From the NCBI RefSeq assembly GCF_001625215.2, contig NC_030387.2:31705606-31769605 (forward strand): DNA of 64,000 bases, written 5' to 3'. The notes beneath the pieces were generated by a model. That model saw only the letters and a program-made list of their open reading frames with translations, did not search any database and was not told the origin of the DNA. The stretch is from Daucus carota subsp. sativus. Taxonomy: Eukaryota > Streptophyta > Magnoliopsida > Apiales > Apiaceae. Positions within the stretch are counted from its first letter, which is position 1; each line of letters starts with the position of its first letter. Made by a program: the position numbers and the translations under genes. Shown in pieces: positions 1-64,000 of this stretch.

Positions 1-800
1 TCAGAACATATATTTGTGAGTAATTTTGATAGTTAATGTTTTTGATTAACGATATAAATTGTTGTTTATGAGAATTTCGTATTTATGACGAATGATATTT
101 TTTTTATATTTATGTGAATTTGAGTTTGTATATTATAAATATATAAAAGCTGACATGTCTAGTATAAATATGATCATTTTTTTGTTAACAAGTTTTTTTT
201 TCATGTATAAATTAAGTTAATAATAACATTAGTGATATGGAAATAATATTTTATATATTCTTTATATAAATATTTTATAAAAGTTATTACACTAAATTAG
301 AGAATAGATAACTCTTGTCGTATAGTTGTTATCTATAGATATTATAATTATATACCACACATGATTAGTTAAAATTCGAATATTTTATCATATTTATATT
401 TAATTGAACATATTTGATGACAAATTCAATTTTTATAAGGAGATTCCTTATGCTGTATTTATCAACATTTTTATCAATATATACGTAAAAAAGAGTTAAT
501 ATAATAAATTAATATAATATAATTTCAAATCAATTTCACACAATATATATCATCAAATATAAATAAATCTATTACAAACATTTTTGTAATTTATTTATCA
601 ATTAAAAATTTAATTTCCAGTTACTACTAAGATATATCATAGTAGTTTAGAAAAAAATGTCATTCATAATAAATATATTATCCAGTTAAAATATTATATT
701 TTAATATACTAGAAATCAAAATGAAATTATAATTGTGGAAGAGGGAGTAACCAGAAAAAGCAAAAATACAACGGCAAAATACTAAATATATAGTATTACA
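1..800. other. AT-rich upstream region of the first CXIP4-like gene
   Basis: Very AT-rich sequence with no coding potential that I can support. It is the duplicate of 7229-8170, with many point differences, so the flank has diverged much more than the coding region. The promoter of the gene must lie towards its right end. Confidence 0.6.
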
Positions 801-1314
801 CGCTCTTGTTCGTATTCTGGGCGAATCAGAGGTCAAAAAACGAAAAATTGGTTTTGTTCTTATCTTCGTATTCTCGGCGAGCGAATCATCCCTCTTCTTC
901 TGTCTTCGATTTTAAGTTGTAAGTTCTTACTCCATCTCTTCATTCCATTGAATTTATGGATCTGTAATCGTATTAGGGTATTATATGATATAACTTAGGT
1001 TTTTTGATCTGGGCTAAATTGAGAACATGATCCTATCTGAATAGTCTCATATGTTTCTTTCTCGATTCTTGATTTAATTTGTAGCCATACCCATATGGTG
1101 GTTTTTGTAGTAAATGTTTTTTATTTATTTATGTGAATATTTATGTGGTATCTCACTGTTTTGATGGCTTTGAGTCTTTTTTGTGTAGTTTTGAATTGTT
1201 TAGCTGTTCTTGTTTTGTTATGCTTGGATATGTATGTTACCACTCTTCACATGGATAGGCTTCAAGTTGTCATGTTCTTCACAATTAGGTTTGTAAATTA
1301 AGCTACTAACATCA

Positions 1315-1560
1315 AGGGGTGGCAATTTCGGGTAATGGGTCGTTCCTGTCGGAAATCGGGTCGATTTCGGCTCAAGTTAAAATCACTTAAAGTTGAATAA
1401 AACTGAAAATTGAAGTTAATAGAAATAAAATTCTGATTTCGGGTCATTTCGGATCCATTTCGGGTCAATCGGGTGATTTTCGGGTCACTTTCGGGTTTTG
1501 TTTCAATAAATCGGGTTGCGGGTTGGGTCATGTTCGGGTCGGGTTTCGGGATTTGTCTCA
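1315..1560. repeat. CGGGT-rich degenerate repeat in leader intron
   Basis: Many irregularly spaced copies of TTTCGGGT/CGGGTC occur in a 240-bp stretch. The equivalent stretch in copy 2 lies at about 8690-8880. It is a low-complexity, non-coding repeat; the open frame on the minus strand here is a by-product of the repeat. Confidence 0.6.
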
Positions 1561-2295
1561 GTAACATGAAATGAAAGTGCAGAAAAAATAAAAGCAGGAA
1601 GAAATGATAAATTTTTTATTTTCGCTCTCATTGATAATCATATACTAAAGAAGAAAATACATTATATAGGAAGTAACACTCCAGAAACTACATTATTGGC
1701 CAATCCAAAACATATAACCCAACACTATGCTTGACCCACATATAATATCTGGCCCAACAGTATTTTTAGTTCAAATCGTGACAAAAGTGTTGGTCTATGA
1801 CAGTTATATGCAAATTTTACATGTTTTTGGCGTGAAATAAGCGTTTGGTACTCGAGGCAAGCCGAAGAGTCGGGGTAAATTACATGTGTTTAATTGTCTT
1901 TAACATGCGAAACTTGGGGATTTGGTGTGTATACACTAAAACATAAATAAGTGCTTGTGGTATTTGCTGTATATGTGTGGGCACTTGTGTAAATTTGTTT
2001 CTGGATAAAATGAATTCATTGAAATTTCATGAAATCATCCTATAAGTGCCGCTCTGTCTATATCTGGCCAATATTTTCTTGCCATGCTTGATTATTTCAT
2101 TATGTTCAATTATCACTGACCCAGCCTGAAACCATCTTTTAGTTTATTTGAATATGTTAATTTTATTATACCCAAGATTAGTTGTGCAATATTGCTTATC
2201 ATGTACCTGTATTTATATGTTTAAGTAAAATGAAAAAAATGTTGGCTGATCGGGCCCCCATAAGAACTCCCTACTGTATCTCCAACATATTGCAA

Positions 2296-2382
2296 TTTAT
2301 GGAGCTATACTTTTTGGGGCCTAACAATCCGTGCCGAACGCTCCTTCCCCAATGTAAAGAATCTAGGGGGACGGAGGGAGTA
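2296..2382. mobile_element. Stowaway MITE remnant (right half only)
   Basis: This is the right part of the MITE that is complete in copy 2 (9918-10167), ending in GGGACGGAGGGAGTA. The left part and the flanking 300 bp are missing here, and the join is at GCAA/TTTATGG. The half element shows that copy 1 lost about 470 bp after duplication. Confidence 0.7.
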
Positions 2383-2408
2383 TCTTTTTTGTGGAATCAT
2401 GAACCAAT

Positions 2409-2702
2409 GCTCTGTTTGGTTATAAGGAATGGAATGAAAACTTGTATATAAAATTGTAGGGAAGAAATAATGTAAGAGTGAAGACTTTAAAAAATAAATA
2501 CAAATTTTCATGATGAGGGATGTCAAGAAAATGAATAGAATCAAGAATCAGGCATTTTACCGAAGTTTGTGGAGACTAGGCCATGGTATAAGTTGGTTTG
2601 AGTGGAATGGAGGAAAGAATTAATTTTCCAATATTCACCCATAGAATAGAACACATTTAATTACATTTCCACCTTATTTCGTTGCTTCCAACCAAATGGA
2701 GC
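2409..2702. mobile_element. Small MITE in leader intron (GCTCTGTTTGGTT ends)
   Basis: The terminal inverted repeats are GCTCTGTTTGGTT at the left and AACCAAATGGAGC at the right, enclosing AT-rich non-coding DNA. The same element is at 10194-10475 in copy 2, so insertion preceded the duplication. I could not define a clear target duplication, so the superfamily is unassigned. Confidence 0.5.
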
Positions 2703-2789
2703 GTAGTTTTACATTTTCGGAATATTTTATGACTAATTTCGTAGAATACTGACTACCACCTTGATGTGCAGGCTTACAATTTTCTCAAG

Positions 2790-3848
2790 ATGCCAGCTAC
2801 AGCAGGCAGGGTTCGAATGCCCGCAAACAACAGGGTACACAGTAGTGCTGCCCTTCAAACACACGGTATTTGGCAGAGTGCTATAGGGTATGACCCCTAT
2901 GCACCAAATAAAGAAGATAACAAAAAGTCTTCTCAGCCTAAAGCTTCTGATGCTGCTGCTGCTGAACCTGCGGGTGAAAATGCTTATGCAAGCTTCCAGG
3001 GTTTGCTTGCACTTGCTCGTGTAACTAGCAATAATGTAGATGAGTCTCGTGGAGCATGTAAGAAGTGTGGACGTGTGGGTCATCTTACATTTCAGTGTAG
3101 AAATTTCTTGAGTATTAAGGATGAAAGTAATGATAAAGACTCCGAGGCAATTCACGCGGCAGTTATTTCTGGTCTGGAGAAAATAAAAGGCAGCGGCAAA
3201 AAATTATTTGGTAAAACTGGGGTAGAGGATTCCAATGAGGATTCTGACGATGAGAGCGAGAGTTCGGATTCTGACTATGACTCTGAAATAGAGAGGGCAA
3301 TTGCTCAGAGCAAAAAGTTTGGGAAGAAGATTGTTGATAAAGTGAAGTCTTCTAGAAAGAAAAATGATGATTCTGATGATGACGAATCTGATTATGAAAG
3401 GAGAAAGAATAAGGTTGGATCAAAGAGGAGCAGCAGTAAAAGGATTTACCGTGATTCTGATGAAGATGTTAAGGATAATCGGAAGAGGAGAGAGAAGAGG
3501 AGGAGAGATGAATCGTCTGATGAGGATGATGATAATCAACGACAACGTAGAAAGAGTAAGAAGGAAAAGAGGAGGAGAGGGCGAAGTCACACGTCTGATG
3601 ATGATGATGATAATCAACGACAACGTAGAAAGAGTAAGAAGGAAAAGAGGAGAAGGCGAAGTCACAAGCATTCAGATGATTCAGATGGATCTGAGGAACA
3701 CACTAGAATGCGTAAGCGGAGGAGCAGGAGAGAAAGATCCGTTTCTAGTCCTGACGTTAGCAGCTCAGATGATTCTGATTTAGGAGGTAGAATCGGCAAA
3801 AAACAATCTGGGAAGAGGAGCAGGAAGCACAGCCACAAACGAGATTAG
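2790..3848 (+). CDS. CXIP4: CAX-interacting protein 4-like zinc-knuckle protein (copy 1)
   Basis: 352 residues in one coding exon. The start ATG (protein begins MPATAGRVRMPANNRV) follows a spliced leader; upstream in-frame codons belong to the intron acceptor. A conserved N-terminal region (residues 1-60, with HGIWQSAIGYDPYAP) precedes a CCHC zinc knuckle, CKKCGRVGHLTFQC, at about 90-103 (C-X2-C-X4-H-X4-C). From about residue 140 the protein becomes a long acidic then Lys/Arg/Ser/Asp-rich tail resembling nuclear RS-type tails. The architecture and N-terminus match plant CXIP4, described in Arabidopsis as a nuclear/cytosolic protein that interacts with the vacuolar Ca2+/H+ exchanger CAX1. Function here is inferred from family membership. 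The second copy at 10563-11621 is also intact. Small in-frame indels (an Ala run of four versus three, an Arg-rich insertion) and scattered substitutions separate them. Confidence 0.88.
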   Translation: MPATAGRVRMPANNRVHSSAALQTHGIWQSAIGYDPYAPNKEDNKKSSQPKASDAAAAEPAGENAYASFQGLLALARVTSNNVDESRGACKKCGRVGHLTFQCRNFLSIKDESNDKDSEAIHAAVISGLEKIKGSGKKLFGKTGVEDSNEDSDDESESSDSDYDSEIERAIAQSKKFGKKIVDKVKSSRKKNDDSDDDESDYERRKNKVGSKRSSSKRIYRDSDEDVKDNRKRREKRRRDESSDEDDDNQRQRRKSKKEKRRRGRSHTSDDDDDNQRQRRKSKKEKRRRRSHKHSDDSDGSEEHTRMRKRRSRRERSVSSPDVSSSDDSDLGGRIGKKQSGKRSRKHSHKRD

Positions 3849-4670
3849 TTATTCTCCAGGGGTGAGAAATTAGACACTAAATTCCTATTGTTGTGCTTTT
3901 CTGTAATCTGTTACTGTTAATTAAAATTTTGACCGGGTTTTATGATATTGCTTGATTTGTATAACCTGCGTTTCAAATCTTCTACTTGGCTCTATCTTCC
4001 CCTTCTTTGGAGTGATCTGCTGTTAGTCAGCTGGGATTTTTCACTGTATGCAATATTGCCATTATGATGTCATCTATGCATGAACTGGTTATGCGAAGTA
4101 TATTAATTATTGTCTTGTTATTTTTATTTTAATTGAAAGGCCCTTTTACATCTTTGCTTGTATTCAGATGTCTTTGTTGCTCTGTTTTTTATTGATCATA
4201 ATATGTATGTGCTAAACTGTACACCACAGTAGTGATATGTGTGTTATGTTTATATCTGTACTCTACGCATATGAATTTATATTTATAAATGTTAAGTTTC
4301 ATGTGCATTTTCTAATTATTGTGATCATATACATATTTGGGTGTTAATGTTGTAATCATTGTTTATTTTGGCTATTCTCTGTTTTTGTGACTTGTTAAAT
4401 TCTGTGTTACATGGTCGTATGGTTTTTTGATATGGTAGTCTAATAGTCTTCATTTGTGTACATGCGTTGTGTTAATAATTACTCATGCTCTGTTGCGTTC
4501 AATATATTATTATGTTTCTTTTTCGTAATTTGTTGCAATGTTGGACCTGTGAAATTGGATTTGAATGGAGGGAATCGAGATTGGGCAGTCTGCCCTTCTG
4601 ATTTGTCTCTTCTGTCAAATAGTGTCTGCCTTAACCTTTCCTTGCCCAATGTACGCATTATCAGTCTTGT
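3849..4670 (+). other. 3' UTR and flank of CXIP4-like gene 1
   Basis: Non-coding, T-rich sequence following the stop codon, closely matched by 11622-11920 and then more loosely up to about 12340. The high similarity directly after the stop suggests 3' UTR. I saw no strong polyadenylation signal that I would place with confidence. Confidence 0.5.
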
Positions 4671-4671
4671 T

Positions 4672-5371
4672 TAGGGCTGAGCACCGGTCCGGGAGATTCC
4701 CGTACTGTACCAAATAACCGAATCGAAAGTTCCGAAAAATTGAAATCCGGTTGACTTCTGACTATATCTGTATTGAACTGTACCGAATTTTAAAATCTGG
4801 GATGGTTCTGGTTTATATATAAGAACTGTACCGAGAATTGTACCGAACTGTATTGAACTGTACCGAACCGAATAACTGAAAATTATATATTATGACATAG
4901 TTTGATATACATACTGTTTTCTTTTTATTTTTGTGTTTAATAACTAATATCAAATTTCACAAATATGACGTAATAGCACAATATTTGTGATTTTAATCAC
5001 TTTTGTGATATAATATATATCATGCAATTGAAATTCATATATCAATGAACTAATTGAAAATCATATCACTTTTTTTATTATTTGTTTTGCTTGAACTAAT
5101 TTTCTATTTTGCTTCTTTATTTACCAGGTATAACTTGAAAATTTATTGTATAGATTTATCACTTTTTATATATTTTATTTTTTTATGTATTTTATTAAGA
5201 GTACTGAATATCTGAAACCGTCCCATCTTGTCCCGAAAATTTGGAACAATACAATACGGATATATATAATAATGGTACAATTTTGGTTCTCAACATTTTG
5301 AATATCCGAAAATTGGGATGGTTCTGGAGATCTCGGGAACCCCGGCTTTACCCGTACCGTACTCACCCTTA
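4672..5371. mobile_element. hAT-type MITE with perfect 8-bp TSD (GTCTTGTT)
   Basis: A 700-bp non-coding element with inverted ends TAGGGCTGAGCACCGGT and, at the right, GTACCGTACTCACCCTTA. It is flanked on both sides by the identical 8-bp direct repeat GTCTTGTT (4664-4671 and 5372-5379), the hallmark of hAT transposition. The interior repeats variants of GTACCGAAC. There is no transposase, so it is non-autonomous. The element at 59016-59734 has related ends (TAGGGATGAGCA) and belongs to a similar family. Confidence 0.85.
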
Positions 5372-5500
5372 GTCTTGTTAATGTACATCATGTTTTATGA
5401 CAATGATGTACCATGTATAGAATTGGTTCCATCCATGTTTCATTTACATATTCTTTGTCTCTCTTTTTCTCTTAACTATAATTGATAAATTATGATGCAG

Positions 5501-5602
5501 GTTATTTACTGCACAAGTTTGAGCTGGAGTGCTGATGGAAGCACCTTGTTCAGTGGATACACAGATGGTGTTGTCAGGGTCTGGGGCATTGGACGTTACT
5601 AG
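5501..5602 (+). pseudogene. Orphan last exon of a RACK1-type WD40 gene
   Basis: After a good acceptor (ATTATGATGCAG ending at 5500) comes an open frame of 33 codons plus TAG. It contains the block [20 protein letters not shown] and ends in VRVWGIGRY. This is the highly conserved C-terminal blade of plant RACK1 (receptor for activated C kinase 1, a ribosome-associated seven-blade WD40 scaffold). Plant RACK1 genes are known to have an intron near this point. No other RACK1 exon is present in the 5.5 kb to the left; instead there are the CXIP4-like gene and a MITE. I therefore call it an orphan exon or gene fragment. The frame is perfectly preserved, so a recent duplication or use as an alternative exon is possible. 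Confidence 0.8.
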
Positions 5603-6100
5603 ATGAGCATATGTAGTGAGCAGTTACCAGTTTTACTCAATTATCTTTATAATCAATCTAGGACGTGTGGACTGAAAGTTGATCTCTATCTAGTCTACTT
5701 ATTTGTGTTTTCATCTGTTTTCAGTTTTGGATAATTTTATGGTGTATGGTTTTTCGACTTTTACAGTACTTTTGTTTTACCCTTATGATTTATACTATTG
5801 GTTGGTTAAGTTTATTATTATTTTATTTTTATTATGCAAATTTTCACACCACTGGAGTCCTTGTACAAGGGTAATAGATATGAAGGTAAAGCTTTGGTTT
5901 GTTTTTGCATTGATGAAATAGTTCAACTCTGCAGGAGTATACAACTATTGTGAATAAATTTGCGGATAGATTTCTGTGCTGATTACATGTTTATCAGTCT
6001 CATATGTGAAGATGATAAATAAGTGTACAGCATAGGTTGTGTGATTTTATTTTCAGAGAACTGGAGCTTATGATATTGGAGTATGTGTTCAACTCGTCTT
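5603..6100. other. Sequence after the RACK1-type exon
   Basis: Non-coding AT-rich DNA. The first few hundred bases look like an ordinary 3' UTR of the RACK1-type gene, but I cannot prove it. No other feature seen. Confidence 0.4.
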
Positions 6101-6775
6101 AGTTGCGCAATGTTTGCAAGAAGATAAATGTTTGCAAGAAGATAAATTTCTTAAGGTCCTAGAACAGACGTAATTGAACCAGGAAATATTAAAAACCTAG
6201 TTTGGCTGAGAGAGCAAGCGGCTGTGCATACTCTGGCTCCCTTCTTACTACATGAACTAGAAGCTGCTGCATAATTTATCCTGCAGAGAGAACAAATACT
6301 TAGCTTTTTCCAAACATACAGGCTAGTAAAATCAGTCCCGACAGTGGATCAGAAACAACTGTTATCAAAACAAGACTAATAATCCCTGGATCATAAAACA
6401 GAGTACTCTGTTCTGAACATAAACTTGCACTCCAAGCAGTATGCTGGTGAAGTATTGGCTCATATTCCACATAAGAACCATCGTCACCTAGTTGCGCAAT
6501 GTTTGCAAGAAGATAAATTTCTTAAGGTCCTAGAACAGACGTAATTGAACCAGGAAATATTAAAAACCTAGAATTTACCCTGCAGAGAGAACAAATACTT
6601 AGCTTTTTCCAAACATACAGGCTAGTAAAATCAGTCCCGACAGTGGACCAGAAACAACTGTTATCAAAACAAGACTAATAATCCCTGGATCATAAAACAG
6701 AGTACTCTTCCAAGCAGTATGCTAGTGAAGTATTGGCTCATATTCCACATAAGAACCATCGTCACCCAACCCTTG
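6100..6775. repeat. Imperfect tandem duplication of about 380 bp
   Basis: The stretch at about 6102-6480 is repeated at about 6490-6770. Both copies contain AGTTGCGCAATGTTTGCAAG and, later, the block with GGATCATAAAACAGAGTACT. The second copy lacks about 80 internal bases. Within the first copy the words GTTTGCAAGAAGATAAAT are themselves doubled. No coding sense found. Confidence 0.8.
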
Positions 6776-6901
6776 CAAAAAGAAACCAAACAGAGGTTGG
6801 AATTCCCTGTGACCAAACAGAGGTTGGAATTTCGAAAAGCAGGTGAGATTCGAACCGATGATTCTTTGAAACTCTTTGGATCATAGCAATGCCCTGTTCT
6901 C

Positions 6902-7009
6902 ATCGGATCAACTCTCCACTTTGCCATAAGGTTATTCAATATCATCTTTACAAATATCGGATCAACTCTCCACTTTGCCATAAGGTTATTCAATATCATC
7001 TTTACAAAT
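6902..7009. repeat. Perfect 54-bp tandem duplication
   Basis: The unit beginning ATCGGATCAACTCTCCACTT at 6902 is repeated at 6956 with period 54. A smaller direct repeat (CCAAACAGAGGTTGGAATT, about 6784-6835) lies just upstream. The perfect match suggests recent slippage or unequal exchange. Confidence 0.85.
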
Positions 7010-9917
7010 TTTTAATGTAAAAATTATTACTCAAGATTGATATGAGTAATACAATTGATTTTTTATTATTTTTTTATACACTTTGTTCATGATAATTTAT
7101 AATAAAACAGTGTTTATTTCTTAAAAAAATAAAATAAAAATAAAACAGTGTTTATACAATTTATATGAATAAATTTTGTGTTTATAATTATGAGTTGCCT
7201 TCAATTATAAAAAAAATTGTTATTTTCCTAACATATGTTTATGAGTAATTTTAATGGTTAGTATTTTTGATTATTTCGATATAAATTATTATTAATAAGA
7301 AGTTCGTATTTATGGTGAATGGCATTTTTTATATTTATGAAAAATTGAGTCTATATATTATAAATATATAAAAAAGGACATGTCCATTATAAATATGATT
7401 TTTTTTGTTAAATATTTTACTTTCCATGTATAAAAATTTACATTATAACTTGATGATAATATTAGTATTATGAAAGTAATATTTTATACAAATATTTTAT
7501 AAAAGTCATTCTAATAAATCATAAATTAGATAGCTCTTATAGTGTAATTGTTAATTATAGATATTATAATTATATATTATATATAATTGGTTAAAATTTG
7601 AATATTTTATGATATTGATATTTAATTGTATATAGTTGATGACAAACTCAATTATATATGGAGATTTTATTAATATAAAATAAAAAAATAAATATAATAA
7701 ATTCATATAATATAATTGTATATCAGTTTCACACTTATATCATCAAATATAAATAGTTCTGTTAGAATTTTTTTAAATGCATTTACTTCTTCTCACCCTT
7801 TAATTTTTTTTAATTTTTTTATATTGTTCGACATGTATGTTAAGGCATATATAAATCATAATTTCATAATTTATTTTCAACGTTTTATTTTATGTATAAA
7901 TTCAACATTAGACTTTTATTCAGAAAAAAAATTCAAATAATTTATCAAATTATATTTATGATAATATTAAGATGCGTGATTTCCAATTATCATTAAGATA
8001 TATTATAGTAGCTTAGAATGAAAATCACTCTGTTTTATTTTAGGGTTCCGAGGATGAACCGTAATAATAAATAAATCATCCAGCTAAATATATTTAATTA
8101 TATTTGAGGTCAAATCGAATAAATATTGTGGAAGAGGGAGTAACTAGAAATAAAAAGAAAAATACGACGACAAAATACTAAATATATGGACACGCTCTTG
8201 TTCTTATTCTCGGTGAATCAGAGGTCAATAAACAAAAAATTGGTCTTGTTCCTACCATCTTATTCTCGGCGAGCGAATCATCCCTTTCTCCTCTCTTCGA
8301 TTTTAAGCTGTAAGTTCTTACCCCATCTCTTCATTCCATTCCGTTTATGGACATGTAATCGTATTAGGGTTTATGATATAATTTCGGTATTCTTGATCTG
8401 GGCTAAATTGAGAACATGATCCGATCTAAATAGTCTTATATGTTTCTTTCTCGATTCTTGACTTGATTTGTAGCCATACCACACGGTGGTTTTTGTATTA
8501 AATGTTTTTATATATGTGAATATTTATGTGGTATCTCATGATTGTCTTTGAGTCTTTTTAGTGTAGTTTTGAATTGTTTAGCTGTTCTTGTTTTGTTATG
8601 CTTTAATATGTATGTTACCACTCTTCACATGGATAGGCTTCAAGTTGTCATGTTCTTCACAATTAGGGTTTGTAAATTAACAGGTCGTGTTCGTGTTAGC
8701 AATCGGGTCGATTTCGGGTCAAGTTAAAATCACTTAGTTGAATAAAACTGCAAATTGAAGTTAATAGAAATAAAATTCTAATTTCGGGTCATTTCGGGTC
8801 AATCGGGTGATTTTCGGGTTTTGTCCCAGTAAATCGGGTTGCGGGTTGGGTCGTGTTCGGGTCAGGTTTCGGGTTTTGTCTCAGTAACATGAAATGAAAG
8901 TGCAGACAAAATAAAAGCAGGAAGAAATGACAAAAATTTTATTTTCATTCTCATTGATAATCATAGACTAAAGAAGAAAATACATTATATAGGAAGTAAC
9001 ACTCCAGAGACTACATTATTGGCCAATTCAAAACATATAACCCAACACTATGCTTGACCCACATATAATATCTGGCCCAACAGTATTTTTAGCTCAAATC
9101 GTGACAAAAGTGTTGGTCTATGACAGTTATATGCAAATTTTACATGTTTTTGGCGTGAAATAAGTGTTTGGTACTCGAGGCAAGCTGAAGAGTCGGGGTA
9201 AATTACATGTGTTTAATTGCGTCTTTAACATGCGAAACTTGGGGATTTGGTGTGTATACACTAAAACATAAATCAGTGCTTGTGGTACTTGCTGTATATG
9301 TGTGCGTACTTGTGTAAATTTGTTTCTGGATAAAATGAATTCATTGAAATTTCATGTGATCATCCTATAAGTGCCACTGTGTCTATATCTGGCCAATATT
9401 TTTTTGCCATGCTTGATTATTTCAGTATGTTCAATTATCACTGAAACCGTCTTTTAGTTTATTTGAATATGTTAATTTTATTATTCCCAAGATTAGTTGT
9501 GCAATATTGCTTATGATGTACCTGTATTTATATGTTTAAGTAAATGGAAAAAATGTTGGCTGATAGGCCCCCCATAAGAACTCCCTACTGTATGTTCAAC
9601 ATATTGCAATATTCACCGTTGATCAAGTTTAAAAATATTTTTGTCTAAAGCAACAACTAATCGATGATATTGTTATTTAGATCGAAGTGATGTTGAATTC
9701 TTATAATCTGCTCATTTTGATTTGTATTTCAGAGGTCGGCAGGGTCGTATCTTAATAGATATCTCTTGATTTTGGTCGTATGAATTCTGGTTATTGATTT
9801 TTTTTACCCCCTTGTTTTGTCATTTCATAAAATAACTATATTGTTCGAGTTTTGCTATTTGATCAAGTTAATTATGCTGGTGAGTATCATTCTAACATGT
9901 TGAGTTGCATGATATAA

Positions 9918-10167
9918 TACTCCTTCCATCCTTCTCATTTCTTTATCGTTTTCTCCCACTGTTCACACATTTTAAGGTGTATATAAAGTATAGTTTCATA
10001 ACTTATTTTTGAGATTTTCTTTTCTGTATACAAATTTACACCTTATACTTTTATTCAGAGAAAAAAAGGTTATAAAATAATTTATGGAGCTATACTTATC
10101 TGAGCCTAAAAATCCGTGCCGAACCCTCCGTCTCCAATGTAAAGAATCTAGGGGGACGAAGGGAGTA
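9918..10167. mobile_element. Stowaway (Tc1/mariner) MITE
   Basis: A 250-bp element with inverted ends beginning TACTCCTTCCATCC and ending GGGACGAAGGGAGTA, at a TA target. The interior is AT-rich with no coding sense. It sits inside the leader intron of the second CXIP4-like gene. Only its right half survives in the first copy (2296-2382). Confidence 0.8.
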
Positions 10168-10193
10168 TCTTTTTTGTGGAATCATGAACCAAT

Positions 10194-10475
10194 GCTCTGA
10201 TTGGTATAAGGAATGGAATGAAAACTTGTAGGGAAGAAATAATGTAAGAATGAAGACTTTAAAAAATAAACACCAAATTTTCATGATGAGGGATGTCATG
10301 AAAATGAATAAAATCAAGAATCAGGCATTTTACGGAAGTTTGTGGAGACTAGGCCATGGTATAAGTTTGTTTGAGTGGAATGGAGGAAAGAATTAATTTA
10401 CCAATATTCACCCCTAGAATAGTACACATTTAGTTACATTTCCACCTAATTTCGTTGCTTCCAACCAAATGGAGC
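10194..10475. mobile_element. Small MITE in leader intron, copy 2
   Basis: Counterpart of 2409-2702. The left end reads GCTCTGATTGGT (one mismatch from copy 1) and the right end AACCAAATGGAGC. Superfamily not assigned. Confidence 0.5.
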
Positions 10476-10562
10476 TTAGTTTTACATTTTCGGAATATTT
10501 TATGACTAATTTTGTAAAATACTGACTACCACTTTGATGTGCAGGCTTACAATTTTCTCAAG

Positions 10563-11621
10563 ATGCCAGCTACAGCAGGCAGGGTTCGAATGCCCGCAAA
10601 CAACAGGGTACACAGTAGTGCTGCCCTGCAAACACACGGTATTTGGCAGAGTGCTATAGGGTATGACCCCTATGCACCAAATAAAGAAGATAACAAAAAG
10701 TCTTCTCAGCCTAAAGCTTCTGATGCTGCTGCTGAACCTGCGGGTGAAAATGCTTATGCAAGCTTCCAGGGTTTGCTTGCACTTGCCCGTGTAACTAGCA
10801 ATAATGTAGATGAGTCTCGTGGAGCATGTAAGAAGTGTGGACGTGTGGGTCATCTTACATTTCAGTGTAGAAATTTCTTGAGTATCAAGGATGAAAGTAA
10901 TGATAAAGACTCTGAGGCAATTCAGGCGGCAGTTATTTCTGGACTGGAGAAAATAAAAGGCAGCGGCAGAAAGTTATTTGGTAAAAGTGGGGTAGAAGAT
11001 TCCAATGAGGATTCTGACGATGAGAGCGAGAGTTCAGATTCTGACTATGATTCTGAAATAGAGAGGGCAATTGCTCAGAGCAAAAAGTTTGGGAAGAAGA
11101 TTGTTGATAAAGTGAAGTCTTCTAGAAAGAAAAATGATGATTCTGATGATGACGAATCTGATTATGAAAGGAGAAAGAATAAGGTTGGATCAAAGAGGAG
11201 CAGCAGTAAAAGAATTTACAGTGATTCTGATGAAGATGATAAGGATAATCGGAAGAGGAGAGAAAAGAGGAGGAGAGATGAATCGTCTGATGTCGATGAT
11301 GATAACCAACGACAACATAGAAAGAGTAAGAAGGAAAAGAGGAGGAGGAGAAGGCGAAGTCACACGTCTGATGAGGATGATGATAATCAACAACAACGTA
11401 GAAAGAGTAAGAAGGAAAAGTGGAGAAGGCGAAGTCGCAAGCATTCAGATGATTCAGATGGATCTGAGGAACACACTAGAATGTGTAAGCGGAAGAGCAG
11501 GAGAGAAAGATCGGTTTCTAGTCCTGACATTAGCAGCTCAGATGATTCTGATTTAGGAGGTAGAATCGTCAAAAAACAATCTGGGAAGAGGAGCAGGAAG
11601 CACAGCCACAAACGAGATTAG
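10563..11621 (+). CDS. CXIP4: CAX-interacting protein 4-like zinc-knuckle protein (copy 2)
   Basis: 352 residues, single coding exon, same start and same length as copy 1 (2790-3848) but with compensating in-frame indels. The zinc knuckle CKKCGRVGHLTFQC is unchanged, with all four ligands present. The N-terminal conserved region is identical by eye apart from the shorter Ala run. Most differences lie in the charged tail: repeated blocks of the type DDDNQRQRRKSKKEK are present twice in each copy but with different flanks, and here one reads QQQRRKSKKEKWRR. Preservation of the frame through a repeat-rich tail suggests selection, or that the duplication is recent. Family-based role: nuclear zinc-knuckle protein linked to CAX transporter regulation. 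Confidence 0.88.
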   Translation: MPATAGRVRMPANNRVHSSAALQTHGIWQSAIGYDPYAPNKEDNKKSSQPKASDAAAEPAGENAYASFQGLLALARVTSNNVDESRGACKKCGRVGHLTFQCRNFLSIKDESNDKDSEAIQAAVISGLEKIKGSGRKLFGKSGVEDSNEDSDDESESSDSDYDSEIERAIAQSKKFGKKIVDKVKSSRKKNDDSDDDESDYERRKNKVGSKRSSSKRIYSDSDEDDKDNRKRREKRRRDESSDVDDDNQRQHRKSKKEKRRRRRRSHTSDEDDDNQQQRRKSKKEKWRRRSRKHSDDSDGSEEHTRMCKRKSRRERSVSSPDISSSDDSDLGGRIVKKQSGKRSRKHSHKRD

Positions 11622-12830
11622 TTATTCTCTATGGGTGAGAAATTAGACACTAAATTCCTATTGTTGTGCTTTTCTGTAATCTGTTATTCTTAATTAAAAT
11701 TTTGACCAGGTTTTATGATATTGCTTGATTTGTATAACCTGCGTTTCAAATCTTCTACTTGGTTCTATCTTCCCCTTCTTTGGAGTGATCTGCTGTTAGT
11801 CAGCTGGGATTTTTCACTGTATGCAATATTGTCATTATGATGTCATCAATGCATCAACTGGTTATGTGAAGTATATTAATTATTGTCTTATTATTTTTAT
11901 TTTAATTGAAAGGCCCTTTTACAGTTATTTTGTTTTTATCCTGTGCAAGTATTGATTGATGTTGCGTTTTATTTGTCATTTCTATAATATACTCTGGTGG
12001 TGGTTATATGTATATGTAATTGAGGCCTGTCTATGCATTTTTATATGTTCAATATATGCAAATAATATGTAGCTTAGTGACATCATTTATCATGTGTTTG
12101 TGCATTTCTTCAGGATTGTAATTCTATGGTTGTATTCGGATGTTTTTGTTTGCCTGTATTCTATTAAACATAATATATATCTACCAAGTTGCACACCACA
12201 GTAGTTATATTTGTGTCATGTTTGTATCTACACTTGTGCATATGTATGCATCGATCTTCACACACACCATTTTTCATGTGTGCATGCATTTCTGTTGCCC
12301 CTTTCTGATTTGTCTCATCATGTCGCGTATAATACTTCTGAGTGCTGGGCGGCGATGTTAGCAAGAGATGAGCAACCAGACGTAGGTGAGAGTGTCTTGG
12401 GCTCTTAAATTCAAACACAAGTGAACTCAGTTAAACAGAAAAGAGAATAGTTTGTAGTGGAAAACATTAAAAATACCTAGTTTGGCACCACCTGTGTTTG
12501 GCCGAGCACTCATGGCGTTCATTAGTTCTGGTGATTGTTAATTGAAAGCGTGGGCATGTGCACCGCTTTCTCTGTACCTTTTTATTGCATGTTTTAGCTT
12601 CATAAAAAACGAGCTATCCATACATGTTTGATTTTGAATATTTTTTGAAGTGGTCGCATGTGTAGTTCCTATAATTGATTTACTGTGCATATTTTTTCAT
12701 AGCCTGACTTTCGAAAATTTCAGTTGAAAGCATATTCACGTGTATATCTGCAGGTCACAAAGCTAGACCTCATGTTCCATACTCCATAGTCGAAGAGAAA
12801 TGGAAATGTATGAGTTTGTTGATGAAACAT
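11622..12830. other. 3' flank of CXIP4-like gene 2
   Basis: Non-coding. The first 300 bases match the 3' flank of copy 1, then 11920-12130 is unique, then similarity resumes to about 12340. From 12345 on, the sequence differs from the first copy's flank; the RACK1-type exon is absent here. No gene supported. Confidence 0.5.
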
Positions 12831-13125
12831 ATAACTCTTTGGTCATTGTCTTCAACTGCCTTGATATTTATGAAATTTTAGTCTAAATCAGTTTTTGGAT
12901 CATCATCTTCAACTGGTGCTGATATCTATGAAGAAATCAATTTTCGGATTATTGGCTTCAACTGATCCATATTTATGAAATTTTAGTCAAAATCAGTTTT
13001 CCGATCATTGTCTGGTCCTTGTCTTGTCCTGATATTTGTGAAATTTTAGTAAAAGTCAGTTTTTGGATCATCGTCTTCTCCTGACCATGTTATTTATGGA
13101 ATTTTAGTCAAGATCAGTTTTCAGA
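12830..13125. repeat. Degenerate minisatellite, unit about 60 bp, five copies
   Basis: Successive units share a core of the form ATTTATGAAATTTTAGTC, then AAATCAGTTTTTGGATCAT, then CTTCAACTG. Five recognisable copies differ by substitutions and small indels. No coding frame persists across units. Confidence 0.8.
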
Positions 13126-13635
13126 TGCTCATTTATAAATATTCGGACGCTCATCTGCTGCATATTTTATACAATACAGTAACATATAAAATTTTTGGGA
13201 TCCTCATCTTACATGCAAAGTCTTGCCATGCATCCTGTCCGTCTATAAGCAGGTTATTCCGGACGATGATTTCCTTGATGCAAAATCAATTAAACAATCA
13301 AGAATTTGGATGTTATTTCCTTCCATTCTTTTTCTCGAACAAATTTGTTAGGCTCTGTTCACTTCACTTGAATGGAATGATTTTGGGCTGAATGGAATGA
13401 CCATTCCGGGCTGAATGAAGAATTGTGTTGTTTGGTTGAACCACTTGAATGGAATGAGCTATCCTGAGTCCATTCCATTTGGGCCAAATAATAAACAACT
13501 CATTCCTTTTAAAACACCCGGGACAGATTCATTCCGTTTGTCGAATTAAAACGTCGCTCTCCTCTCTAACCTAGCGACCGGATGCTATCTCTCTGCGAAC
13601 AGCTCTCCTCTCTCTCCCAATTAGCGCTCCAGCAC

Positions 13636-13651
13636 TCTGTCTCTCTCGATT

Positions 13652-13698
<47 letters not shown>

Positions 13699-13763
13699 CC
13701 TCCCCCCCTCTCGCTCTCTCTCCTTCTCTCTCGCCCTCCCTCTCTATCCCTCCCTCTCCCTAT
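13636..13763. repeat. (CT)n microsatellite and pyrimidine tract
   Basis: An uninterrupted CT run of about 40 bases (about 13653-13693), followed by interrupted CT/CCCT sequence. It lies inside the Harbinger-like element, just after a stretch resembling a leader. Confidence 0.9.
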
Positions 13764-15924
13764 ATATGTTGTTGATTAAAGTGTTGGATTGGTTGTGTGC
13801 GATGTGTTTGATATTGGAATTTATGTATCACCATGCTTTTGTGTTGGATTTATTATTAATTGGAAATATGTTTTTTTGGTGGCTTTTATTCTGTGATTGT
13901 TAGGCTTATTCAATTTGAGTTTTATGTCAGTTTATCTGCTTTGTGAGAATGAATAAAGGGCAGTTCTGATGTTTATTGCTTGTTACTTTACATTGCAGAT
14001 GAATTCTGTTACAACATAGATGCTTGCAAACTTATGAGCTTTGTGCTAGCTTGTGTATATAGTTGTATTGTTTTTTTTTCTGTTTTATAATTAATTTTAT
14101 GGACTTAGACCCAAGAAAATGTGTATGGATGGTTTTGGTTTTGGTATAAAGGGATAAAATGACTTCAGGGGATGTATTTAAACTGAATGATGCATTCATT
14201 TTGAGATTCGGAAGAAGTGTAGGATTGCAACTTGGTCTGCATTATAATTTTGTGTAATCTTTGATTGGACAGCCAAGTTTGCTGCTTGGGCATTCTTGAT
14301 TCTGTGGCGATAGTCGATCCAAGGCTTGTGATAATTTTTAACATAAATTAAAGAAAGTCACATTTTTGTTAATCCTTGATTAAATCAACTAAAAGAAAAG
14401 AAAAGAAAAGACAAATAACCACCAATATCATATTAACTACTTACAATTTTGTTAATTCAGGTAAGTGTATTTTGATGGACAACTTGTGAACTCTGTGTCC
14501 TGAAACAGAGTTCAAAACAAGAAGTTTGTTCTATGTTTTCCCAAACTATTTTGTTTTATGTTTTCTCTGTGAACTATTTTGTTCTATTCAGGTAAGAGTG
14601 TATTTTGTTCTATGTTTTCTCAAACTATTTGGCCAAAACAGAGCCGAGAGAGGCCTTAAATACTATAGTCTGCCAAATCGTAATGCAAGTGAATATGGAA
14701 ACTATCTTTTCTTGTGGTTCTTCATTGTTGAGTCTCTGATCATTGTTTAGTACTTTTAACCCCTGACCCTTGTGTCTGGAAGGATTTAGGTGTAGTCTTT
14801 ATTTGATAATAATTTGTATTTTGTCTGTGATTGGTGATTCGGAGAGGCTGATTACATTTTAATTTTGACCTGTCACCTATCTCTTTTTTTCAGATTTTCT
14901 ACTTTGTTGGAGCTGGACTATTCTGTCTGGAATCTTTTCTCAGAATTGGGTTATTCAGGTAAGTTTATTTTGATGGACAGCTTGTGAAATCTTTAACAAG
15001 TAGATTAGATGGAGGGGATACAAACCAGTAGGCATGCTCGCAACCTTTAACAATCTGATTCAAACAAATCACACTTTTATGTGGTCCCAACTAGACTTTC
15101 TAATCTATGGAACATCTAGACTTGTTGTCTCTTTTAGTTTAGTTATTTGTGATTTAGTTGGCTGTTGATGACGCTGATGTTTTAGTTTCATGTATGACTT
15201 GGTTATTCTCAAATAATAGGCCTTGTCATCGCGCTTTATGGAGAAAAGTTTGCATACTAATGATTTCTAATGAAAATTGCTGAATTAAAATTTGAGGTCA
15301 AGTGGCATTAAGTTAAGGCAGTGAGCATCAAAAATGTAAACTTCATCTTCTTTCCTCTGTATATAAAAGCATGTCAAAGTATATAATTTAGAAGTGTAGC
15401 ATTCTTGTGTTCTGCTATCTCAGGACAGAACTATATTTCCATGTTCACTATATTCAGTTATAAAGAAATGACCCCTGAATCACCATTAAGGAGGTTCAAA
15501 CAGTTCATATACATATTTCTTCTGCATGGGTGAAAGGAGAGAGAGAGAGCCTAGAATGACCGAAAAGAATCTGCTGAGATAGCCAGGATGACTCGCCTAA
15601 AACCATTGGTACCAGGCCCTAGGAAAACCCTATATTAGGCAAGTCATCCTTGGCTACCGAACGAACTCTCATCTTCATCTTAGGTAATATAGAAGTGTTG
15701 TATTACCTGCAAACCAATAGATGAGAAAATGCAGGAAGAAAAGTGACTTGAGTATGCTTACACCATTATACTGTGAACTATAGATGCACTTGTCTTTCCT
15801 GATTGAATCTTGTGTAAAATCTTCTTGTGAGCTTAAATATATGTGTAGTATATGCTTTGGTTTAGCAAATTGAATCACGTGCACTTGCTATAATTTATGT
15901 TTTCAGTCTTCATTGTTTACAGAC

Positions 15925-16140
15925 ATGGAATCAAATACTGATACTATCGTGGACGTGGAAAGAGGCGCAGGGAGAATCAAAAGGAAGAGGTCTGAACTAG
16001 AAGATGAGAAATTGGTCGAGTCTCTTTAGAACTTGTGAACAATGGAGCATACAAAGCTGACAATGGTTTCAAGCCAGGATATCTTGGATTTTTGGAAATT
16101 TCATTGAGCGTCAAACTACCAACTTCAGGCCGGGATATCA
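15925..16140 (+). pseudogene. Broken Myb/SANT-like ORF of the Harbinger-like element
   Basis: The frame starts with MESNTDTIVDVERGAGRIKR and stops at TAG after LVESL. One base further the reading continues as ELVNNGAYKADNGFKPGYL and then a run resembling LEISLSVKLPT. The motif LV-x-LLELVNxGxxKADNGFKPGYL is characteristic of the plant Myb/SANT-like DNA-binding domain that accompanies PIF/Harbinger transposons. A single-base frame change and stops make it non-functional as read. It is preceded by an acceptor-like TTTACAG, so it could be a later exon. Confidence 0.65.
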
Positions 16141-16261
16141 AGCCGGGATATCTTTTTTTTTTTTTTTTTGTCTTAGTTATGCACTTATGAATATTTCAGA
16201 ATTTTATTTTGTACTTATTTTGATGAAGTTCAATTTAAAATTTGTATATATTGCCTTTAGT

Positions 16262-16591
16262 CAGTGTTCTAAAAATTCCTGATTTAACCGATTAATCCCC
16301 GATTAATCCCCTGCAAGGCCGGCCACCGATCTTATTTTTGAAATCCGATTAATCCTTATATATATCTCTTAATCAAAGTATATATGATAAATTATTAAAA
16401 TTAAAATACTATATCACTTTAAATATGAACAATTATAGAGTTTATGAATATAGTAAATATATTAGTTACTAAATACTTATAATATAATAATAACTAAATA
16501 TTAAATAATATTTTAATATTAAAATAAATCCGATTTTCACTCCGATTAATCCTTCCGATTAAAAACCGATTTTCCCGATTTATGTAACATT
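16262..16591. mobile_element. hAT-type MITE nested in the Harbinger-like element, TSD CCTTTAGT
   Basis: A 330-bp element starting CAGTGTTCTAAAAAT and ending ATTTATGTAACATTG. It is flanked by the perfect 8-bp direct repeat CCTTTAGT (16254-16261 and 16592-16599). The interior repeats CCGATTAATCC in both orientations. Because it sits within 13351-16925, it inserted later than that element. Confidence 0.85.
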
Positions 16592-16928
16592 GCCTTTAGT
16601 TAATTGTATTTATTTTGTCGATTTGAAATATATATTTTTTTTCAAACTACAAACTAATAATCAGGTTTTACAATGATTAAATTAAATATTGCTTCCATTA
16701 CTATTAAATTAAAAATTGATGAGTACTTTAGAAAAGAATTTATAATAGATATCAATAAAAAAAACCTTAAATTTTTTTTTGACTAATTTCATTCCATTTC
16801 ATCCTAAATAATTGGACAAGTAAATAAGGGAATGGAATGACCATTCCTTTCCCATTCCATTCCCATTCAATTCCTTTTTCCATTCCATTTCGGCACCATT
16901 CCATTCTTGCGAAGTGAACACAACTTTA

Positions 16929-17290
16929 GTCTTTGGAATGCCGCCCCACCACTCTACACGACGATTTTTTTTCCTGCGATGCATGTAGAACTCTGCGGCA
17001 GAACTCCATATTATTTGTTATCTTTATTGAAATAATATATATTGTTGTACTCAAAATTCGACATGGCCTGACTTGCTCAGGCTAAACCAAAATGGGTCGG
17101 ATCCTTTATTATAGACATCATTATGATGATTTATATATTTATCTGCAGGAAATAGCATGGAAGACTCTAATGGGACATATTGAAGACCATATTTAAAAGA
17201 CGCTACTCTGTATTCTCATGAGTTATTCTCATTGAAAAGTATTGAGCTTGACATACACCTGACTTTGGATCACTTACCCTGTAGTCTGGT
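16929..17290. other. Gap between Harbinger-like element and solo LTR
   Basis: About 360 bases of AT-rich DNA. No gene, repeat or signal that I can support. Confidence 0.4.
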
Positions 17291-19527
17291 TGTAAAATCC
17301 TGTAATTATTATTTATTTATTTAAATATTTTATCTAATTAGTATTGTTATTATGAGTTAGATATTAGATTTAGATTGTTTGTATATATTTAGATATTAGC
17401 ATTAATTGGAAGTTTCTAGAATTTATTTTGTGTTAATTATTTTGAATAATAAAATAGAGAAGATTCTTTATTAATGGAAAGAAGCGTAGAATTATTTTCG
17501 AAAATCGGAATCTTCTTGAGAAGATCTTATTTTTGGAAATTGGTTTATGAGGTGGAGAAAATTTTGACCCAAGTTTGGAACTTCCTATCTACGATTAGGT
17601 ATTATGTGCTATATAAGAATCCCTTTAGAATCCGAATAAGTCGTACAGCAATTTACGTGGACGGGTATGTTTTCTTTTCTCTTCGATCTTTGCAAGTATA
17701 TGTTGATGTGAGATATTGATTTATTGTTTCTTGTCATGTGTATTTTATGTGAATATATCTTGTTTGCCTATTTGTTTCTGCTGAAATTCGTATATAGTAT
17801 TTTCTGTGAATCAGTTGGGTTGTAAAAATCGTAGTAAATTGAAAATTGATCGGATTTTGTTGATTCTGGACATTCTGAAAAGCTCCTTTCGTTATCTACA
17901 ACTTTTGTCTCAGGATATATTTCGAAATTAGCAGTGTATCTATGCTTAAAATCACATTCTTTGTTACCCTTCAGTTCTTAGTCGCGAAACTTTTTCCCAT
18001 ATTCAAAAATTCTCTATAAATTGATCGTATGTCAAAAATTTACTCATGAATCATGATACCAATCTGGAAAGCTTGAGATATAATTTTTCGTTATCAGTCA
18101 TACCCATTTGTTGTTTAAATTGATTTAATTGTCTAAACTGACTTACAAAGATTCAGGGCTGTTTATACTTTTCTGCTGAGTTGTTCCGTGTTTAAAACCA
18201 ATTCTGAAACCTCTAAGAATTCTCTTTAAGTGTTTAGTTATTGTCTAATTGATATCAGTTTGTTTGCTTCATGAAAATCTGCTTTGAATGTAAACTGCTC
18301 CTGAGAAAAATTCTGCTATGTTACTTGAACTTCTAAAATTCATAACTAATTCGTTATCTGTCCGTTTATTATGAATCTGGTCATTTTGGAATCCTTGTTG
18401 AATGTACTTTAATTCTCAAGTTTACTATTTTCTCATATTCAGAAGTTATCTTTGGTTAATATTGAGATTTGTAACAGCATGCATGTTAATTATCTTATTC
18501 GATAAATGAGATTGTGTTAATTGTTATTAGTTGTTAAAGTTTGAATTTTGTTAAAACTTGTTATGTGCCTTGCTCTTGATTGTTTAAGCTACATGTTAAT
18601 TATGTTTTGTTTATTAATTAAATGTATAGGCTTTGTTCGTGTTATTAATTTCGGATTTTAAGTGTCGACTTTGAGGTAAGTACTTTTTAACTTACTTTTA
18701 TTTTCGAAAGGATATTTTGATTTCGCAAATTTCAGATTTTTGTTATAAGATATAAGAATTTTGTTTCGAAAATTTATAAGATATAAGACATGAGAATCTT
18801 TGAAGACCCAGTCTCTACGTTTCGAACCCGTTCGTAATTTACGCTATAGTTCCGGAACTAGCCTTAGATACCCTTAGTAGGCGCACAAGTGTGCAACTTT
18901 AGATACCTGCTAAGGGCGCGTGATTATTGAACTTTAGATCCCGGTCACTGGTTAAGTGTGGCAAAAGAATAAGAGTAAGATCCCGGTCACTGGGAAAGTG
19001 TGGCCGTAGAGCAAGACTGTGGTATTTATAAGATTTTTATTTCTGTTCTGTTTTAAATTCTGTTTGCTTTTAAAATATAAACTGTGGGTTGGATTTGCTT
19101 TTACAAGTGTTTTAAAAATTATTATTGTTTTGAGGAACAAGGTTTTATAAAAACACCCACTGATTTCGAGATTAATTGTTGGTCAAATTGTTACTTGCTA
19201 AGCTGTGTAGCTCATCCGTTTTTCTATATTTCAGGTTCTTTTATGTGGAAGGATTTTGAGAATAAGAATGAGGCTTATGGATTTTTGTGCTTCGTGATTG
19301 TTTGGATTAGTGAATAAAGACTTAGTGTTTATTAAGAATAATTTGACGAATTTATTAGTTATTGGTTTTGGATTTATGGAGCTGCGTCTCTAAGTTTATG
19401 ACTTTTGATTATTGGGTTTGACCGCTGCTTTGACTTATATAATATTTGAGGATTTTGATTTAAGTAATGGTATTTTATTTATGCTATGAAATTAGTTTTT
19501 AATATTCCAAAAATTCGGGATGTTACA
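17291..19527 (+). mobile_element. Solo LTR, 2237 bp, TSD CTGGT
   Basis: It starts TGTAAAATCC and ends GGATGTTACA, an imperfect inverted terminus of the TG...CA type. It is flanked by the identical 5-bp direct repeat CTGGT (17286-17290 and 19528-19532). No gag, pol, primer site or second LTR adjoins it, so it is a solo LTR left by recombination between the LTRs of a former element. A TATA-like box (CTATATAAG, 17609-17617) gives the likely orientation. A short direct repeat containing GATCCCGGTCACTGG occurs twice near 18937-19000. The ends resemble those of plant Ty3/gypsy LTRs, but the lineage cannot be assigned without the internal region. Confidence 0.85.
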
Positions 19528-19532
19528 CTGGT

Positions 19533-20250
19533 GGTTAGTCATCAGGGTGTATGGATGAGCCTTAACATTTGGGGTAAGTTATGACTTTGTATTGGGGTAG
19601 GACTCGTTCTCTCTACCCACACACACACACACACACATGTGCATACATACATATAAATGATTCTTTTCATGCAAGTATGGTCATAACCCCTTAAAAGATG
19701 GTACTCCCGTATAGGCACAAATCGTCATCAAATATGACACAAATTGTAATTAAAAAAAATGTAAATATAAATCATACTAGCCAGTTAAATTAAGCGACAA
19801 CATCAATGTAACAAAGAAAGATAATTCAAATAAAGGAAAATCACAATTATTATGATATTTTCAGTTTGAATTGGTCTGAACATTGTAAAGATATTAGTGA
19901 TTTGAATCGTTCAATATAGATATGTCTTAAAAAATCTAAAATTTGAAATCCTTTCTAAAAAAATTGAAAAATTAAATCTGAAAAAATTCGGCCTGGTTTA
20001 ACATTTCTCATAAATTTTAAATAAACCTACTATTTTCTATCAAAATCTAATCGAAAGAAACCCCGTTTTCATAAAAATCCGAATAAAGCCCACATGTTGA
20101 AGTCCAAATTGTATATTATAAATCTACGGCCCTAAATTAATTAAATCCAACAATTTATGCTATCAATCCATTACACAATAATTTACCTGTGCAGCCCATT
20201 ACAATTTAGTTGTCCAGATCCAAGATTACGAGTGTGTATTGAAATCAGAA
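19533..20250. other. AT-rich gap with (AC)n microsatellite
   Basis: Contains an (AC)n run at about 19618-19636. Otherwise non-coding sequence without recognisable features. Confidence 0.5.
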
Positions 20251-20480
20251 TCTCCCATTTATCTCTATTCTCTGTCACCAATCTATCTCAAGTCTCCATA
20301 TCTTCTTCCTAAATTAAAAACCCTAGTTCTCGGCAGACTCTATCATCTTCACTTTGTTTCCTCTATCTACGATCTATACTGCGTCTCCACGATCTACGAT
20401 CTATACTCCGTCTCCACGATCTACGATCTATGATAGGTTATCCACGATTACAAGTTCTATCTCGAAATAAAGGTATCCCT
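20230..20480 (+). promoter_or_regulatory. Leader-like stretch with telo-box and 27-bp tandem repeat
   Basis: A pyrimidine-rich stretch contains AAAAACCCTAG (telo-box, often in plant 5' leaders). Then comes a 27-bp tandem repeat with CGTCTCCACGATCTACGATC (about 20360-20432, nearly three units), followed by AAG/GTATCC that resembles a splice donor. It looks like a 5' UTR exon, yet no coding exon follows before the foldback repeats. It could be a relic of a gene or of a transposon leader. Confidence 0.35.
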
Positions 20481-20930
20481 AATTTGTAGTATTTATATTC
20501 GATAGTAGAATTTTTCAGTATATGTACTTATGCATAATGTATATACTTGTACGTATACATGTTTATCTTCTTGATATATATATAAATTTTATATTGTATA
20601 GTTGTTCTGATGGGTGAATGTGATATATTAGTCTCTTTTATCAATATGTATGTTATAAGTTGTGATTTGCGAGCAAAAGTACACGAATAGCCTGATCTCA
20701 TCCAGATGTGAAAAAAATCCGATGTATTTTTTTTAAATAACCAAGATCATGTTTTTTTTGACAACCAAGGCATGTCGGTCTGTCAGGCCTGTCGGACAAA
20801 TATAAGACATGTTTAAGGTCCGTATGCCAGATTATGCTGAACTAGACTTTTATCCAGGCCTGGTCAAACTGCTCAGACCAATTATGTGAAACCATTTAAA
20901 AGATATTTATATTAGAATTAACTATATAAT
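20481..20930. other. Gap before the foldback repeats
   Basis: Non-coding AT-rich DNA; nothing recognisable. Confidence 0.4.
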
Positions 20931-20960
20931 TATCTAGCTGGAGAATACATTTCTCTCTAG

Positions 20961-21740
20961 CTAGAGCCGTTGCTCTAGAAGGTGGCATTTTACTCCTTCT
21001 GAACCTTGCAAAATCTTGGAAGGAGTGGCTTCATTTGAAGTTGTAGTGGTAATTTAGGATTATTGTTTATGTTGATTAAAGTTCTGGGATGACTCATCTT
21101 ATATATTTTGTATATTTTCAGTAAAAAGTACAGATTTAAGAACTTATTGTGTTAGTAAAACAATTAAATTGAATTCCTCTAGCTGGAGAATACATTTCTC
21201 TCTTTCATTGTTGTATAGGCAAAAAGAGAAGATGCACCTTTAAATATGTTGGTGGATAGGGTAATTAACAATTCACGTTTGATATTCTTGTGGTAATCAA
21301 TTCTAGGATCATGATCAAGAGCTGGACAATCAATCTTGGAGAACTTAATGATCTTGTATTGTATTGGTTGTCCAGCTCTTGATCATGATGCTAGAATTGA
21401 TGACCACAAGAGTATGAAACGTGAAATGTTATTACCCTATCCACCAACATATTTAAAAGTGCATATTCTCTTTTTACCTATACAACAATGGAAGAGAGAA
21501 ATGCATTCTCCAGCTAGACGAATTCAATTTAATTGTTTTACTAACACAATAATTTCTTAAATCTGTACTTTTTACTGAAAATATACAAAATATATAAGAT
21601 GAGTCATCCCAGAACTTTAATCAACATAAACAATAATCCTAAAATTACCACTACAGCTTCAACTGAAGCCCCTCCCTCCAAGATTTTGCAAAGTTCAGAA
21701 GGAGTAAAATTAATGCCACCTTCTAGAGCAACGGCTCTAG
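20961..21740. repeat. Long inverted repeat (foldback) 1, arms about 370 bp
   Basis: The left arm 20961-21331 pairs with the right arm 21365-21740 with only scattered mismatches; the spacer is about 33 bp. For example CATGATCAAGAGCTGGACAA near 21309 pairs with TTGTCCAGCTCTTGATCATG near 21367, and CTAGAGCCGTTGCTCTAGAA at 20961 pairs with the block ending 21740. A transcript would form a hairpin several hundred base pairs long. The arms carry the word CTAGCTGGAGAATACATT repeatedly. This may be a foldback transposon or an inverted duplication of a gene fragment. Confidence 0.85.
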
Positions 21741-21921
21741 CAGGTGCAAGGTTTATACCAACATATTCATAATCAGTAATGACAAAATTTGAAAGGGCTG
21801 CAACTCCGTTTCTTTAATATATTTACGTGAGCTTTAGGTTAGATTGAGTAATAGTGTTACACCTTGTATCGTTCAATACTAATGTATGAATGTTTGACGG
21901 CTTTTATCAAACTATAAAAGT

Positions 21922-22403
21922 GAATGAGAGAGAATTCATTCTAGCAACATCATGATCTCATTTAGGTTTCGATCCTTACTGTTTGAATTCCTCTTGCTGG
22001 AGAATGCATTCCTCTCTTCCATTGTTGTATAGGCAAAAAGAGAAGATGCACCTTTAAATATGTTGGTGGATAAGGTAATTAACAGTTCACGTTTGATACT
22101 CTTGTGGTCATCAATTCTAGAATCATGATCAAGAGCTGGACAATCAATCTTGGAGAACTTAATGATCTTGAATTGTATTGGTTCTCCAGCTCTTGATCAT
22201 GATGCTAGAATTAGTGACCACAAGTGTATGAAACGTGAACTGTTAATTACACTATCCACCAACATATTAAAAGATGCATCTTCTCTTTTTGCCGATGCAA
22301 CAATAAAAGAGAGAAATGTATTCTCCAGCTAGAGGAATTTAAACATTAGGGTTCGAAAACTAGATGAGATCATGATTTGACTAGAATGAATTTTCTCTCA
22401 TTC
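21922..22403. repeat. Long inverted repeat (foldback) 2, arms about 220 bp
   Basis: The left arm 21922-22140 pairs with the right arm 22184-22403 around a 43-bp spacer. The central 300 bp is nearly the same sequence as the centre of foldback 1, including the spacer word TTGGAGAACTTAATGATCTTG. The outer arm sequence (GAATGAGAGAGAATTCATTC versus GAATGAATTTTCTCTCATTC) is specific to this copy. The two hairpins therefore derive from one another by duplication with different outer limits. Confidence 0.85.
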
Positions 22404-22515
22404 CCTTCTACAATTTGCTGAATGCCATCAAACAAGTTTGCATTGGCATTAGACCAATCAAAGTGTAACCGTTTTACTCAATTTAACACAGATTTCACAA
22501 GAAGATGTTCAAGAA

Positions 22516-22790
22516 ATGATTGTTGCAGCCCTTTTAACTTTTGTAATTGCTGATTATGATTATGTCATTATAAATATTGCACTTTCTAGAGTTGTTGATC
22601 GGACAGGCGACGTCTTACTCCTTCTAAAACTTGCAAATCTCTGGAGGGATGAGCTTCAGATTGAAACATCAATGATAATTTTTCGGATTATTGCTTGTAT
22701 TGTTTTAAAATTCTCACATGACCCATCTGAAAGATTTTGTATATTTTCTAGAAAAGTAACATATTTAAGTAGATTATTGTGTTATTAAAA
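22516..22790 (+). repeat. Third, diverged copy of the foldback arm with open frame
   Basis: This stretch resembles the minus strand of 21590-21815 and the plus strand of 20961-21160. The translated copies share a pattern: VIADYDYVIINIA here, VITDYEYVGINLA on the minus strand of the right arm of foldback 1. Substitutions that keep a 90-codon frame open suggest a fragment of a former protein-coding exon. I do not recognise the protein and assign no function. It ends at a (CA)n microsatellite. Confidence 0.45.
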
Positions 22791-22799
22791 TAATTAAAT

Positions 22800-22800
<1 letters not shown>

Positions 22801-22844
<44 letters not shown>
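22801..22844. repeat. (CA)n microsatellite
   Basis: About 21 CA units followed by TATATATA. Confidence 0.95.
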
Positions 22845-22849
<5 letters not shown>

Positions 22850-22854
<5 letters not shown>

Positions 22855-24140
22855 ATATTAACATTATTGTAAATTATTATAATATTACTTATTTTTTTGT
22901 ATTTTGTGTTGTAGGCAATAAGAAATTTGACGTATTGTCCCAAGATTAAAAAAGTTTTGGAAGAAATCAGAAGATTATATATCCTAATAAATTTGGCAAG
23001 ACACCTAAACCAAAATAGATTGTCGAGAAGGGTACTGCAGTTCCATGAAACCTTTCAACATATATTCTAGTAAATATTGTTAATTATACTGTTAATTCAC
23101 TATAAATATTGTTTGACGTTAATCATACTTGATATTTGCATTTATATCAACATCATTTGTTGTCAATCGGATAGAGATTGACTCATTTCTAAGTTTTGGA
23201 GTAACTTTTTGGTCATCTACTATATCTATTATACGAGAATGATTTTTTTTTTTGTTTTGAGTGAATTAATTCAAATTAAATTATCGGTATTGCCCATCCA
23301 AGCCTAAGTCCTCTAATTCTAATCAAATTAATCCTAATTAAAATGACGGTGATATCCCTCCAAGCATGAGAACATCCCTCATCACTTCTGAACCTGCCCT
23401 AATGTGATTATGCTTCAATCTTCCCCTCTCTTTGCCGATTCAGATATCATGTTATGTCGGATATGAGCTGGTGTGCTCTGAGCCTCGGTGCTCTTGCCCC
23501 TCTGATTTCTGGCACCGTAAACCATATCAAACGTCAGAACCATATATATAATCTGGTCTATGTAGGATTATGTATGTCATGTTCGATAAAGTCTCTAAAT
23601 CAGTTGGATTTCTATTTTGTGTGGCCAATTGTTGGTTTGAATTTTCGTGCCTCGGAACATTTTCTCCTCATTATCGGCCTATGTCCAAGGTCCAACTTAA
23701 AATTTTCTTATCCATGTGCTTTGCTCTTGCTATGCCGGGACATTTTAAAATATCAGAAACCCAATAATATCCAACGAAAAAGTGCTTGTTTGGTAAGACT
23801 TTGAGTCCCTACCAGCACTCGGTTTGCTAATACTCAGATTGTTTGTGTTTGTTAGAAAATGTATTTTACGCTTTCAATAATATCTTTTTATTGAAGCAAG
23901 ATGCAACATAATCTTGGACGTGGGCAAACTTGACCATGTTTGCTGGTTTTATACTAGGCATTAGTGTGGGATGATGAATCTACCGGCATACATGTAAGTA
24001 ATGGCCCAAAAGGATATACAATTTTTTATGGGACAGGGAAGGTGCAACTACCTGTTTATGCATGAAACACCTCCCGAACTTCTTAAACTTCTCACTTGTC
24101 TTGGACGAGAAAGGGATATATTTTATGCACAGATTTGAGT
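22850..24140. other. Gap between foldback repeats and CACTA element
   Basis: AT-rich DNA. An open stretch near 23454-23804 reads as a 116-residue frame without any recognisable domain, and I do not call it a gene. No other feature. Confidence 0.4.
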
Positions 24141-25185
24141 ATACACTACTAGAAAAAGTAGAATAGACATCGCCTCTTAGACATCGGTTGCTCTATCCGC
24201 CGATGTAAAAGGTGTTTCCCACATCGGTTTTTAACGACCGATGTCTTTTGTTGATATAAACATCGGTGTTTTAGTCAAACCGATGTTATAAGTCTGTTTT
24301 AAAAAATAAACAAGCGCGCCTTCCCCCGTTTTCCCCCCTTGGCCAAATAATTCATTCCCTCCTAAAACTTCCCCCTGTTTTTTTGCCTTAGCAAAATTTC
24401 CCACCCCCGCTCTTTTCTTTTCAATGTCCAGCTCTCCTCAATAAATTAAAAATAAATATAAATTATAATAAAAAACATAAAATATAAAACTTAAAATTCA
24501 AAACACATGAAATTCAAAACACAGTCTCACCTCACTCACTCTTACCTCGTCACCTCGTCACTCTCCTCTCTCACCTCTCCTCTCACTCTCACCTCATCAC
24601 TCTCCTCTCTCGTCACTCTCTCACCTCTCTCACTGCGCTGTGAAGCTGCTCTCTCTCTCTCTGGGCTGTCTCTGTAGTCGAAGTCGAGGTTCCAGTCGAA
24701 AGTCGAAGTTCCAGTCGGGTTAAAGCTGGGTTTAGAGCTAAGTTGAAGGTTAAAGGGTCGTCGGAGCTCAAGTCGGAGTTCAAGTGGGAGTTTAGAACTA
24801 ATTCGGAGGTTACAGCTTGAATTGGGTATGTTCTAAACCCTAATTTTAGAATTGGGGGTTTCACTTCGAAACCCTAATTTTTAAATTTGTAATTGGATGA
24901 GTGATTGTTCTTATTGTGCATGTTACAGAGCATCTCCTAATTTTTAAATTTCTCATGCTGCAGTTCAGTTGTAATTATATGATGTTGAGCATATTATTGT
25001 TGTTAGTAGTAATTTTATCGAGCATATTTTCATGTTTTTTTATGTTAATCTAAGTTTGAATTGGGTATTGTTGTTATTATGATGTTTTCATTTTTGTTGC
25101 TCTAAATTGGGTAACCTGACTAGTACATGTATATTATAATATATATTATATTCTTTAATACTATATAATTTATAGTTGCATTTTA

Positions 25186-25216
<31 letters not shown>

Positions 25217-25297
25217 GACCATGCTTTTGTGATTGTACGTTGCTTGTTTTAAATATTTGATATGAAAATTAGGTAGGAAATAGGTTATCCTATAGAT

Positions 25298-25666
25298 ATG
25301 GAGAAAGATTGGATTTCGAAAGAGAGGGATTCGTTGGAGTATGAAGTCGGGGTTGAAAAGTTTTTGATTTGCGCCGAGCAAAACTGTAAAAATCCTAAAA
25401 AAATACCTTGCCCCTGCTGCAAATGTGTCAATTTCAAGAAATTTCCGGTAAAAATAATAAGGGGTCATCTTTACGAAAACGGTTTCAGTCTCGGGTATAT
25501 TGATTGGATTTGGCACGGAGGCAAGGCTGGTATTTCGTCTGCCGGTAGCACACTGCCCCCTCAGGAAGAGGAGCATAATGCAGAAGCATTTCTTACAGCC
25601 TTTGAAGCCGCATCGGAAGCGGTTGCTGCATCAGAAGCGGTGGCTGCTAGTACAGTTAGAACTTAA
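25298..25666 (+). CDS. Residual transposase-associated domain protein of the CACTA element
   Basis: 122 residues starting MEKDWISKERDSLEYEVGVE. The N-terminal 85 residues match the Transpos_assoc pattern found at the start of plant CACTA TNPD/TNP2 transposases. This shows as an initial Met-x-K-x-W, a Cys/His cluster (CAEQNC, then CPCCKCVN), then the run IRGHLYENGFSLGYIDWIWH followed by G. After residue 90 the protein changes to an Ala/Glu-rich tail with a repeated ASEAVAAS, then stops, so the catalytic TNP2 domain is absent. It is either a truncated relic or a short DNA-binding protein that could act on CACTA ends; I favour relic. The start ATG follows TATAG and has a good context. Confidence 0.7.
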   Translation: MEKDWISKERDSLEYEVGVEKFLICAEQNCKNPKKIPCPCCKCVNFKKFPVKIIRGHLYENGFSLGYIDWIWHGGKAGISSAGSTLPPQEEEHNAEAFLTAFEAASEAVAASEAVAASTVRT

Positions 25667-26001
25667 AAATCATGGATGAATTAATGTCAAGTAGTAGTAG
25701 TAGTTGATGTTTGATGGTTTAGTATACTGTTGGGATATATTGGTGTTATTGATTTTTGGATGCTATGGTGGATGTTAATTTGGATGCTGGTGGATGTTTG
25801 GATGTGTAGTAGAAGTTGGTTAGGAGAATGACAATTGGTATATATATTTGGAGATTGTTTGGATGTTAATTTGGTTGTTTGATTTGTAGTATTTTGGTTT
25901 TGGTCATTTTTTGGCAGCTCTGTTTTTAAAATTTGCATAAAAAAAGCAGGTTATCAGACATCATTTCTTACAAAGCAACCGATTTTAAAAGCATATAAAT
26001 C

Positions 26002-26219
26002 AGACATCATGTTTTAAAAAGCAACCGATTTTAAAAGCAGGTAATCAACATCAGTGCAACCCATTTTACACAACAGTGTATAAAAAGAAAATGATGTTAT
26101 TAATTTTCATAGACATCATGTTTTAAAAAGCAACCGATTTTAAAAGCAGGTAATCAACATCAGTGCAACCCATTTTACACAACAGTGTATAAAAAGAAAA
26201 TGATGTTATTAATTTTCAT
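26002..26219. repeat. Perfect 109-bp tandem duplication in CACTA element
   Basis: Two adjacent units, 26002-26110 and 26111-26219, each starting AGACATCATGTTTTAAAAAG, are identical as read. A partial, older third copy precedes them (about 25955-26000). Each unit holds a subterminal-type ACATC word. Confidence 0.9.
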
Positions 26220-26618
26220 AGACATCAGTGCCTTATACAGAGACATTAGTTCTAGCTTAAGAAATGATGTTAAAAGCTCTACTAACATCGGTTTATTTCG
26301 AAAACGGATGTGAGAGATGTTAGTAACATCACTTTATAAGGAAAATGGAAGATTTTTGCTTGTCTTGCATATCTTTAAATTGATAAAACTATCATGTTAT
26401 AGTAATATATAAATTATAGATGTGCATTAAAAATTTAACATCAAGAGATAGATATCAGTTTACAACTGAAAAAACGATGTCATTGTCATCTTTTACATCA
26501 GTTTAAAACCGATGTTAAATGGGGGGACCTTTAACATCGCCCACAAAGACATCGTTTTTTGTTTTTCATAGACATCGGTGATTAACCGATGTTTATTGAC
26601 GTTTTTCTAGTAGTGATA

Positions 26619-29600
26619 CAATAATAAATCATTTGTGTCATTCAGTGCAAATATTTATCGTTCTGTAAATACTTATAAATACTAATCGTGGTCCCTATAT
26701 GTTGAGCGTAAGAGGGCATACCTACCACAGTAGCTCACTTGACCGTCCTTCAGCGTAATATAACATATATTTCTTTTATTATTTTTTTCAAATTAATTGG
26801 TTATTCGTTTACAGAGTATCATTTTGAAATCTGAAAAAAAACATCAGAAACATAACAACTTCATAATTTGTTGTTCATAAGTGTGATATATTCTGTAAAT
26901 ACAATTCATGGGCATTTATATTGTACTTTAAACTTGGTTCTTGAATTTTGACAGGGGAGGGCTTCATCTATATTTTCTTGGCTTGATTTTTTTTACTTTA
27001 TATAAATATGTTCCAATTTTAATAGTCTTTTGAATTTTTGTTTGTAATTTTGAAAGTCTTTTGCTGCTAATTTTGTGTGGGTTATTTATGTACATAATAT
27101 AAGAAATAGGATATAACATTCAGATTATAAGGTAAAAGATTTAAATTTACATTTTCATAGCAAATTCTACAAAGTAACCTAGCAATATTATTAGACTTTT
27201 TAATATGTGTCACTGAAGTCTGAGGATCTACAGAAAAATTGACATAATTAAACATGTGATGCTTTATGAATAAATCTCAGGGAGGTTAGGGGTAATGTTT
27301 AAAATACCTTACTGAACTACATTAGAAATAATAAGTTAAATTATTTTAATATAACTGGTCACCAATTATATATAGATAGATATTTTAACATGAAAAAATA
27401 TTAATTTTATTAACGATGTTAATCAACTACGAACAGATCATCGGCCCATCTATCAAAAACTCTCGGAATACAGATCTCTAAATTTGTTCTCACTTGGAAT
27501 AACTCAAAAACAAAATAATTCAACAATCCCACATATTCATACAAATTTTTTAATTACATCTTTGCGCATTTTTGAATTTGATCAAAATTGCAATTTTTTT
27601 AGACAATAATTTCGCATAAACAAAGTCTATTGATCACTTAAATTGAGAATAATTGATCCTTGATTGAGTGTATCACTACAAATCGAACTAAGCAGAAGGC
27701 CAAAGGGAAGCTTGTAGAATTTCTATGTTGAAGCAAATATGAATTGTTGATATCAAAGACTTATAAATCGTCATTAGTCTTTAATCACCACGATTCATCA
27801 CAAAAGTTTATGATATATTTTCTATTCTAAGTGCCACAGTTCAGTATGGTCCCCATCAAAGTCTTGTAATATCGCAACAGTGCATTATGGATCAGATAAT
27901 TAATGAGATTCTATGTATTATGTCCCTTAACAACGCGCTAATCACCGAGATATTTTGACTTAATTGTAGATTATGTACACTGAATCTGCTTTAGATAGAG
28001 TTTATGTGTTGATGCTAGCTGCATGTACATGGACCACTGCCTAATTTCTGATTTCTTGATTATCATATATCTATATTTAGTGATACTTAAGTACAATTAA
28101 CATGTGACCGTCCCACCAATTTTACTTAATTCTAAAGAGCCTTTAAACCATTCATTTCTCAGCCTAATCCAAACGCACATAGGTGTCAGTATGTGTATCA
28201 ATTCGTTGATCACTAATTGCAATTTAAACGTAATTACTTTCTTTTAAGTTTCTAAGATTTAGTTTAGTACAAGTGTATTTAGCCACCTTTGCTGAGACGT
28301 ATACATGTCTATACTAATTTTTACGATTTTTCTAGTGTCATGACACATGATAAGCACCAACTCTAATGAAAATGATTTAATTTGATTGGTGGAATTGGTG
28401 TGAATAAAGAGGGTCATCAACATTTAATATTCATCCACCAATCAAAAGTTAGTATTCTTACGAGAATTAGTGACTATTCGTGCCTATGGGCACACTATAG
28501 AAAATTCGTAATATTTATACATCTATTTTGTTCTCTTCTTACAGAAATAAATATATCATTTATATGTTTATAACAAGAAAATGACGTAAAAATGACAATA
28601 ATTATACCGTTTATAAGTTCATAAAAAGGATCGGTGATAATAATAAGATCTAATTATGATAACATTTTCTGAAATACTTCTTATAATATTAACACCAATT
28701 ATTTACATACTTTTCAATGAGACGAACAACTTTCAAAAAATATTCATATGCAAGATTGAGGTTTAAGATTGCGATTTGGTACTGCATGCATTTTATTCTA
28801 GATACAAACCGTTAATTGTAGTGATTTAGAAAGACTGAACCCAATTACGCCACTTGTTTTGCTCCCTAACGTGGCCTCACGTTGAGGAATGGTCTCATGT
28901 TAAAGAAAAGGGAAACAAGAGGCCAAACATCACTCATTTTAAATTTATTATTTCCGTAATATGTTATGTCAAGTTAGTACGTATCAAACTCAGGTCTTAA
29001 TTATTTCTTAGTGTCGTCATTTAAATATATATCTTCCGGTATTGCATGCTCTAAATACCGATAAATTTTTGTTATGAGTTAAAAATATTACTTAATAAAT
29101 ATATAATGAGATGGAAATATATATGTTATTTATAAATAAAATGTACTATATGAGCATACAAGAGTCGCAAGACTATTTCTTTAGGAGAGTCACAATACTA
29201 TTGAGTCCGTTAAAGGTCGGCAAAATTGGTATTGTCAATACTAGGTCAAGCGATTGAATGGCTAAAATATAAAGGTACTCAATTTGGAAACGGCTGGTCC
29301 ATGACCATGCAATCCTGCATGACCAAGTTTGGCAGTCATTGCCAAGGCTAGAACATTAGATTACAGTAGAATAGGTTAGATGAGGGGCGATGGATTAACG
29401 ACGGTAAAAAATTATTCACTGTCATTCAGATTATAAATCTCATTCTCACGTATTTAATTCTTTATCAGAATTAAGTTAAGATATACCACAAGTATAATTA
29501 TTCAAATTTCTTTCTTGCGATTATGATAATCCAAACAATAATATCATACATATAGGATTATTTTCAAAAATATTTTAGGTAGTAAATTTTTTCGCCCAAA

Positions 29601-30408
29601 AATTTATACAATCTCGTTTGCAACCGATTTTTTTTTTTTCAGAAGTGTTGTAATCTCATATACAACTTCAGCCATATTTTTGAAAATAAGTTAAAGATTT
29701 GAAATAAAAATGAAAATAAGTTAAATATTTGAAAAAATGAAAATTAAATTAATTTGAAAGCTGATCAAGATTAATCTCTTGTACCGGTGTTCCACAGCTA
29801 AGGCAATAGAGTTTTGTATTTACTTTGCTAGTCTTAAAATTTTACTTTAAAAAAGTTTTTCAGATTAAAGAACTCACATGTATGTAGTTAATATATAAAT
29901 AATCAACTAAAATTGTTAATCATGGCATAGTTTTATTAAATATAATAAATTCAATCTATTAATTAAAATTATTAATTTCATTATTATTTAAATTAACTAA
30001 TTTAATCCGGTAATACTAACTACTAATTGTCCACCAAAACTTTAGATTACTCAAAAATCTTATTATTATGTGTTTGAGAATATATTCCGAGAGTTTGAAG
30101 AAAGAAGGAAATTTTATTTATTTATATATTTCAATCATGTTCGCGTTTTGCATTACACTGACTTCGCAGTGTACTAGCAATTTCCTTTCACATATGCTCT
30201 CACATTTTTACAGAAACGAAATAGAACTGTAACGAGGATTACCAAATTTTGTCACTAAAGCAAAATTTCTTTATAAGGTAAAGTGGTTCGGGTAAAGCGG
30301 TGAAAGCAAGAGATTTAAGAAAATGATTATAAATCTGATTTATATTAGAAATTTAATCAAATGAATCATTTAATCTTGGTAGTTAACAAATTAAAAAAAA
30401 TATTATTA
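26619..30408. other. Gene-free AT-rich region
   Basis: Nearly 3.8 kb with no coding region or complete transposon that I can support. It contains a small inverted repeat (28379-28446) and short A/T tracts. Confidence 0.5.
28379..28446. repeat. Short inverted repeat with CCAAT words
   Basis: TTTGATTGGTGGAAT pairs with ATCCACCAATCAAA across about 35 bp, so the ends could form a stem of about 14 bp. It may be the remnant of a MITE; no target duplication was identified. Confidence 0.5.
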
Positions 30409-30413
30409 CTAAA

Positions 30414-31409
30414 TGTTGTAGCCGATTTTGTATACTGTGAGGGGGAGGACGCGCCCTCCCCGGACATGGTCCGGGAGGTGCGGTCTCCTGTCCAGTAAGA
30501 AGAATATGAAGACAAAGAAGGGGAAGGACGTGTCCTCCCGTGAAGGGCGCGCCCTTTGGCTTAAAGAATGACAAAATTATGAAATAAGTATGAGAGAGGG
30601 AGGATGAGTGAGTCTCCGTGACGACCCTTCCGAGGGATATGAAGACCAGTTACCAAGCTCATTTGGTAGTTATCAGGCTCATCTGATAGTTCCCGGGCTC
30701 ATCCGGGCATGATCTACAATCCTCAATCCTGCTATCTGCCGAGTTAACCCTCGTGTGGGGGCTTGAGGTGATCATGGTTCTTGAAGGCCCTCCGGGGTAA
30801 TGTGAAGGCCGGTCATATGTCTAAATCCTGTATTCTGGTGAGTTAGCCCTCATTGGGGGATTGAGACGATCGTGTAAGTTGGCTCCTTGTCTACCTTGTC
30901 TGAAGATGAAGACCTCACCGGGAGGTGAGGACATGTCCCTGCACCTCGAGGGATTGGTCATGGCTTGCCCAGATACCTTCTCCATAAGAGTCGTGGTAGA
31001 TGTTATCTCTCGTAGTGGAGATATCGTTGAGTCCGTGATCTATTTGGATTAGGAGTCTGAGGTTGTCATACTCAAGACTAATTCTAACAGGAGTAGGACT
31101 CTCCAGGATGGGCCTTCGGCCTATCTCCGACCTTATCGCCAAGAGGCCTAGTCCTGATCAAACTAGGACTCCTGGTTCCATAGAACTACGTATGGCTTGA
31201 TCCCCTATATAAAGGGGTACGTAGGCACATCAGGGGGATATATCGAGAGTTGTGAGAACGAGAGCAGAAATATATTCCCTTGATCTCAGCCACCCTCAAA
31301 CACTTAAAACCACCGCCCACAGCGGATTTCTGTCATACAATCACCGTGAAACACCTTATTCCGGCAACGAACCTCACGTTTGTTGATTCACCAAATTCCT
31401 CTATCAACA
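30414..31409 (+). repeat. 5' LTR (996 bp)
   Basis: Starts TGTTGTAGCC and ends CTCTATCAACA. It contains GGACGCGCCC (30447-30456), GGACGTGTCC (30526-30535) and the palindrome AAGGGCGCGCCCTT (30543-30556) in its U3 part. Repeated CTCAT words occur near 30658-30705. A TATA box lies near the right third. It is identical as read to the 3' LTR, offset by 11,911 bases. Confidence 0.95.
31205..31213 (+). promoter_or_regulatory. TATA box of the 5' LTR
   Basis: CTATATAAA in a GC-balanced context about 200 bp before the LTR end. Transcription of the genomic RNA would be expected to start about 25-35 bp downstream, near 31240. The 3' LTR has the same box at 43116-43124. Confidence 0.75.
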
Positions 31410-31412
31410 AAT

Positions 31413-31430
31413 TGGCGCTAGAAGGAGGGG
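31413..31430 (+). promoter_or_regulatory. Primer-binding site, tRNA-Asn-like
   Basis: TGGCGCTAGAAGGAGGGG starts 4 bases after the 5' LTR. Its 5' TGG pairs with a CCA tRNA end. The rest matches what I recall of the 3' end of plant cytosolic tRNA-Asn. The tRNA assignment is from memory. Confidence 0.75.
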
Positions 31431-31457
31431 ACTAGGTGAAATCTCGAAGAGGAAGAG

Positions 31458-34400
31458 ATGGCCAATCACGATGATGACCCGTACGAAGGAGATTATTATG
31501 TTGAAGATGAACAAGTAGAACCATACTCACCGGAGCACATACAGGACCCCCGCACTTTGCCGAACAACCCACCCCCGGTTGTAGTCAGTAACACGGAGCT
31601 CCTTAGTGCCCTCCACCGGATGGAACAAAGTCAAGCGAGGTATGATGCAAGGTTGGATACCATGGAGTCTGTACTCGAAGAACTCGTCCCCAGACACTCG
31701 CGCCATTCCAAAAGCCATGGCAGGAGAGGACGTAGACGTTTCAGACGACCAACCCCCCGGATGTTGGAATACGGAGATGCGCCCCCCGACGCTAACCTCC
31801 CACCGGGAGCCATAATAAGCCAAGGAGTCTACGACGCAAATGGCGCGCCCCTGGACGTGACCACGCCTCCCGCACAAACAGGAGAGACGGGACAAGAGAC
31901 GGTCAACCAAAACGCAGACGCCCGACCCCTGGCTGAAAGGCTAGGTATCACCCCAAACAGTTTGGCTGTGATTGTGCGAATGGCGGAGCAGGAGCAGAGG
32001 AGACCCCCCCAGGGAGGCGGCGCGCGCCTACGTCCTCAAGGAGACGACGCGCCCCCTGAGGCAAGACGTGAGACAGGAACGGGCAGGATATACCGGGGAG
32101 TACGGGGAAGAGGAAGAGGCCTTGTACCAAACTCAAGAGGAAGGCGCCGAGGGGGACCCGTGATAGAGTACCTCCCTTCGCAAAGCGACTCAAGCCAGCA
32201 CACCCCGCACCCAAGAACCACGGGAAGGACGCGCCCCCTTGGCAATCAAGGAGACACGCCTCCCCAAGGCCCACCTACTGCTAATCAACAAACCACGACA
32301 CCTCCAATCATAACCACTGTCAATCAGCAAGCCACATCAACTCTACCCATTCCCACTCCGCAGCAAACTATTCCTGTGTCCACCACACCTACTCCTCCAA
32401 CACAAACGCTCACCCAAATCGTCCAACCAACCGCTACCCAGACTCAAGCCAACAACGTGCTTCAGACCACGGTGGCCAACACAAACCTGACTGCTACCCC
32501 TCCGGTAAACACTCAGACTATTCCAGGAGTCGGAACGATCAACCCCGAAGACCTGAAGAAGTTACTAGCCCTTCTGCAAGCCAGCGCGGCCACAACGGCG
32601 CCACAGATCTCGTCACCATTTACCGCAGCAGTCCGTGAAGCCCAGCTACCAACCGGTTTCAGGAACTTGAATGCAGATCTCCGCTATCACGGGAACGCCG
32701 ACCCTCGCGAATTCCTGATCAGATTTAACATTGAAATGGACTTATATCAGATCCCCGACCTGGTCAGGTGTAGGTTCCTAGCAGCAACCCTGAGGGACAG
32801 TGCTCAACAATGGTTTCAAAAGTTGGGAGGAGGAGTCATCTCCTCTTGGGAAGGAATGCAGCAGATGTTCATGACGCAATTCCAAGCGGCAACCAAATAC
32901 GCTCCACCCGTTACCACGCTTGCCAATGTCAAGCAGCGCGACAATGAAACTTTGACCGCATATTTCAAGAGGTTTAACCAGGATTCCATGGGAGTGAAAG
33001 GAGCCTCAGACGAAACCCTGAAGAACTTCCTTATCGCTGGACTCAAGGTTGGTACCGACTTCTGGAAGCACCTCCAAGGGAAGGACCCGGCCTCTCTGTC
33101 CGAGCTATATTCCGCAGCCGAATCCTTCAAAAAGGTAGAGCAGTCGTTGGCCGAGAATCAAAAGGAGATCGCCAAATCTAAATACAAAAGAAAAGATCGC
33201 ACTCCCAGTCCAGAACCAAGAGGACGCGCCCGCTCTCCGGGTAGGGTAAATATGACTTCAAGCAAAAGGACTTGGAGTCCTCCTCCGAGACAGTCAGGAG
33301 TATATACCCCGCTAACAGCCTCAGCTGAACACGTCTACGCGATGACCAAGGATAAGGTGCCGTTCCAGAAACCCCAACCTATTCCCCAACATATAGCCAA
33401 AGACAAAAAGAAGTATTGTGACTTCCACGAATCGGCAGGACATAGCACCTCCGAGTGTCGACATCTGAAAGAGGAAATCGAATATTTACTCAAAGAAGGA
33501 TACCTAACGGAATGGGTAAAAAAGTACAGGACAGACCACCCTCCGGAAAGACGCGGCCTTGGTACTTCGCAGAATGACAGAACTGATGAAAAGCAGAACG
33601 ATACCCAGTTTGTAAGAGAAGGCAGCATCAGGAGCATATTTGGGGGACCCTACATAGGGGGAGGCAGTCGAAAGGCAATGGAGAGATATGCTAAGGAAGC
33701 GAAGGACTACCCTCTTACCAACGTGAACCATCTGTCGGCCAGAGCCCCACGAGTATTTAAGGAAGAAACTATGGACATCACTTTTACGGAGGACGATGCG
33801 AGGTGGGTACACCATCCCCATAACGACGCTTTGGTGGTCGCCATGCGTGTCGCCGCCCTGAACATTCACCGAGTGTTTGTCGACAATGGAAGTTCGGTCA
33901 ACATCCTCTACTACGACACTTACAAGAAAATGGGATTACCAGACAAGGACATGACTGTGGAAAACCTCTACATATATGGCTTCGGGGGAGAGGCCATCAA
34001 AGCCAAAGGAACCATACGCTTGCCAGTCACCTTAGGGGAGGCTCCACGAGCAGCAACTCAAATTGCCGAGTTTGTGATCATCGACCATCCCTCGGCGCAT
34101 AATGCACTTATGGGACGCCCCCTCTTGAAAGATATGAGGATAATCACCTCCATTTACCATCTTACCTTGAAGTTCCCCACTCCTGGAGGAGTCGGCTGTG
34201 TGAAGGGGTCCCAGTATGAATCTCGCGATTGCTACGGCCGGTCGCTTAAGAATTTTCGAGATAGGAGGGGAGTGCCGCCCCACGAGGAACTACACTCAGT
34301 CCACGTACTCTACCTTGTTCAATATCCAGAAAGCGACAATGAAGACACGCCCAGCATCCCACTACTCGGAGGACGCGTCCCTCGCAAGGGCGAGCCCACT

Positions 34401-37400
34401 CTCGTCGATAACTCGACATCTGAAGAGTGTGAAGAACTGGTTATCGAAGTAGAAGAGGCACCTCTGAAAAAAGTCAGGAGGATGGATCCGCAGGAGGTTG
34501 TCATGGAATTAGAGGAGCCTTCTCCTCCCAAAAAAGTTTCTAAGGGCGCGCCCTCAGAACCAAGGGAAACCCCGCACCAGTTCGACTTCGACTTAGACCC
34601 AAGATTACCCATGCAAGTGCAAAACACAGGGCCGGCTGAGGATACGATCGATGTGCAAGTTACACCGGGGAGTGATGGCAAGGTCCTGAAGATAGGATCC
34701 AAACTAGGTCCGGAGATAAGGAGCAAGCTGATAGAATTCCTTACAAATAGCCTCGACGTATTTGCTTGGAGCCACGAAGATATGGTAGGGATAGATCCGG
34801 CAGTTATGTGCCATCACCTGAATGTCGACCCCTCTAAAAAAGGTGCTAGACAAAAGAGAAGACCCATCAGCGGAGAAAGAGCCGAGGCCCTGCAGGAGGA
34901 GGTCGATCGCCTCTTGAAAGCAGGATTGGTAAAGGAATCGTTCTACCCGAAATGGCTAGCAAATCCCGTACTTGTTAAGAAACCCAACGGGAAGTGGCGC
35001 ACATGCATAGATTTCACGGATCTCAACAAGGCGTGTCCTAAAGATAGTTTCCCGCTCCCTCGCATTGACCAACTGGTAGATTCAACGGCAGGACACGCCC
35101 TCCTCAGCTTTATGGATGCCTACTCGGGATACAATCAGATTCCCATGTATGAGCCTGACCAGGAGCACACTTCCTTCATCACGGACAGGGGTCTATATTG
35201 CTACATTGGTATGCCATTTGGGCTTATTAACGCAGGGGCGACTTATCAGCGATTGGTGAACATGATGTTCAAGGATCAGATTGGGAAAACAATGGAAGTA
35301 TACGTGGACGACATGCTGGTTAAATCCAAGAAGGACACTGACCACGTTGCCCACTTGTCAGAGATGTTCGAAATCTTAAGGAAATACAGAATGAAACTCA
35401 ACCCGCAGAAGTGTGTGTTCGGAGTAGAGTCGGGAAAGTTCCTCGGTTTTATGGTTAACCACAGAGGCATAGAGGCCAACCCAGCAAAGATCAAGGCGTT
35501 ACTAGACATGAAGTCCCCAGCCAACATTAAGCAAGTCCAGAGTCTGACAGGAAGGATAGCCGCCTTAAATAGGTTCGTGTCAAAATCCTCGGAGAAATGC
35601 AAGGAGTTTTTCAAGGCCATCAAAGGCGCATCCAAAGATTTCGAATGGACGGAGGAGTGCGAGGACGCCTTCATAAAAATTAAGAAACATTTGGGCGAGC
35701 CACCCCTCTTAGCCAAACCTCAGGAAGGAGAGACGCTTGTCATTTACTTAGCCGTTTCAGACTACTCCATAAGTGCTGTATTGGTGAAAGAAGATGAGGA
35801 GGGGCAGTCCCCAATCTACTACGTAAGCAAGCGGTTGCTAGATGCAGAGACTCGCTACACAAGTATGGAGAAGCTGGTATATGCCTTGGTACATGCGACT
35901 AGGAAACTGAGACCATACTTCCAGGCCCATAAAGTGGAGGTTAGGACGGCGTACCCCCTCCGACAAATTATGCATAAACCAGAGGTAACCGGTAGAATGA
36001 TGAAGTGGGCAGTCGAGCTGGGGCAGTTTGACCTAGATTACAAACCAAGAGCCGCCATCAAAGGACAGGCCCTAGCAGATTTTATCTTGGAATTCCCGGA
36101 AGATGGAAAGGAGTCTGGTCTCCTGATCAAATATGATCCCAGCCTACCACCGCAGCAGGAATGCCCAAAGGAAAGCATACCCGAACTCTGGTGGATATTG
36201 CATACTGATGGAGCAGTAAATAATGAAGGAGCGGGAGCCGGAATAGTGCTCGTAAGTCCGGAAGGACATAGACTCTTGAACGCAACTCACTTCACCTTCC
36301 AGCTCTCTAACAATGATGCGGAGTATGAAGCCCTGATCGGGGGGCTAAGGCTTGCCCTCGAAATGAAGGTGAAAAAGCTTGTTATAAAGGTCGACTCCAT
36401 GCTGGTGGTCGAGCATATCAAAGGAGGATACCAAGCAAAGGGACCTAAAACGGCGATATATCTCAGATGTGTTCAAGGATTACTAGACAAGTTTGAGGAG
36501 GTGCAAGTAAATAGGGTACCTAGAGAGTTCAACGGGGATGCCGACGCTCTCGCAAAGTTAGCATCTCAGAAAGATCCGGCCCTATTGGGAGTTATCCGCC
36601 TAGAGATACAGGAGATACCTAGCATCCCCGAGCTTGAGGTAACAGAAATACAAGACAAGAGTGGAAATTTAACATGGATGACCCCAATCTGGAAATACAT
36701 CAAGGAGGGTACGCTGCCCGAAGATAAAGCTGAAGCCCGAAAGTTAAAATACAAGGCTGCCAGATATGTGGAATATGATGGGAAGTTGTATAAAAGAGGT
36801 TTCAATCAGCCCCTTCTCAAATGCATAGACGGGGAGGAGTGCACTTACGTGATGAGGGAGATCCACGAAGGCATTTGCGGGAACCACTCGGGAGGTAACT
36901 CATTAGCCATGAAGATTTTGAGGCAGGGGTACTACTGGCCAACCTTGAGGAGTGATGCTTTCAATTTCGCCAGAGCATGTGACAAATGCCAACGATTCGC
37001 CAACTTCACCAACAGCCCAGCCACGTCCCTCACCACCATGACTAGTCCTTGGCCCTTCGCTATGTGGGGGATAGACTTGATCGGAGAACTCCCAAAAGCC
37101 AAGGGAGGAGTGAAGTATGCAGTGGTTGCGGTCGACTACTTCACCAAATGGGCAGAGGCCATACCCTTGGCCACCATCACAGCCAAAAAAATAACAGATT
37201 TTGTTTTTAACTCTATTGTTTGCAGGTTTGGAGTCCCTTACAAGCTGATCTCGGATAATGGAAAGCAGTTCGACAGCAAAGAGCTAAGAGGCTTATGTGA
37301 AAATCTCGGAATCAAGAAAGATTTTGCGGCAGTGTACCATCCCCAAAGCAACGGGCAGACGGAGGCGGTCAACAAAATCATCAAGCATACTCTAAAGACA

Positions 37401-37910
37401 AAGTTGGAAGATAGCAAAGGGAATTGGCCGGAAGAACTCCCCATGGTCCTATGGTCTTACAACACAACCCCTAGGACTACGACCGGGGAGTCGCCCTTCG
37501 TCCTATCTTATGGGTGCGAGGCCATGGTCCCAATTGAGATTGGAGCAGGATCGTTCAGGAGAGACTACTTCGACCAACTGGATAATGATGCAAGTCAGAG
37601 AGTATACCTGGATATGATTGAAGAAATCAGAGCTACATCGCAACTACGCCTGGCCGCGTATCAACGCAGGACGGCTAGGTACTACAACAACAAAGTAAAG
37701 GCTCACCCCTTCCAAGTTGGGGACCTTGTCCTTAGAAAAGTTGTACTCAACAACAAAAATCCCCAACATGGAGTCTTTGGAGCCAACTGGGAAGGCCCTT
37801 ACAAAGTCAAGGTCATATTGTGGAAGGGCACTTACAGATTAGAAGACCTAGATGGAAAGCCCGTTCCAAGACCTTGGAACGCGGAGCATCTAAAGAAGTA
37901 TTATCAGTAG
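31458..37910 (+). CDS. Gag-pol polyprotein of the Tat-type retrotransposon
   Basis: 2150 residues in one frame. A long Pro/Thr/Gln-rich N-terminal region (to about 380) precedes the gag capsid-like domain (about 395-520, with WFQKL and YFKRFNQD). A C-X2-H-X4-H-X4-C cluster (CDFHESAGHSTSEC) follows at about 654-667. The protease active site is VDNGSS near 808. Reverse transcriptase spans about 1150-1330, with catalytic YVDD at 1282. The first RNase H has Ala in place of the usual first catalytic Asp (IYLAVSDYSISAVL), so it is probably inactive. A second RNase H with HTDGAVNNEGAGAGIVL (about 1577-1705) probably replaces it. Integrase has an HHCC region (H-EGICGN-H...CDKC), a DDE core (WGID near 1870, SDNG, GQTE near 1968) and a terminal GPY/F-type module (WEGPYKV). 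No frameshift separates gag and pol. The start ATG follows a purine-rich leader 49 bp after the LTR. Confidence 0.95.
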   Translation: MANHDDDPYEGDYYVEDEQVEPYSPEHIQDPRTLPNNPPPVVVSNTELLSALHRMEQSQARYDARLDTMESVLEELVPRHSRHSKSHGRRGRRRFRRPTPRMLEYGDAPPDANLPPGAIISQGVYDANGAPLDVTTPPAQTGETGQETVNQNADARPLAERLGITPNSLAVIVRMAEQEQRRPPQGGGARLRPQGDDAPPEARRETGTGRIYRGVRGRGRGLVPNSRGRRRGGPVIEYLPSQSDSSQHTPHPRTTGRTRPLGNQGDTPPQGPPTANQQTTTPPIITTVNQQATSTLPIPTPQQTIPVSTTPTPPTQTLTQIVQPTATQTQANNVLQTTVANTNLTATPPVNTQTIPGVGTINPEDLKKLLALLQASAATTAPQISSPFTAAVREAQLPTGFRNLNADLRYHGNADPREFLIRFNIEMDLYQIPDLVRCRFLAATLRDSAQQWFQKLGGGVISSWEGMQQMFMTQFQAATKYAPPVTTLANVKQRDNETLTAYFKRFNQDSMGVKGASDETLKNFLIAGLKVGTDFWKHLQGKDPASLSELYSAAESFKKVEQSLAENQKEIAKSKYKRKDRTPSPEPRGRARSPGRVNMTSSKRTWSPPPRQSGVYTPLTASAEHVYAMTKDKVPFQKPQPIPQHIAKDKKKYCDFHESAGHSTSECRHLKEEIEYLLKEGYLTEWVKKYRTDHPPERRGLGTSQNDRTDEKQNDTQFVREGSIRSIFGGPYIGGGSRKAMERYAKEAKDYPLTNVNHLSARAPRVFKEETMDITFTEDDARWVHHPHNDALVVAMRVAALNIHRVFVDNGSSVNILYYDTYKKMGLPDKDMTVENLYIYGFGGEAIKAKGTIRLPVTLGEAPRAATQIAEFVIIDHPSAHNALMGRPLLKDMRIITSIYHLTLKFPTPGGVGCVKGSQYESRDCYGRSLKNFRDRRGVPPHEELHSVHVLYLVQYPESDNEDTPSIPLLGGRVPRKGEPTLVDNSTSEECEELVIEVEEAPLKKVRRMDPQEVVMELEEPSPPKKVSKGAPSEPRETPHQFDFDLDPRLPMQVQNTGPAEDTIDVQVTPGSDGKVLKIGSKLGPEIRSKLIEFLTNSLDVFAWSHEDMVGIDPAVMCHHLNVDPSKKGARQKRRPISGERAEALQEEVDRLLKAGLVKESFYPKWLANPVLVKKPNGKWRTCIDFTDLNKACPKDSFPLPRIDQLVDSTAGHALLSFMDAYSGYNQIPMYEPDQEHTSFITDRGLYCYIGMPFGLINAGATYQRLVNMMFKDQIGKTMEVYVDDMLVKSKKDTDHVAHLSEMFEILRKYRMKLNPQKCVFGVESGKFLGFMVNHRGIEANPAKIKALLDMKSPANIKQVQSLTGRIAALNRFVSKSSEKCKEFFKAIKGASKDFEWTEECEDAFIKIKKHLGEPPLLAKPQEGETLVIYLAVSDYSISAVLVKEDEEGQSPIYYVSKRLLDAETRYTSMEKLVYALVHATRKLRPYFQAHKVEVRTAYPLRQIMHKPEVTGRMMKWAVELGQFDLDYKPRAAIKGQALADFILEFPEDGKESGLLIKYDPSLPPQQECPKESIPELWWILHTDGAVNNEGAGAGIVLVSPEGHRLLNATHFTFQLSNNDAEYEALIGGLRLALEMKVKKLVIKVDSMLVVEHIKGGYQAKGPKTAIYLRCVQGLLDKFEEVQVNRVPREFNGDADALAKLASQKDPALLGVIRLEIQEIPSIPELEVTEIQDKSGNLTWMTPIWKYIKEGTLPEDKAEARKLKYKAARYVEYDGKLYKRGFNQPLLKCIDGEECTYVMREIHEGICGNHSGGNSLAMKILRQGYYWPTLRSDAFNFARACDKCQRFANFTNSPATSLTTMTSPWPFAMWGIDLIGELPKAKGGVKYAVVAVDYFTKWAEAIPLATITAKKITDFVFNSIVCRFGVPYKLISDNGKQFDSKELRGLCENLGIKKDFAAVYHPQSNGQTEAVNKIIKHTLKTKLEDSKGNWPEELPMVLWSYNTTPRTTTGESPFVLSYGCEAMVPIEIGAGSFRRDYFDQLDNDASQRVYLDMIEEIRATSQLRLAAYQRRTARYYNNKVKAHPFQVGDLVLRKVVLNNKNPQHGVFGANWEGPYKVKVILWKGTYRLEDLDGKPVPRPWNAEHLKKYYQ

Positions 37911-39026
37911 CCACAGGCTACATAGACTAGCAATGACTAAACATCACACCTAGTCTAGGGGAGTAGTGTACATATGCTCTTCTTTAGACTAAGGCCCTTG
38001 CTAGTCCTTTTATGTCCCCTTGGAGTTAACAGCTCCTTGGGACGGGTGCGGTTTCGTACTCGAGCGCATTAGTTATCAGATTTACTATGGGCCAGAGGCC
38101 ACGTTGTAATTCAGTTGTCCTTAATAAAGGCTTAAAGCCACTCTTTCCCCGCAAAGATGAGTGTGCAATGTGTTCAATATATACATATATAAAAGTCCAA
38201 GCAGGGTGTTTTAACAATTGTACGAAAGATGGCAGCCGCGCCCTCCCATCACATAAACAAGGCAAAATGCATCAATAATTCATTAAGGACATTGACTTAC
38301 AAACATACAAAAATAGTGGAGAGGGATAAGACGCGCCCTCGGAAAACGAGGAAGGACGCGCCCGCCCCCATTGCTACGTAAGTACTTACACATTATTAAC
38401 AATACGAATTAACAAAAACGCAAACTCGGGGAGTGAGGTGATTCTCCCTGAATTTGAGGACGCGCCCTCCTCGTTTGGGTACCTAACTCATCCTCTTTCT
38501 TCCTCGTGATTTACCCATTATAAGATGGTCTATTTTCTAAGGACAAGGAGGAGGACACGCCCCCAAGAACGTACGAAGGCCGCGCCCCTCCTCACGAACT
38601 CTCTGCGTAAAATGGCAATGGCGAAAGCTTTCAAATACTATGAGGGACACTGGGGAGTGGCGCAAGCATAATCCTTATATGATACAAAGAGTAAATTGGG
38701 ATTCCTGGTCAAGGGGACGCGCCCTCTGACAGGACGTAGTTCATTCTCCGTTAAAACCTAGCTTTCGAGATCAAGGTGTAAATTGATTTCTAAGGATGGC
38801 AGGGCGCGCCCACAAAAGCGTGACAATAACAAACGATCGCACATAACAGATAAAATAGAAACATCAATTCAAATACAAGGCTACATGCTTGGATTAAACT
38901 GTTAAGGCGCGCCAGCCGACAAGATTGTGTAAATTACAACTTGCAGGGTTTTACAGAGGACCCGCTCCTCAAAATACTCAAAACATTCAATGTCTGATAC
39001 AATGTCAGATTAAATAAAAATATGAT
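37911..39026 (+). other. Untranslated spacer between pol and the antisense gene
   Basis: No coding sense on either strand. It carries eight copies or close variants of the GC-rich word (near 38236, 38331, 38354, 38458, 38579, 38715, 38802 and 38906). It also has several purine runs of the form GGGGAGTR (near 37958, 38430 and 38652) similar to the sequence just before the 3' LTR. The 3' end of the antisense transcript presumably lies here. Confidence 0.6.
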
Positions 39027-41604
39027 TCATTGGACGGACGCGTCCTCCCCTTGATGGTCACCTTCTTGGCGCGCCGTCCCCTCAGCTGCCTCCTTGGCCA
39101 AGGTGGCCTCCAGTTCGGCTCGTTTGGCCGCCATCAGTTCAGGGTGCTCTTCAGGAAACTTGGCCATAAAATCGGCCGCGGTCTTCCCAAACTTGGGCAA
39201 CCAATCATAATCAGGCTCCCCAGAGAGGAACGTAGCGACATAGCTACACACCCCCTCGACGAAGGACGCGCCCTCCACTTTGTCCTTTTCCTCCACCAGA
39301 CTTTGATTGGTGGATTCAAGGGTGGAGTTCGCCTTCTTGAGATCGGTGATTTCCTTCTCAAGGCGCGCCTTCTCAGTTGCTAGGCTCTCCTCAGCTGTTT
39401 TCTTGGAGTTTTCGGCTGCCTGTAGCGCCTTCTCCTGCTTCTTCGCATCCTTCTTTAGCTGGGAGATTTCCTTCTCCAGATTCGAAAGGCGCGTCTCCTG
39501 AGCCACCTTAGCATTTTCTCGGTCCATATTGTGGACCAACATCTCACAGCTGGCCTTAAGGATCCAGGCATCCTTGTCAGCCTCGGACTTGGCGCGCCAT
39601 GCCCTTAATTCTTCGTCCGAAGCAATGGACGCGCCTATCTTGCCTAGAGCCCTGGTTGAGAGGCCGGTGGAGGACTTTTTCAACACCCTTTGCCTTTTTG
39701 AGACTCTAGAGTCATCCAGCGCGGGATTGACCTTGTCGCCCTGCTTTTGAGTGTCGAGGGCAGGCGCGCCCCGCTTTGATCCTGAAGGTTGAGAGGACGC
39801 GCCCTCTCCAGTGTTGAGCTTCGTCCGGTTGAAGAAGGCTGGAACGTTTGTCATGTCTGCATTATAGTGATAAAAATGAGTTAGTCGCATATAATTGATA
39901 AAATGATAAGCAAGTTAAAGCAAGTGTAAGGAAAGGGTAAGATATGCGTTAGAGGAAAATATGTAATAATAGGACGCGTCCTCAAAATTATAGACTCCCA
40001 TATGGGGAGGACGCGCCCTGAAATACCTTGGTCAGATAAATGATCAGGGCTTGGCTCCTTCGATTTTTCTTTAGAAAACCTATGTTTTCTATCTGTAAGA
40101 GGCCTACCATCCCTAAACACTTTGAACCCAACTTTGGTCCCTATGTTGGGAGAAAGAAACCCGGCCCTGACCAAGTTTGGGGTGGTAACAAGAAGGGTCA
40201 TGTTTTTCCTCTCGTGAGGAAGATTCAAGATATGCTGTACCCTCTCCAAGGCCTCATTCTCTAAGGAGGGCATCCCTCGCTCAACTGAATAAAATAAAAG
40301 TTGGGTCAGTAAAAGAGAAGGTGACGATTGGAAGGACGCGTCCTTTAAGAAATTTTCTAACCTGGAGACACATTGAATTGTGTCCTAATCCTCTTAACGT
40401 CATAAACGTAGAAGAAAGGCTCTTTCCACTTTTTGATGTGAGAGGCGCGCCCCTCGCTAAAGCCTTTGTTGTTATGTTGTTTTCTGACCACAAGAAAGAA
40501 ATAACCCATGGAACTCCTTGTTAGACGAAAAAAATAACTCAACTCATCCATGGAGGGCGCGCCGTATCCCTCATCTTTGTAAAGGATAAATAATCCGGCC
40601 GCCAGTTTATAAGAGTTTGGGGATAACTGGATAGGCGCGACATCGAACCATTCGCAAATGGCCTCAAAGTACTCATGGAGAGGCGCGCCCACCCCTAAAC
40701 TGACATGTCGGGGAGTCAGGACAAGACGGGGAGTCCTGTAGTTTCCTATATCGAAACGATGAGCCCTCATCTCCTCGAGAGGCACTACGGCCGTCCCTTT
40801 TTGCTCATAATAGGCCATTGTCCATTCCAATTCCTCCCAAGAAAGAGTTGAGGATTGGTCTACGCAGCTTAGCTTTCCTTTGTTTTTCTTTATCTCTTCA
40901 ACCATTTTAGAAGAAAGTTCCATATCCTCATAATCAGACCAATTCACGTCCTCCTCCCATTCCTCTATTTTTGGATGAGAATATGGTTCAGGGGAAGGTG
41001 GAGGAGATGGGGGGATCCTGGGTGCTCTGCTTTGGGACGCGCCCTGGGAGGACTCCTCGTCATTTGTGTCCTCACTGGCTTGGTGAGAGGACGCGTCTTC
41101 CTCCCCCTTGTCTGAAAGCTCGTAGTCTAAATCATCCTTGTCGCTAGACGAAGAAGGAGAGGTGCCACGCTCCGAGGATGAAATGATTTGATAATATTTT
41201 CCCTTCCCCTTACGGGTAGGGGCAGACGCGCCCTCAGGTTCCTCTAGCCAGTTCTCGAACGAAGAGTCGTAGTCAGAAGGGCGACCACGGGTGGTTTGTG
41301 AGCTGGTGACTTCGTGTGTAGGAGCATTGGGGGTGATGGCATGAGGGGTTGAAGAGTGGGAAGACTCCATATCTCGTATAAGACTACAAGTGATTCTTTC
41401 TTTGTCCTCCTCAGAAAGGATGTAGGATGGGCGAGGTGGTGATGGAGGAAACACCTCTGGCGGAGAAATGGAGATGCCTCGTCTTTCTAGAAAATTTCTG
41501 AATGGATGGAAGGGTGGAGACGCGCCCTCGCCTGCCAGCTGAAAGAAAAGAAGAAAGGAATCAGGGCGCGCCCTCTTGGTAATAAGCTTGAGAGGATGGA
41601 CCAA
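39027..41604 (-). CDS. Antisense three-exon gene of the retrotransposon
   Basis: Read on the minus strand: exon 41604-40362, exon 40284-40027, exon 39856-39027. Donors are CCAG/GTTAGA and CAAG/GTATTT; acceptors are TTTATTTTATTCAG and ACTATAATGCAG. Lengths 1243, 258 and 830 join in phase to 776 codons plus stop. The first exon encodes a Ser/Glu/Asp-rich region. It is followed by a domain with PLHEYFEAICEWFDVAPIQL, then PNSYKLAAGLFILY and MGYFFLVVRKQ, which resembles the 'putative gypsy type transposon' family of plants. The last exon is a Lys/Glu/Ala-rich coiled coil (SNLEKEISQLKKDAKKQEKAL region) with an acidic tail. Antisense ORFs at this place are known in Retand/Grande-type elements; their function is unknown. 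The start is uncertain: a leader intron ending TTTCTTTCAG near 41543 would move it to the Met of RDMESSHSS. Confidence 0.8.
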
Positions 41605-42127
41605 GGAGGGGTGTAAGAAAGAAGAAGGGTTTGTGATAAGAGGAAGGACGCGTTGTGTAATCAGGACGCGCCCTCCAATTAGATGGAAGTATTCTTAAGA
41701 AGGGAAGCCACAGGGGAATGTTCAGTTTAAGGGACATTAGCCTAAACTACAGGAGGCGCGTCCAAAAAGGGAGGACGCGCCTTGAGCCTAGAGATGCAAA
41801 TTCACTTTTTACAAACACTTTTATATAAAACTAAAGCGGATCAAACGGATCAAAGACAAGGAGATACAAATATATATACATATGCACATTTGAAGAACAC
41901 GAAGAACAGAAGGGTAACTGAAAAGACACACACTCAGATCTAACGAATTACTCGATGAAACTTGAAGAGAATGGGTGGAAAATGTACCTTTGAAGACGGT
42001 GAAGAGAATGAGTGCTTAAAATCTGCAAATGGAGGCCGGAAAGTGCGGTATTGTGCTCGGAAAGCTTGCGTCGCCGGAGAAAGGAATGGCTGTTATGCGA
42101 AATGAAGAAGATGAGTGTGTGGAGGGG

Positions 42128-42136
42128 TATTTATAG
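42128..42136 (-). promoter_or_regulatory. TATA box for the antisense gene
   Basis: On the minus strand the sequence reads CTATAAATA, followed by a host-like leader and a donor-like AAAG/GTACAT near 41987. It lies outside the LTR, about 190 bp inside its left edge, so the antisense gene appears to have its own promoter. Two copies of the GC-rich word lie just upstream of it (42201 and 42219). Confidence 0.65.
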
Positions 42137-42310
42137 GGAAGCAAGGGACAGCTGTCAGTTCGCTTTGGGTTGGACCACAGGAGGAAGATAAGTTAGGGGA
42201 GGACGCGCCTCTTGGAAAGGACGCGTCATGTCGATAGTGGGATCAACATCTGAAGAATTAGCTGGTGGTTATGATAAGGAGATTCCCCTAACATTTTCAA
42301 TAATAGGATA

Positions 42311-42324
42311 ATCTGGGGAGTACT
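42311..42324 (+). promoter_or_regulatory. Putative polypurine tract
   Basis: ATCTGGGGAGTACT directly precedes the 3' LTR. The purine core is short (GGGGAG), so the assignment rests mainly on position. Confidence 0.45.
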
Positions 42325-43320
42325 TGTTGTAGCCGATTTTGTATACTGTGAGGGGGAGGACGCGCCCTCCCCGGACATGGTCCGGGAGGTGCGGTCTCCT
42401 GTCCAGTAAGAAGAATATGAAGACAAAGAAGGGGAAGGACGTGTCCTCCCGTGAAGGGCGCGCCCTTTGGCTTAAAGAATGACAAAATTATGAAATAAGT
42501 ATGAGAGAGGGAGGATGAGTGAGTCTCCGTGACGACCCTTCCGAGGGATATGAAGACCAGTTACCAAGCTCATTTGGTAGTTATCAGGCTCATCTGATAG
42601 TTCCCGGGCTCATCCGGGCATGATCTACAATCCTCAATCCTGCTATCTGCCGAGTTAACCCTCGTGTGGGGGCTTGAGGTGATCATGGTTCTTGAAGGCC
42701 CTCCGGGGTAATGTGAAGGCCGGTCATATGTCTAAATCCTGTATTCTGGTGAGTTAGCCCTCATTGGGGGATTGAGACGATCGTGTAAGTTGGCTCCTTG
42801 TCTACCTTGTCTGAAGATGAAGACCTCACCGGGAGGTGAGGACATGTCCCTGCACCTCGAGGGATTGGTCATGGCTTGCCCAGATACCTTCTCCATAAGA
42901 GTCGTGGTAGATGTTATCTCTCGTAGTGGAGATATCGTTGAGTCCGTGATCTATTTGGATTAGGAGTCTGAGGTTGTCATACTCAAGACTAATTCTAACA
43001 GGAGTAGGACTCTCCAGGATGGGCCTTCGGCCTATCTCCGACCTTATCGCCAAGAGGCCTAGTCCTGATCAAACTAGGACTCCTGGTTCCATAGAACTAC
43101 GTATGGCTTGATCCCCTATATAAAGGGGTACGTAGGCACATCAGGGGGATATATCGAGAGTTGTGAGAACGAGAGCAGAAATATATTCCCTTGATCTCAG
43201 CCACCCTCAAACACTTAAAACCACCGCCCACAGCGGATTTCTGTCATACAATCACCGTGAAACACCTTATTCCGGCAACGAACCTCACGTTTGTTGATTC
43301 ACCAAATTCCTCTATCAACA
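42325..43320 (+). repeat. 3' LTR (996 bp)
   Basis: Same length as the 5' LTR, and I found no difference on reading through both. TATA box at 43116-43124. Followed directly by the target duplication CTAAA (43321-43325). Confidence 0.95.
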
Positions 43321-43325
43321 CTAAA

Positions 43326-45160
43326 ATAATCTCAATCTTGTCACTGGTCAGAGATGGAGATAGATCAACCTTATCCATGTCGAGGCAGTGGTTATGTTAA
43401 GCAGCTAATAAGACGATGAAGTCTAATTTTTACATGACTTAAAAAGAAAACGATAAAGATTGTCGAGAAAGTAGTTCATATGTATATCCCGATGAAGCAG
43501 TTGTTGTAATTTAGTTACATAAATGACAACTAATAACACAATCATATACTACATCCAATTAATTTACCGCTCACTTATAATAATGTATATTACGACAAGA
43601 TACACAACACATAAAGCATGAGCTTGTTGCCGTGTCCAATTTGGCTTACCTTTCTACCTATCAAATATCTGTACAATTATCTGTTACTGTATGTTTTTAT
43701 ATTACTTGCGATTATCCTTTAGGAGTGAGTCATCCTTGTAGTGTGCTAACAATTTACTCCCACCAATCATAGGAGCTTTTTAATGGTAAAAAGGTTCCTT
43801 AACTTTAATCATGTGGTTATGTTTGATTGGACAAGTAAAAGCTGCCGCATCGAATTCTTTATCTTTGCTTCAAATTTAGTGACATCCTGAGTTTAAGAAA
43901 ACAATTAAAATAATTTATTTTCATTCGTATTTATACTCTTGATTTTTAATAAAAACGGAAGTAAGAAAAAGAATTTTCAATAATGTAACTAAAATATTTA
44001 TACCCAATACTAGAAATTATGAAAATAGAATTAAAACTGATTTTTCTTTTTATTTTGTCAAGAGAATTTAAATTATTTTAAGAGTGTTTGGGTGGAAATA
44101 AAAATTCAGGTTATAAGTGTCTCTTTGAGAGCGCTATTGAAAATTGTTATGTTAGAAAAAGTGCTGATTTTTTTTTTAAAGTTACATTACAAAAAAATAA
44201 TGTTATAACTACTTCCAATAAAAACTGAAAAACAATTTTTTCTAAAAATATTGAAGGGCTATTTTTCCTAAAAAGTGTTTTAAAGAAACAACCATTCAGA
44301 CAAGCTGGTTTTAGATTTATCTAACAATTTCTTATGACAAAAAGTTTTTTGTCTGTAACACTAACGCCAACCTAAGTCGGACGTAGCATATGCATATCTT
44401 AAAAGAACAATGGACACAATTTCAAATAGTCGGCACTGGAGGGGTTAATCTCTCTGTAATCGTATTCTAATCCATGGAATGTTATACACCTCACATCCCT
44501 GATACTTTGAATTCGCCATAAAATCAATGACATTCTCACCGCAGCATTCCATGTTCCTTTCGGTTCACTAACAAACCACACAATTGTATCCTCAGCTTTA
44601 TGTCTAATACATGAAGATGCAATGATAGACTTAACTATAAAGCAGGGTCACTTTTGAACAGTATTATGACTCGAGACAAGGAAAAGCCGATGCGAGGTTG
44701 TAATGGACCACTCCTAACAGTCTGTGATGGCTCTGTTGCTCACCTAAATCTAACATTTTTATTTCATCATTTATATTTTCACATGCAATATCCTTTTCTT
44801 CCTCCGTTTTGATGTTAAATCCACATGCAAAACTTCCTACGTAGATTTGTTAACAAATACGTATTCAAAGTTAATTGCTGACTTTGGCACCTTGCCATAC
44901 ATATTTCAAACCCTAGTAGCAGTATCAGAAACTAAGTGGCCAAGATCGATTCAAATTTACTTGCGGTCATACAAATGTACTGCTGCCAAAAAGACGGTGG
45001 CAATGTTCAAACTTGAACTAACTGCATACATTATACCATAGTGTCACTTGCCATCAGGAAGTTAATTCTCACATGTTCTCCTGTGAAATTCTGCTTCTTC
45101 TGTCTTCTGCTTTTCTTGACCCAATTTGTGTAAAGAAGTAGAATCAGCTGAGAATCCTAA
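43326..45160. other. Gene-free region right of the retrotransposon
   Basis: AT-rich DNA. Short open stretches at 44399-44581 (minus) and 44847-45041 have no recognisable domain, and I do not call them genes. No complete transposon recognised. Confidence 0.45.
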
Positions 45161-45164
45161 CTAA

Positions 45165-45556
45165 GAGCATCTCCAACCATCAAAAGCCCTCGGCTAAAAG
45201 GTGAGTTGGCATACTTAAAATAAAAAAAATTAGCCAACAGCTCCAAAAACTCAACTCCAACCATGCTCACCTGTTGTCTATAAATTTAGCCGACCTCCTA
45301 TGGATGTCTAAATTTGTCGAACCTCTACAAGTCTGTAAGAAAATCTGTATGAAGATTGTACATCATTTATTACCATATTGAACTGATATATTCTATTTTA
45401 ACAATTTAAAATATTAATAACATACTATTTTTAAATTATAGCCAACCAATATAGCCAGTACCATTGAAGCAAAATGTATTACAGGAGCAAATTTTACATA
45501 ATGTCTTACATGTCCAATTTAGCCAACGATTATAGCCAACGCTGTTGGAGATGCTC
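45165..45556. mobile_element. Tourist/Harbinger-type MITE, TSD TAA
   Basis: A 392-bp element with ends GAGCATCTCCAACC and GTTGGAGATGCTC, flanked by TAA on both sides (45162-45164 and 45557-45559). The interior repeats words such as TAGCCAAC. The 3-bp target fits PIF/Harbinger-derived MITEs. Confidence 0.8.
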
Positions 45557-45678
45557 TAATCTCTCACAGTTTCTGTTTCCTTTCCAAACATTTTATTGAC
45601 TTATTTATTTCCACTTTTACTCCACTCCTTTACTTTAAGCAAGAAGTCACCCTTTTTAAGTTTGGCCAAACGGCCCCA

Positions 45679-45916
45679 TAGTCCCTCCATCTCGCTCATT
45701 TTTATACGGGGTTTTTATTATTTAACAAATAGTTAAGTCTTGTATAAAAAATAATTTTATAATTTATTTTTTTAATATTTCACTTTTAAATAAAAATTTT
45801 AAGTATTAAACTTCTACAAAATAAAAAGGTTTTAATATAATGTATGAAACTGATTCTTAAAATATGTGTCAAGTCTTCACTCTCAAATGTATACTATTTC
45901 GTAGGACGGAGGAGTA
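45679..45916. mobile_element. Stowaway MITE (degenerate)
   Basis: Left end TAGTCCCTCCATCTCGC, right end GTAGGACGGAGGAGTA, AT-rich interior. It is separated from the next Stowaway by only about 20 bp. Confidence 0.65.
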
Positions 45917-45935
45917 ACCATTATCCGAAAAATTA

Positions 45936-46190
45936 TACTCCCTCTATCCCAGTCAATTGTATACGTTTCTTTTTCACTGCTCGACACGCTTTTTAAGACA
46001 CTTATAAAACATAGTTCCACAACTTATTTTTAATATTTTCCTTTTTTGTATAAAAATATAAATGTTATACTTTTATACAAAAAGAGAAAATCTTAAAAAT
46101 AATTTACAGAACTATACTATATTGAAGCATTAAAGTCCGTGCCGCGCCCCTGTCCCCCAATGTATACTATTGACCGGGACGGAGGGAGTA
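45936..46190. mobile_element. Stowaway MITE
   Basis: 255 bp, from TACTCCCTCTATCCCAGTCA to TGACCGGGACGGAGGGAGTA, with TA at the insertion boundary. It lies about 390 bp upstream of the NAC start codon, so it forms part of that gene's upstream region. Confidence 0.8.
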
Positions 46191-46476
46191 TGGATACAGG
46201 GTCGTCTCTCTTCTTAGGTGTACTATTAGCTATGAGCCTATGAAAGTCTTGATTATTACTGTATTCAAGTGAAAAGGGAATAGTTTAAAAAGTCAAAACG
46301 GCAAGCTCAAACAAACTACCAAGTTGGCTTCCAGACCACGTTTCTTTCCCCTTAAAAACCCCCCATTTATGGAGCTCTGTTCTTCTAAATTTTTCTGCTT
46401 TACAAACATCACCACCTTTCAGTTGTGTTACATCATTTGAACCTTCCACTTACTTTCCAATATTCCCTTCACAGCT

Positions 46477-46486
46477 CTATATATTT
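46477..46486 (+). promoter_or_regulatory. TATA box of the NAC gene
   Basis: CTATATATTT about 100 bp before the start codon. This implies a 5' UTR of about 70-80 bases. Confidence 0.6.
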
Positions 46487-46584
46487 AAGATTTCTCAATC
46501 TCTAGCTAGTTCTTTGTATCATATTCCTGCAAATTTACCTAGTTCTTTTCTATACTAGCCTTAAACTCTTCAGATTAATTAGTC

Positions 46585-47790
46585 ATGATGGAAATTTATT
46601 CCGAAGAACAAATGGAATTGCCTCCAGGATTCCGGTTTCATCCCACAGATGAAGAGCTTATAACTCATTACTTATCTCCCAAAATTCATAACAAAAGCTT
46701 TTCATCTGCAGCTATAGCAGAAGTTGATTTAAACAACGTCGAGCCTTGGGAATTGCCATGTAAGTGTCTTTGTGTGACCCTGTATTTTACATTCTTTATT
46801 GAACAAATTTGGCACTTGGTATGTGTTTTAACTAAAATTTGAGGTGTTCATTGCAGGGAAGGCGAAGATGGGTGAGAAGGAGTGGTACTTCTTTTGCGTG
46901 AGAGATAAGAAGTACCCTACTGGTTTGAGGACAAACAGGGCAACTGAATCCGGATACTGGAAAGCTACTGGGAAAGACAAGGAGATTTTTAAGGGAAAAA
47001 CGCTTGTGGGGATGAAGAAAATTCTGGTTTTCTACAAGGGAAGGGCTCCTAGAGGAGATAAAACCAATTGGGTGATGCATGAATATAGACTTGAGGGAAA
47101 GCATTCCATGGACTACTCTTCCAAAACATCCAGAGTATAATCCCATGCTATTTTATTACTTGTTCCACTGGTTTTTTTAGTCCTTACCATTAATTTCGCG
47201 GTATTAACTTCTTATTATTGCAGAATGAGTGGGTGATTTCAAGAATCTTTCATAAGAGTGCTGGTGGAGTGAAGAGTCATATAGAAGCATTAGCGCAACA
47301 TGGAAATTGCAGTGAAGAAGTGCAACAACAAGTGGCTTCGAATCTTCCTCCTCTGTTAGACGTATCAAGAACTTTGCAAGCTGAGGCGGTGCCAGTGTCT
47401 AAAGAAACGTCCTACTCAAGCCAAATTGAAGACATTAAATTTTCAGACAGTATGACCGAAGCTTCTGTAATGCAATCGTCGTTTTATTCCTATCCCTCAA
47501 TCCCTATTATAAATCCACACCTTTCCTCTCCAATTCCCCTGCAATTCCCGGAGTATTATGCAGTTCAAGATGAATCAAGTATGAGGTACATAATGGAGTA
47601 CAATGGGGAAGTAACCGAAATGAAACAGACCTGCAAAACAGAATTTTCACAGGACACCAATGGAGGGATGAGTACGGACGTGTCTTCAGTCGTTTCCAAT
47701 CATTTTGACACGAGGTCTTATGAAGATCAAGAATATCATCCCATCAGTTCAAGTGGACCGGTGGACCTTGGTTGTCTGTGGAATTATTGA
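46585..47790 (+). CDS. NAC-domain transcription factor (NAM/ANAC046-100 clade)
   Basis: Three exons: 46585-46759, 46857-47134 and 47224-47790. The donor/acceptor pairs are CCAT/GTAAGT with TTGCAG, and AGA/GTATAA with TTGCAG. The join gives 339 residues. The NAC domain occupies about residues 12-165: [19 protein letters not shown] (A), then [20 protein letters not shown] and [14 protein letters not shown] (B/C), then [12 protein letters not shown] (DNA-contacting WKATGKD) and the D/E region NWVMHEYRL to [11 protein letters not shown]. The C-terminal half is the activation region and ends DLGCLWNY, an ending I associate with ANAC046/087-like proteins. The canonical three-exon NAC structure is intact. 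It is expected to be a nuclear, DNA-binding transcription factor; clade placement suggests roles in senescence or organ boundary programmes, which is inference. ATG is doubled (46585 and 46588); I used the first. Confidence 0.93.
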
Positions 47791-50003
47791 TTTTTTCAGA
47801 TTTAGGATTTGCAGTTGAAAGGATCAGGCAATCATGATAGCTACAGAACATATAAGATTATACTGCTGCACATAATAATAGATGACTTAGCAATAATTGG
47901 TGCCATAAAGTAGGAGTTGTTTCTGTATAATACTACTTGAACTTAAGATTTATCATCATCAATCCACTCATATCATTGTCTATCACGTCTTCTTGTTATC
48001 AGACTTTTAAGTATTAAGTCCCTATCAGAAATCACTTCATTACTTTCAAAATTGTTCTGGAATTTTTATATTTGAAACACCATAAAACAAAACATGCACT
48101 TGGGGCCTTAGGCCATTGCTAACCACCTCCAGCTAAATATTCAGATGTTAACAAGCCAATTTGTTCCGACATTAGAAGTTCAGGTGTATCCGATGATTCA
48201 AACAGTATAGACGGATCTTAGAGATGTAAACATATTAAGTGATCACAATGCAAATCACCAAAAGATAATAAGTTGAGGACGATTGATACAACCAAACTTT
48301 TTAGTTTAATTAGTTAGGCAACCTTTCTCTTTTCGACAATCTCATCAATCAAGCATGGAAATTATGCTAGCCCAACAACCAATTCGATAGTCTGACTGAT
48401 TTCATATTAGAAGACAACAGTATAAAGTATAAGGGAATTCTTGTCCTAGAAAATTGCAGAGCAACCCATACAATGTTTTTCTGTTTTTTTTTTTGAAAAG
48501 TACAATGTTTTTCTGTTAATAACAAAGTATGTGTCATATATGGCTTTTATGTCAAAATTTAGAAATACATAATCTCGGACGAAATGTTTTGTTACTGCAG
48601 TGACTTGGTATAATATTAGCTGCAAAATCTAGACTGAAGGTTCTGTCACAAGTGATATTGATTGCGTTCTTCATCGTAGTAGTTTTCACAGTTATCTATC
48701 TCTTTTATGTTTCTAACAATCTCTAAGTGACATTTGTTTGAATATGATAGAGAACACTGCTATTAAGATATTGATCAACACGTTGTTAATTCAGATAGAA
48801 TTGATGGTAAATTTGTAATTTATTGAAGGATTTTACAAACTGTAATTGATGCTTACACTCCTGAATATGTATCATGTGCGTGATGCTGATCTTCCAGCAG
48901 TTACTTGATTAAAAGATAGTGATTTGAAGGATATGAAAGCACGATTGAAAACCAGAAGAAAACGAGAGCTGAAAATGAACTCTTGTCATGTGTTGAGGCT
49001 CGCTGAAAAAGAGTTCATGTGTAGAGGACACACTTTCTGACCGTTTATTATTTTCTACACAGCACAATGCACTGCTAGTAACATCTGAAATGCCTTCGAA
49101 CGTTATTACAAAGCGGACGTATTTTTAAATTTTTGAATAACATTATAGGTAGTTTAGTGCAAGTTACAAGACAAAAACAACTTTTCCAGAGAAACTTGAA
49201 ACGACGCAACTGCGGCAAGATTGTGTAAGGGTCTTCTTGTACATGCAGCTTGGTAAAAATGACCGGCCGTGGGGCAAATAGTTTTCCCCGCGATCACCAA
49301 GCAAATCTTCGAAAAATATCTACGTATTTTTAAATTTTTTACAGATTATATATATAATTTTATAATATCTGGAATGATAAATTAAATATTAAATTTTTTT
49401 TAAAGAGAACATATATCTTTACATATCAACCTGGGTCGTAGATGAAAATGAGTTCATGCACCAATAAAAATATGAGGAATCGTGAAGAAACTCATTAAAT
49501 GAGTAATTTTACCCATACATATTTTTAATCTGGATAAATGAATTATGTTTAAATTCTAGTGTTGTAGTTCAGTGTAGAACTATCCATTTGTCGTCCCAAG
49601 ATTTTGATACTAATATCCTTAGGATTGTAAAAAATAAAAAATAAAAAACACTTCCAAGGCGAAAAAATATATTTTCTTGTTCGTAGTACGACACATGTTC
49701 AAGTTCTGCAACCATTTTTTAAGTCTTTCTTCAAACTATTCAAACAGAAAAGAAGCTCTCTAATCTTTTAAGAACTAAAAGATCTTAATTCTAGAGTTCT
49801 TTTTGCAACGTGAAGGGGAAATCTTTTGTTTCTTGCAAGAGATTTGTGGCTAAAATTTGTAAAAAGCAGATGTTCAATCAGCCATCTTTTCCCACACGGT
49901 CAGTAGTAATCTGTTCTCTCTAATTTTTTTCCTTTCCAAACTTTTGTGAATTGTATATTAATCTAAATACTCGAATCAAAAATAATCGAACAATTTTAAG
50001 AAA
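47791..50003. other. Gap downstream of the NAC gene
   Basis: Begins with the presumed NAC 3' UTR, then AT-rich DNA. No coding region, RNA gene or complete repeat recognised. Confidence 0.5.
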
Positions 50004-50288
50004 TACTCCCTCCGTCCCATTTAGATGTATACATTTGTATCGGGCACGGAGACTAAGAAAAGTGTATAAAGTAATGTAAAGTAATAAGGAAGAGAAAGAA
50101 AAGTAGGTAAACTGGTGGGACCCATTAATATTTAAGTGATAGATTTAGAAAAGTAGATGAAGTTAGTGGATGAGTGAGATTTTTATATTATAAAAGTTTA
50201 CTATTTTAGGAAAGTTTTGAAATGTATAGAATTGAATGGGACATCCCGAAAAGGAAAGTGTATAAAAATCAGAGGGACGGAGGGAGTA
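50004..50288. mobile_element. Stowaway MITE
   Basis: 285 bp, from TACTCCCTCCGTCCCATTTA to GAGGGACGGAGGGAGTA, with the usual terminal inverted repeats. It contains words in both orientations around TGTATA. Confidence 0.85.
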
Positions 50289-53140
50289 TTTTATTGATTT
50301 ATCAATGATTTGACGGAAAATTTCCGATTTATTAAAAAAAAATCAATAAATTTTAAATCAGTATATCAATCGATTAGTTCCATTTCTAAAATCATAGTAT
50401 CTATGCGTTTAATGAAGCTTGAATCCTCAGCATTCTAATTAAAAAGCAAAAAAAGAAAAGGAAAAAAAGGAGGTATCCACTGAGCTACAACTCCACGAGC
50501 CTACAAGGAACAGATAGAACTCCAACATTTAGAGGAATAGACAACAAGTAGGATATGCATCTGATCTGTTTGATCAAAGTCCTGGCAGAGACGCTTACTG
50601 ACAGGAGATGCATGCTATGAATAATTATGTTTTTTAGTTATTAACAGACCTGTGTTCTTGTATCGATATTGCATTACATGGACGCTAGTATAAACTTGTT
50701 TCTGTCGGAGGAGCAAATCCAATAGTGTTCTAACTCATTCTGTAAATATAATTTAAAAATTTGGATCCTATGGACTTGGGAGTTTCATCTCCGAGCTTCC
50801 AAATTATCCGCATTCCTTATTTGATACTTCATCATTAAACGTACTTTCTATCTCTAAAAGTACAATATACAATGTAATGTAGTGATGCTGAGAAAAGTAT
50901 TTTTGTGTCATCATCCAATATGTTTACTTCATAGATTATTACTGTATGTCAAGACGCTTAGATCTTTTGTGCCGTGATATTTTTCCCAGGCTCTTGATAA
51001 TTGGGAATGGCATTAGAAACGGAGCAGGATGCATATTTAACATAGAGCCTGCATAGAATTTGGGCGAAGGGCACAAAGGTTAGAAATGGAAATTTCCGAG
51101 ACATATATTTCTTTTGCTTGAATTTACATTACAATTTTCTCATTCTTGTAGTTGATGCTTCAAGTCAAGGGTAGTTTGATTTTCGATATCGTGATTGATT
51201 CGATATTCCTTACAAAACTCTTGATTATAAGAACTAAAGCTAAAAAACTTATTATGTAGACTTAATTGTGATCACATACTTAACTTCATTTGAACTTGTA
51301 TATACTATGTTTAATTTCAGTCACTAAGTGCCTGTTTTGTGAAATTATGGTGATAAAGCACTTTGTTATCTAATGGTGTTAAAACGTTTTCTATTTGTAT
51401 TATATAAAAATTTTGTTTGTTTTAATTTAATTTTACTTTGAATTTCGTTTTTCAAGTTTTATTACTCATATTTGGTGATAATAATACTTTTTGGTCGAAA
51501 GTTAATCGAAGGATACAATTTGACTCTAGATCTGAAGTTAGGAGATGCATAATGACTGAAATAAAAAAAAAAAAAAGGCATATACACATTCAGATGAAGT
51601 TAAAGGATGCAATATGAAATTAAGTCTACAATTTATTTAAATAGTGAAAAAAACAGCGTTAAAAAGTCTGAGTACCCATACTTTGTTTCTGAAGAAACTG
51701 TTGTATTACACATATATGACTGAATAAAGCTGGGTATATATCCATTTACAGCAAAAAAAAAATTTCGTATATATTCATTTATACAGGATGAACTGGTCTA
51801 TCTTGTGTATTCAGTATACTTATTATTTATTGGTTGTGTATCTAGTATAGACTATATTATGTACTGCCTGTTAAACTATATGCATATGACAATACAATTT
51901 AATGTTTGTACCCTTCACGATGCAGACCCAGTAGCAAATGCAGACCTTTAATGTTGGGAGTCTCATCGTTCTGTAAGTCTGTTTTTATTTTAAATTATAT
52001 AGTCTGACATGTTTTCAACTCTTAGGAAGAAGATGATTGTTAGAATTCTGTTTTTTATTTGAAATTCCTAAGCCAATCGGCAGAGGTGCTTTCTATATAT
52101 ACATATACTTAAAGAGTGTTAGTTTGTCGCATAAAAATCTAAAAATCGGGTTCATATTTGGTAGATGATTGTTTATGTGATATACTTACAGATTCCAACT
52201 TAATTACAATTCGGCTATTTGCAGAGTCCAACAATGGTATCTTCGGAAGAAAAATAACAAAAAGAGTCGGACTGTAGGAAACCTAAACTTGAAGTGCTAA
52301 ACTGCACTAACAAAAAGAGTCGGACTGTAGGAAACCTAAATTTGAAGTGCTAAACTGCACTTTTTTCTTTCTCTAAGGGTTCAGGTGTACAAAACAGGAA
52401 TACCTTGAGGGTCAATATGTTAATAATCCATTCTCTATAGCAAATTAACAGCTGATAAGGACACTAGGCTAAGTATACAAGTGTTTAAAACCCCTAGAAA
52501 TTATTCAATATTTGTGAACTTATATTTAACTGTTTGAATGGAAGTACTAATATTATTTCCCTTTTATATGGCTGTGCGGTGCAAGGTTTTTACTTTCGGT
52601 GGCTGAAATTTCCATCCAAGATGATTTCAAGGGAGAAACCTTTCTTTCCAGAATGACAATAGTGTCAAGGTCGTATGAAAGAAGTCTTAGATGCAAGGAC
52701 ACTTGTGTCTTATACACTTATTCCTCTATGATTCAATCTATTCTTGCATAGTTCTTTTATTCTGATCTTCCAAGTTCTAATATACTTATTCCGTATATAA
52801 ATTCATGTTCAGCTACAAACATTTAGGACTGAGCATGTAAATATATAGTATTTAGCGAACACACTCTGGGATTGAAAAAATACTGAACCTTGAATATTTT
52901 TTGCAATTTAAAATACAGTATTTGCTTAATACATGTTTACGGGTTGGCAAATCAAATAAATACGATTCACTAAAAACACACATGCTAATCACCTGATTTG
53001 TAGTCTAAAATGGTTTTATATGAACATGAACCTATATATATGCCCTTTCTCTGCCATTTGGTATTAACTACTACTGCCACCTCTCTCTCTCTCTCCCCCC
53101 TCTCATTTGTTGATTGTCTGGCCTATTTAATGTAGAGTAC
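50289..53140. other. Gap between the NAC and MYB genes
   Basis: AT-rich DNA with poly-A/T tracts. The only definite structure is the 53-bp tandem duplication at 52255-52360. A (CT)n tract lies near 53083-53104, upstream of the MYB gene. Confidence 0.5.
52255..52360. repeat. 53-bp tandem duplication
   Basis: The unit starting TAACAAAAAGAGTCGGACTG at 52255 is repeated from 52308 with a single C/T difference. Confidence 0.85.
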
Positions 53141-53225
53141 TGGTACAAAGCAGTTATATATTATATGATATCAAACACTTGTTTTTGATATATAGATATA
53201 AAGTTGAAAGAAATATATAGTGGAA

Positions 53226-55115
53226 ATGGGTCGATCACCATGCTGTGACAAGCTTGGACTAAAGAAAGGGCCATGGACACCGGAGGAAGATCAGAAACTA
53301 CTAGCTTACATTGAAGAACATGGCCATGGTAGCTGGAGAGCCTTGCCTAGCAAAGCAGGTAATTCTTAAATATCTACAACTTTTCGCCGACTGAAGAAAA
53401 TAGGTTTATCTGTAAGTATGTTAATGTAGTGGTATACTGGTATATTAACTTGATTATGTAAATACATATAATCTTCGTTCAGGGCTTCAGAGATGTGGGA
53501 AGAGTTGCAGACTGAGATGGACAAATTATCTTAGACCTGATATTAAGAGAGGAAAATTCAGTTTGCAGGAAGAACAAACTATTATTCAACTCCATGCTCT
53601 CTTAGGGAACAGGTAACAGTTAAATCTGTTTACCTATGATCATATATGAATGAGTGTATATTCCACATATCATATTCGTGTTAGTAAATTAGAACGACTT
53701 CTATGCTCTTGATCTATGAGGCACCAAATATGAATTAATACTGCATTGTTATACCTTTTATTTTTTCTTAAGTTGTCATTCTTGGTACTTATTTATGGTT
53801 CACGTATTTCTCTTATATATACCTTTGTTTAGATGATGTATACAATTTCGCTGAAATGTTAAAAATAATACAAGTACATCTAAATGTTCAGTGTTTCAGG
53901 TGTTCATCTAGTTCAACAGTCACATTACAGAGCTTAATCTAGTACATGAGGAAGATATGAAATGGGCACACTTTAACTTTGAGAAGTAATAATTTCTGAA
54001 TTGCTGCAGCATTGCTAGTTTGCACAGTTCAGTTGTGTATAATATCGAGTATTTAAGACGGCCACTCTTGAATATTCCTGTAAAATGACAGAAACTTGGT
54101 GGTGTATATTATTTTTTGGGAATAGAATACTATATTACACTTGCTGAGCTTTGGATGATTTATGATAACTTCTAGGAGTTTTTGTTTTATTATTGTCCTT
54201 GATTTGAGCCCCCATGTCCTATAAAATTTGTCCCAATGTGATTGTCTTTTTCCCTTGTGATCGAACAGGTGGTCTGCTATAGCAACTCACTTGGCGAATC
54301 GAACTGATAATGAAATCAAGAACTACTGGAATACTCATCTTAAAAAAAGGCTAACTAAAATGGGGATTGATCCGGTCACACACAAGCCTATAAATGATTC
54401 AATCTTGTCTAGCAATAAAGGCACCTCTAAGAACACTGCTAATCTTAGCCACATAACTCAATGGGAGAGTGCCCGCCTCGAGGCCGAGGCAAGATTAGTC
54501 AGACAATCAAGACTACGTTCTTCATCTGAACTCAAGTCACAGGAATTTCCTCTCTCGCCTTTGATTCCCGTCAGCAAGCTGGCAATGCCACCTATGCCAT
54601 CACTGCCAACCCTTGACAAACTAAAAACACTAAATGGTATTTGGAGTAAGCCTGTCTCTGCAGCCGGCAGTAGCTGTGGCAGTGAAGTAGAGTCCCCAAA
54701 GTCCATTGTAAATTATTCTGGCACCGGAATGGGGGAGAGCTCGACCTCGTTTGTGGAGCTAATGAGGAACTCCTCAGGCTCCTGTGAAGATGGAATCATG
54801 AAAGATGGCACGGAAGAAGAGTGGGGCGGACTAAGAAGTCTCATTAATCCCATGGATACATGGTCAAGTGAGTCCCTTAGATTAGGCTATGATAATGTGC
54901 ATGTTAGCAGTGAGAATTTTGGGGACAAGTTTACGGATCTTTTGACGAATAATTATAACTCTGGTGACTGGAGTTACTTTGAGGGCAACGGAGAATCAGA
55001 TAACGGTGGTGATGAGACTAACAAGAACTACTGGACTAGTGTTCTAGACATGGTGGTCACGTCGCCTTCACATAATATGGTGAATTCTTGTGCATCAGAT
55101 TCACCAGTGTTATAA
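53226..55115 (+). CDS. R2R3-MYB transcription factor, MIXTA-like (subgroup 9)
   Basis: Three exons: 53226-53358, 53483-53612 and 54269-55115, with GT-AG introns of 124 and 656 bp at the standard R2R3-MYB positions. They join to 369 residues. R2 (about 14-61) has Trp17, Trp37 and Trp57; R3 (about 67-112) has Phe70, Trp89 and Trp108. The start [17 protein letters not shown] and the box [19 protein letters not shown] (about 152-170) are diagnostic for subgroup 9, the MIXTA/MYB16/MYB106 group. That group controls conical epidermal cells, trichomes and cuticle formation. The R3 segment reads [11 protein letters not shown] where most relatives have a Pro-Lys or Ser-Lys before RTDNEIK. The C-terminus is Ser/Asn/Gly-rich with acidic patches, as expected for an activation region. 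Role is inferred from family. Confidence 0.95.
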
Positions 55116-55730
55116 ATCAGTTAAACTGTACTATTTCAGATGAAAATGCATTACGAGTTCTTTGTAGATTCCTTTCATTGTTAGTTGCCATGTACGGAAT
55201 AAAACAAACAATTTGGTATGCGAGATTGTTTTGAAGTATAGGAGTGTGAATTTGGATACAGTGTCTGGGTCAAAATGCATGCCTTGTTCAAGAGGGAGAT
55301 GTGTTCTTAATGATGGACTTTAATGCTGTTAGTTTCACGTCGCATTCTTTGCTTGAAGAAAGGTTCCAATTATTGTTCTATGTAGATATTGCGTGCTGTA
55401 TATGACAGGGGTGCTAAATATGATTGGAATCCTCCTCCTTCTTCTTCTTGCTATATATTGGGATCTAATTTAATTATCTATAAATAGAGTATAAATCTGA
55501 ATCGTCTAGCAAGTTCGATGCAATGCTAACCTTTGATTTCATTTTTATATTGAAAAAAGGTTTTAAAAAAAATCGGTTAAATTTTAACATATTTGGTTAT
55601 AAAATGCAATCGGAGAATGCTGCATATCTTAGTATCATATTATGACATTTTACATTTGAAAATAGGATACAGCATTTTGACTATCAAAATTTTATATAGC
55701 TATTTGAACCGACAACATATAACTATTACA
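55116..55730. other. 3' flank of the MYB gene
   Basis: Presumed 3' UTR followed by AT-rich DNA; nothing else recognised. Confidence 0.5.
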
Positions 55731-55965
55731 TACTCCCTCCGTCCCATTTTAACTGCTTTTGACTTTTTTGCACGTATTTTAAGATGTTAAAAAAATCACA
55801 TCTAAACATAATAATTTTTTATAAAATTTATATCAAATAAAAACTTAGAACCTAAACTTTTATTTGATATAAGAATTGAATTATTTTATTGAGTGTAGAT
55901 ATTGTTTTTTTACATCTCAATATACGTGCTAGAAAGTCAAACATTAAAATGGGATAGAGGGAGTA
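55731..55965. mobile_element. Stowaway MITE
   Basis: 235 bp, from TACTCCCTCCGTCCCATTTT to AAAATGGGATAGAGGGAGTA, with TA at the junction. It lies about 600 bp downstream of the MYB stop codon. Confidence 0.85.
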
Positions 55966-57312
55966 CTTAAATATGTACATCATCTCAAATTAGAATTTGG
56001 TAAAAAAATTTATTTTAACGTTTAACCTAAATCCCGTGAAAGATATTCTGTTCTTACAATAATTTAAGTTCCAGCTATAAAGCTTAGCTAAAAATAGAAA
56101 AGTTTGATAAATTTTATTCCATCCGTCTCGCTCGATTATATATAATTTTTTTGCATCGTGCCCATTTTAATGCTCGAATATATACAATTTTACAACTTAT
56201 TTTCAAAATTTTTTCTTTTCGAATAAAAGTTTAAAAACTAAAATTTTAACTTTAATTTTTTTTAAAAATTATTTATGAAACCATATTTATAGCGCTCATC
56301 GTGACACAGGGACTATGTGTTAGGAAGGTTAACTGTGTGGCCGAGTTTGGATTTTTTTTTTAGAGTAGTACAACGTAACCCAAATAAATGCACCAAATAT
56401 TTACCAAGTTATGTGGCATAACACATGTTAAATTTTAATTGGAGCACATATGTATGTGTCTATGTATTGACGACTCAGTATTTAGGAAAAAAAAAATTGA
56501 AGTATCACTTTTTTTGTAATGTATTTAAACAATTGAACTTACAAAAATCCGAAAATCTGTCTTTCATTTAATAGTGAATTCTCTAGTCATTTCTAGTTGG
56601 CTAAGATTTTTTGATTAATTATGTAATTTTCATAGAAATCTGAAATCTGAAAACCTCTCTTTCACTGAATAGTGAATTCTCTGAATAATTCTAGTCGGCT
56701 AAGATTTTTCGATTCAGATTCGAGTTGTGCATTTCATAGAAATCTGAAATGTGAGCGGTGGGTTGGAGGAACGTTATACGCATGGTTCCAGAAAAATTTA
56801 ATACGGATCTAAAGGGTGCATGTGTGTGTGTTGAGAAAAAAGAAAGATTTTGGCATATGCATGGTCCCGTATCTTGACATGATATAAGTTGTTAACAGAT
56901 AAGTTAGTTGGCATTGATGAATTTACAAGAGAAGAGGAGTTACTGGGTGGTCTACGACAGGACATGATCGACGTGGGAGAAACATACAACATTCAATCTT
57001 TGTGGACAAGTCTACGACAATATCTGAAACCCATGAGGCACCCCTTTAATACCTTATTCAATGACCAGCCATGCATCAACGCCAACGTACTACTACGACC
57101 ACTGTGTTTATTGCGCTGTGTAACTTCTTCTCTTCACAAGTCTCCCTCAACTTTGCTGGATTTTTTAACACATTCATCTCTTCTCTCGTTTTGTTTTTCA
57201 CGTGCAAGATGGATTAGGTGGTGTTATGATCAAACATGACTGTGGTAAACGAGACTCATCACCAATTTCAAACTCCACCGGACAAAATTTTGGTCACCTA
57301 GCGTTGGACTTA
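55966..57312. other. Gap with a possible decayed Stowaway and an unassigned ORF
   Basis: At about 56117-56320 there is a Stowaway-like left end (ATTCCATCCGTCTCGCTCG) and a decayed right end. At 56889-57239 a 116-codon frame opens with MLTDKLVGIDEFTREEELLG. The first 48 residues look protein-like (acidic, amphipathic) and the rest does not. I do not recognise it; it could be a gene fragment. Two near-copies of TCTGAAAACCTCTCTTTCACT sit near 56553 and 56650. Confidence 0.35.
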
Positions 57313-57320
57313 ACTGTTGG

Positions 57321-58259
57321 CAGAGGGGATCTTAGCAGGGGGAAGGGGGGCAACTGTAGGGCGGTAAAATGATCCGGGTGATCCCGGATACCCCTCTACT
57401 CAAATGCCGGATCATATTATTTTTAGCTTGTCCAGATTTGGGTCCGGGATCGTTTTATTCGGGTATAAACTGATCTTGAGTATTTAAGATTCGGATCTGA
57501 ACCGGATATGATCTAGTATCATATTTTCAATTTTTTAACCGAGTAGTTTATGATCTATCGAATATGAGCCGGAAATGATCCACTAACATCAAATATCATT
57601 ATTATTTCAGTTGTTCAAAAAATTATCATTTAGTCTAGGTAAAAATAATATTATAAAGTATAATAATTTTGAATTAAAACTTATAGTTATGTGTTGATAT
57701 ATATCATTTATTAAATATATATGAATATAATAAGCACGATTCCATTAAATAAATTATATTTTATGAAGATATAAACTTAAATAAGATATTGCAATTTTAT
57801 AAAATGATGACTATTTATTTGGAAATATGATGGTGTTAAAATATAATATGTATATGAGTTTGAATCGAATATGAACCGTGGATCATATTCGGTTATTCGG
57901 GTAGAATCATATTATGAAAAATTACATAAAACCGAATCTGAGCGGGTATAGCGTATAGGTGTGCTCGTATCCAGGATCATATATTATACGAGCTTAATTT
58001 TTCCGCCAGATTTGAATCGTTTTCGAAACGGATATGAGACATGTATCATATTTTCGAGCAGGATATGAGCCGAGACACCGGATAGTTCGTATCGATTTAC
58101 AGCCCTAGGCAACTGACCCCTTAAATTTTAGTTTTTTTAATATTATACATATTTTTAGATTGTAAAATTGAAATTGATCCTCTTAATTTTTTTATGATCT
58201 CTCTTAATTTTTTTTTAAAAAAATTGATCCTCTTAACTTTATAGTCAGATCCGCCACTG
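57321..58259. mobile_element. Outer hAT-type MITE, TSD ACTGTTGG
   Basis: Ends CAGAGGGGATC and GATCCGCCACTG are flanked by the perfect 8-bp direct repeat ACTGTTGG (57313-57320 and 58260-58267). Without the nested element inside, it is only about 180 bp long and non-coding. Confidence 0.8.
57357..58107. mobile_element. Inner hAT-type MITE nested in the outer one, TSD GGCAACTG
   Basis: 751 bp. Left end TAGGGCGGTAAAATGATCCG, right end CGATTTACAGCCCTA. The perfect 8-bp direct repeat GGCAACTG lies at 57349-57356 and 58108-58115. The interior repeats GGATCATAT and CCGGATATGA in both orientations. It inserted after the outer element. Confidence 0.88.
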
Positions 58260-59007
58260 ACTGTTGGAGCGTATCGACCGGGCTCCTAAATCATTATTCA
58301 CATAATAACATTAAGCAAGTGAATGTTAAGATTAATGAATTTTTCCAGTGCGGTAAAACCAACATTTAAACTTCTAGAAATAAAACAGTGATTATAATAT
58401 GTCCGGGCAACGGAAGCCGTTGATCCTAATTTCTTGCTTCTGCTTTTTTTCTTAACCCGTTCATGTAAAGAAGTAATAAGTATTTTTAAGAAGGCATGAA
58501 AAAGAAGTTGAGAAGTGCTAATTTTTTAAAATAATTTTTACTACTTTTTTAAATATCTTAATAACTTGTAGTTATTAATTTACTTCTTACTTCTACCCCA
58601 TTTCTTTATTTTGAAAAAGAAACCAATTTTCTTGAAATAACTCAAACGATCCCAAAAACTGTATACGAATGAGAAAAATGCTTGTTCACATGCACCCCGA
58701 AGTGATCTACATAACCAGCGTAAATTACTAAAAATTTAGTTAGTAATAATTTAAGAATAATTTTAAATTATACAGATATGCTTTTAATTCAAGTTTTTTT
58801 TTTATATATAAAAAACCAGTTAAAAGGACGGTTCGGTAAAGATTTGTTTTTCAATTGATTTTTTAGAAAGAAATAGAAATTAAAACAAAGTGGTTTTTCA
58901 AAAGAATTAAGATATAATTTAAAACAATATTATAACGAATTGAAATTGAAAAGGGGAAATAAAATCAGAACCGGCAAACTCAATTAACAGTGCCACTCAG
59001 GCACTCA
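58260..59007. other. Gap between hAT MITEs
   Basis: AT-rich non-coding DNA; nothing recognised. Confidence 0.4.
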
Positions 59008-59015
59008 CTAATCAC

Positions 59016-59734
59016 TAGGGATGAGCAAAACCGAACCACAAACCGCAACCGAAACCGAAACCATGAAAAACCGAACAAAACCGCACCACTAAAAACCGAA
59101 CCATTTTATAACCAAACCGAATAAAAACCGAACCAATAATATGGTTGCGGTTTGGTTTTAAATTTTTTAAAACCGAATACAAACCGAACCGAACCGAATG
59201 AAATTAATTATATAATATTTTATATATTTTGTAAATATATATAATAATATTTTAGTTTAAGTTTATAATTAATCTAATAATTTTATACAAATCTAGTATG
59301 TATAATGTTGTGGTGCAAGAGCCTGATTGGAGGGTTAGTTCATTGAATCACGGTGCAGGAGCCTGACGGTTTCTACACTGAATCTGGATCAAGTTTTCCG
59401 ATTATTGTAGAACAGCACATGGATGAGCAAACATCAGAAACTGTGGAGGATTGAGAGAAAGTCTTTGAATGAAAAATGATATAGCAATATAGCATAGTTG
59501 GACAATATCGTATTTATACGGAGTTAACGAGTGTTGCGCGACCCAACGAATCTTATACATATTTGGTTTCGAAACCGAAACCGCACCATTTAAAACCGAA
59601 ACCGAATTCAAAAAACCGAACCGCACCATTTATGAATGGTTTGGTTTTGGTTTTTGATTTTAGAAACCGAATAAATATGGTTACGGTGCGGTTTTGACTC
59701 AAAACCGCACCAAACCGAACCATGCTCATGCCTA
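59016..59734. mobile_element. hAT-type MITE with imperfect TSD
   Basis: 719 bp, with ends TAGGGATGAGCAAAACCGAA and CGAACCATGCTCATGCCTA. The flanking 8-mers are CTAATCAC and CTGGTCAC (6 of 8 identical), consistent with an older hAT insertion. The interior is a degenerate array of AAACCGAACC at both ends. An inner stretch (about 59300-59550) is different and may be a further insertion. Confidence 0.75.
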
Positions 59735-62505
59735 CTGGTCACTATGGTAATTGGTACAGAACTGAGATATACAATATTATTAGTAACTGCTTGTCTGCTT
59801 TATAGATTGACACAAATAAGCACAGACATCGTTTAAAAAGCTGCCCGGAAAAGACCTTGTCTAGAAAAATTTGCACGGCAAAGACCTTCAGGCAAGTCAA
59901 CGGCTAGCTGCAATGCAATCTGCCATTCCGCCAAGGTTCGTTGACAGTTTGTCATTTCCAGACTCGCAGCCCAACACGACACAGCTTGTCTGACTAATAT
60001 CGGTTCTATGTCTAGACGGAACGAGCACGATCCACTATAAGCAGCAAAGCTCGAACCTTTTGACCGGTTCTAACGAGTCACCCTATCATAGAAGCCTGTT
60101 TAAAATTCATCGATCAATGACTGAATCTGTTACATATATTTTTTAGATAAGATAGATTAGGAATGAATATAACCCGATTAAACCGTTCAAACTGAACCAA
60201 ACCAATCCTAAAGACCGATTAAACTGATCGATCAAAACCGAAACTTGAATGGTTCGATTTTTAAAAACTCAATAAAATTGGGTTGAGTGATGGTTTAACA
60301 GATTTTAATCCTAAAACAATCCAACCAGTAATAATTAAAGACCCATTGAATAAAATATTCAGTCCAGCCCTAGTTCGTAGTTTTGTCTTTGTAGTCTCTC
60401 ACTTTCAACACTTAATATTTTATCCTTTCAAACCGTAAACAACTTCAAATTCTACTCTGATTTAGTGCTTCTATCTGATTCTTGATTTAGGTCGACATGA
60501 CTTATATCATTTTTTGTGTATTTTTTTCACACAAATGATTTTATTAACATAAATTGTTTAACAAAACAAACATCAAAACCTATTCGGAACAAACCCTATA
60601 ACAGTCAACTACAGCCTGTTGTGAAACAAAAAATAAATTACACAAATAGTCGATTTGTTTTTAGATTGCTTAACACATAAAATATTGAAATTTTTTAATC
60701 CAAAAAGTATTACAATAGCATCTCAATCAATCCAACCTATATCAGTTCTAAAACTAATAACATCACAATTGACTTTCACAGAAGTATCATCTATAGCCCG
60801 ACGTTCCAAAAATTATGAGCTACATCAACCAATATTAGAGTAACAAATATCCAGAATATGAATAATTTTTTATAACGAAAGGTGCTCATACAGTATCCAT
60901 CACCGTCCCGGGTACAATGACCTATATATATATAATTATTATTGTTTCTATATACCAAATAAATCTTAAAGGGATATAGTTTACTTCCTCTGTTTAAGTG
61001 TATTGAATTAGATAATAAAAATTATTGTTTTTTGTTTGATTTTTCTTGTGAATAAAAATTTTGGTTATAAATATTTCATATGATTAACCCTCCCTTAAAT
61101 TGCTTGTTTTTTTATTGTTCTTGCTTATTTCAGTGATTTTCTTAATAAATATCCTCTCGTTGGGCAAAGTTTTCTTAGATTATATCACCGAAACTTTCAG
61201 TTTTCATTCTTATTCGTTTTCAGAGATTTTTTAGATTTGTGAATGGATCGATTATCTCCTGGTGTAGGTTCATGATGCAAATCTAATAGATTTAGTTTGC
61301 AATTGGATTTTCTCTTGTATGTTATAATTATAGTTTGATAGTTTGATTTCTCTTCCTAGTGAGAGTGTGTCATTTTTCTTCTTTTGTGAAAGTTGGCTTG
61401 AATTTAGCAATTAAAGCATTTCAAAAATTGCATTTGTTAGCTCAAATGGTTTTTACATCTATACAGAATTAGGCAGAAGTAAAGACTCTTAAGCTAGACC
61501 TTTCGGTGGATGTTAATACTTAATATAGCAATCATCATTAAAATCATACTCTCACGCACATATCTCCCTCACAAGTCCACTATGGCAGTAACTAGGGTCT
61601 GTTAATTTTCTTTATCTCTCAGATAAATTGAGTTTAACATGATGACCATAATAGTTAAAATTGTGTAGGCATATAGATTGCTTTCTGCCGTTATTCCATT
61701 GTGATCACTACAAAGTCATTTAACAACTTGTTTTAATTTATTCAACCAGACAACTAAATATACAATTAAGAAAGCTACCAAATTTATGATTTATAACTGT
61801 CACAAACAGCATATCCTAGCACAGAAATTAACATCACTTTACAAGAAAGTGTAAAAAGAAACACCATTAAAGGAATTACTGTTTAGAGTAAAAGAACAAA
61901 GCAAGGACCCTTTCAGAGACTCCTATATGATCACAAGCTGGGTTAAACAGTCGGACTGTATTCCACACTTATAAATAAAGCAAACCAATATGCTCCCGAT
62001 AAAAATAAAGGGGTAGGCGAAAGGTTACATCAATACAAACTATCAAACATATTTCATGGAGAAACCAATATAAGAAAAATAAAGCACAACTTACTCCAAG
62101 AGCTATACAAACAAAAGCACCAGTAAAATAGAAAGTAAAGACATAGAAATGTGAAGGAAATACAGGCAGCAAGTAAAATGAGTTACAAGCAGCAAAGCGA
62201 ATCCCATCAATTAATATCGCACTACATTTTAGAACAGGCCTCTGCAAACTTTATTCTCACAGAGCCTTAGTACTAGTGCTTGTACACACTACACACCCCA
62301 AGGGTATATTTAATCATATCCAACTAAAAAAATACATAACAAACAAATTCATGGATAGATAGTTCTTCAAAAAAACAGTTTTATCCACTGCAAAAATAAT
62401 ATACTGCTATTCCTGATGAAATTTTCGTACTACCAAACATGCATCATGCTTCAAAAGTTACATTCTATCACATATATAAGGATTTAAAACTGTTAGCTAA
62501 GAATG
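59735..62505. other. Gene-free region
   Basis: Non-coding AT-rich DNA. At about 60158-60372 lies a stretch with hAT-like ends (TAGGAATGAATAT; ATATTCAGTCCAGCCCTA) and AAACCG-type repeats. I found no target duplication for it. No genes supported. Confidence 0.4.
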
Positions 62506-62509
62506 GCCT

Positions 62510-63880
62510 CAGAATTGCAGAATTAGTCAACAAGTGGCTTAAAAAGCCATTCAGTCCCGAAAGATGGTGTATTTTAATTCTGATTTCCTCACTGGCACCA
62601 CATTGAATAGAAAGTTTAATTTAAAACATACATACAATTAATAAAAGCTTTAGTGAGTGAAAAACAAATGACAGATATCTCAAATCATATTTGCATCATC
62701 AATGATTGTGCTCAGACAGCCAAGGGGTTGTCTTCAGAACTGGGGGATTAAACCCAGATCAGAAACTCTAGTCCACATAAGCCTCATCACCGCAATAATC
62801 AATATCTAGACATTAACACATACTAACACTCAAAAGCTTAAGAAACAAGAGAAACTATTGAAGAAATATAATCCAAGTCTGAAATGTGCATGTAATCTCA
62901 TGGCAGGTCCCAAATGATAATTGCAGACATTATGCTTCACCAAGGCAATAGGATATGAAAACACTTTCAGTGCTCTTGACAGATAGCAATCAGTTCAACC
63001 ACTATCGCATCAAAGTGAAGTTTGTGACCATATTTGATCAATCATGTATTACAAATATTAATAAAATTCACCAAAATTTTGAAGAGCTTTATGTAGAAAA
63101 CAAGTTACCAACATATACATCAAATGATATAAGATTGAACTCAAAATTTTGATAATCACATTAAAATAGCGTCTTCCTTACACAAGAACAGTTCAGCTTG
63201 AGACACCATTACATCAAGTCTTTGCTTAATTGATTACATTTCCACCATATATTCTATCAATAATCTTTTAAACAACTCAAACACAAGTGACAACCAACAA
63301 ACTAACCTTGTATTCATTAATATATACAATAAATCAACTGCGAGGTAAATTTAATAAAATCAACAAAACAGCACTCAGAACAATACGGACAAAAAGTAAA
63401 CTATTTCATTCATACCGATTCCCAGTTGCTTCAGTTGCTTAATCGCCATCCACATCAGCCGCATTCTATATATAAATAAAAAATCAAAGACAAGAAGCAC
63501 ACAAAACAGTCAGTTATCAGCAATTAAACGCTTCAGAATTGCAGAATTAGTCAACAAGCGGCTTAAACAAGCCATTCAGTCCCGAAAGATGGTGTATTTT
63601 AATTCTAATTTCCTCATTAGCACCAAATCAAATACACCATATAATTCATTTTAAAAAATGCTCAGACAGCCAAGGGGTTGTCTACAGAACCCAGGGAGAT
63701 TAAGCCCCAAGATTCAGAAACTCTAGTCCACATAAGCCTCATCACCACATTAATCAATCAAAAATATTGCAAAACAAACTCTAAATAATGTAGAATTGTA
63801 ATTCTCATGGCAAGTCCCAAATGGTAATTGCAGATGCTGCATCACCACAAGGCAATAGGATATGAGAATGCCTGCAATTA
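62510..63880. repeat. Direct duplication with period about 1 kb
   Basis: Blocks at about 62513-62600, 62708-62800 and 62895-62955 recur in the same order at about 63535-63625, 63660-63755 and 63805-63870. Shared words include AGTCCCGAAAGATGGTGTAT and GCTCAGACAGCCAAGGGGTT. Spacing between blocks differs, so indels have accumulated. The right copy looks less decayed. Confidence 0.8.
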
Positions 63881-63890
63881 GGCTCGGCTC
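63804..63890 (-). pseudogene. Possible last exon of a minus-strand WD40-like gene
   Basis: On the minus strand, after an acceptor-like CCTAATTGCAG (near 63873), an open frame reads HSHILLPCGDAASAITIWDL-P then TGA. The GD...ITIWDL pattern resembles the end of a WD40 repeat. The homologous place in the left copy (about 62903-62955) has two indels and a stop, so that copy is broken. The upstream exons would lie beyond the window edge. The short match means this could be coincidence. Confidence 0.3.
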
Positions 63891-64000
63891 TTTTCAAAGC
63901 CAAGCAGACAGGCTTGCTGTGTGACGATTTGTAGGGCAATTGGGTTTTGCGAATACTGATTCGGTTCGCCCCAATTTCATATTAGCCTGAATCGTCAGTA

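Follow-up and report, generated by a model that had tools for sequence, protein, structure and literature searches.

The retrotransposon at 30414-43320 of the 64-kb stretch of carrot DNA analysed here (the window) raises a simple question: why does a short GC-rich word recur throughout the element, and what might read it?

The element

The element is a recent Retand/Tat-type Ty3 LTR retrotransposon with an identical LTR pair and a CTAAA duplication (Table 1). More specifically, it possesses paired TG..CA LTRs with a 5-bp target-site duplication, the domain order gag-RT-RNase H-integrase with a second RNase H-like domain, which links it to Tat-type elements, and a TRP28 ORF lying antisense between pol and the 3' LTR. 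The Pfam Transposase_28 match of this ORF is weak (18.2 bits against a cut-off of 26.2, E 0.003); the ORF is homologous to the proteins of loci L024 and L035, both of which exceed the cut-off (27.1 and 28.4). Divergence within the TRP28 domain is 0.02-0.04 at codon position 2 versus 0.46-0.57 at position 3. A single-sequence AlphaFold model of the window's domain was unusable (mean pLDDT 33), and a tRNA scan of the 64-kb window returned 0. The LTR (996 bp), the internal region (10915 bp) and the interval from pol to the 3' LTR (4414 bp) all fall inside the ranges given for Retand elements in PMC11963269 (315-1194, 7380-12869 and 2933-6566 bp).

Table 1. Parts of the element and places of the word, in window coordinates
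Feature	Position	Strand	Remarks
Target-site duplication, 5' side	30409-30413		CTAAA
5' LTR	30414..31409	+	996 bp, TG..CA, TATATAAA at 31206
gag-pol, one ORF	31440..37910	+	gag, RT, RNase H, second RNase H-like domain (RVT_3), integrase
Antisense ORF	39027..39914	-	coiled-coil-like; Pfam matches below cut-offs
Antisense ORF	39881..40384	-	mid part of TRP28 gene region, conserved with TRP28 relatives
Antisense ORF with TRP28 region	40357..41694	-	Transposase_28, PF04195; top candidate reader of the word
3' LTR	42325..43320	+	100% identity with 5' LTR
Target-site duplication, 3' side	43321-43325		CTAAA
Word, 5' LTR	30447..30456	+	GGACGCGCCC
Word, 5' LTR	30545..30554	.	GGGCGCGCCC
Word, gag-pol	32227..32236	+	
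Word, gag-pol	33222..33231	+	
Word, gag-pol	34371..34380	.	GGACGCGTCC
Word, gag-pol	34544..34553	.	GGGCGCGCCC
Word	38329..38338	+	kept in 3/4 diverged copies
Word	38354..38363	+	aligned word in 1/4 diverged copies
Word	38458..38467	+	aligned word in 0/4 diverged copies
Word	38715..38724	+	aligned word in 1/4 diverged copies
Word	38802..38811	.	kept in 3/4 diverged copies
Word	39036..39045	.	kept in 4/4 diverged copies
Word	39264..39273	+	kept in 4/4 diverged copies
Word variant	39361..39370	.	RGRCGCGYCY
Word variant	39487..39496	-	RGRCGCGYCY
Word	39627..39636	+	kept in 4/4 diverged copies
Word	39762..39771	.	kept in 4/4 diverged copies
Word	39795..39804	+	kept in 4/4 diverged copies
Word	39972..39981	.	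kept in 2/4 diverged copies
Word	40009..40018	+	kept in 4/4 diverged copies
Word	40334..40343	.	kept in 4/4 diverged copies
Word, TRP28 ORF	40443..40452	.	kept in 4/4 diverged copies
Word, TRP28 ORF	40681..40690	.	kept in 4/4 diverged copies
Word, TRP28 ORF	41035..41044	+	
Word, TRP28 ORF	41089..41098	.	
Word, TRP28 ORF	41224..41233	+	
Word, TRP28 ORF	41518..41527	+	
Word, TRP28 ORF	41564..41573	.	
Word, TRP28 ORF	41664..41673	+	
Word, noncoding	41754..41763	-	upstream of antisense ORF
Word, noncoding	41773..41782	+	upstream of antisense ORF
Word, noncoding	42201..42210	+	5' of 3' LTR
Word, 3' LTR	42358..42367	+	
Word, 3' LTR	42456..42465	.	

Form and enrichment of the word

The original prediction of some 45 copies is borne out: the element holds 21 exact copies of GGRCGCGYCC, and 43 once a single mismatch is allowed (three of the 43 being 3' LTR duplicates of 5' LTR words), and 100 dinucleotide shuffles of the element fail to reach these counts (means of 0.03, maximum 1, and 0.87, maximum 4, respectively). 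All 29 positions first listed hold GRCGCGYC within 3 bases, and the rest of the 64-kb window contains 0 matches to GGRCGCGYCC with at most one mismatch, as had been claimed. The form first proposed was RGGMCGCGYCC; sister copies refine the word to the palindrome RGRCGCGYCY, found 34 times in the element and 0 times in the remainder of the window, with a preference for A directly 5' and T directly 3'. The invariant letters are palindromic and the R/Y positions vary on both sides. Words occupy all three gag-pol frames, the LTRs and noncoding DNA, and are dispersed, with flanks unrelated past the palindrome. They are dense between 38.2 and 42.3 kb, where 31 copies of GRCGCGYC give about 1 per 130 bp rather than the 1 per 120 bp first estimated. 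The reported plus-strand preference of GGACGCGCCC is complete within the element (plus 12, minus 0) and weaker among 192 sites in 8 elements including the window's (45 of this type against 15 of the opposite form).

Selection on the word

The word is selected as a nucleotide sequence, even inside genes. At four-fold degenerate sites of the antisense ORFs, copies agree in 137/140 cells within word cores versus 995/1734 elsewhere, and 24 of 25 such sites in words are fully conserved over four copies, compared with 54 of 307 others (Fisher 7e-16). Across 8 sister copies, in the 1.5 kb 5' of the 3' LTR, the core CGCG letters agree in 315/320 cells versus 8157/10777 outside words, and CpGs are kept in 157/160 cases in words versus 166/296; L004, which holds 6 words of its own, was left out of this count, since the stretch preceding its 3' LTR lacks homology (47.5%). 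Word cores near the 3' LTR that lie outside the ORF are conserved in 128/128 cells.

These observations bear on the idea that the words spell a recurrent tripeptide (Gly/Asp-Ala-Ser/Pro) in the antisense proteins, with DNA conservation as a by-product. In the two large antisense ORFs, 11 of 14 words do share a frame and can be read in this way. However, such an origin is contradicted by the four-fold sites, and words also lie in the three gag-pol frames, the LTRs and noncoding DNA, including the conserved cores outside the ORF; it is very hard to credit.

Beside pol, individual sites turn over while word number stays similar: four diverged copies carry 19, 21, 17 and 20 words per 2.7 kb, of which 11-13 stand at the window's places. 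Conservation here (38.15-40.85 kb) is only moderately higher in word cores (217/270) than elsewhere (6231/9233), with CpGs kept in 102/140 cases in words versus 132/360 others. Sister copies retain the word, and between copies of 69-88% identity words stand at matching aligned places. Tandem arrays of GC-rich words, which occur in other TRP28 families, would be a plausible origin for a functionless word scattered by old repeats or template switching. Against such a neutral leftover, the flanks are unrelated, number is maintained through turnover, and the best-kept letters are the CpGs, which should be the quickest to decay in a silenced element. Spread by template switching, one of the meanings originally offered, is contradicted by the flanks and the conserved aligned places, and neutral spread in general by the conservation tests, leaving this reading with almost no credibility.

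Genome distribution and non-autonomous relatives

The whole genome holds 5998 words versus 422 for the reversed pattern. Within the sample taken, the word is nearly restricted to Retand-like elements (23 of 24 word-bearing regions on contig C1). The original restriction to one retrotransposon stands within the window but not genome-wide, since related families also carry the word. Non-autonomous elements L021, L025, L028 and L029, whose repeat pairs are 98.7-100% identical and in which none of the window's four proteins finds a match, contain 17, 19, 11 and 12 words.

Cis-required packaging would account for such copies, and the words might act in the transcript, through packaging, palindrome dimerisation or small hairpins. 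Two typed 22-mers modelled on the 30447 site fold at -15.4 and -17.1 kcal/mol, the window element has the one-sided strand form described above, and with the 8 elements pooled, two of the three palindrome positions show more Watson-Crick pairs than shuffles do (104 vs 90.0, 11/1000 shuffles; 132 vs 113.7, 0/1000). However, two further typed sites fold weakly (-5.0 and -4.3), A.C mismatches are common (45/192 sites), and orientation is mixed in other elements. The pairing excess is absent in the window element, L021 and L025 and reaches one of three positions in L023; because single elements mostly lack it, the pooled excess may stem from mixed families. The support for RNA hairpins is weak, and an RNA-level signal, which the original prediction had listed, appears improbable.

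The word follows the TRP28 clade

Loci were also picked solely by similarity of their antisense TRP28 protein. The word is present in 4/4 loci with TRP28 at 54-62% identity (13, 13, 11 and 12 copies) and in 0/5 at 38-42%; the latter five carry a different dispersed word, GGCGAGGA, 8-25 times versus 0.11-0.18 expected, a count made in the very sequences where that word was discovered. On the TRP28 tree, 7 word-bearing proteins split from 8 wordless ones with support of 1.0. Among other GC-rich elements, counting only TRP28-bearing ones, 13 loci of other clades contain 0 words. The base just outside the word also changes, with A:T at 202:32 in one TRP28 group versus 16:35 in the next (p 1e-14). 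The word thus follows the TRP28 clade, a match consisting of one word change and one flank change in a single genome, with loci inside a clade being related rather than independent trials.

In 2 of 8 clade-3 comparisons the GGCGAGGA columns are no better conserved than the rest, and for three of eight canonical TRP28 loci (L049, L050 and L052) the 4.4 kb read contains no obvious word. A count of half-site geometry gave no sign that the GGRCG half-site is directly repeated in the clade-3 word. The left flank of GGCGAGGA reads AG, like the window's AGGGCG half-site, and the likeness ends there.

A candidate reader

That the word changes with the element's antisense gene suggests a self-encoded protein recognising element DNA. 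The preferred reading, somewhat more likely than not, is that the words serve as DNA sites for the TRP28 that the element itself encodes, which would work like VANC anti-silencing in VANDAL transposons. The words would form an array of cis-acting palindromic recognition sites (RGRCGCGYCY with A..T flanks), maintained by selection and spanning the pol-to-3' LTR region and the LTR in one Retand-lineage clade. Their likeliest reader would be the antisense-encoded TRP28 (Transposase_28), probably as a dimer, and its presence on many sites would mark the element's own DNA and either activate it or shield it from silencing; non-autonomous relatives, in retaining the sites, would use the same TRP28 in trans. 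Binding of the word by TRP28, dimer action and an activating or anti-silencing outcome are inferred.

Protein-binding sites had been proposed originally for a protein of either the element or the host, and the words do have the character of palindromic, selected, DNA-type sites. A host DNA-binding protein (an activator, insulator or similar) exploited by one Retand clade, much as the gypsy element of Drosophila exploits Su(Hw), would suit the palindromic form and the selection, the placement around the antisense gene and close to the start of the LTR, and the retention in non-autonomous relatives; the repeated CGG-CCG palindromes of Sireviruses have likewise been discussed as possible host-factor sites (PMC2829016). 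For the CAMTA CGCG-box, a host target named at the outset, the shared CGCG is the sole support. Nearly all sampled word regions are Retand-like, so few host targets are evident, and within one host the word shifts together with the TRP28 clade. These same two points favour a protein of the element itself; a host reader, while a serious contender, is unlikely.

Comparison with known systems

The gypsy element of Drosophila carries Su(Hw) sites that form an insulator with a host protein. Like the proposed array here, these are clustered sites for a single DNA-binding protein carried by a Ty3-type element; unlike it, they are read by a protein of the host and form a single compact cluster.

In Retand elements the region from pol to the 3' LTR holds tandem arrays and TRP28 ORFs in antisense orientation (Vicient 2025, PMC11963269), the latter in 97% of recent clusters in flowering plants. 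The present element shares with them gag-pol, the long pol-3' LTR region, the antisense TRP28 and sizes in range. That study describes tandem repeats particular to each family and a prediction that TRP28, whose function it gives as unknown, binds DNA; its available text describes no dispersed selected word, and the main text has 0 matches to CGCG. Sireviruses (Ty1/copia) have repeated motif boxes that are palindromic, CpG-rich and of unknown function (PMC2829016), and resemble the present element in having many such motifs in the LTRs and near an extra gene. They differ in being Ty1/copia, with a CGG-CCG core and motifs in the LTRs and before env, and the available text of PMC2829016 reports neither a tie to an element protein nor a synonymous-site test. 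Membership of the Sireviruses is ruled out by the Ty3 domain order and the CGCG core.

The parallel invoked in the preferred TRP28 reading is VANC, which acts in sequence-specific anti-silencing of VANDALs, Mutator-like transposons of Arabidopsis (PMC5735166, PMC10398659). In both systems a short word is dense in its own family and rare elsewhere, and VANDAL families related to one another differ in their words and have divergent proteins, as the one word change and one flank change here recall. However, VANDALs are DNA transposons, whereas this is a Ty3 LTR retrotransposon. VANC words, as described there, lie mostly outside coding DNA, form tandem repeats and keep one orientation, a pattern from which the present word departs: it is palindromic, CpG-rich and dispersed, and is found also in coding DNA under synonymous-site constraint. 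The Pfam matches of the candidate proteins here are limited to Transposase_28 and coiled-coil-like ones. A tentative generalisation, at less than even odds, is that TRP28s are sequence-specific DNA-binding factors, each clade reading its own word, repeated dozens of times along its element (RGRCGCGYCY here, GGCGAGGA in the neighbouring clade), and thereby countering silencing, such that self-recognition of the VANDAL/VANC kind would have evolved independently in LTR retrotransposons and been written into coding DNA. The word offers a concrete, testable target for TRP28, a widespread plant retrotransposon gene of unknown role, and a DNA-level code laid over element coding sequence, visible as synonymous-site conservation. 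If the TRP28 reading is true, LTR retrotransposons would join the few elements that counter host silencing by sequence.

Layout of the element

The word-bearing retrotransposon has the Retand architecture of Vicient 2025, as set out in the accessible part of that paper (PMC11963269). The region between pol and the 3' LTR spans 4.4 kb and contains three overlapping antisense ORFs, one of them for a Transposase_28 protein (PF04195; TRP28), which the same portion of the paper describes as confined to flowering plants. The antisense gene region (39027-41694) is broken into three overlapping frames in the window, and at another locus of this genome, L027, a single ORF covers both the middle part and TRP28; the antisense transcript of the window may therefore contain introns, or its frames may be damaged.

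Features of the element and other observations in the window
Feature	Position	Strand	Description
LTR retrotransposon	30414-43320		paired 996-bp LTRs, identical; TG..CA termini; CTAAA duplication
gag-pol ORF			2156 aa; RT, two RNase H-type domains, integrase
TRP28-like ORF	40357-41694	antisense	
Middle-part ORF	39881-40384	antisense	
Coiled-coil-like ORF	39027-39914	antisense	
Two zinc-knuckle (zf-CCHC_3) ORFs	2745-3848; 10518-11621		367 aa each; same layout at a distance of 7.8 kb; probably a gag-like gene in two copies
ORF with end of Myb DNA-binding domain	54261-55115		likely a host gene exon
Strongly A+T-rich stretches	7001-8000; 1-1000		GC 0.16; GC 0.22

Abundance of the word

The original prediction that a GC-rich word recurs throughout this element, with no close match elsewhere in the window, was borne out. 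There are 21 exact matches to GGRCGCGYCC and 43 at up to one mismatch, where dinucleotide-preserving shuffles give 0.03 and 0.87, and the remaining 51 kb of the window hold none. The looser form RGRCGCGYCY is found 26 times in the 4.4-kb stretch between pol and the 3' LTR (0.03 expected), 4 times in gag-pol (0.06) and twice in the LTR (0.00); words in gag-pol, at up to one mismatch, are spread over all three frames. Four of five control palindromes are absent from all 22 sequences used for word counts, and the fifth, RGRGCGCYCY, appears once in five of them. The suggested plus-strand preference holds within the window element (12:0) but falls to 45:15 over eight elements.

Selection on the word

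The word is kept in sister copies of the element. Eight copies, picked by LTR similarity independently of the word, were aligned over the 1.5 kb that precedes the 3' LTR, where they are 69-88% identical to the window (a ninth, L004, was excluded, its region being unrelated). The letters of the CGCG core agree in 315 of 320 cells, against 8157 of 10777 for letters outside words and 423 of 587 for other CpG letters. CpGs are retained in 157 of 160 cells inside words versus 166 of 296 outside, three gaps included, and outside the TRP28 ORF cores agree in 128 of 128 cells versus 3282 of 4576 for non-word letters.

Between 38.15 and 40.85 kb, where four copies were compared at 66-70% identity, core agreement is 217/270 versus 6231/9233 for letters outside words, and CpGs, gaps included, are retained in 102/140 cells in words versus 132/360 outside. 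Words from 39.0 kb onward are present in all four copies, except that at 39972 (two of four); those at 38354, 38458, 38553, 38578 and 38715 have an aligned word in at most one. Each copy has 4-8 words off the window's places, of which 2 or 3 face a weaker near-word in the window and the rest (about 2-6) face none, and the total per copy is 17-21. A steady number at shifting places is the pattern of clustered protein-binding sites, and the array resembles such clusters in that its number is similar and its places move across copies.

At four-fold degenerate third positions of the antisense ORFs, word cores agree in 137 of 140 cells versus 995 of 1734 elsewhere; in noncoding DNA cores agree in 269/333 cells versus 4539/7034, and between the two large antisense ORFs in 64/72 versus 1086/1585. 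Such cells are not independent and sites are more nearly so; counted per site in the same four copies, four-fold core sites are fully conserved at 24 of 25 versus 54 of 307 (Fisher 7e-16). The word is selected as nucleotide sequence, and there is very little doubt that it is a functional site.

Shape of the word

The letters G, CGCG and C of xGxCGCGxCx are each kept at 97.5-99%. Positions between these invariant letters are mostly A or G at the left and C or T at the right, A is favoured directly before the word and T directly after, and 510 half-sites of elements like that in the window give the consensus (A)GGRCG. This shape points to action at the DNA level, and the word probably works as DNA. 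In eight pooled elements the two halves covary at two of three positions (104 versus 90.0 and 132 versus 113.7 expected), an excess that may stem from mixed families: the halves do not covary significantly in the window element, L021 or L025, and do so at one of three positions in L023. Mismatches of the A.C type are also frequent (45 of 192 sites). Because two typed 22-mers gave a stable RNA fold, with two typed 18-mers folding weakly, the RNA role is kept as an improbable alternative to action as DNA.

Distribution in the genome

Over the 441 Mb scanned (11 contigs), RGRCGCGYCY occurs at 5998 places versus 422 for the reversed pattern, and GGACGCGCCC at 957 versus 43. The sample comprised 24 word-bearing regions (18 + 6; L026 and L048 adjoin) on contig C1, where all 100 of the listed GGACGCGCCC places lie. 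Similarity in the LTR, TRP28, coiled-coil or pol marks 23 of the 24 as Retand-like, a few weakly so (L033 and L034), L022 mainly through an 83% LTR match to L024, and L032 solely by its homology with L021, L023, L031 and L036; the remaining region, L043, has a distant pol match alone.

In L021, L025, L028 and L029 (17, 19, 11 and 12 words) the two terminal repeats are 98.7-100% identical to each other and nothing matches any of the four proteins of the window; these loci are therefore taken as non-autonomous and recently moved. At seven loci (L025, L026, L028, L029, L031, L037 and L038) LTR similarity to the window starts only near position 187, and words lie up to 260 bp upstream of that start; in L029 this word-bearing stretch falls inside its own terminal repeat. 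In the terminal repeat of L022, a non-autonomous relative, the word variant GGGCGCGGCC alternates with GGACGCGGCC in regular 57- and 36-bp steps.

The word and the TRP28 clade

A tree of 15 TRP28 regions splits 7 word-bearing from 8 wordless proteins with support 1.0. This sample is biased: the word led to the 7, and the 8 came from the best PF04195 matches. To avoid that bias, nine loci were then chosen out of 150 scored TRP28 matches, with protein similarity as the sole criterion. Two loci at 62% TRP28 identity have 13 words each and two at 54% have 11 and 12; the word is missing from the five at 38-42% (L061-L065). These five have a dispersed word of their own, GGCGAGGA/TCCTCGCC, on both strands, with GGCGAGGA present 8 to 25 times per 4.1 kb versus 0.11-0.18 expected, the same sequences having served both to discover and to count it. 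Conservation of its columns exceeds that of the remaining columns in six of eight comparisons (e.g., 169/176 versus 2924/3724) and does not in two, the eight including one pair viewed from both sides. To its left, GGCGAGGA is flanked by sequence similar to the AGGGCG half-site of the word in the window.

The two word-bearing groups differ in the base that immediately flanks the word, mostly A in one (202 A, 32 T) and mostly T in the other (16 A, 35 T; p 1e-14); in L022 it is T in half of the half-sites. The clade match is in effect one word change and one flank change along the TRP28 tree. Tandem arrays of other GC-rich words stand ahead of the 3' LTR in five of the eight canonical TRP28 loci (L051 and L054 as one family, L053, L055 and L056 as another), and the other three are without such arrays in the part read. 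One canonical family has an array of GGGCGCTC with GTCGAC between the antisense gene and the 3' LTR; another has an array of CGCCAAGG, to which L053 and L055 add the palindrome GGAGACATGTCTCC. The TRP28 protein is under strong purifying selection, as seen from its divergence from the window of 0.07-0.12, 0.02-0.04 and 0.46-0.57 at codon positions 1, 2 and 3 (four copies, 40360-40850).

A candidate reader and known systems

In the simplest account, the DNA of the element is read by a protein that the element itself encodes. TRP28 is the candidate on four grounds: its gene is located where words are most dense, its clades correspond to the words, a DNA-binding prediction exists for it (PMC11963269), and in maize Grande a protein encoded in antisense is found in the nucleus (PMC7264820), the last two points according to the accessible portions of those papers. 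The coiled-coil product or the integrase could be the reader instead. For TRP28, the VANC proteins of the Arabidopsis VANDAL transposons are the working precedent, as each binds a short word that is dense in its own family and lifts silencing (available parts of PMC5735166 and PMC10398659); TRP28 would likewise bind the word, probably as a dimer, and act against silencing. The sequence comparisons show the array, its selection, the turnover of its sites, its restriction within the sampled regions and its match to TRP28 clades; binding, dimer formation and the effect on silencing are inferred. We give this mechanism overall, with the word read by element-encoded TRP28, a probability of about 0.55.

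The literature hits listed, which come mainly from openly available papers, include no account of a dispersed word under selection in Retand elements. Those that come closest are the palindromic boxes of Sireviruses, as presented in the accessible text of PMC2829016, together with Retand tandem arrays and the VANC motifs.
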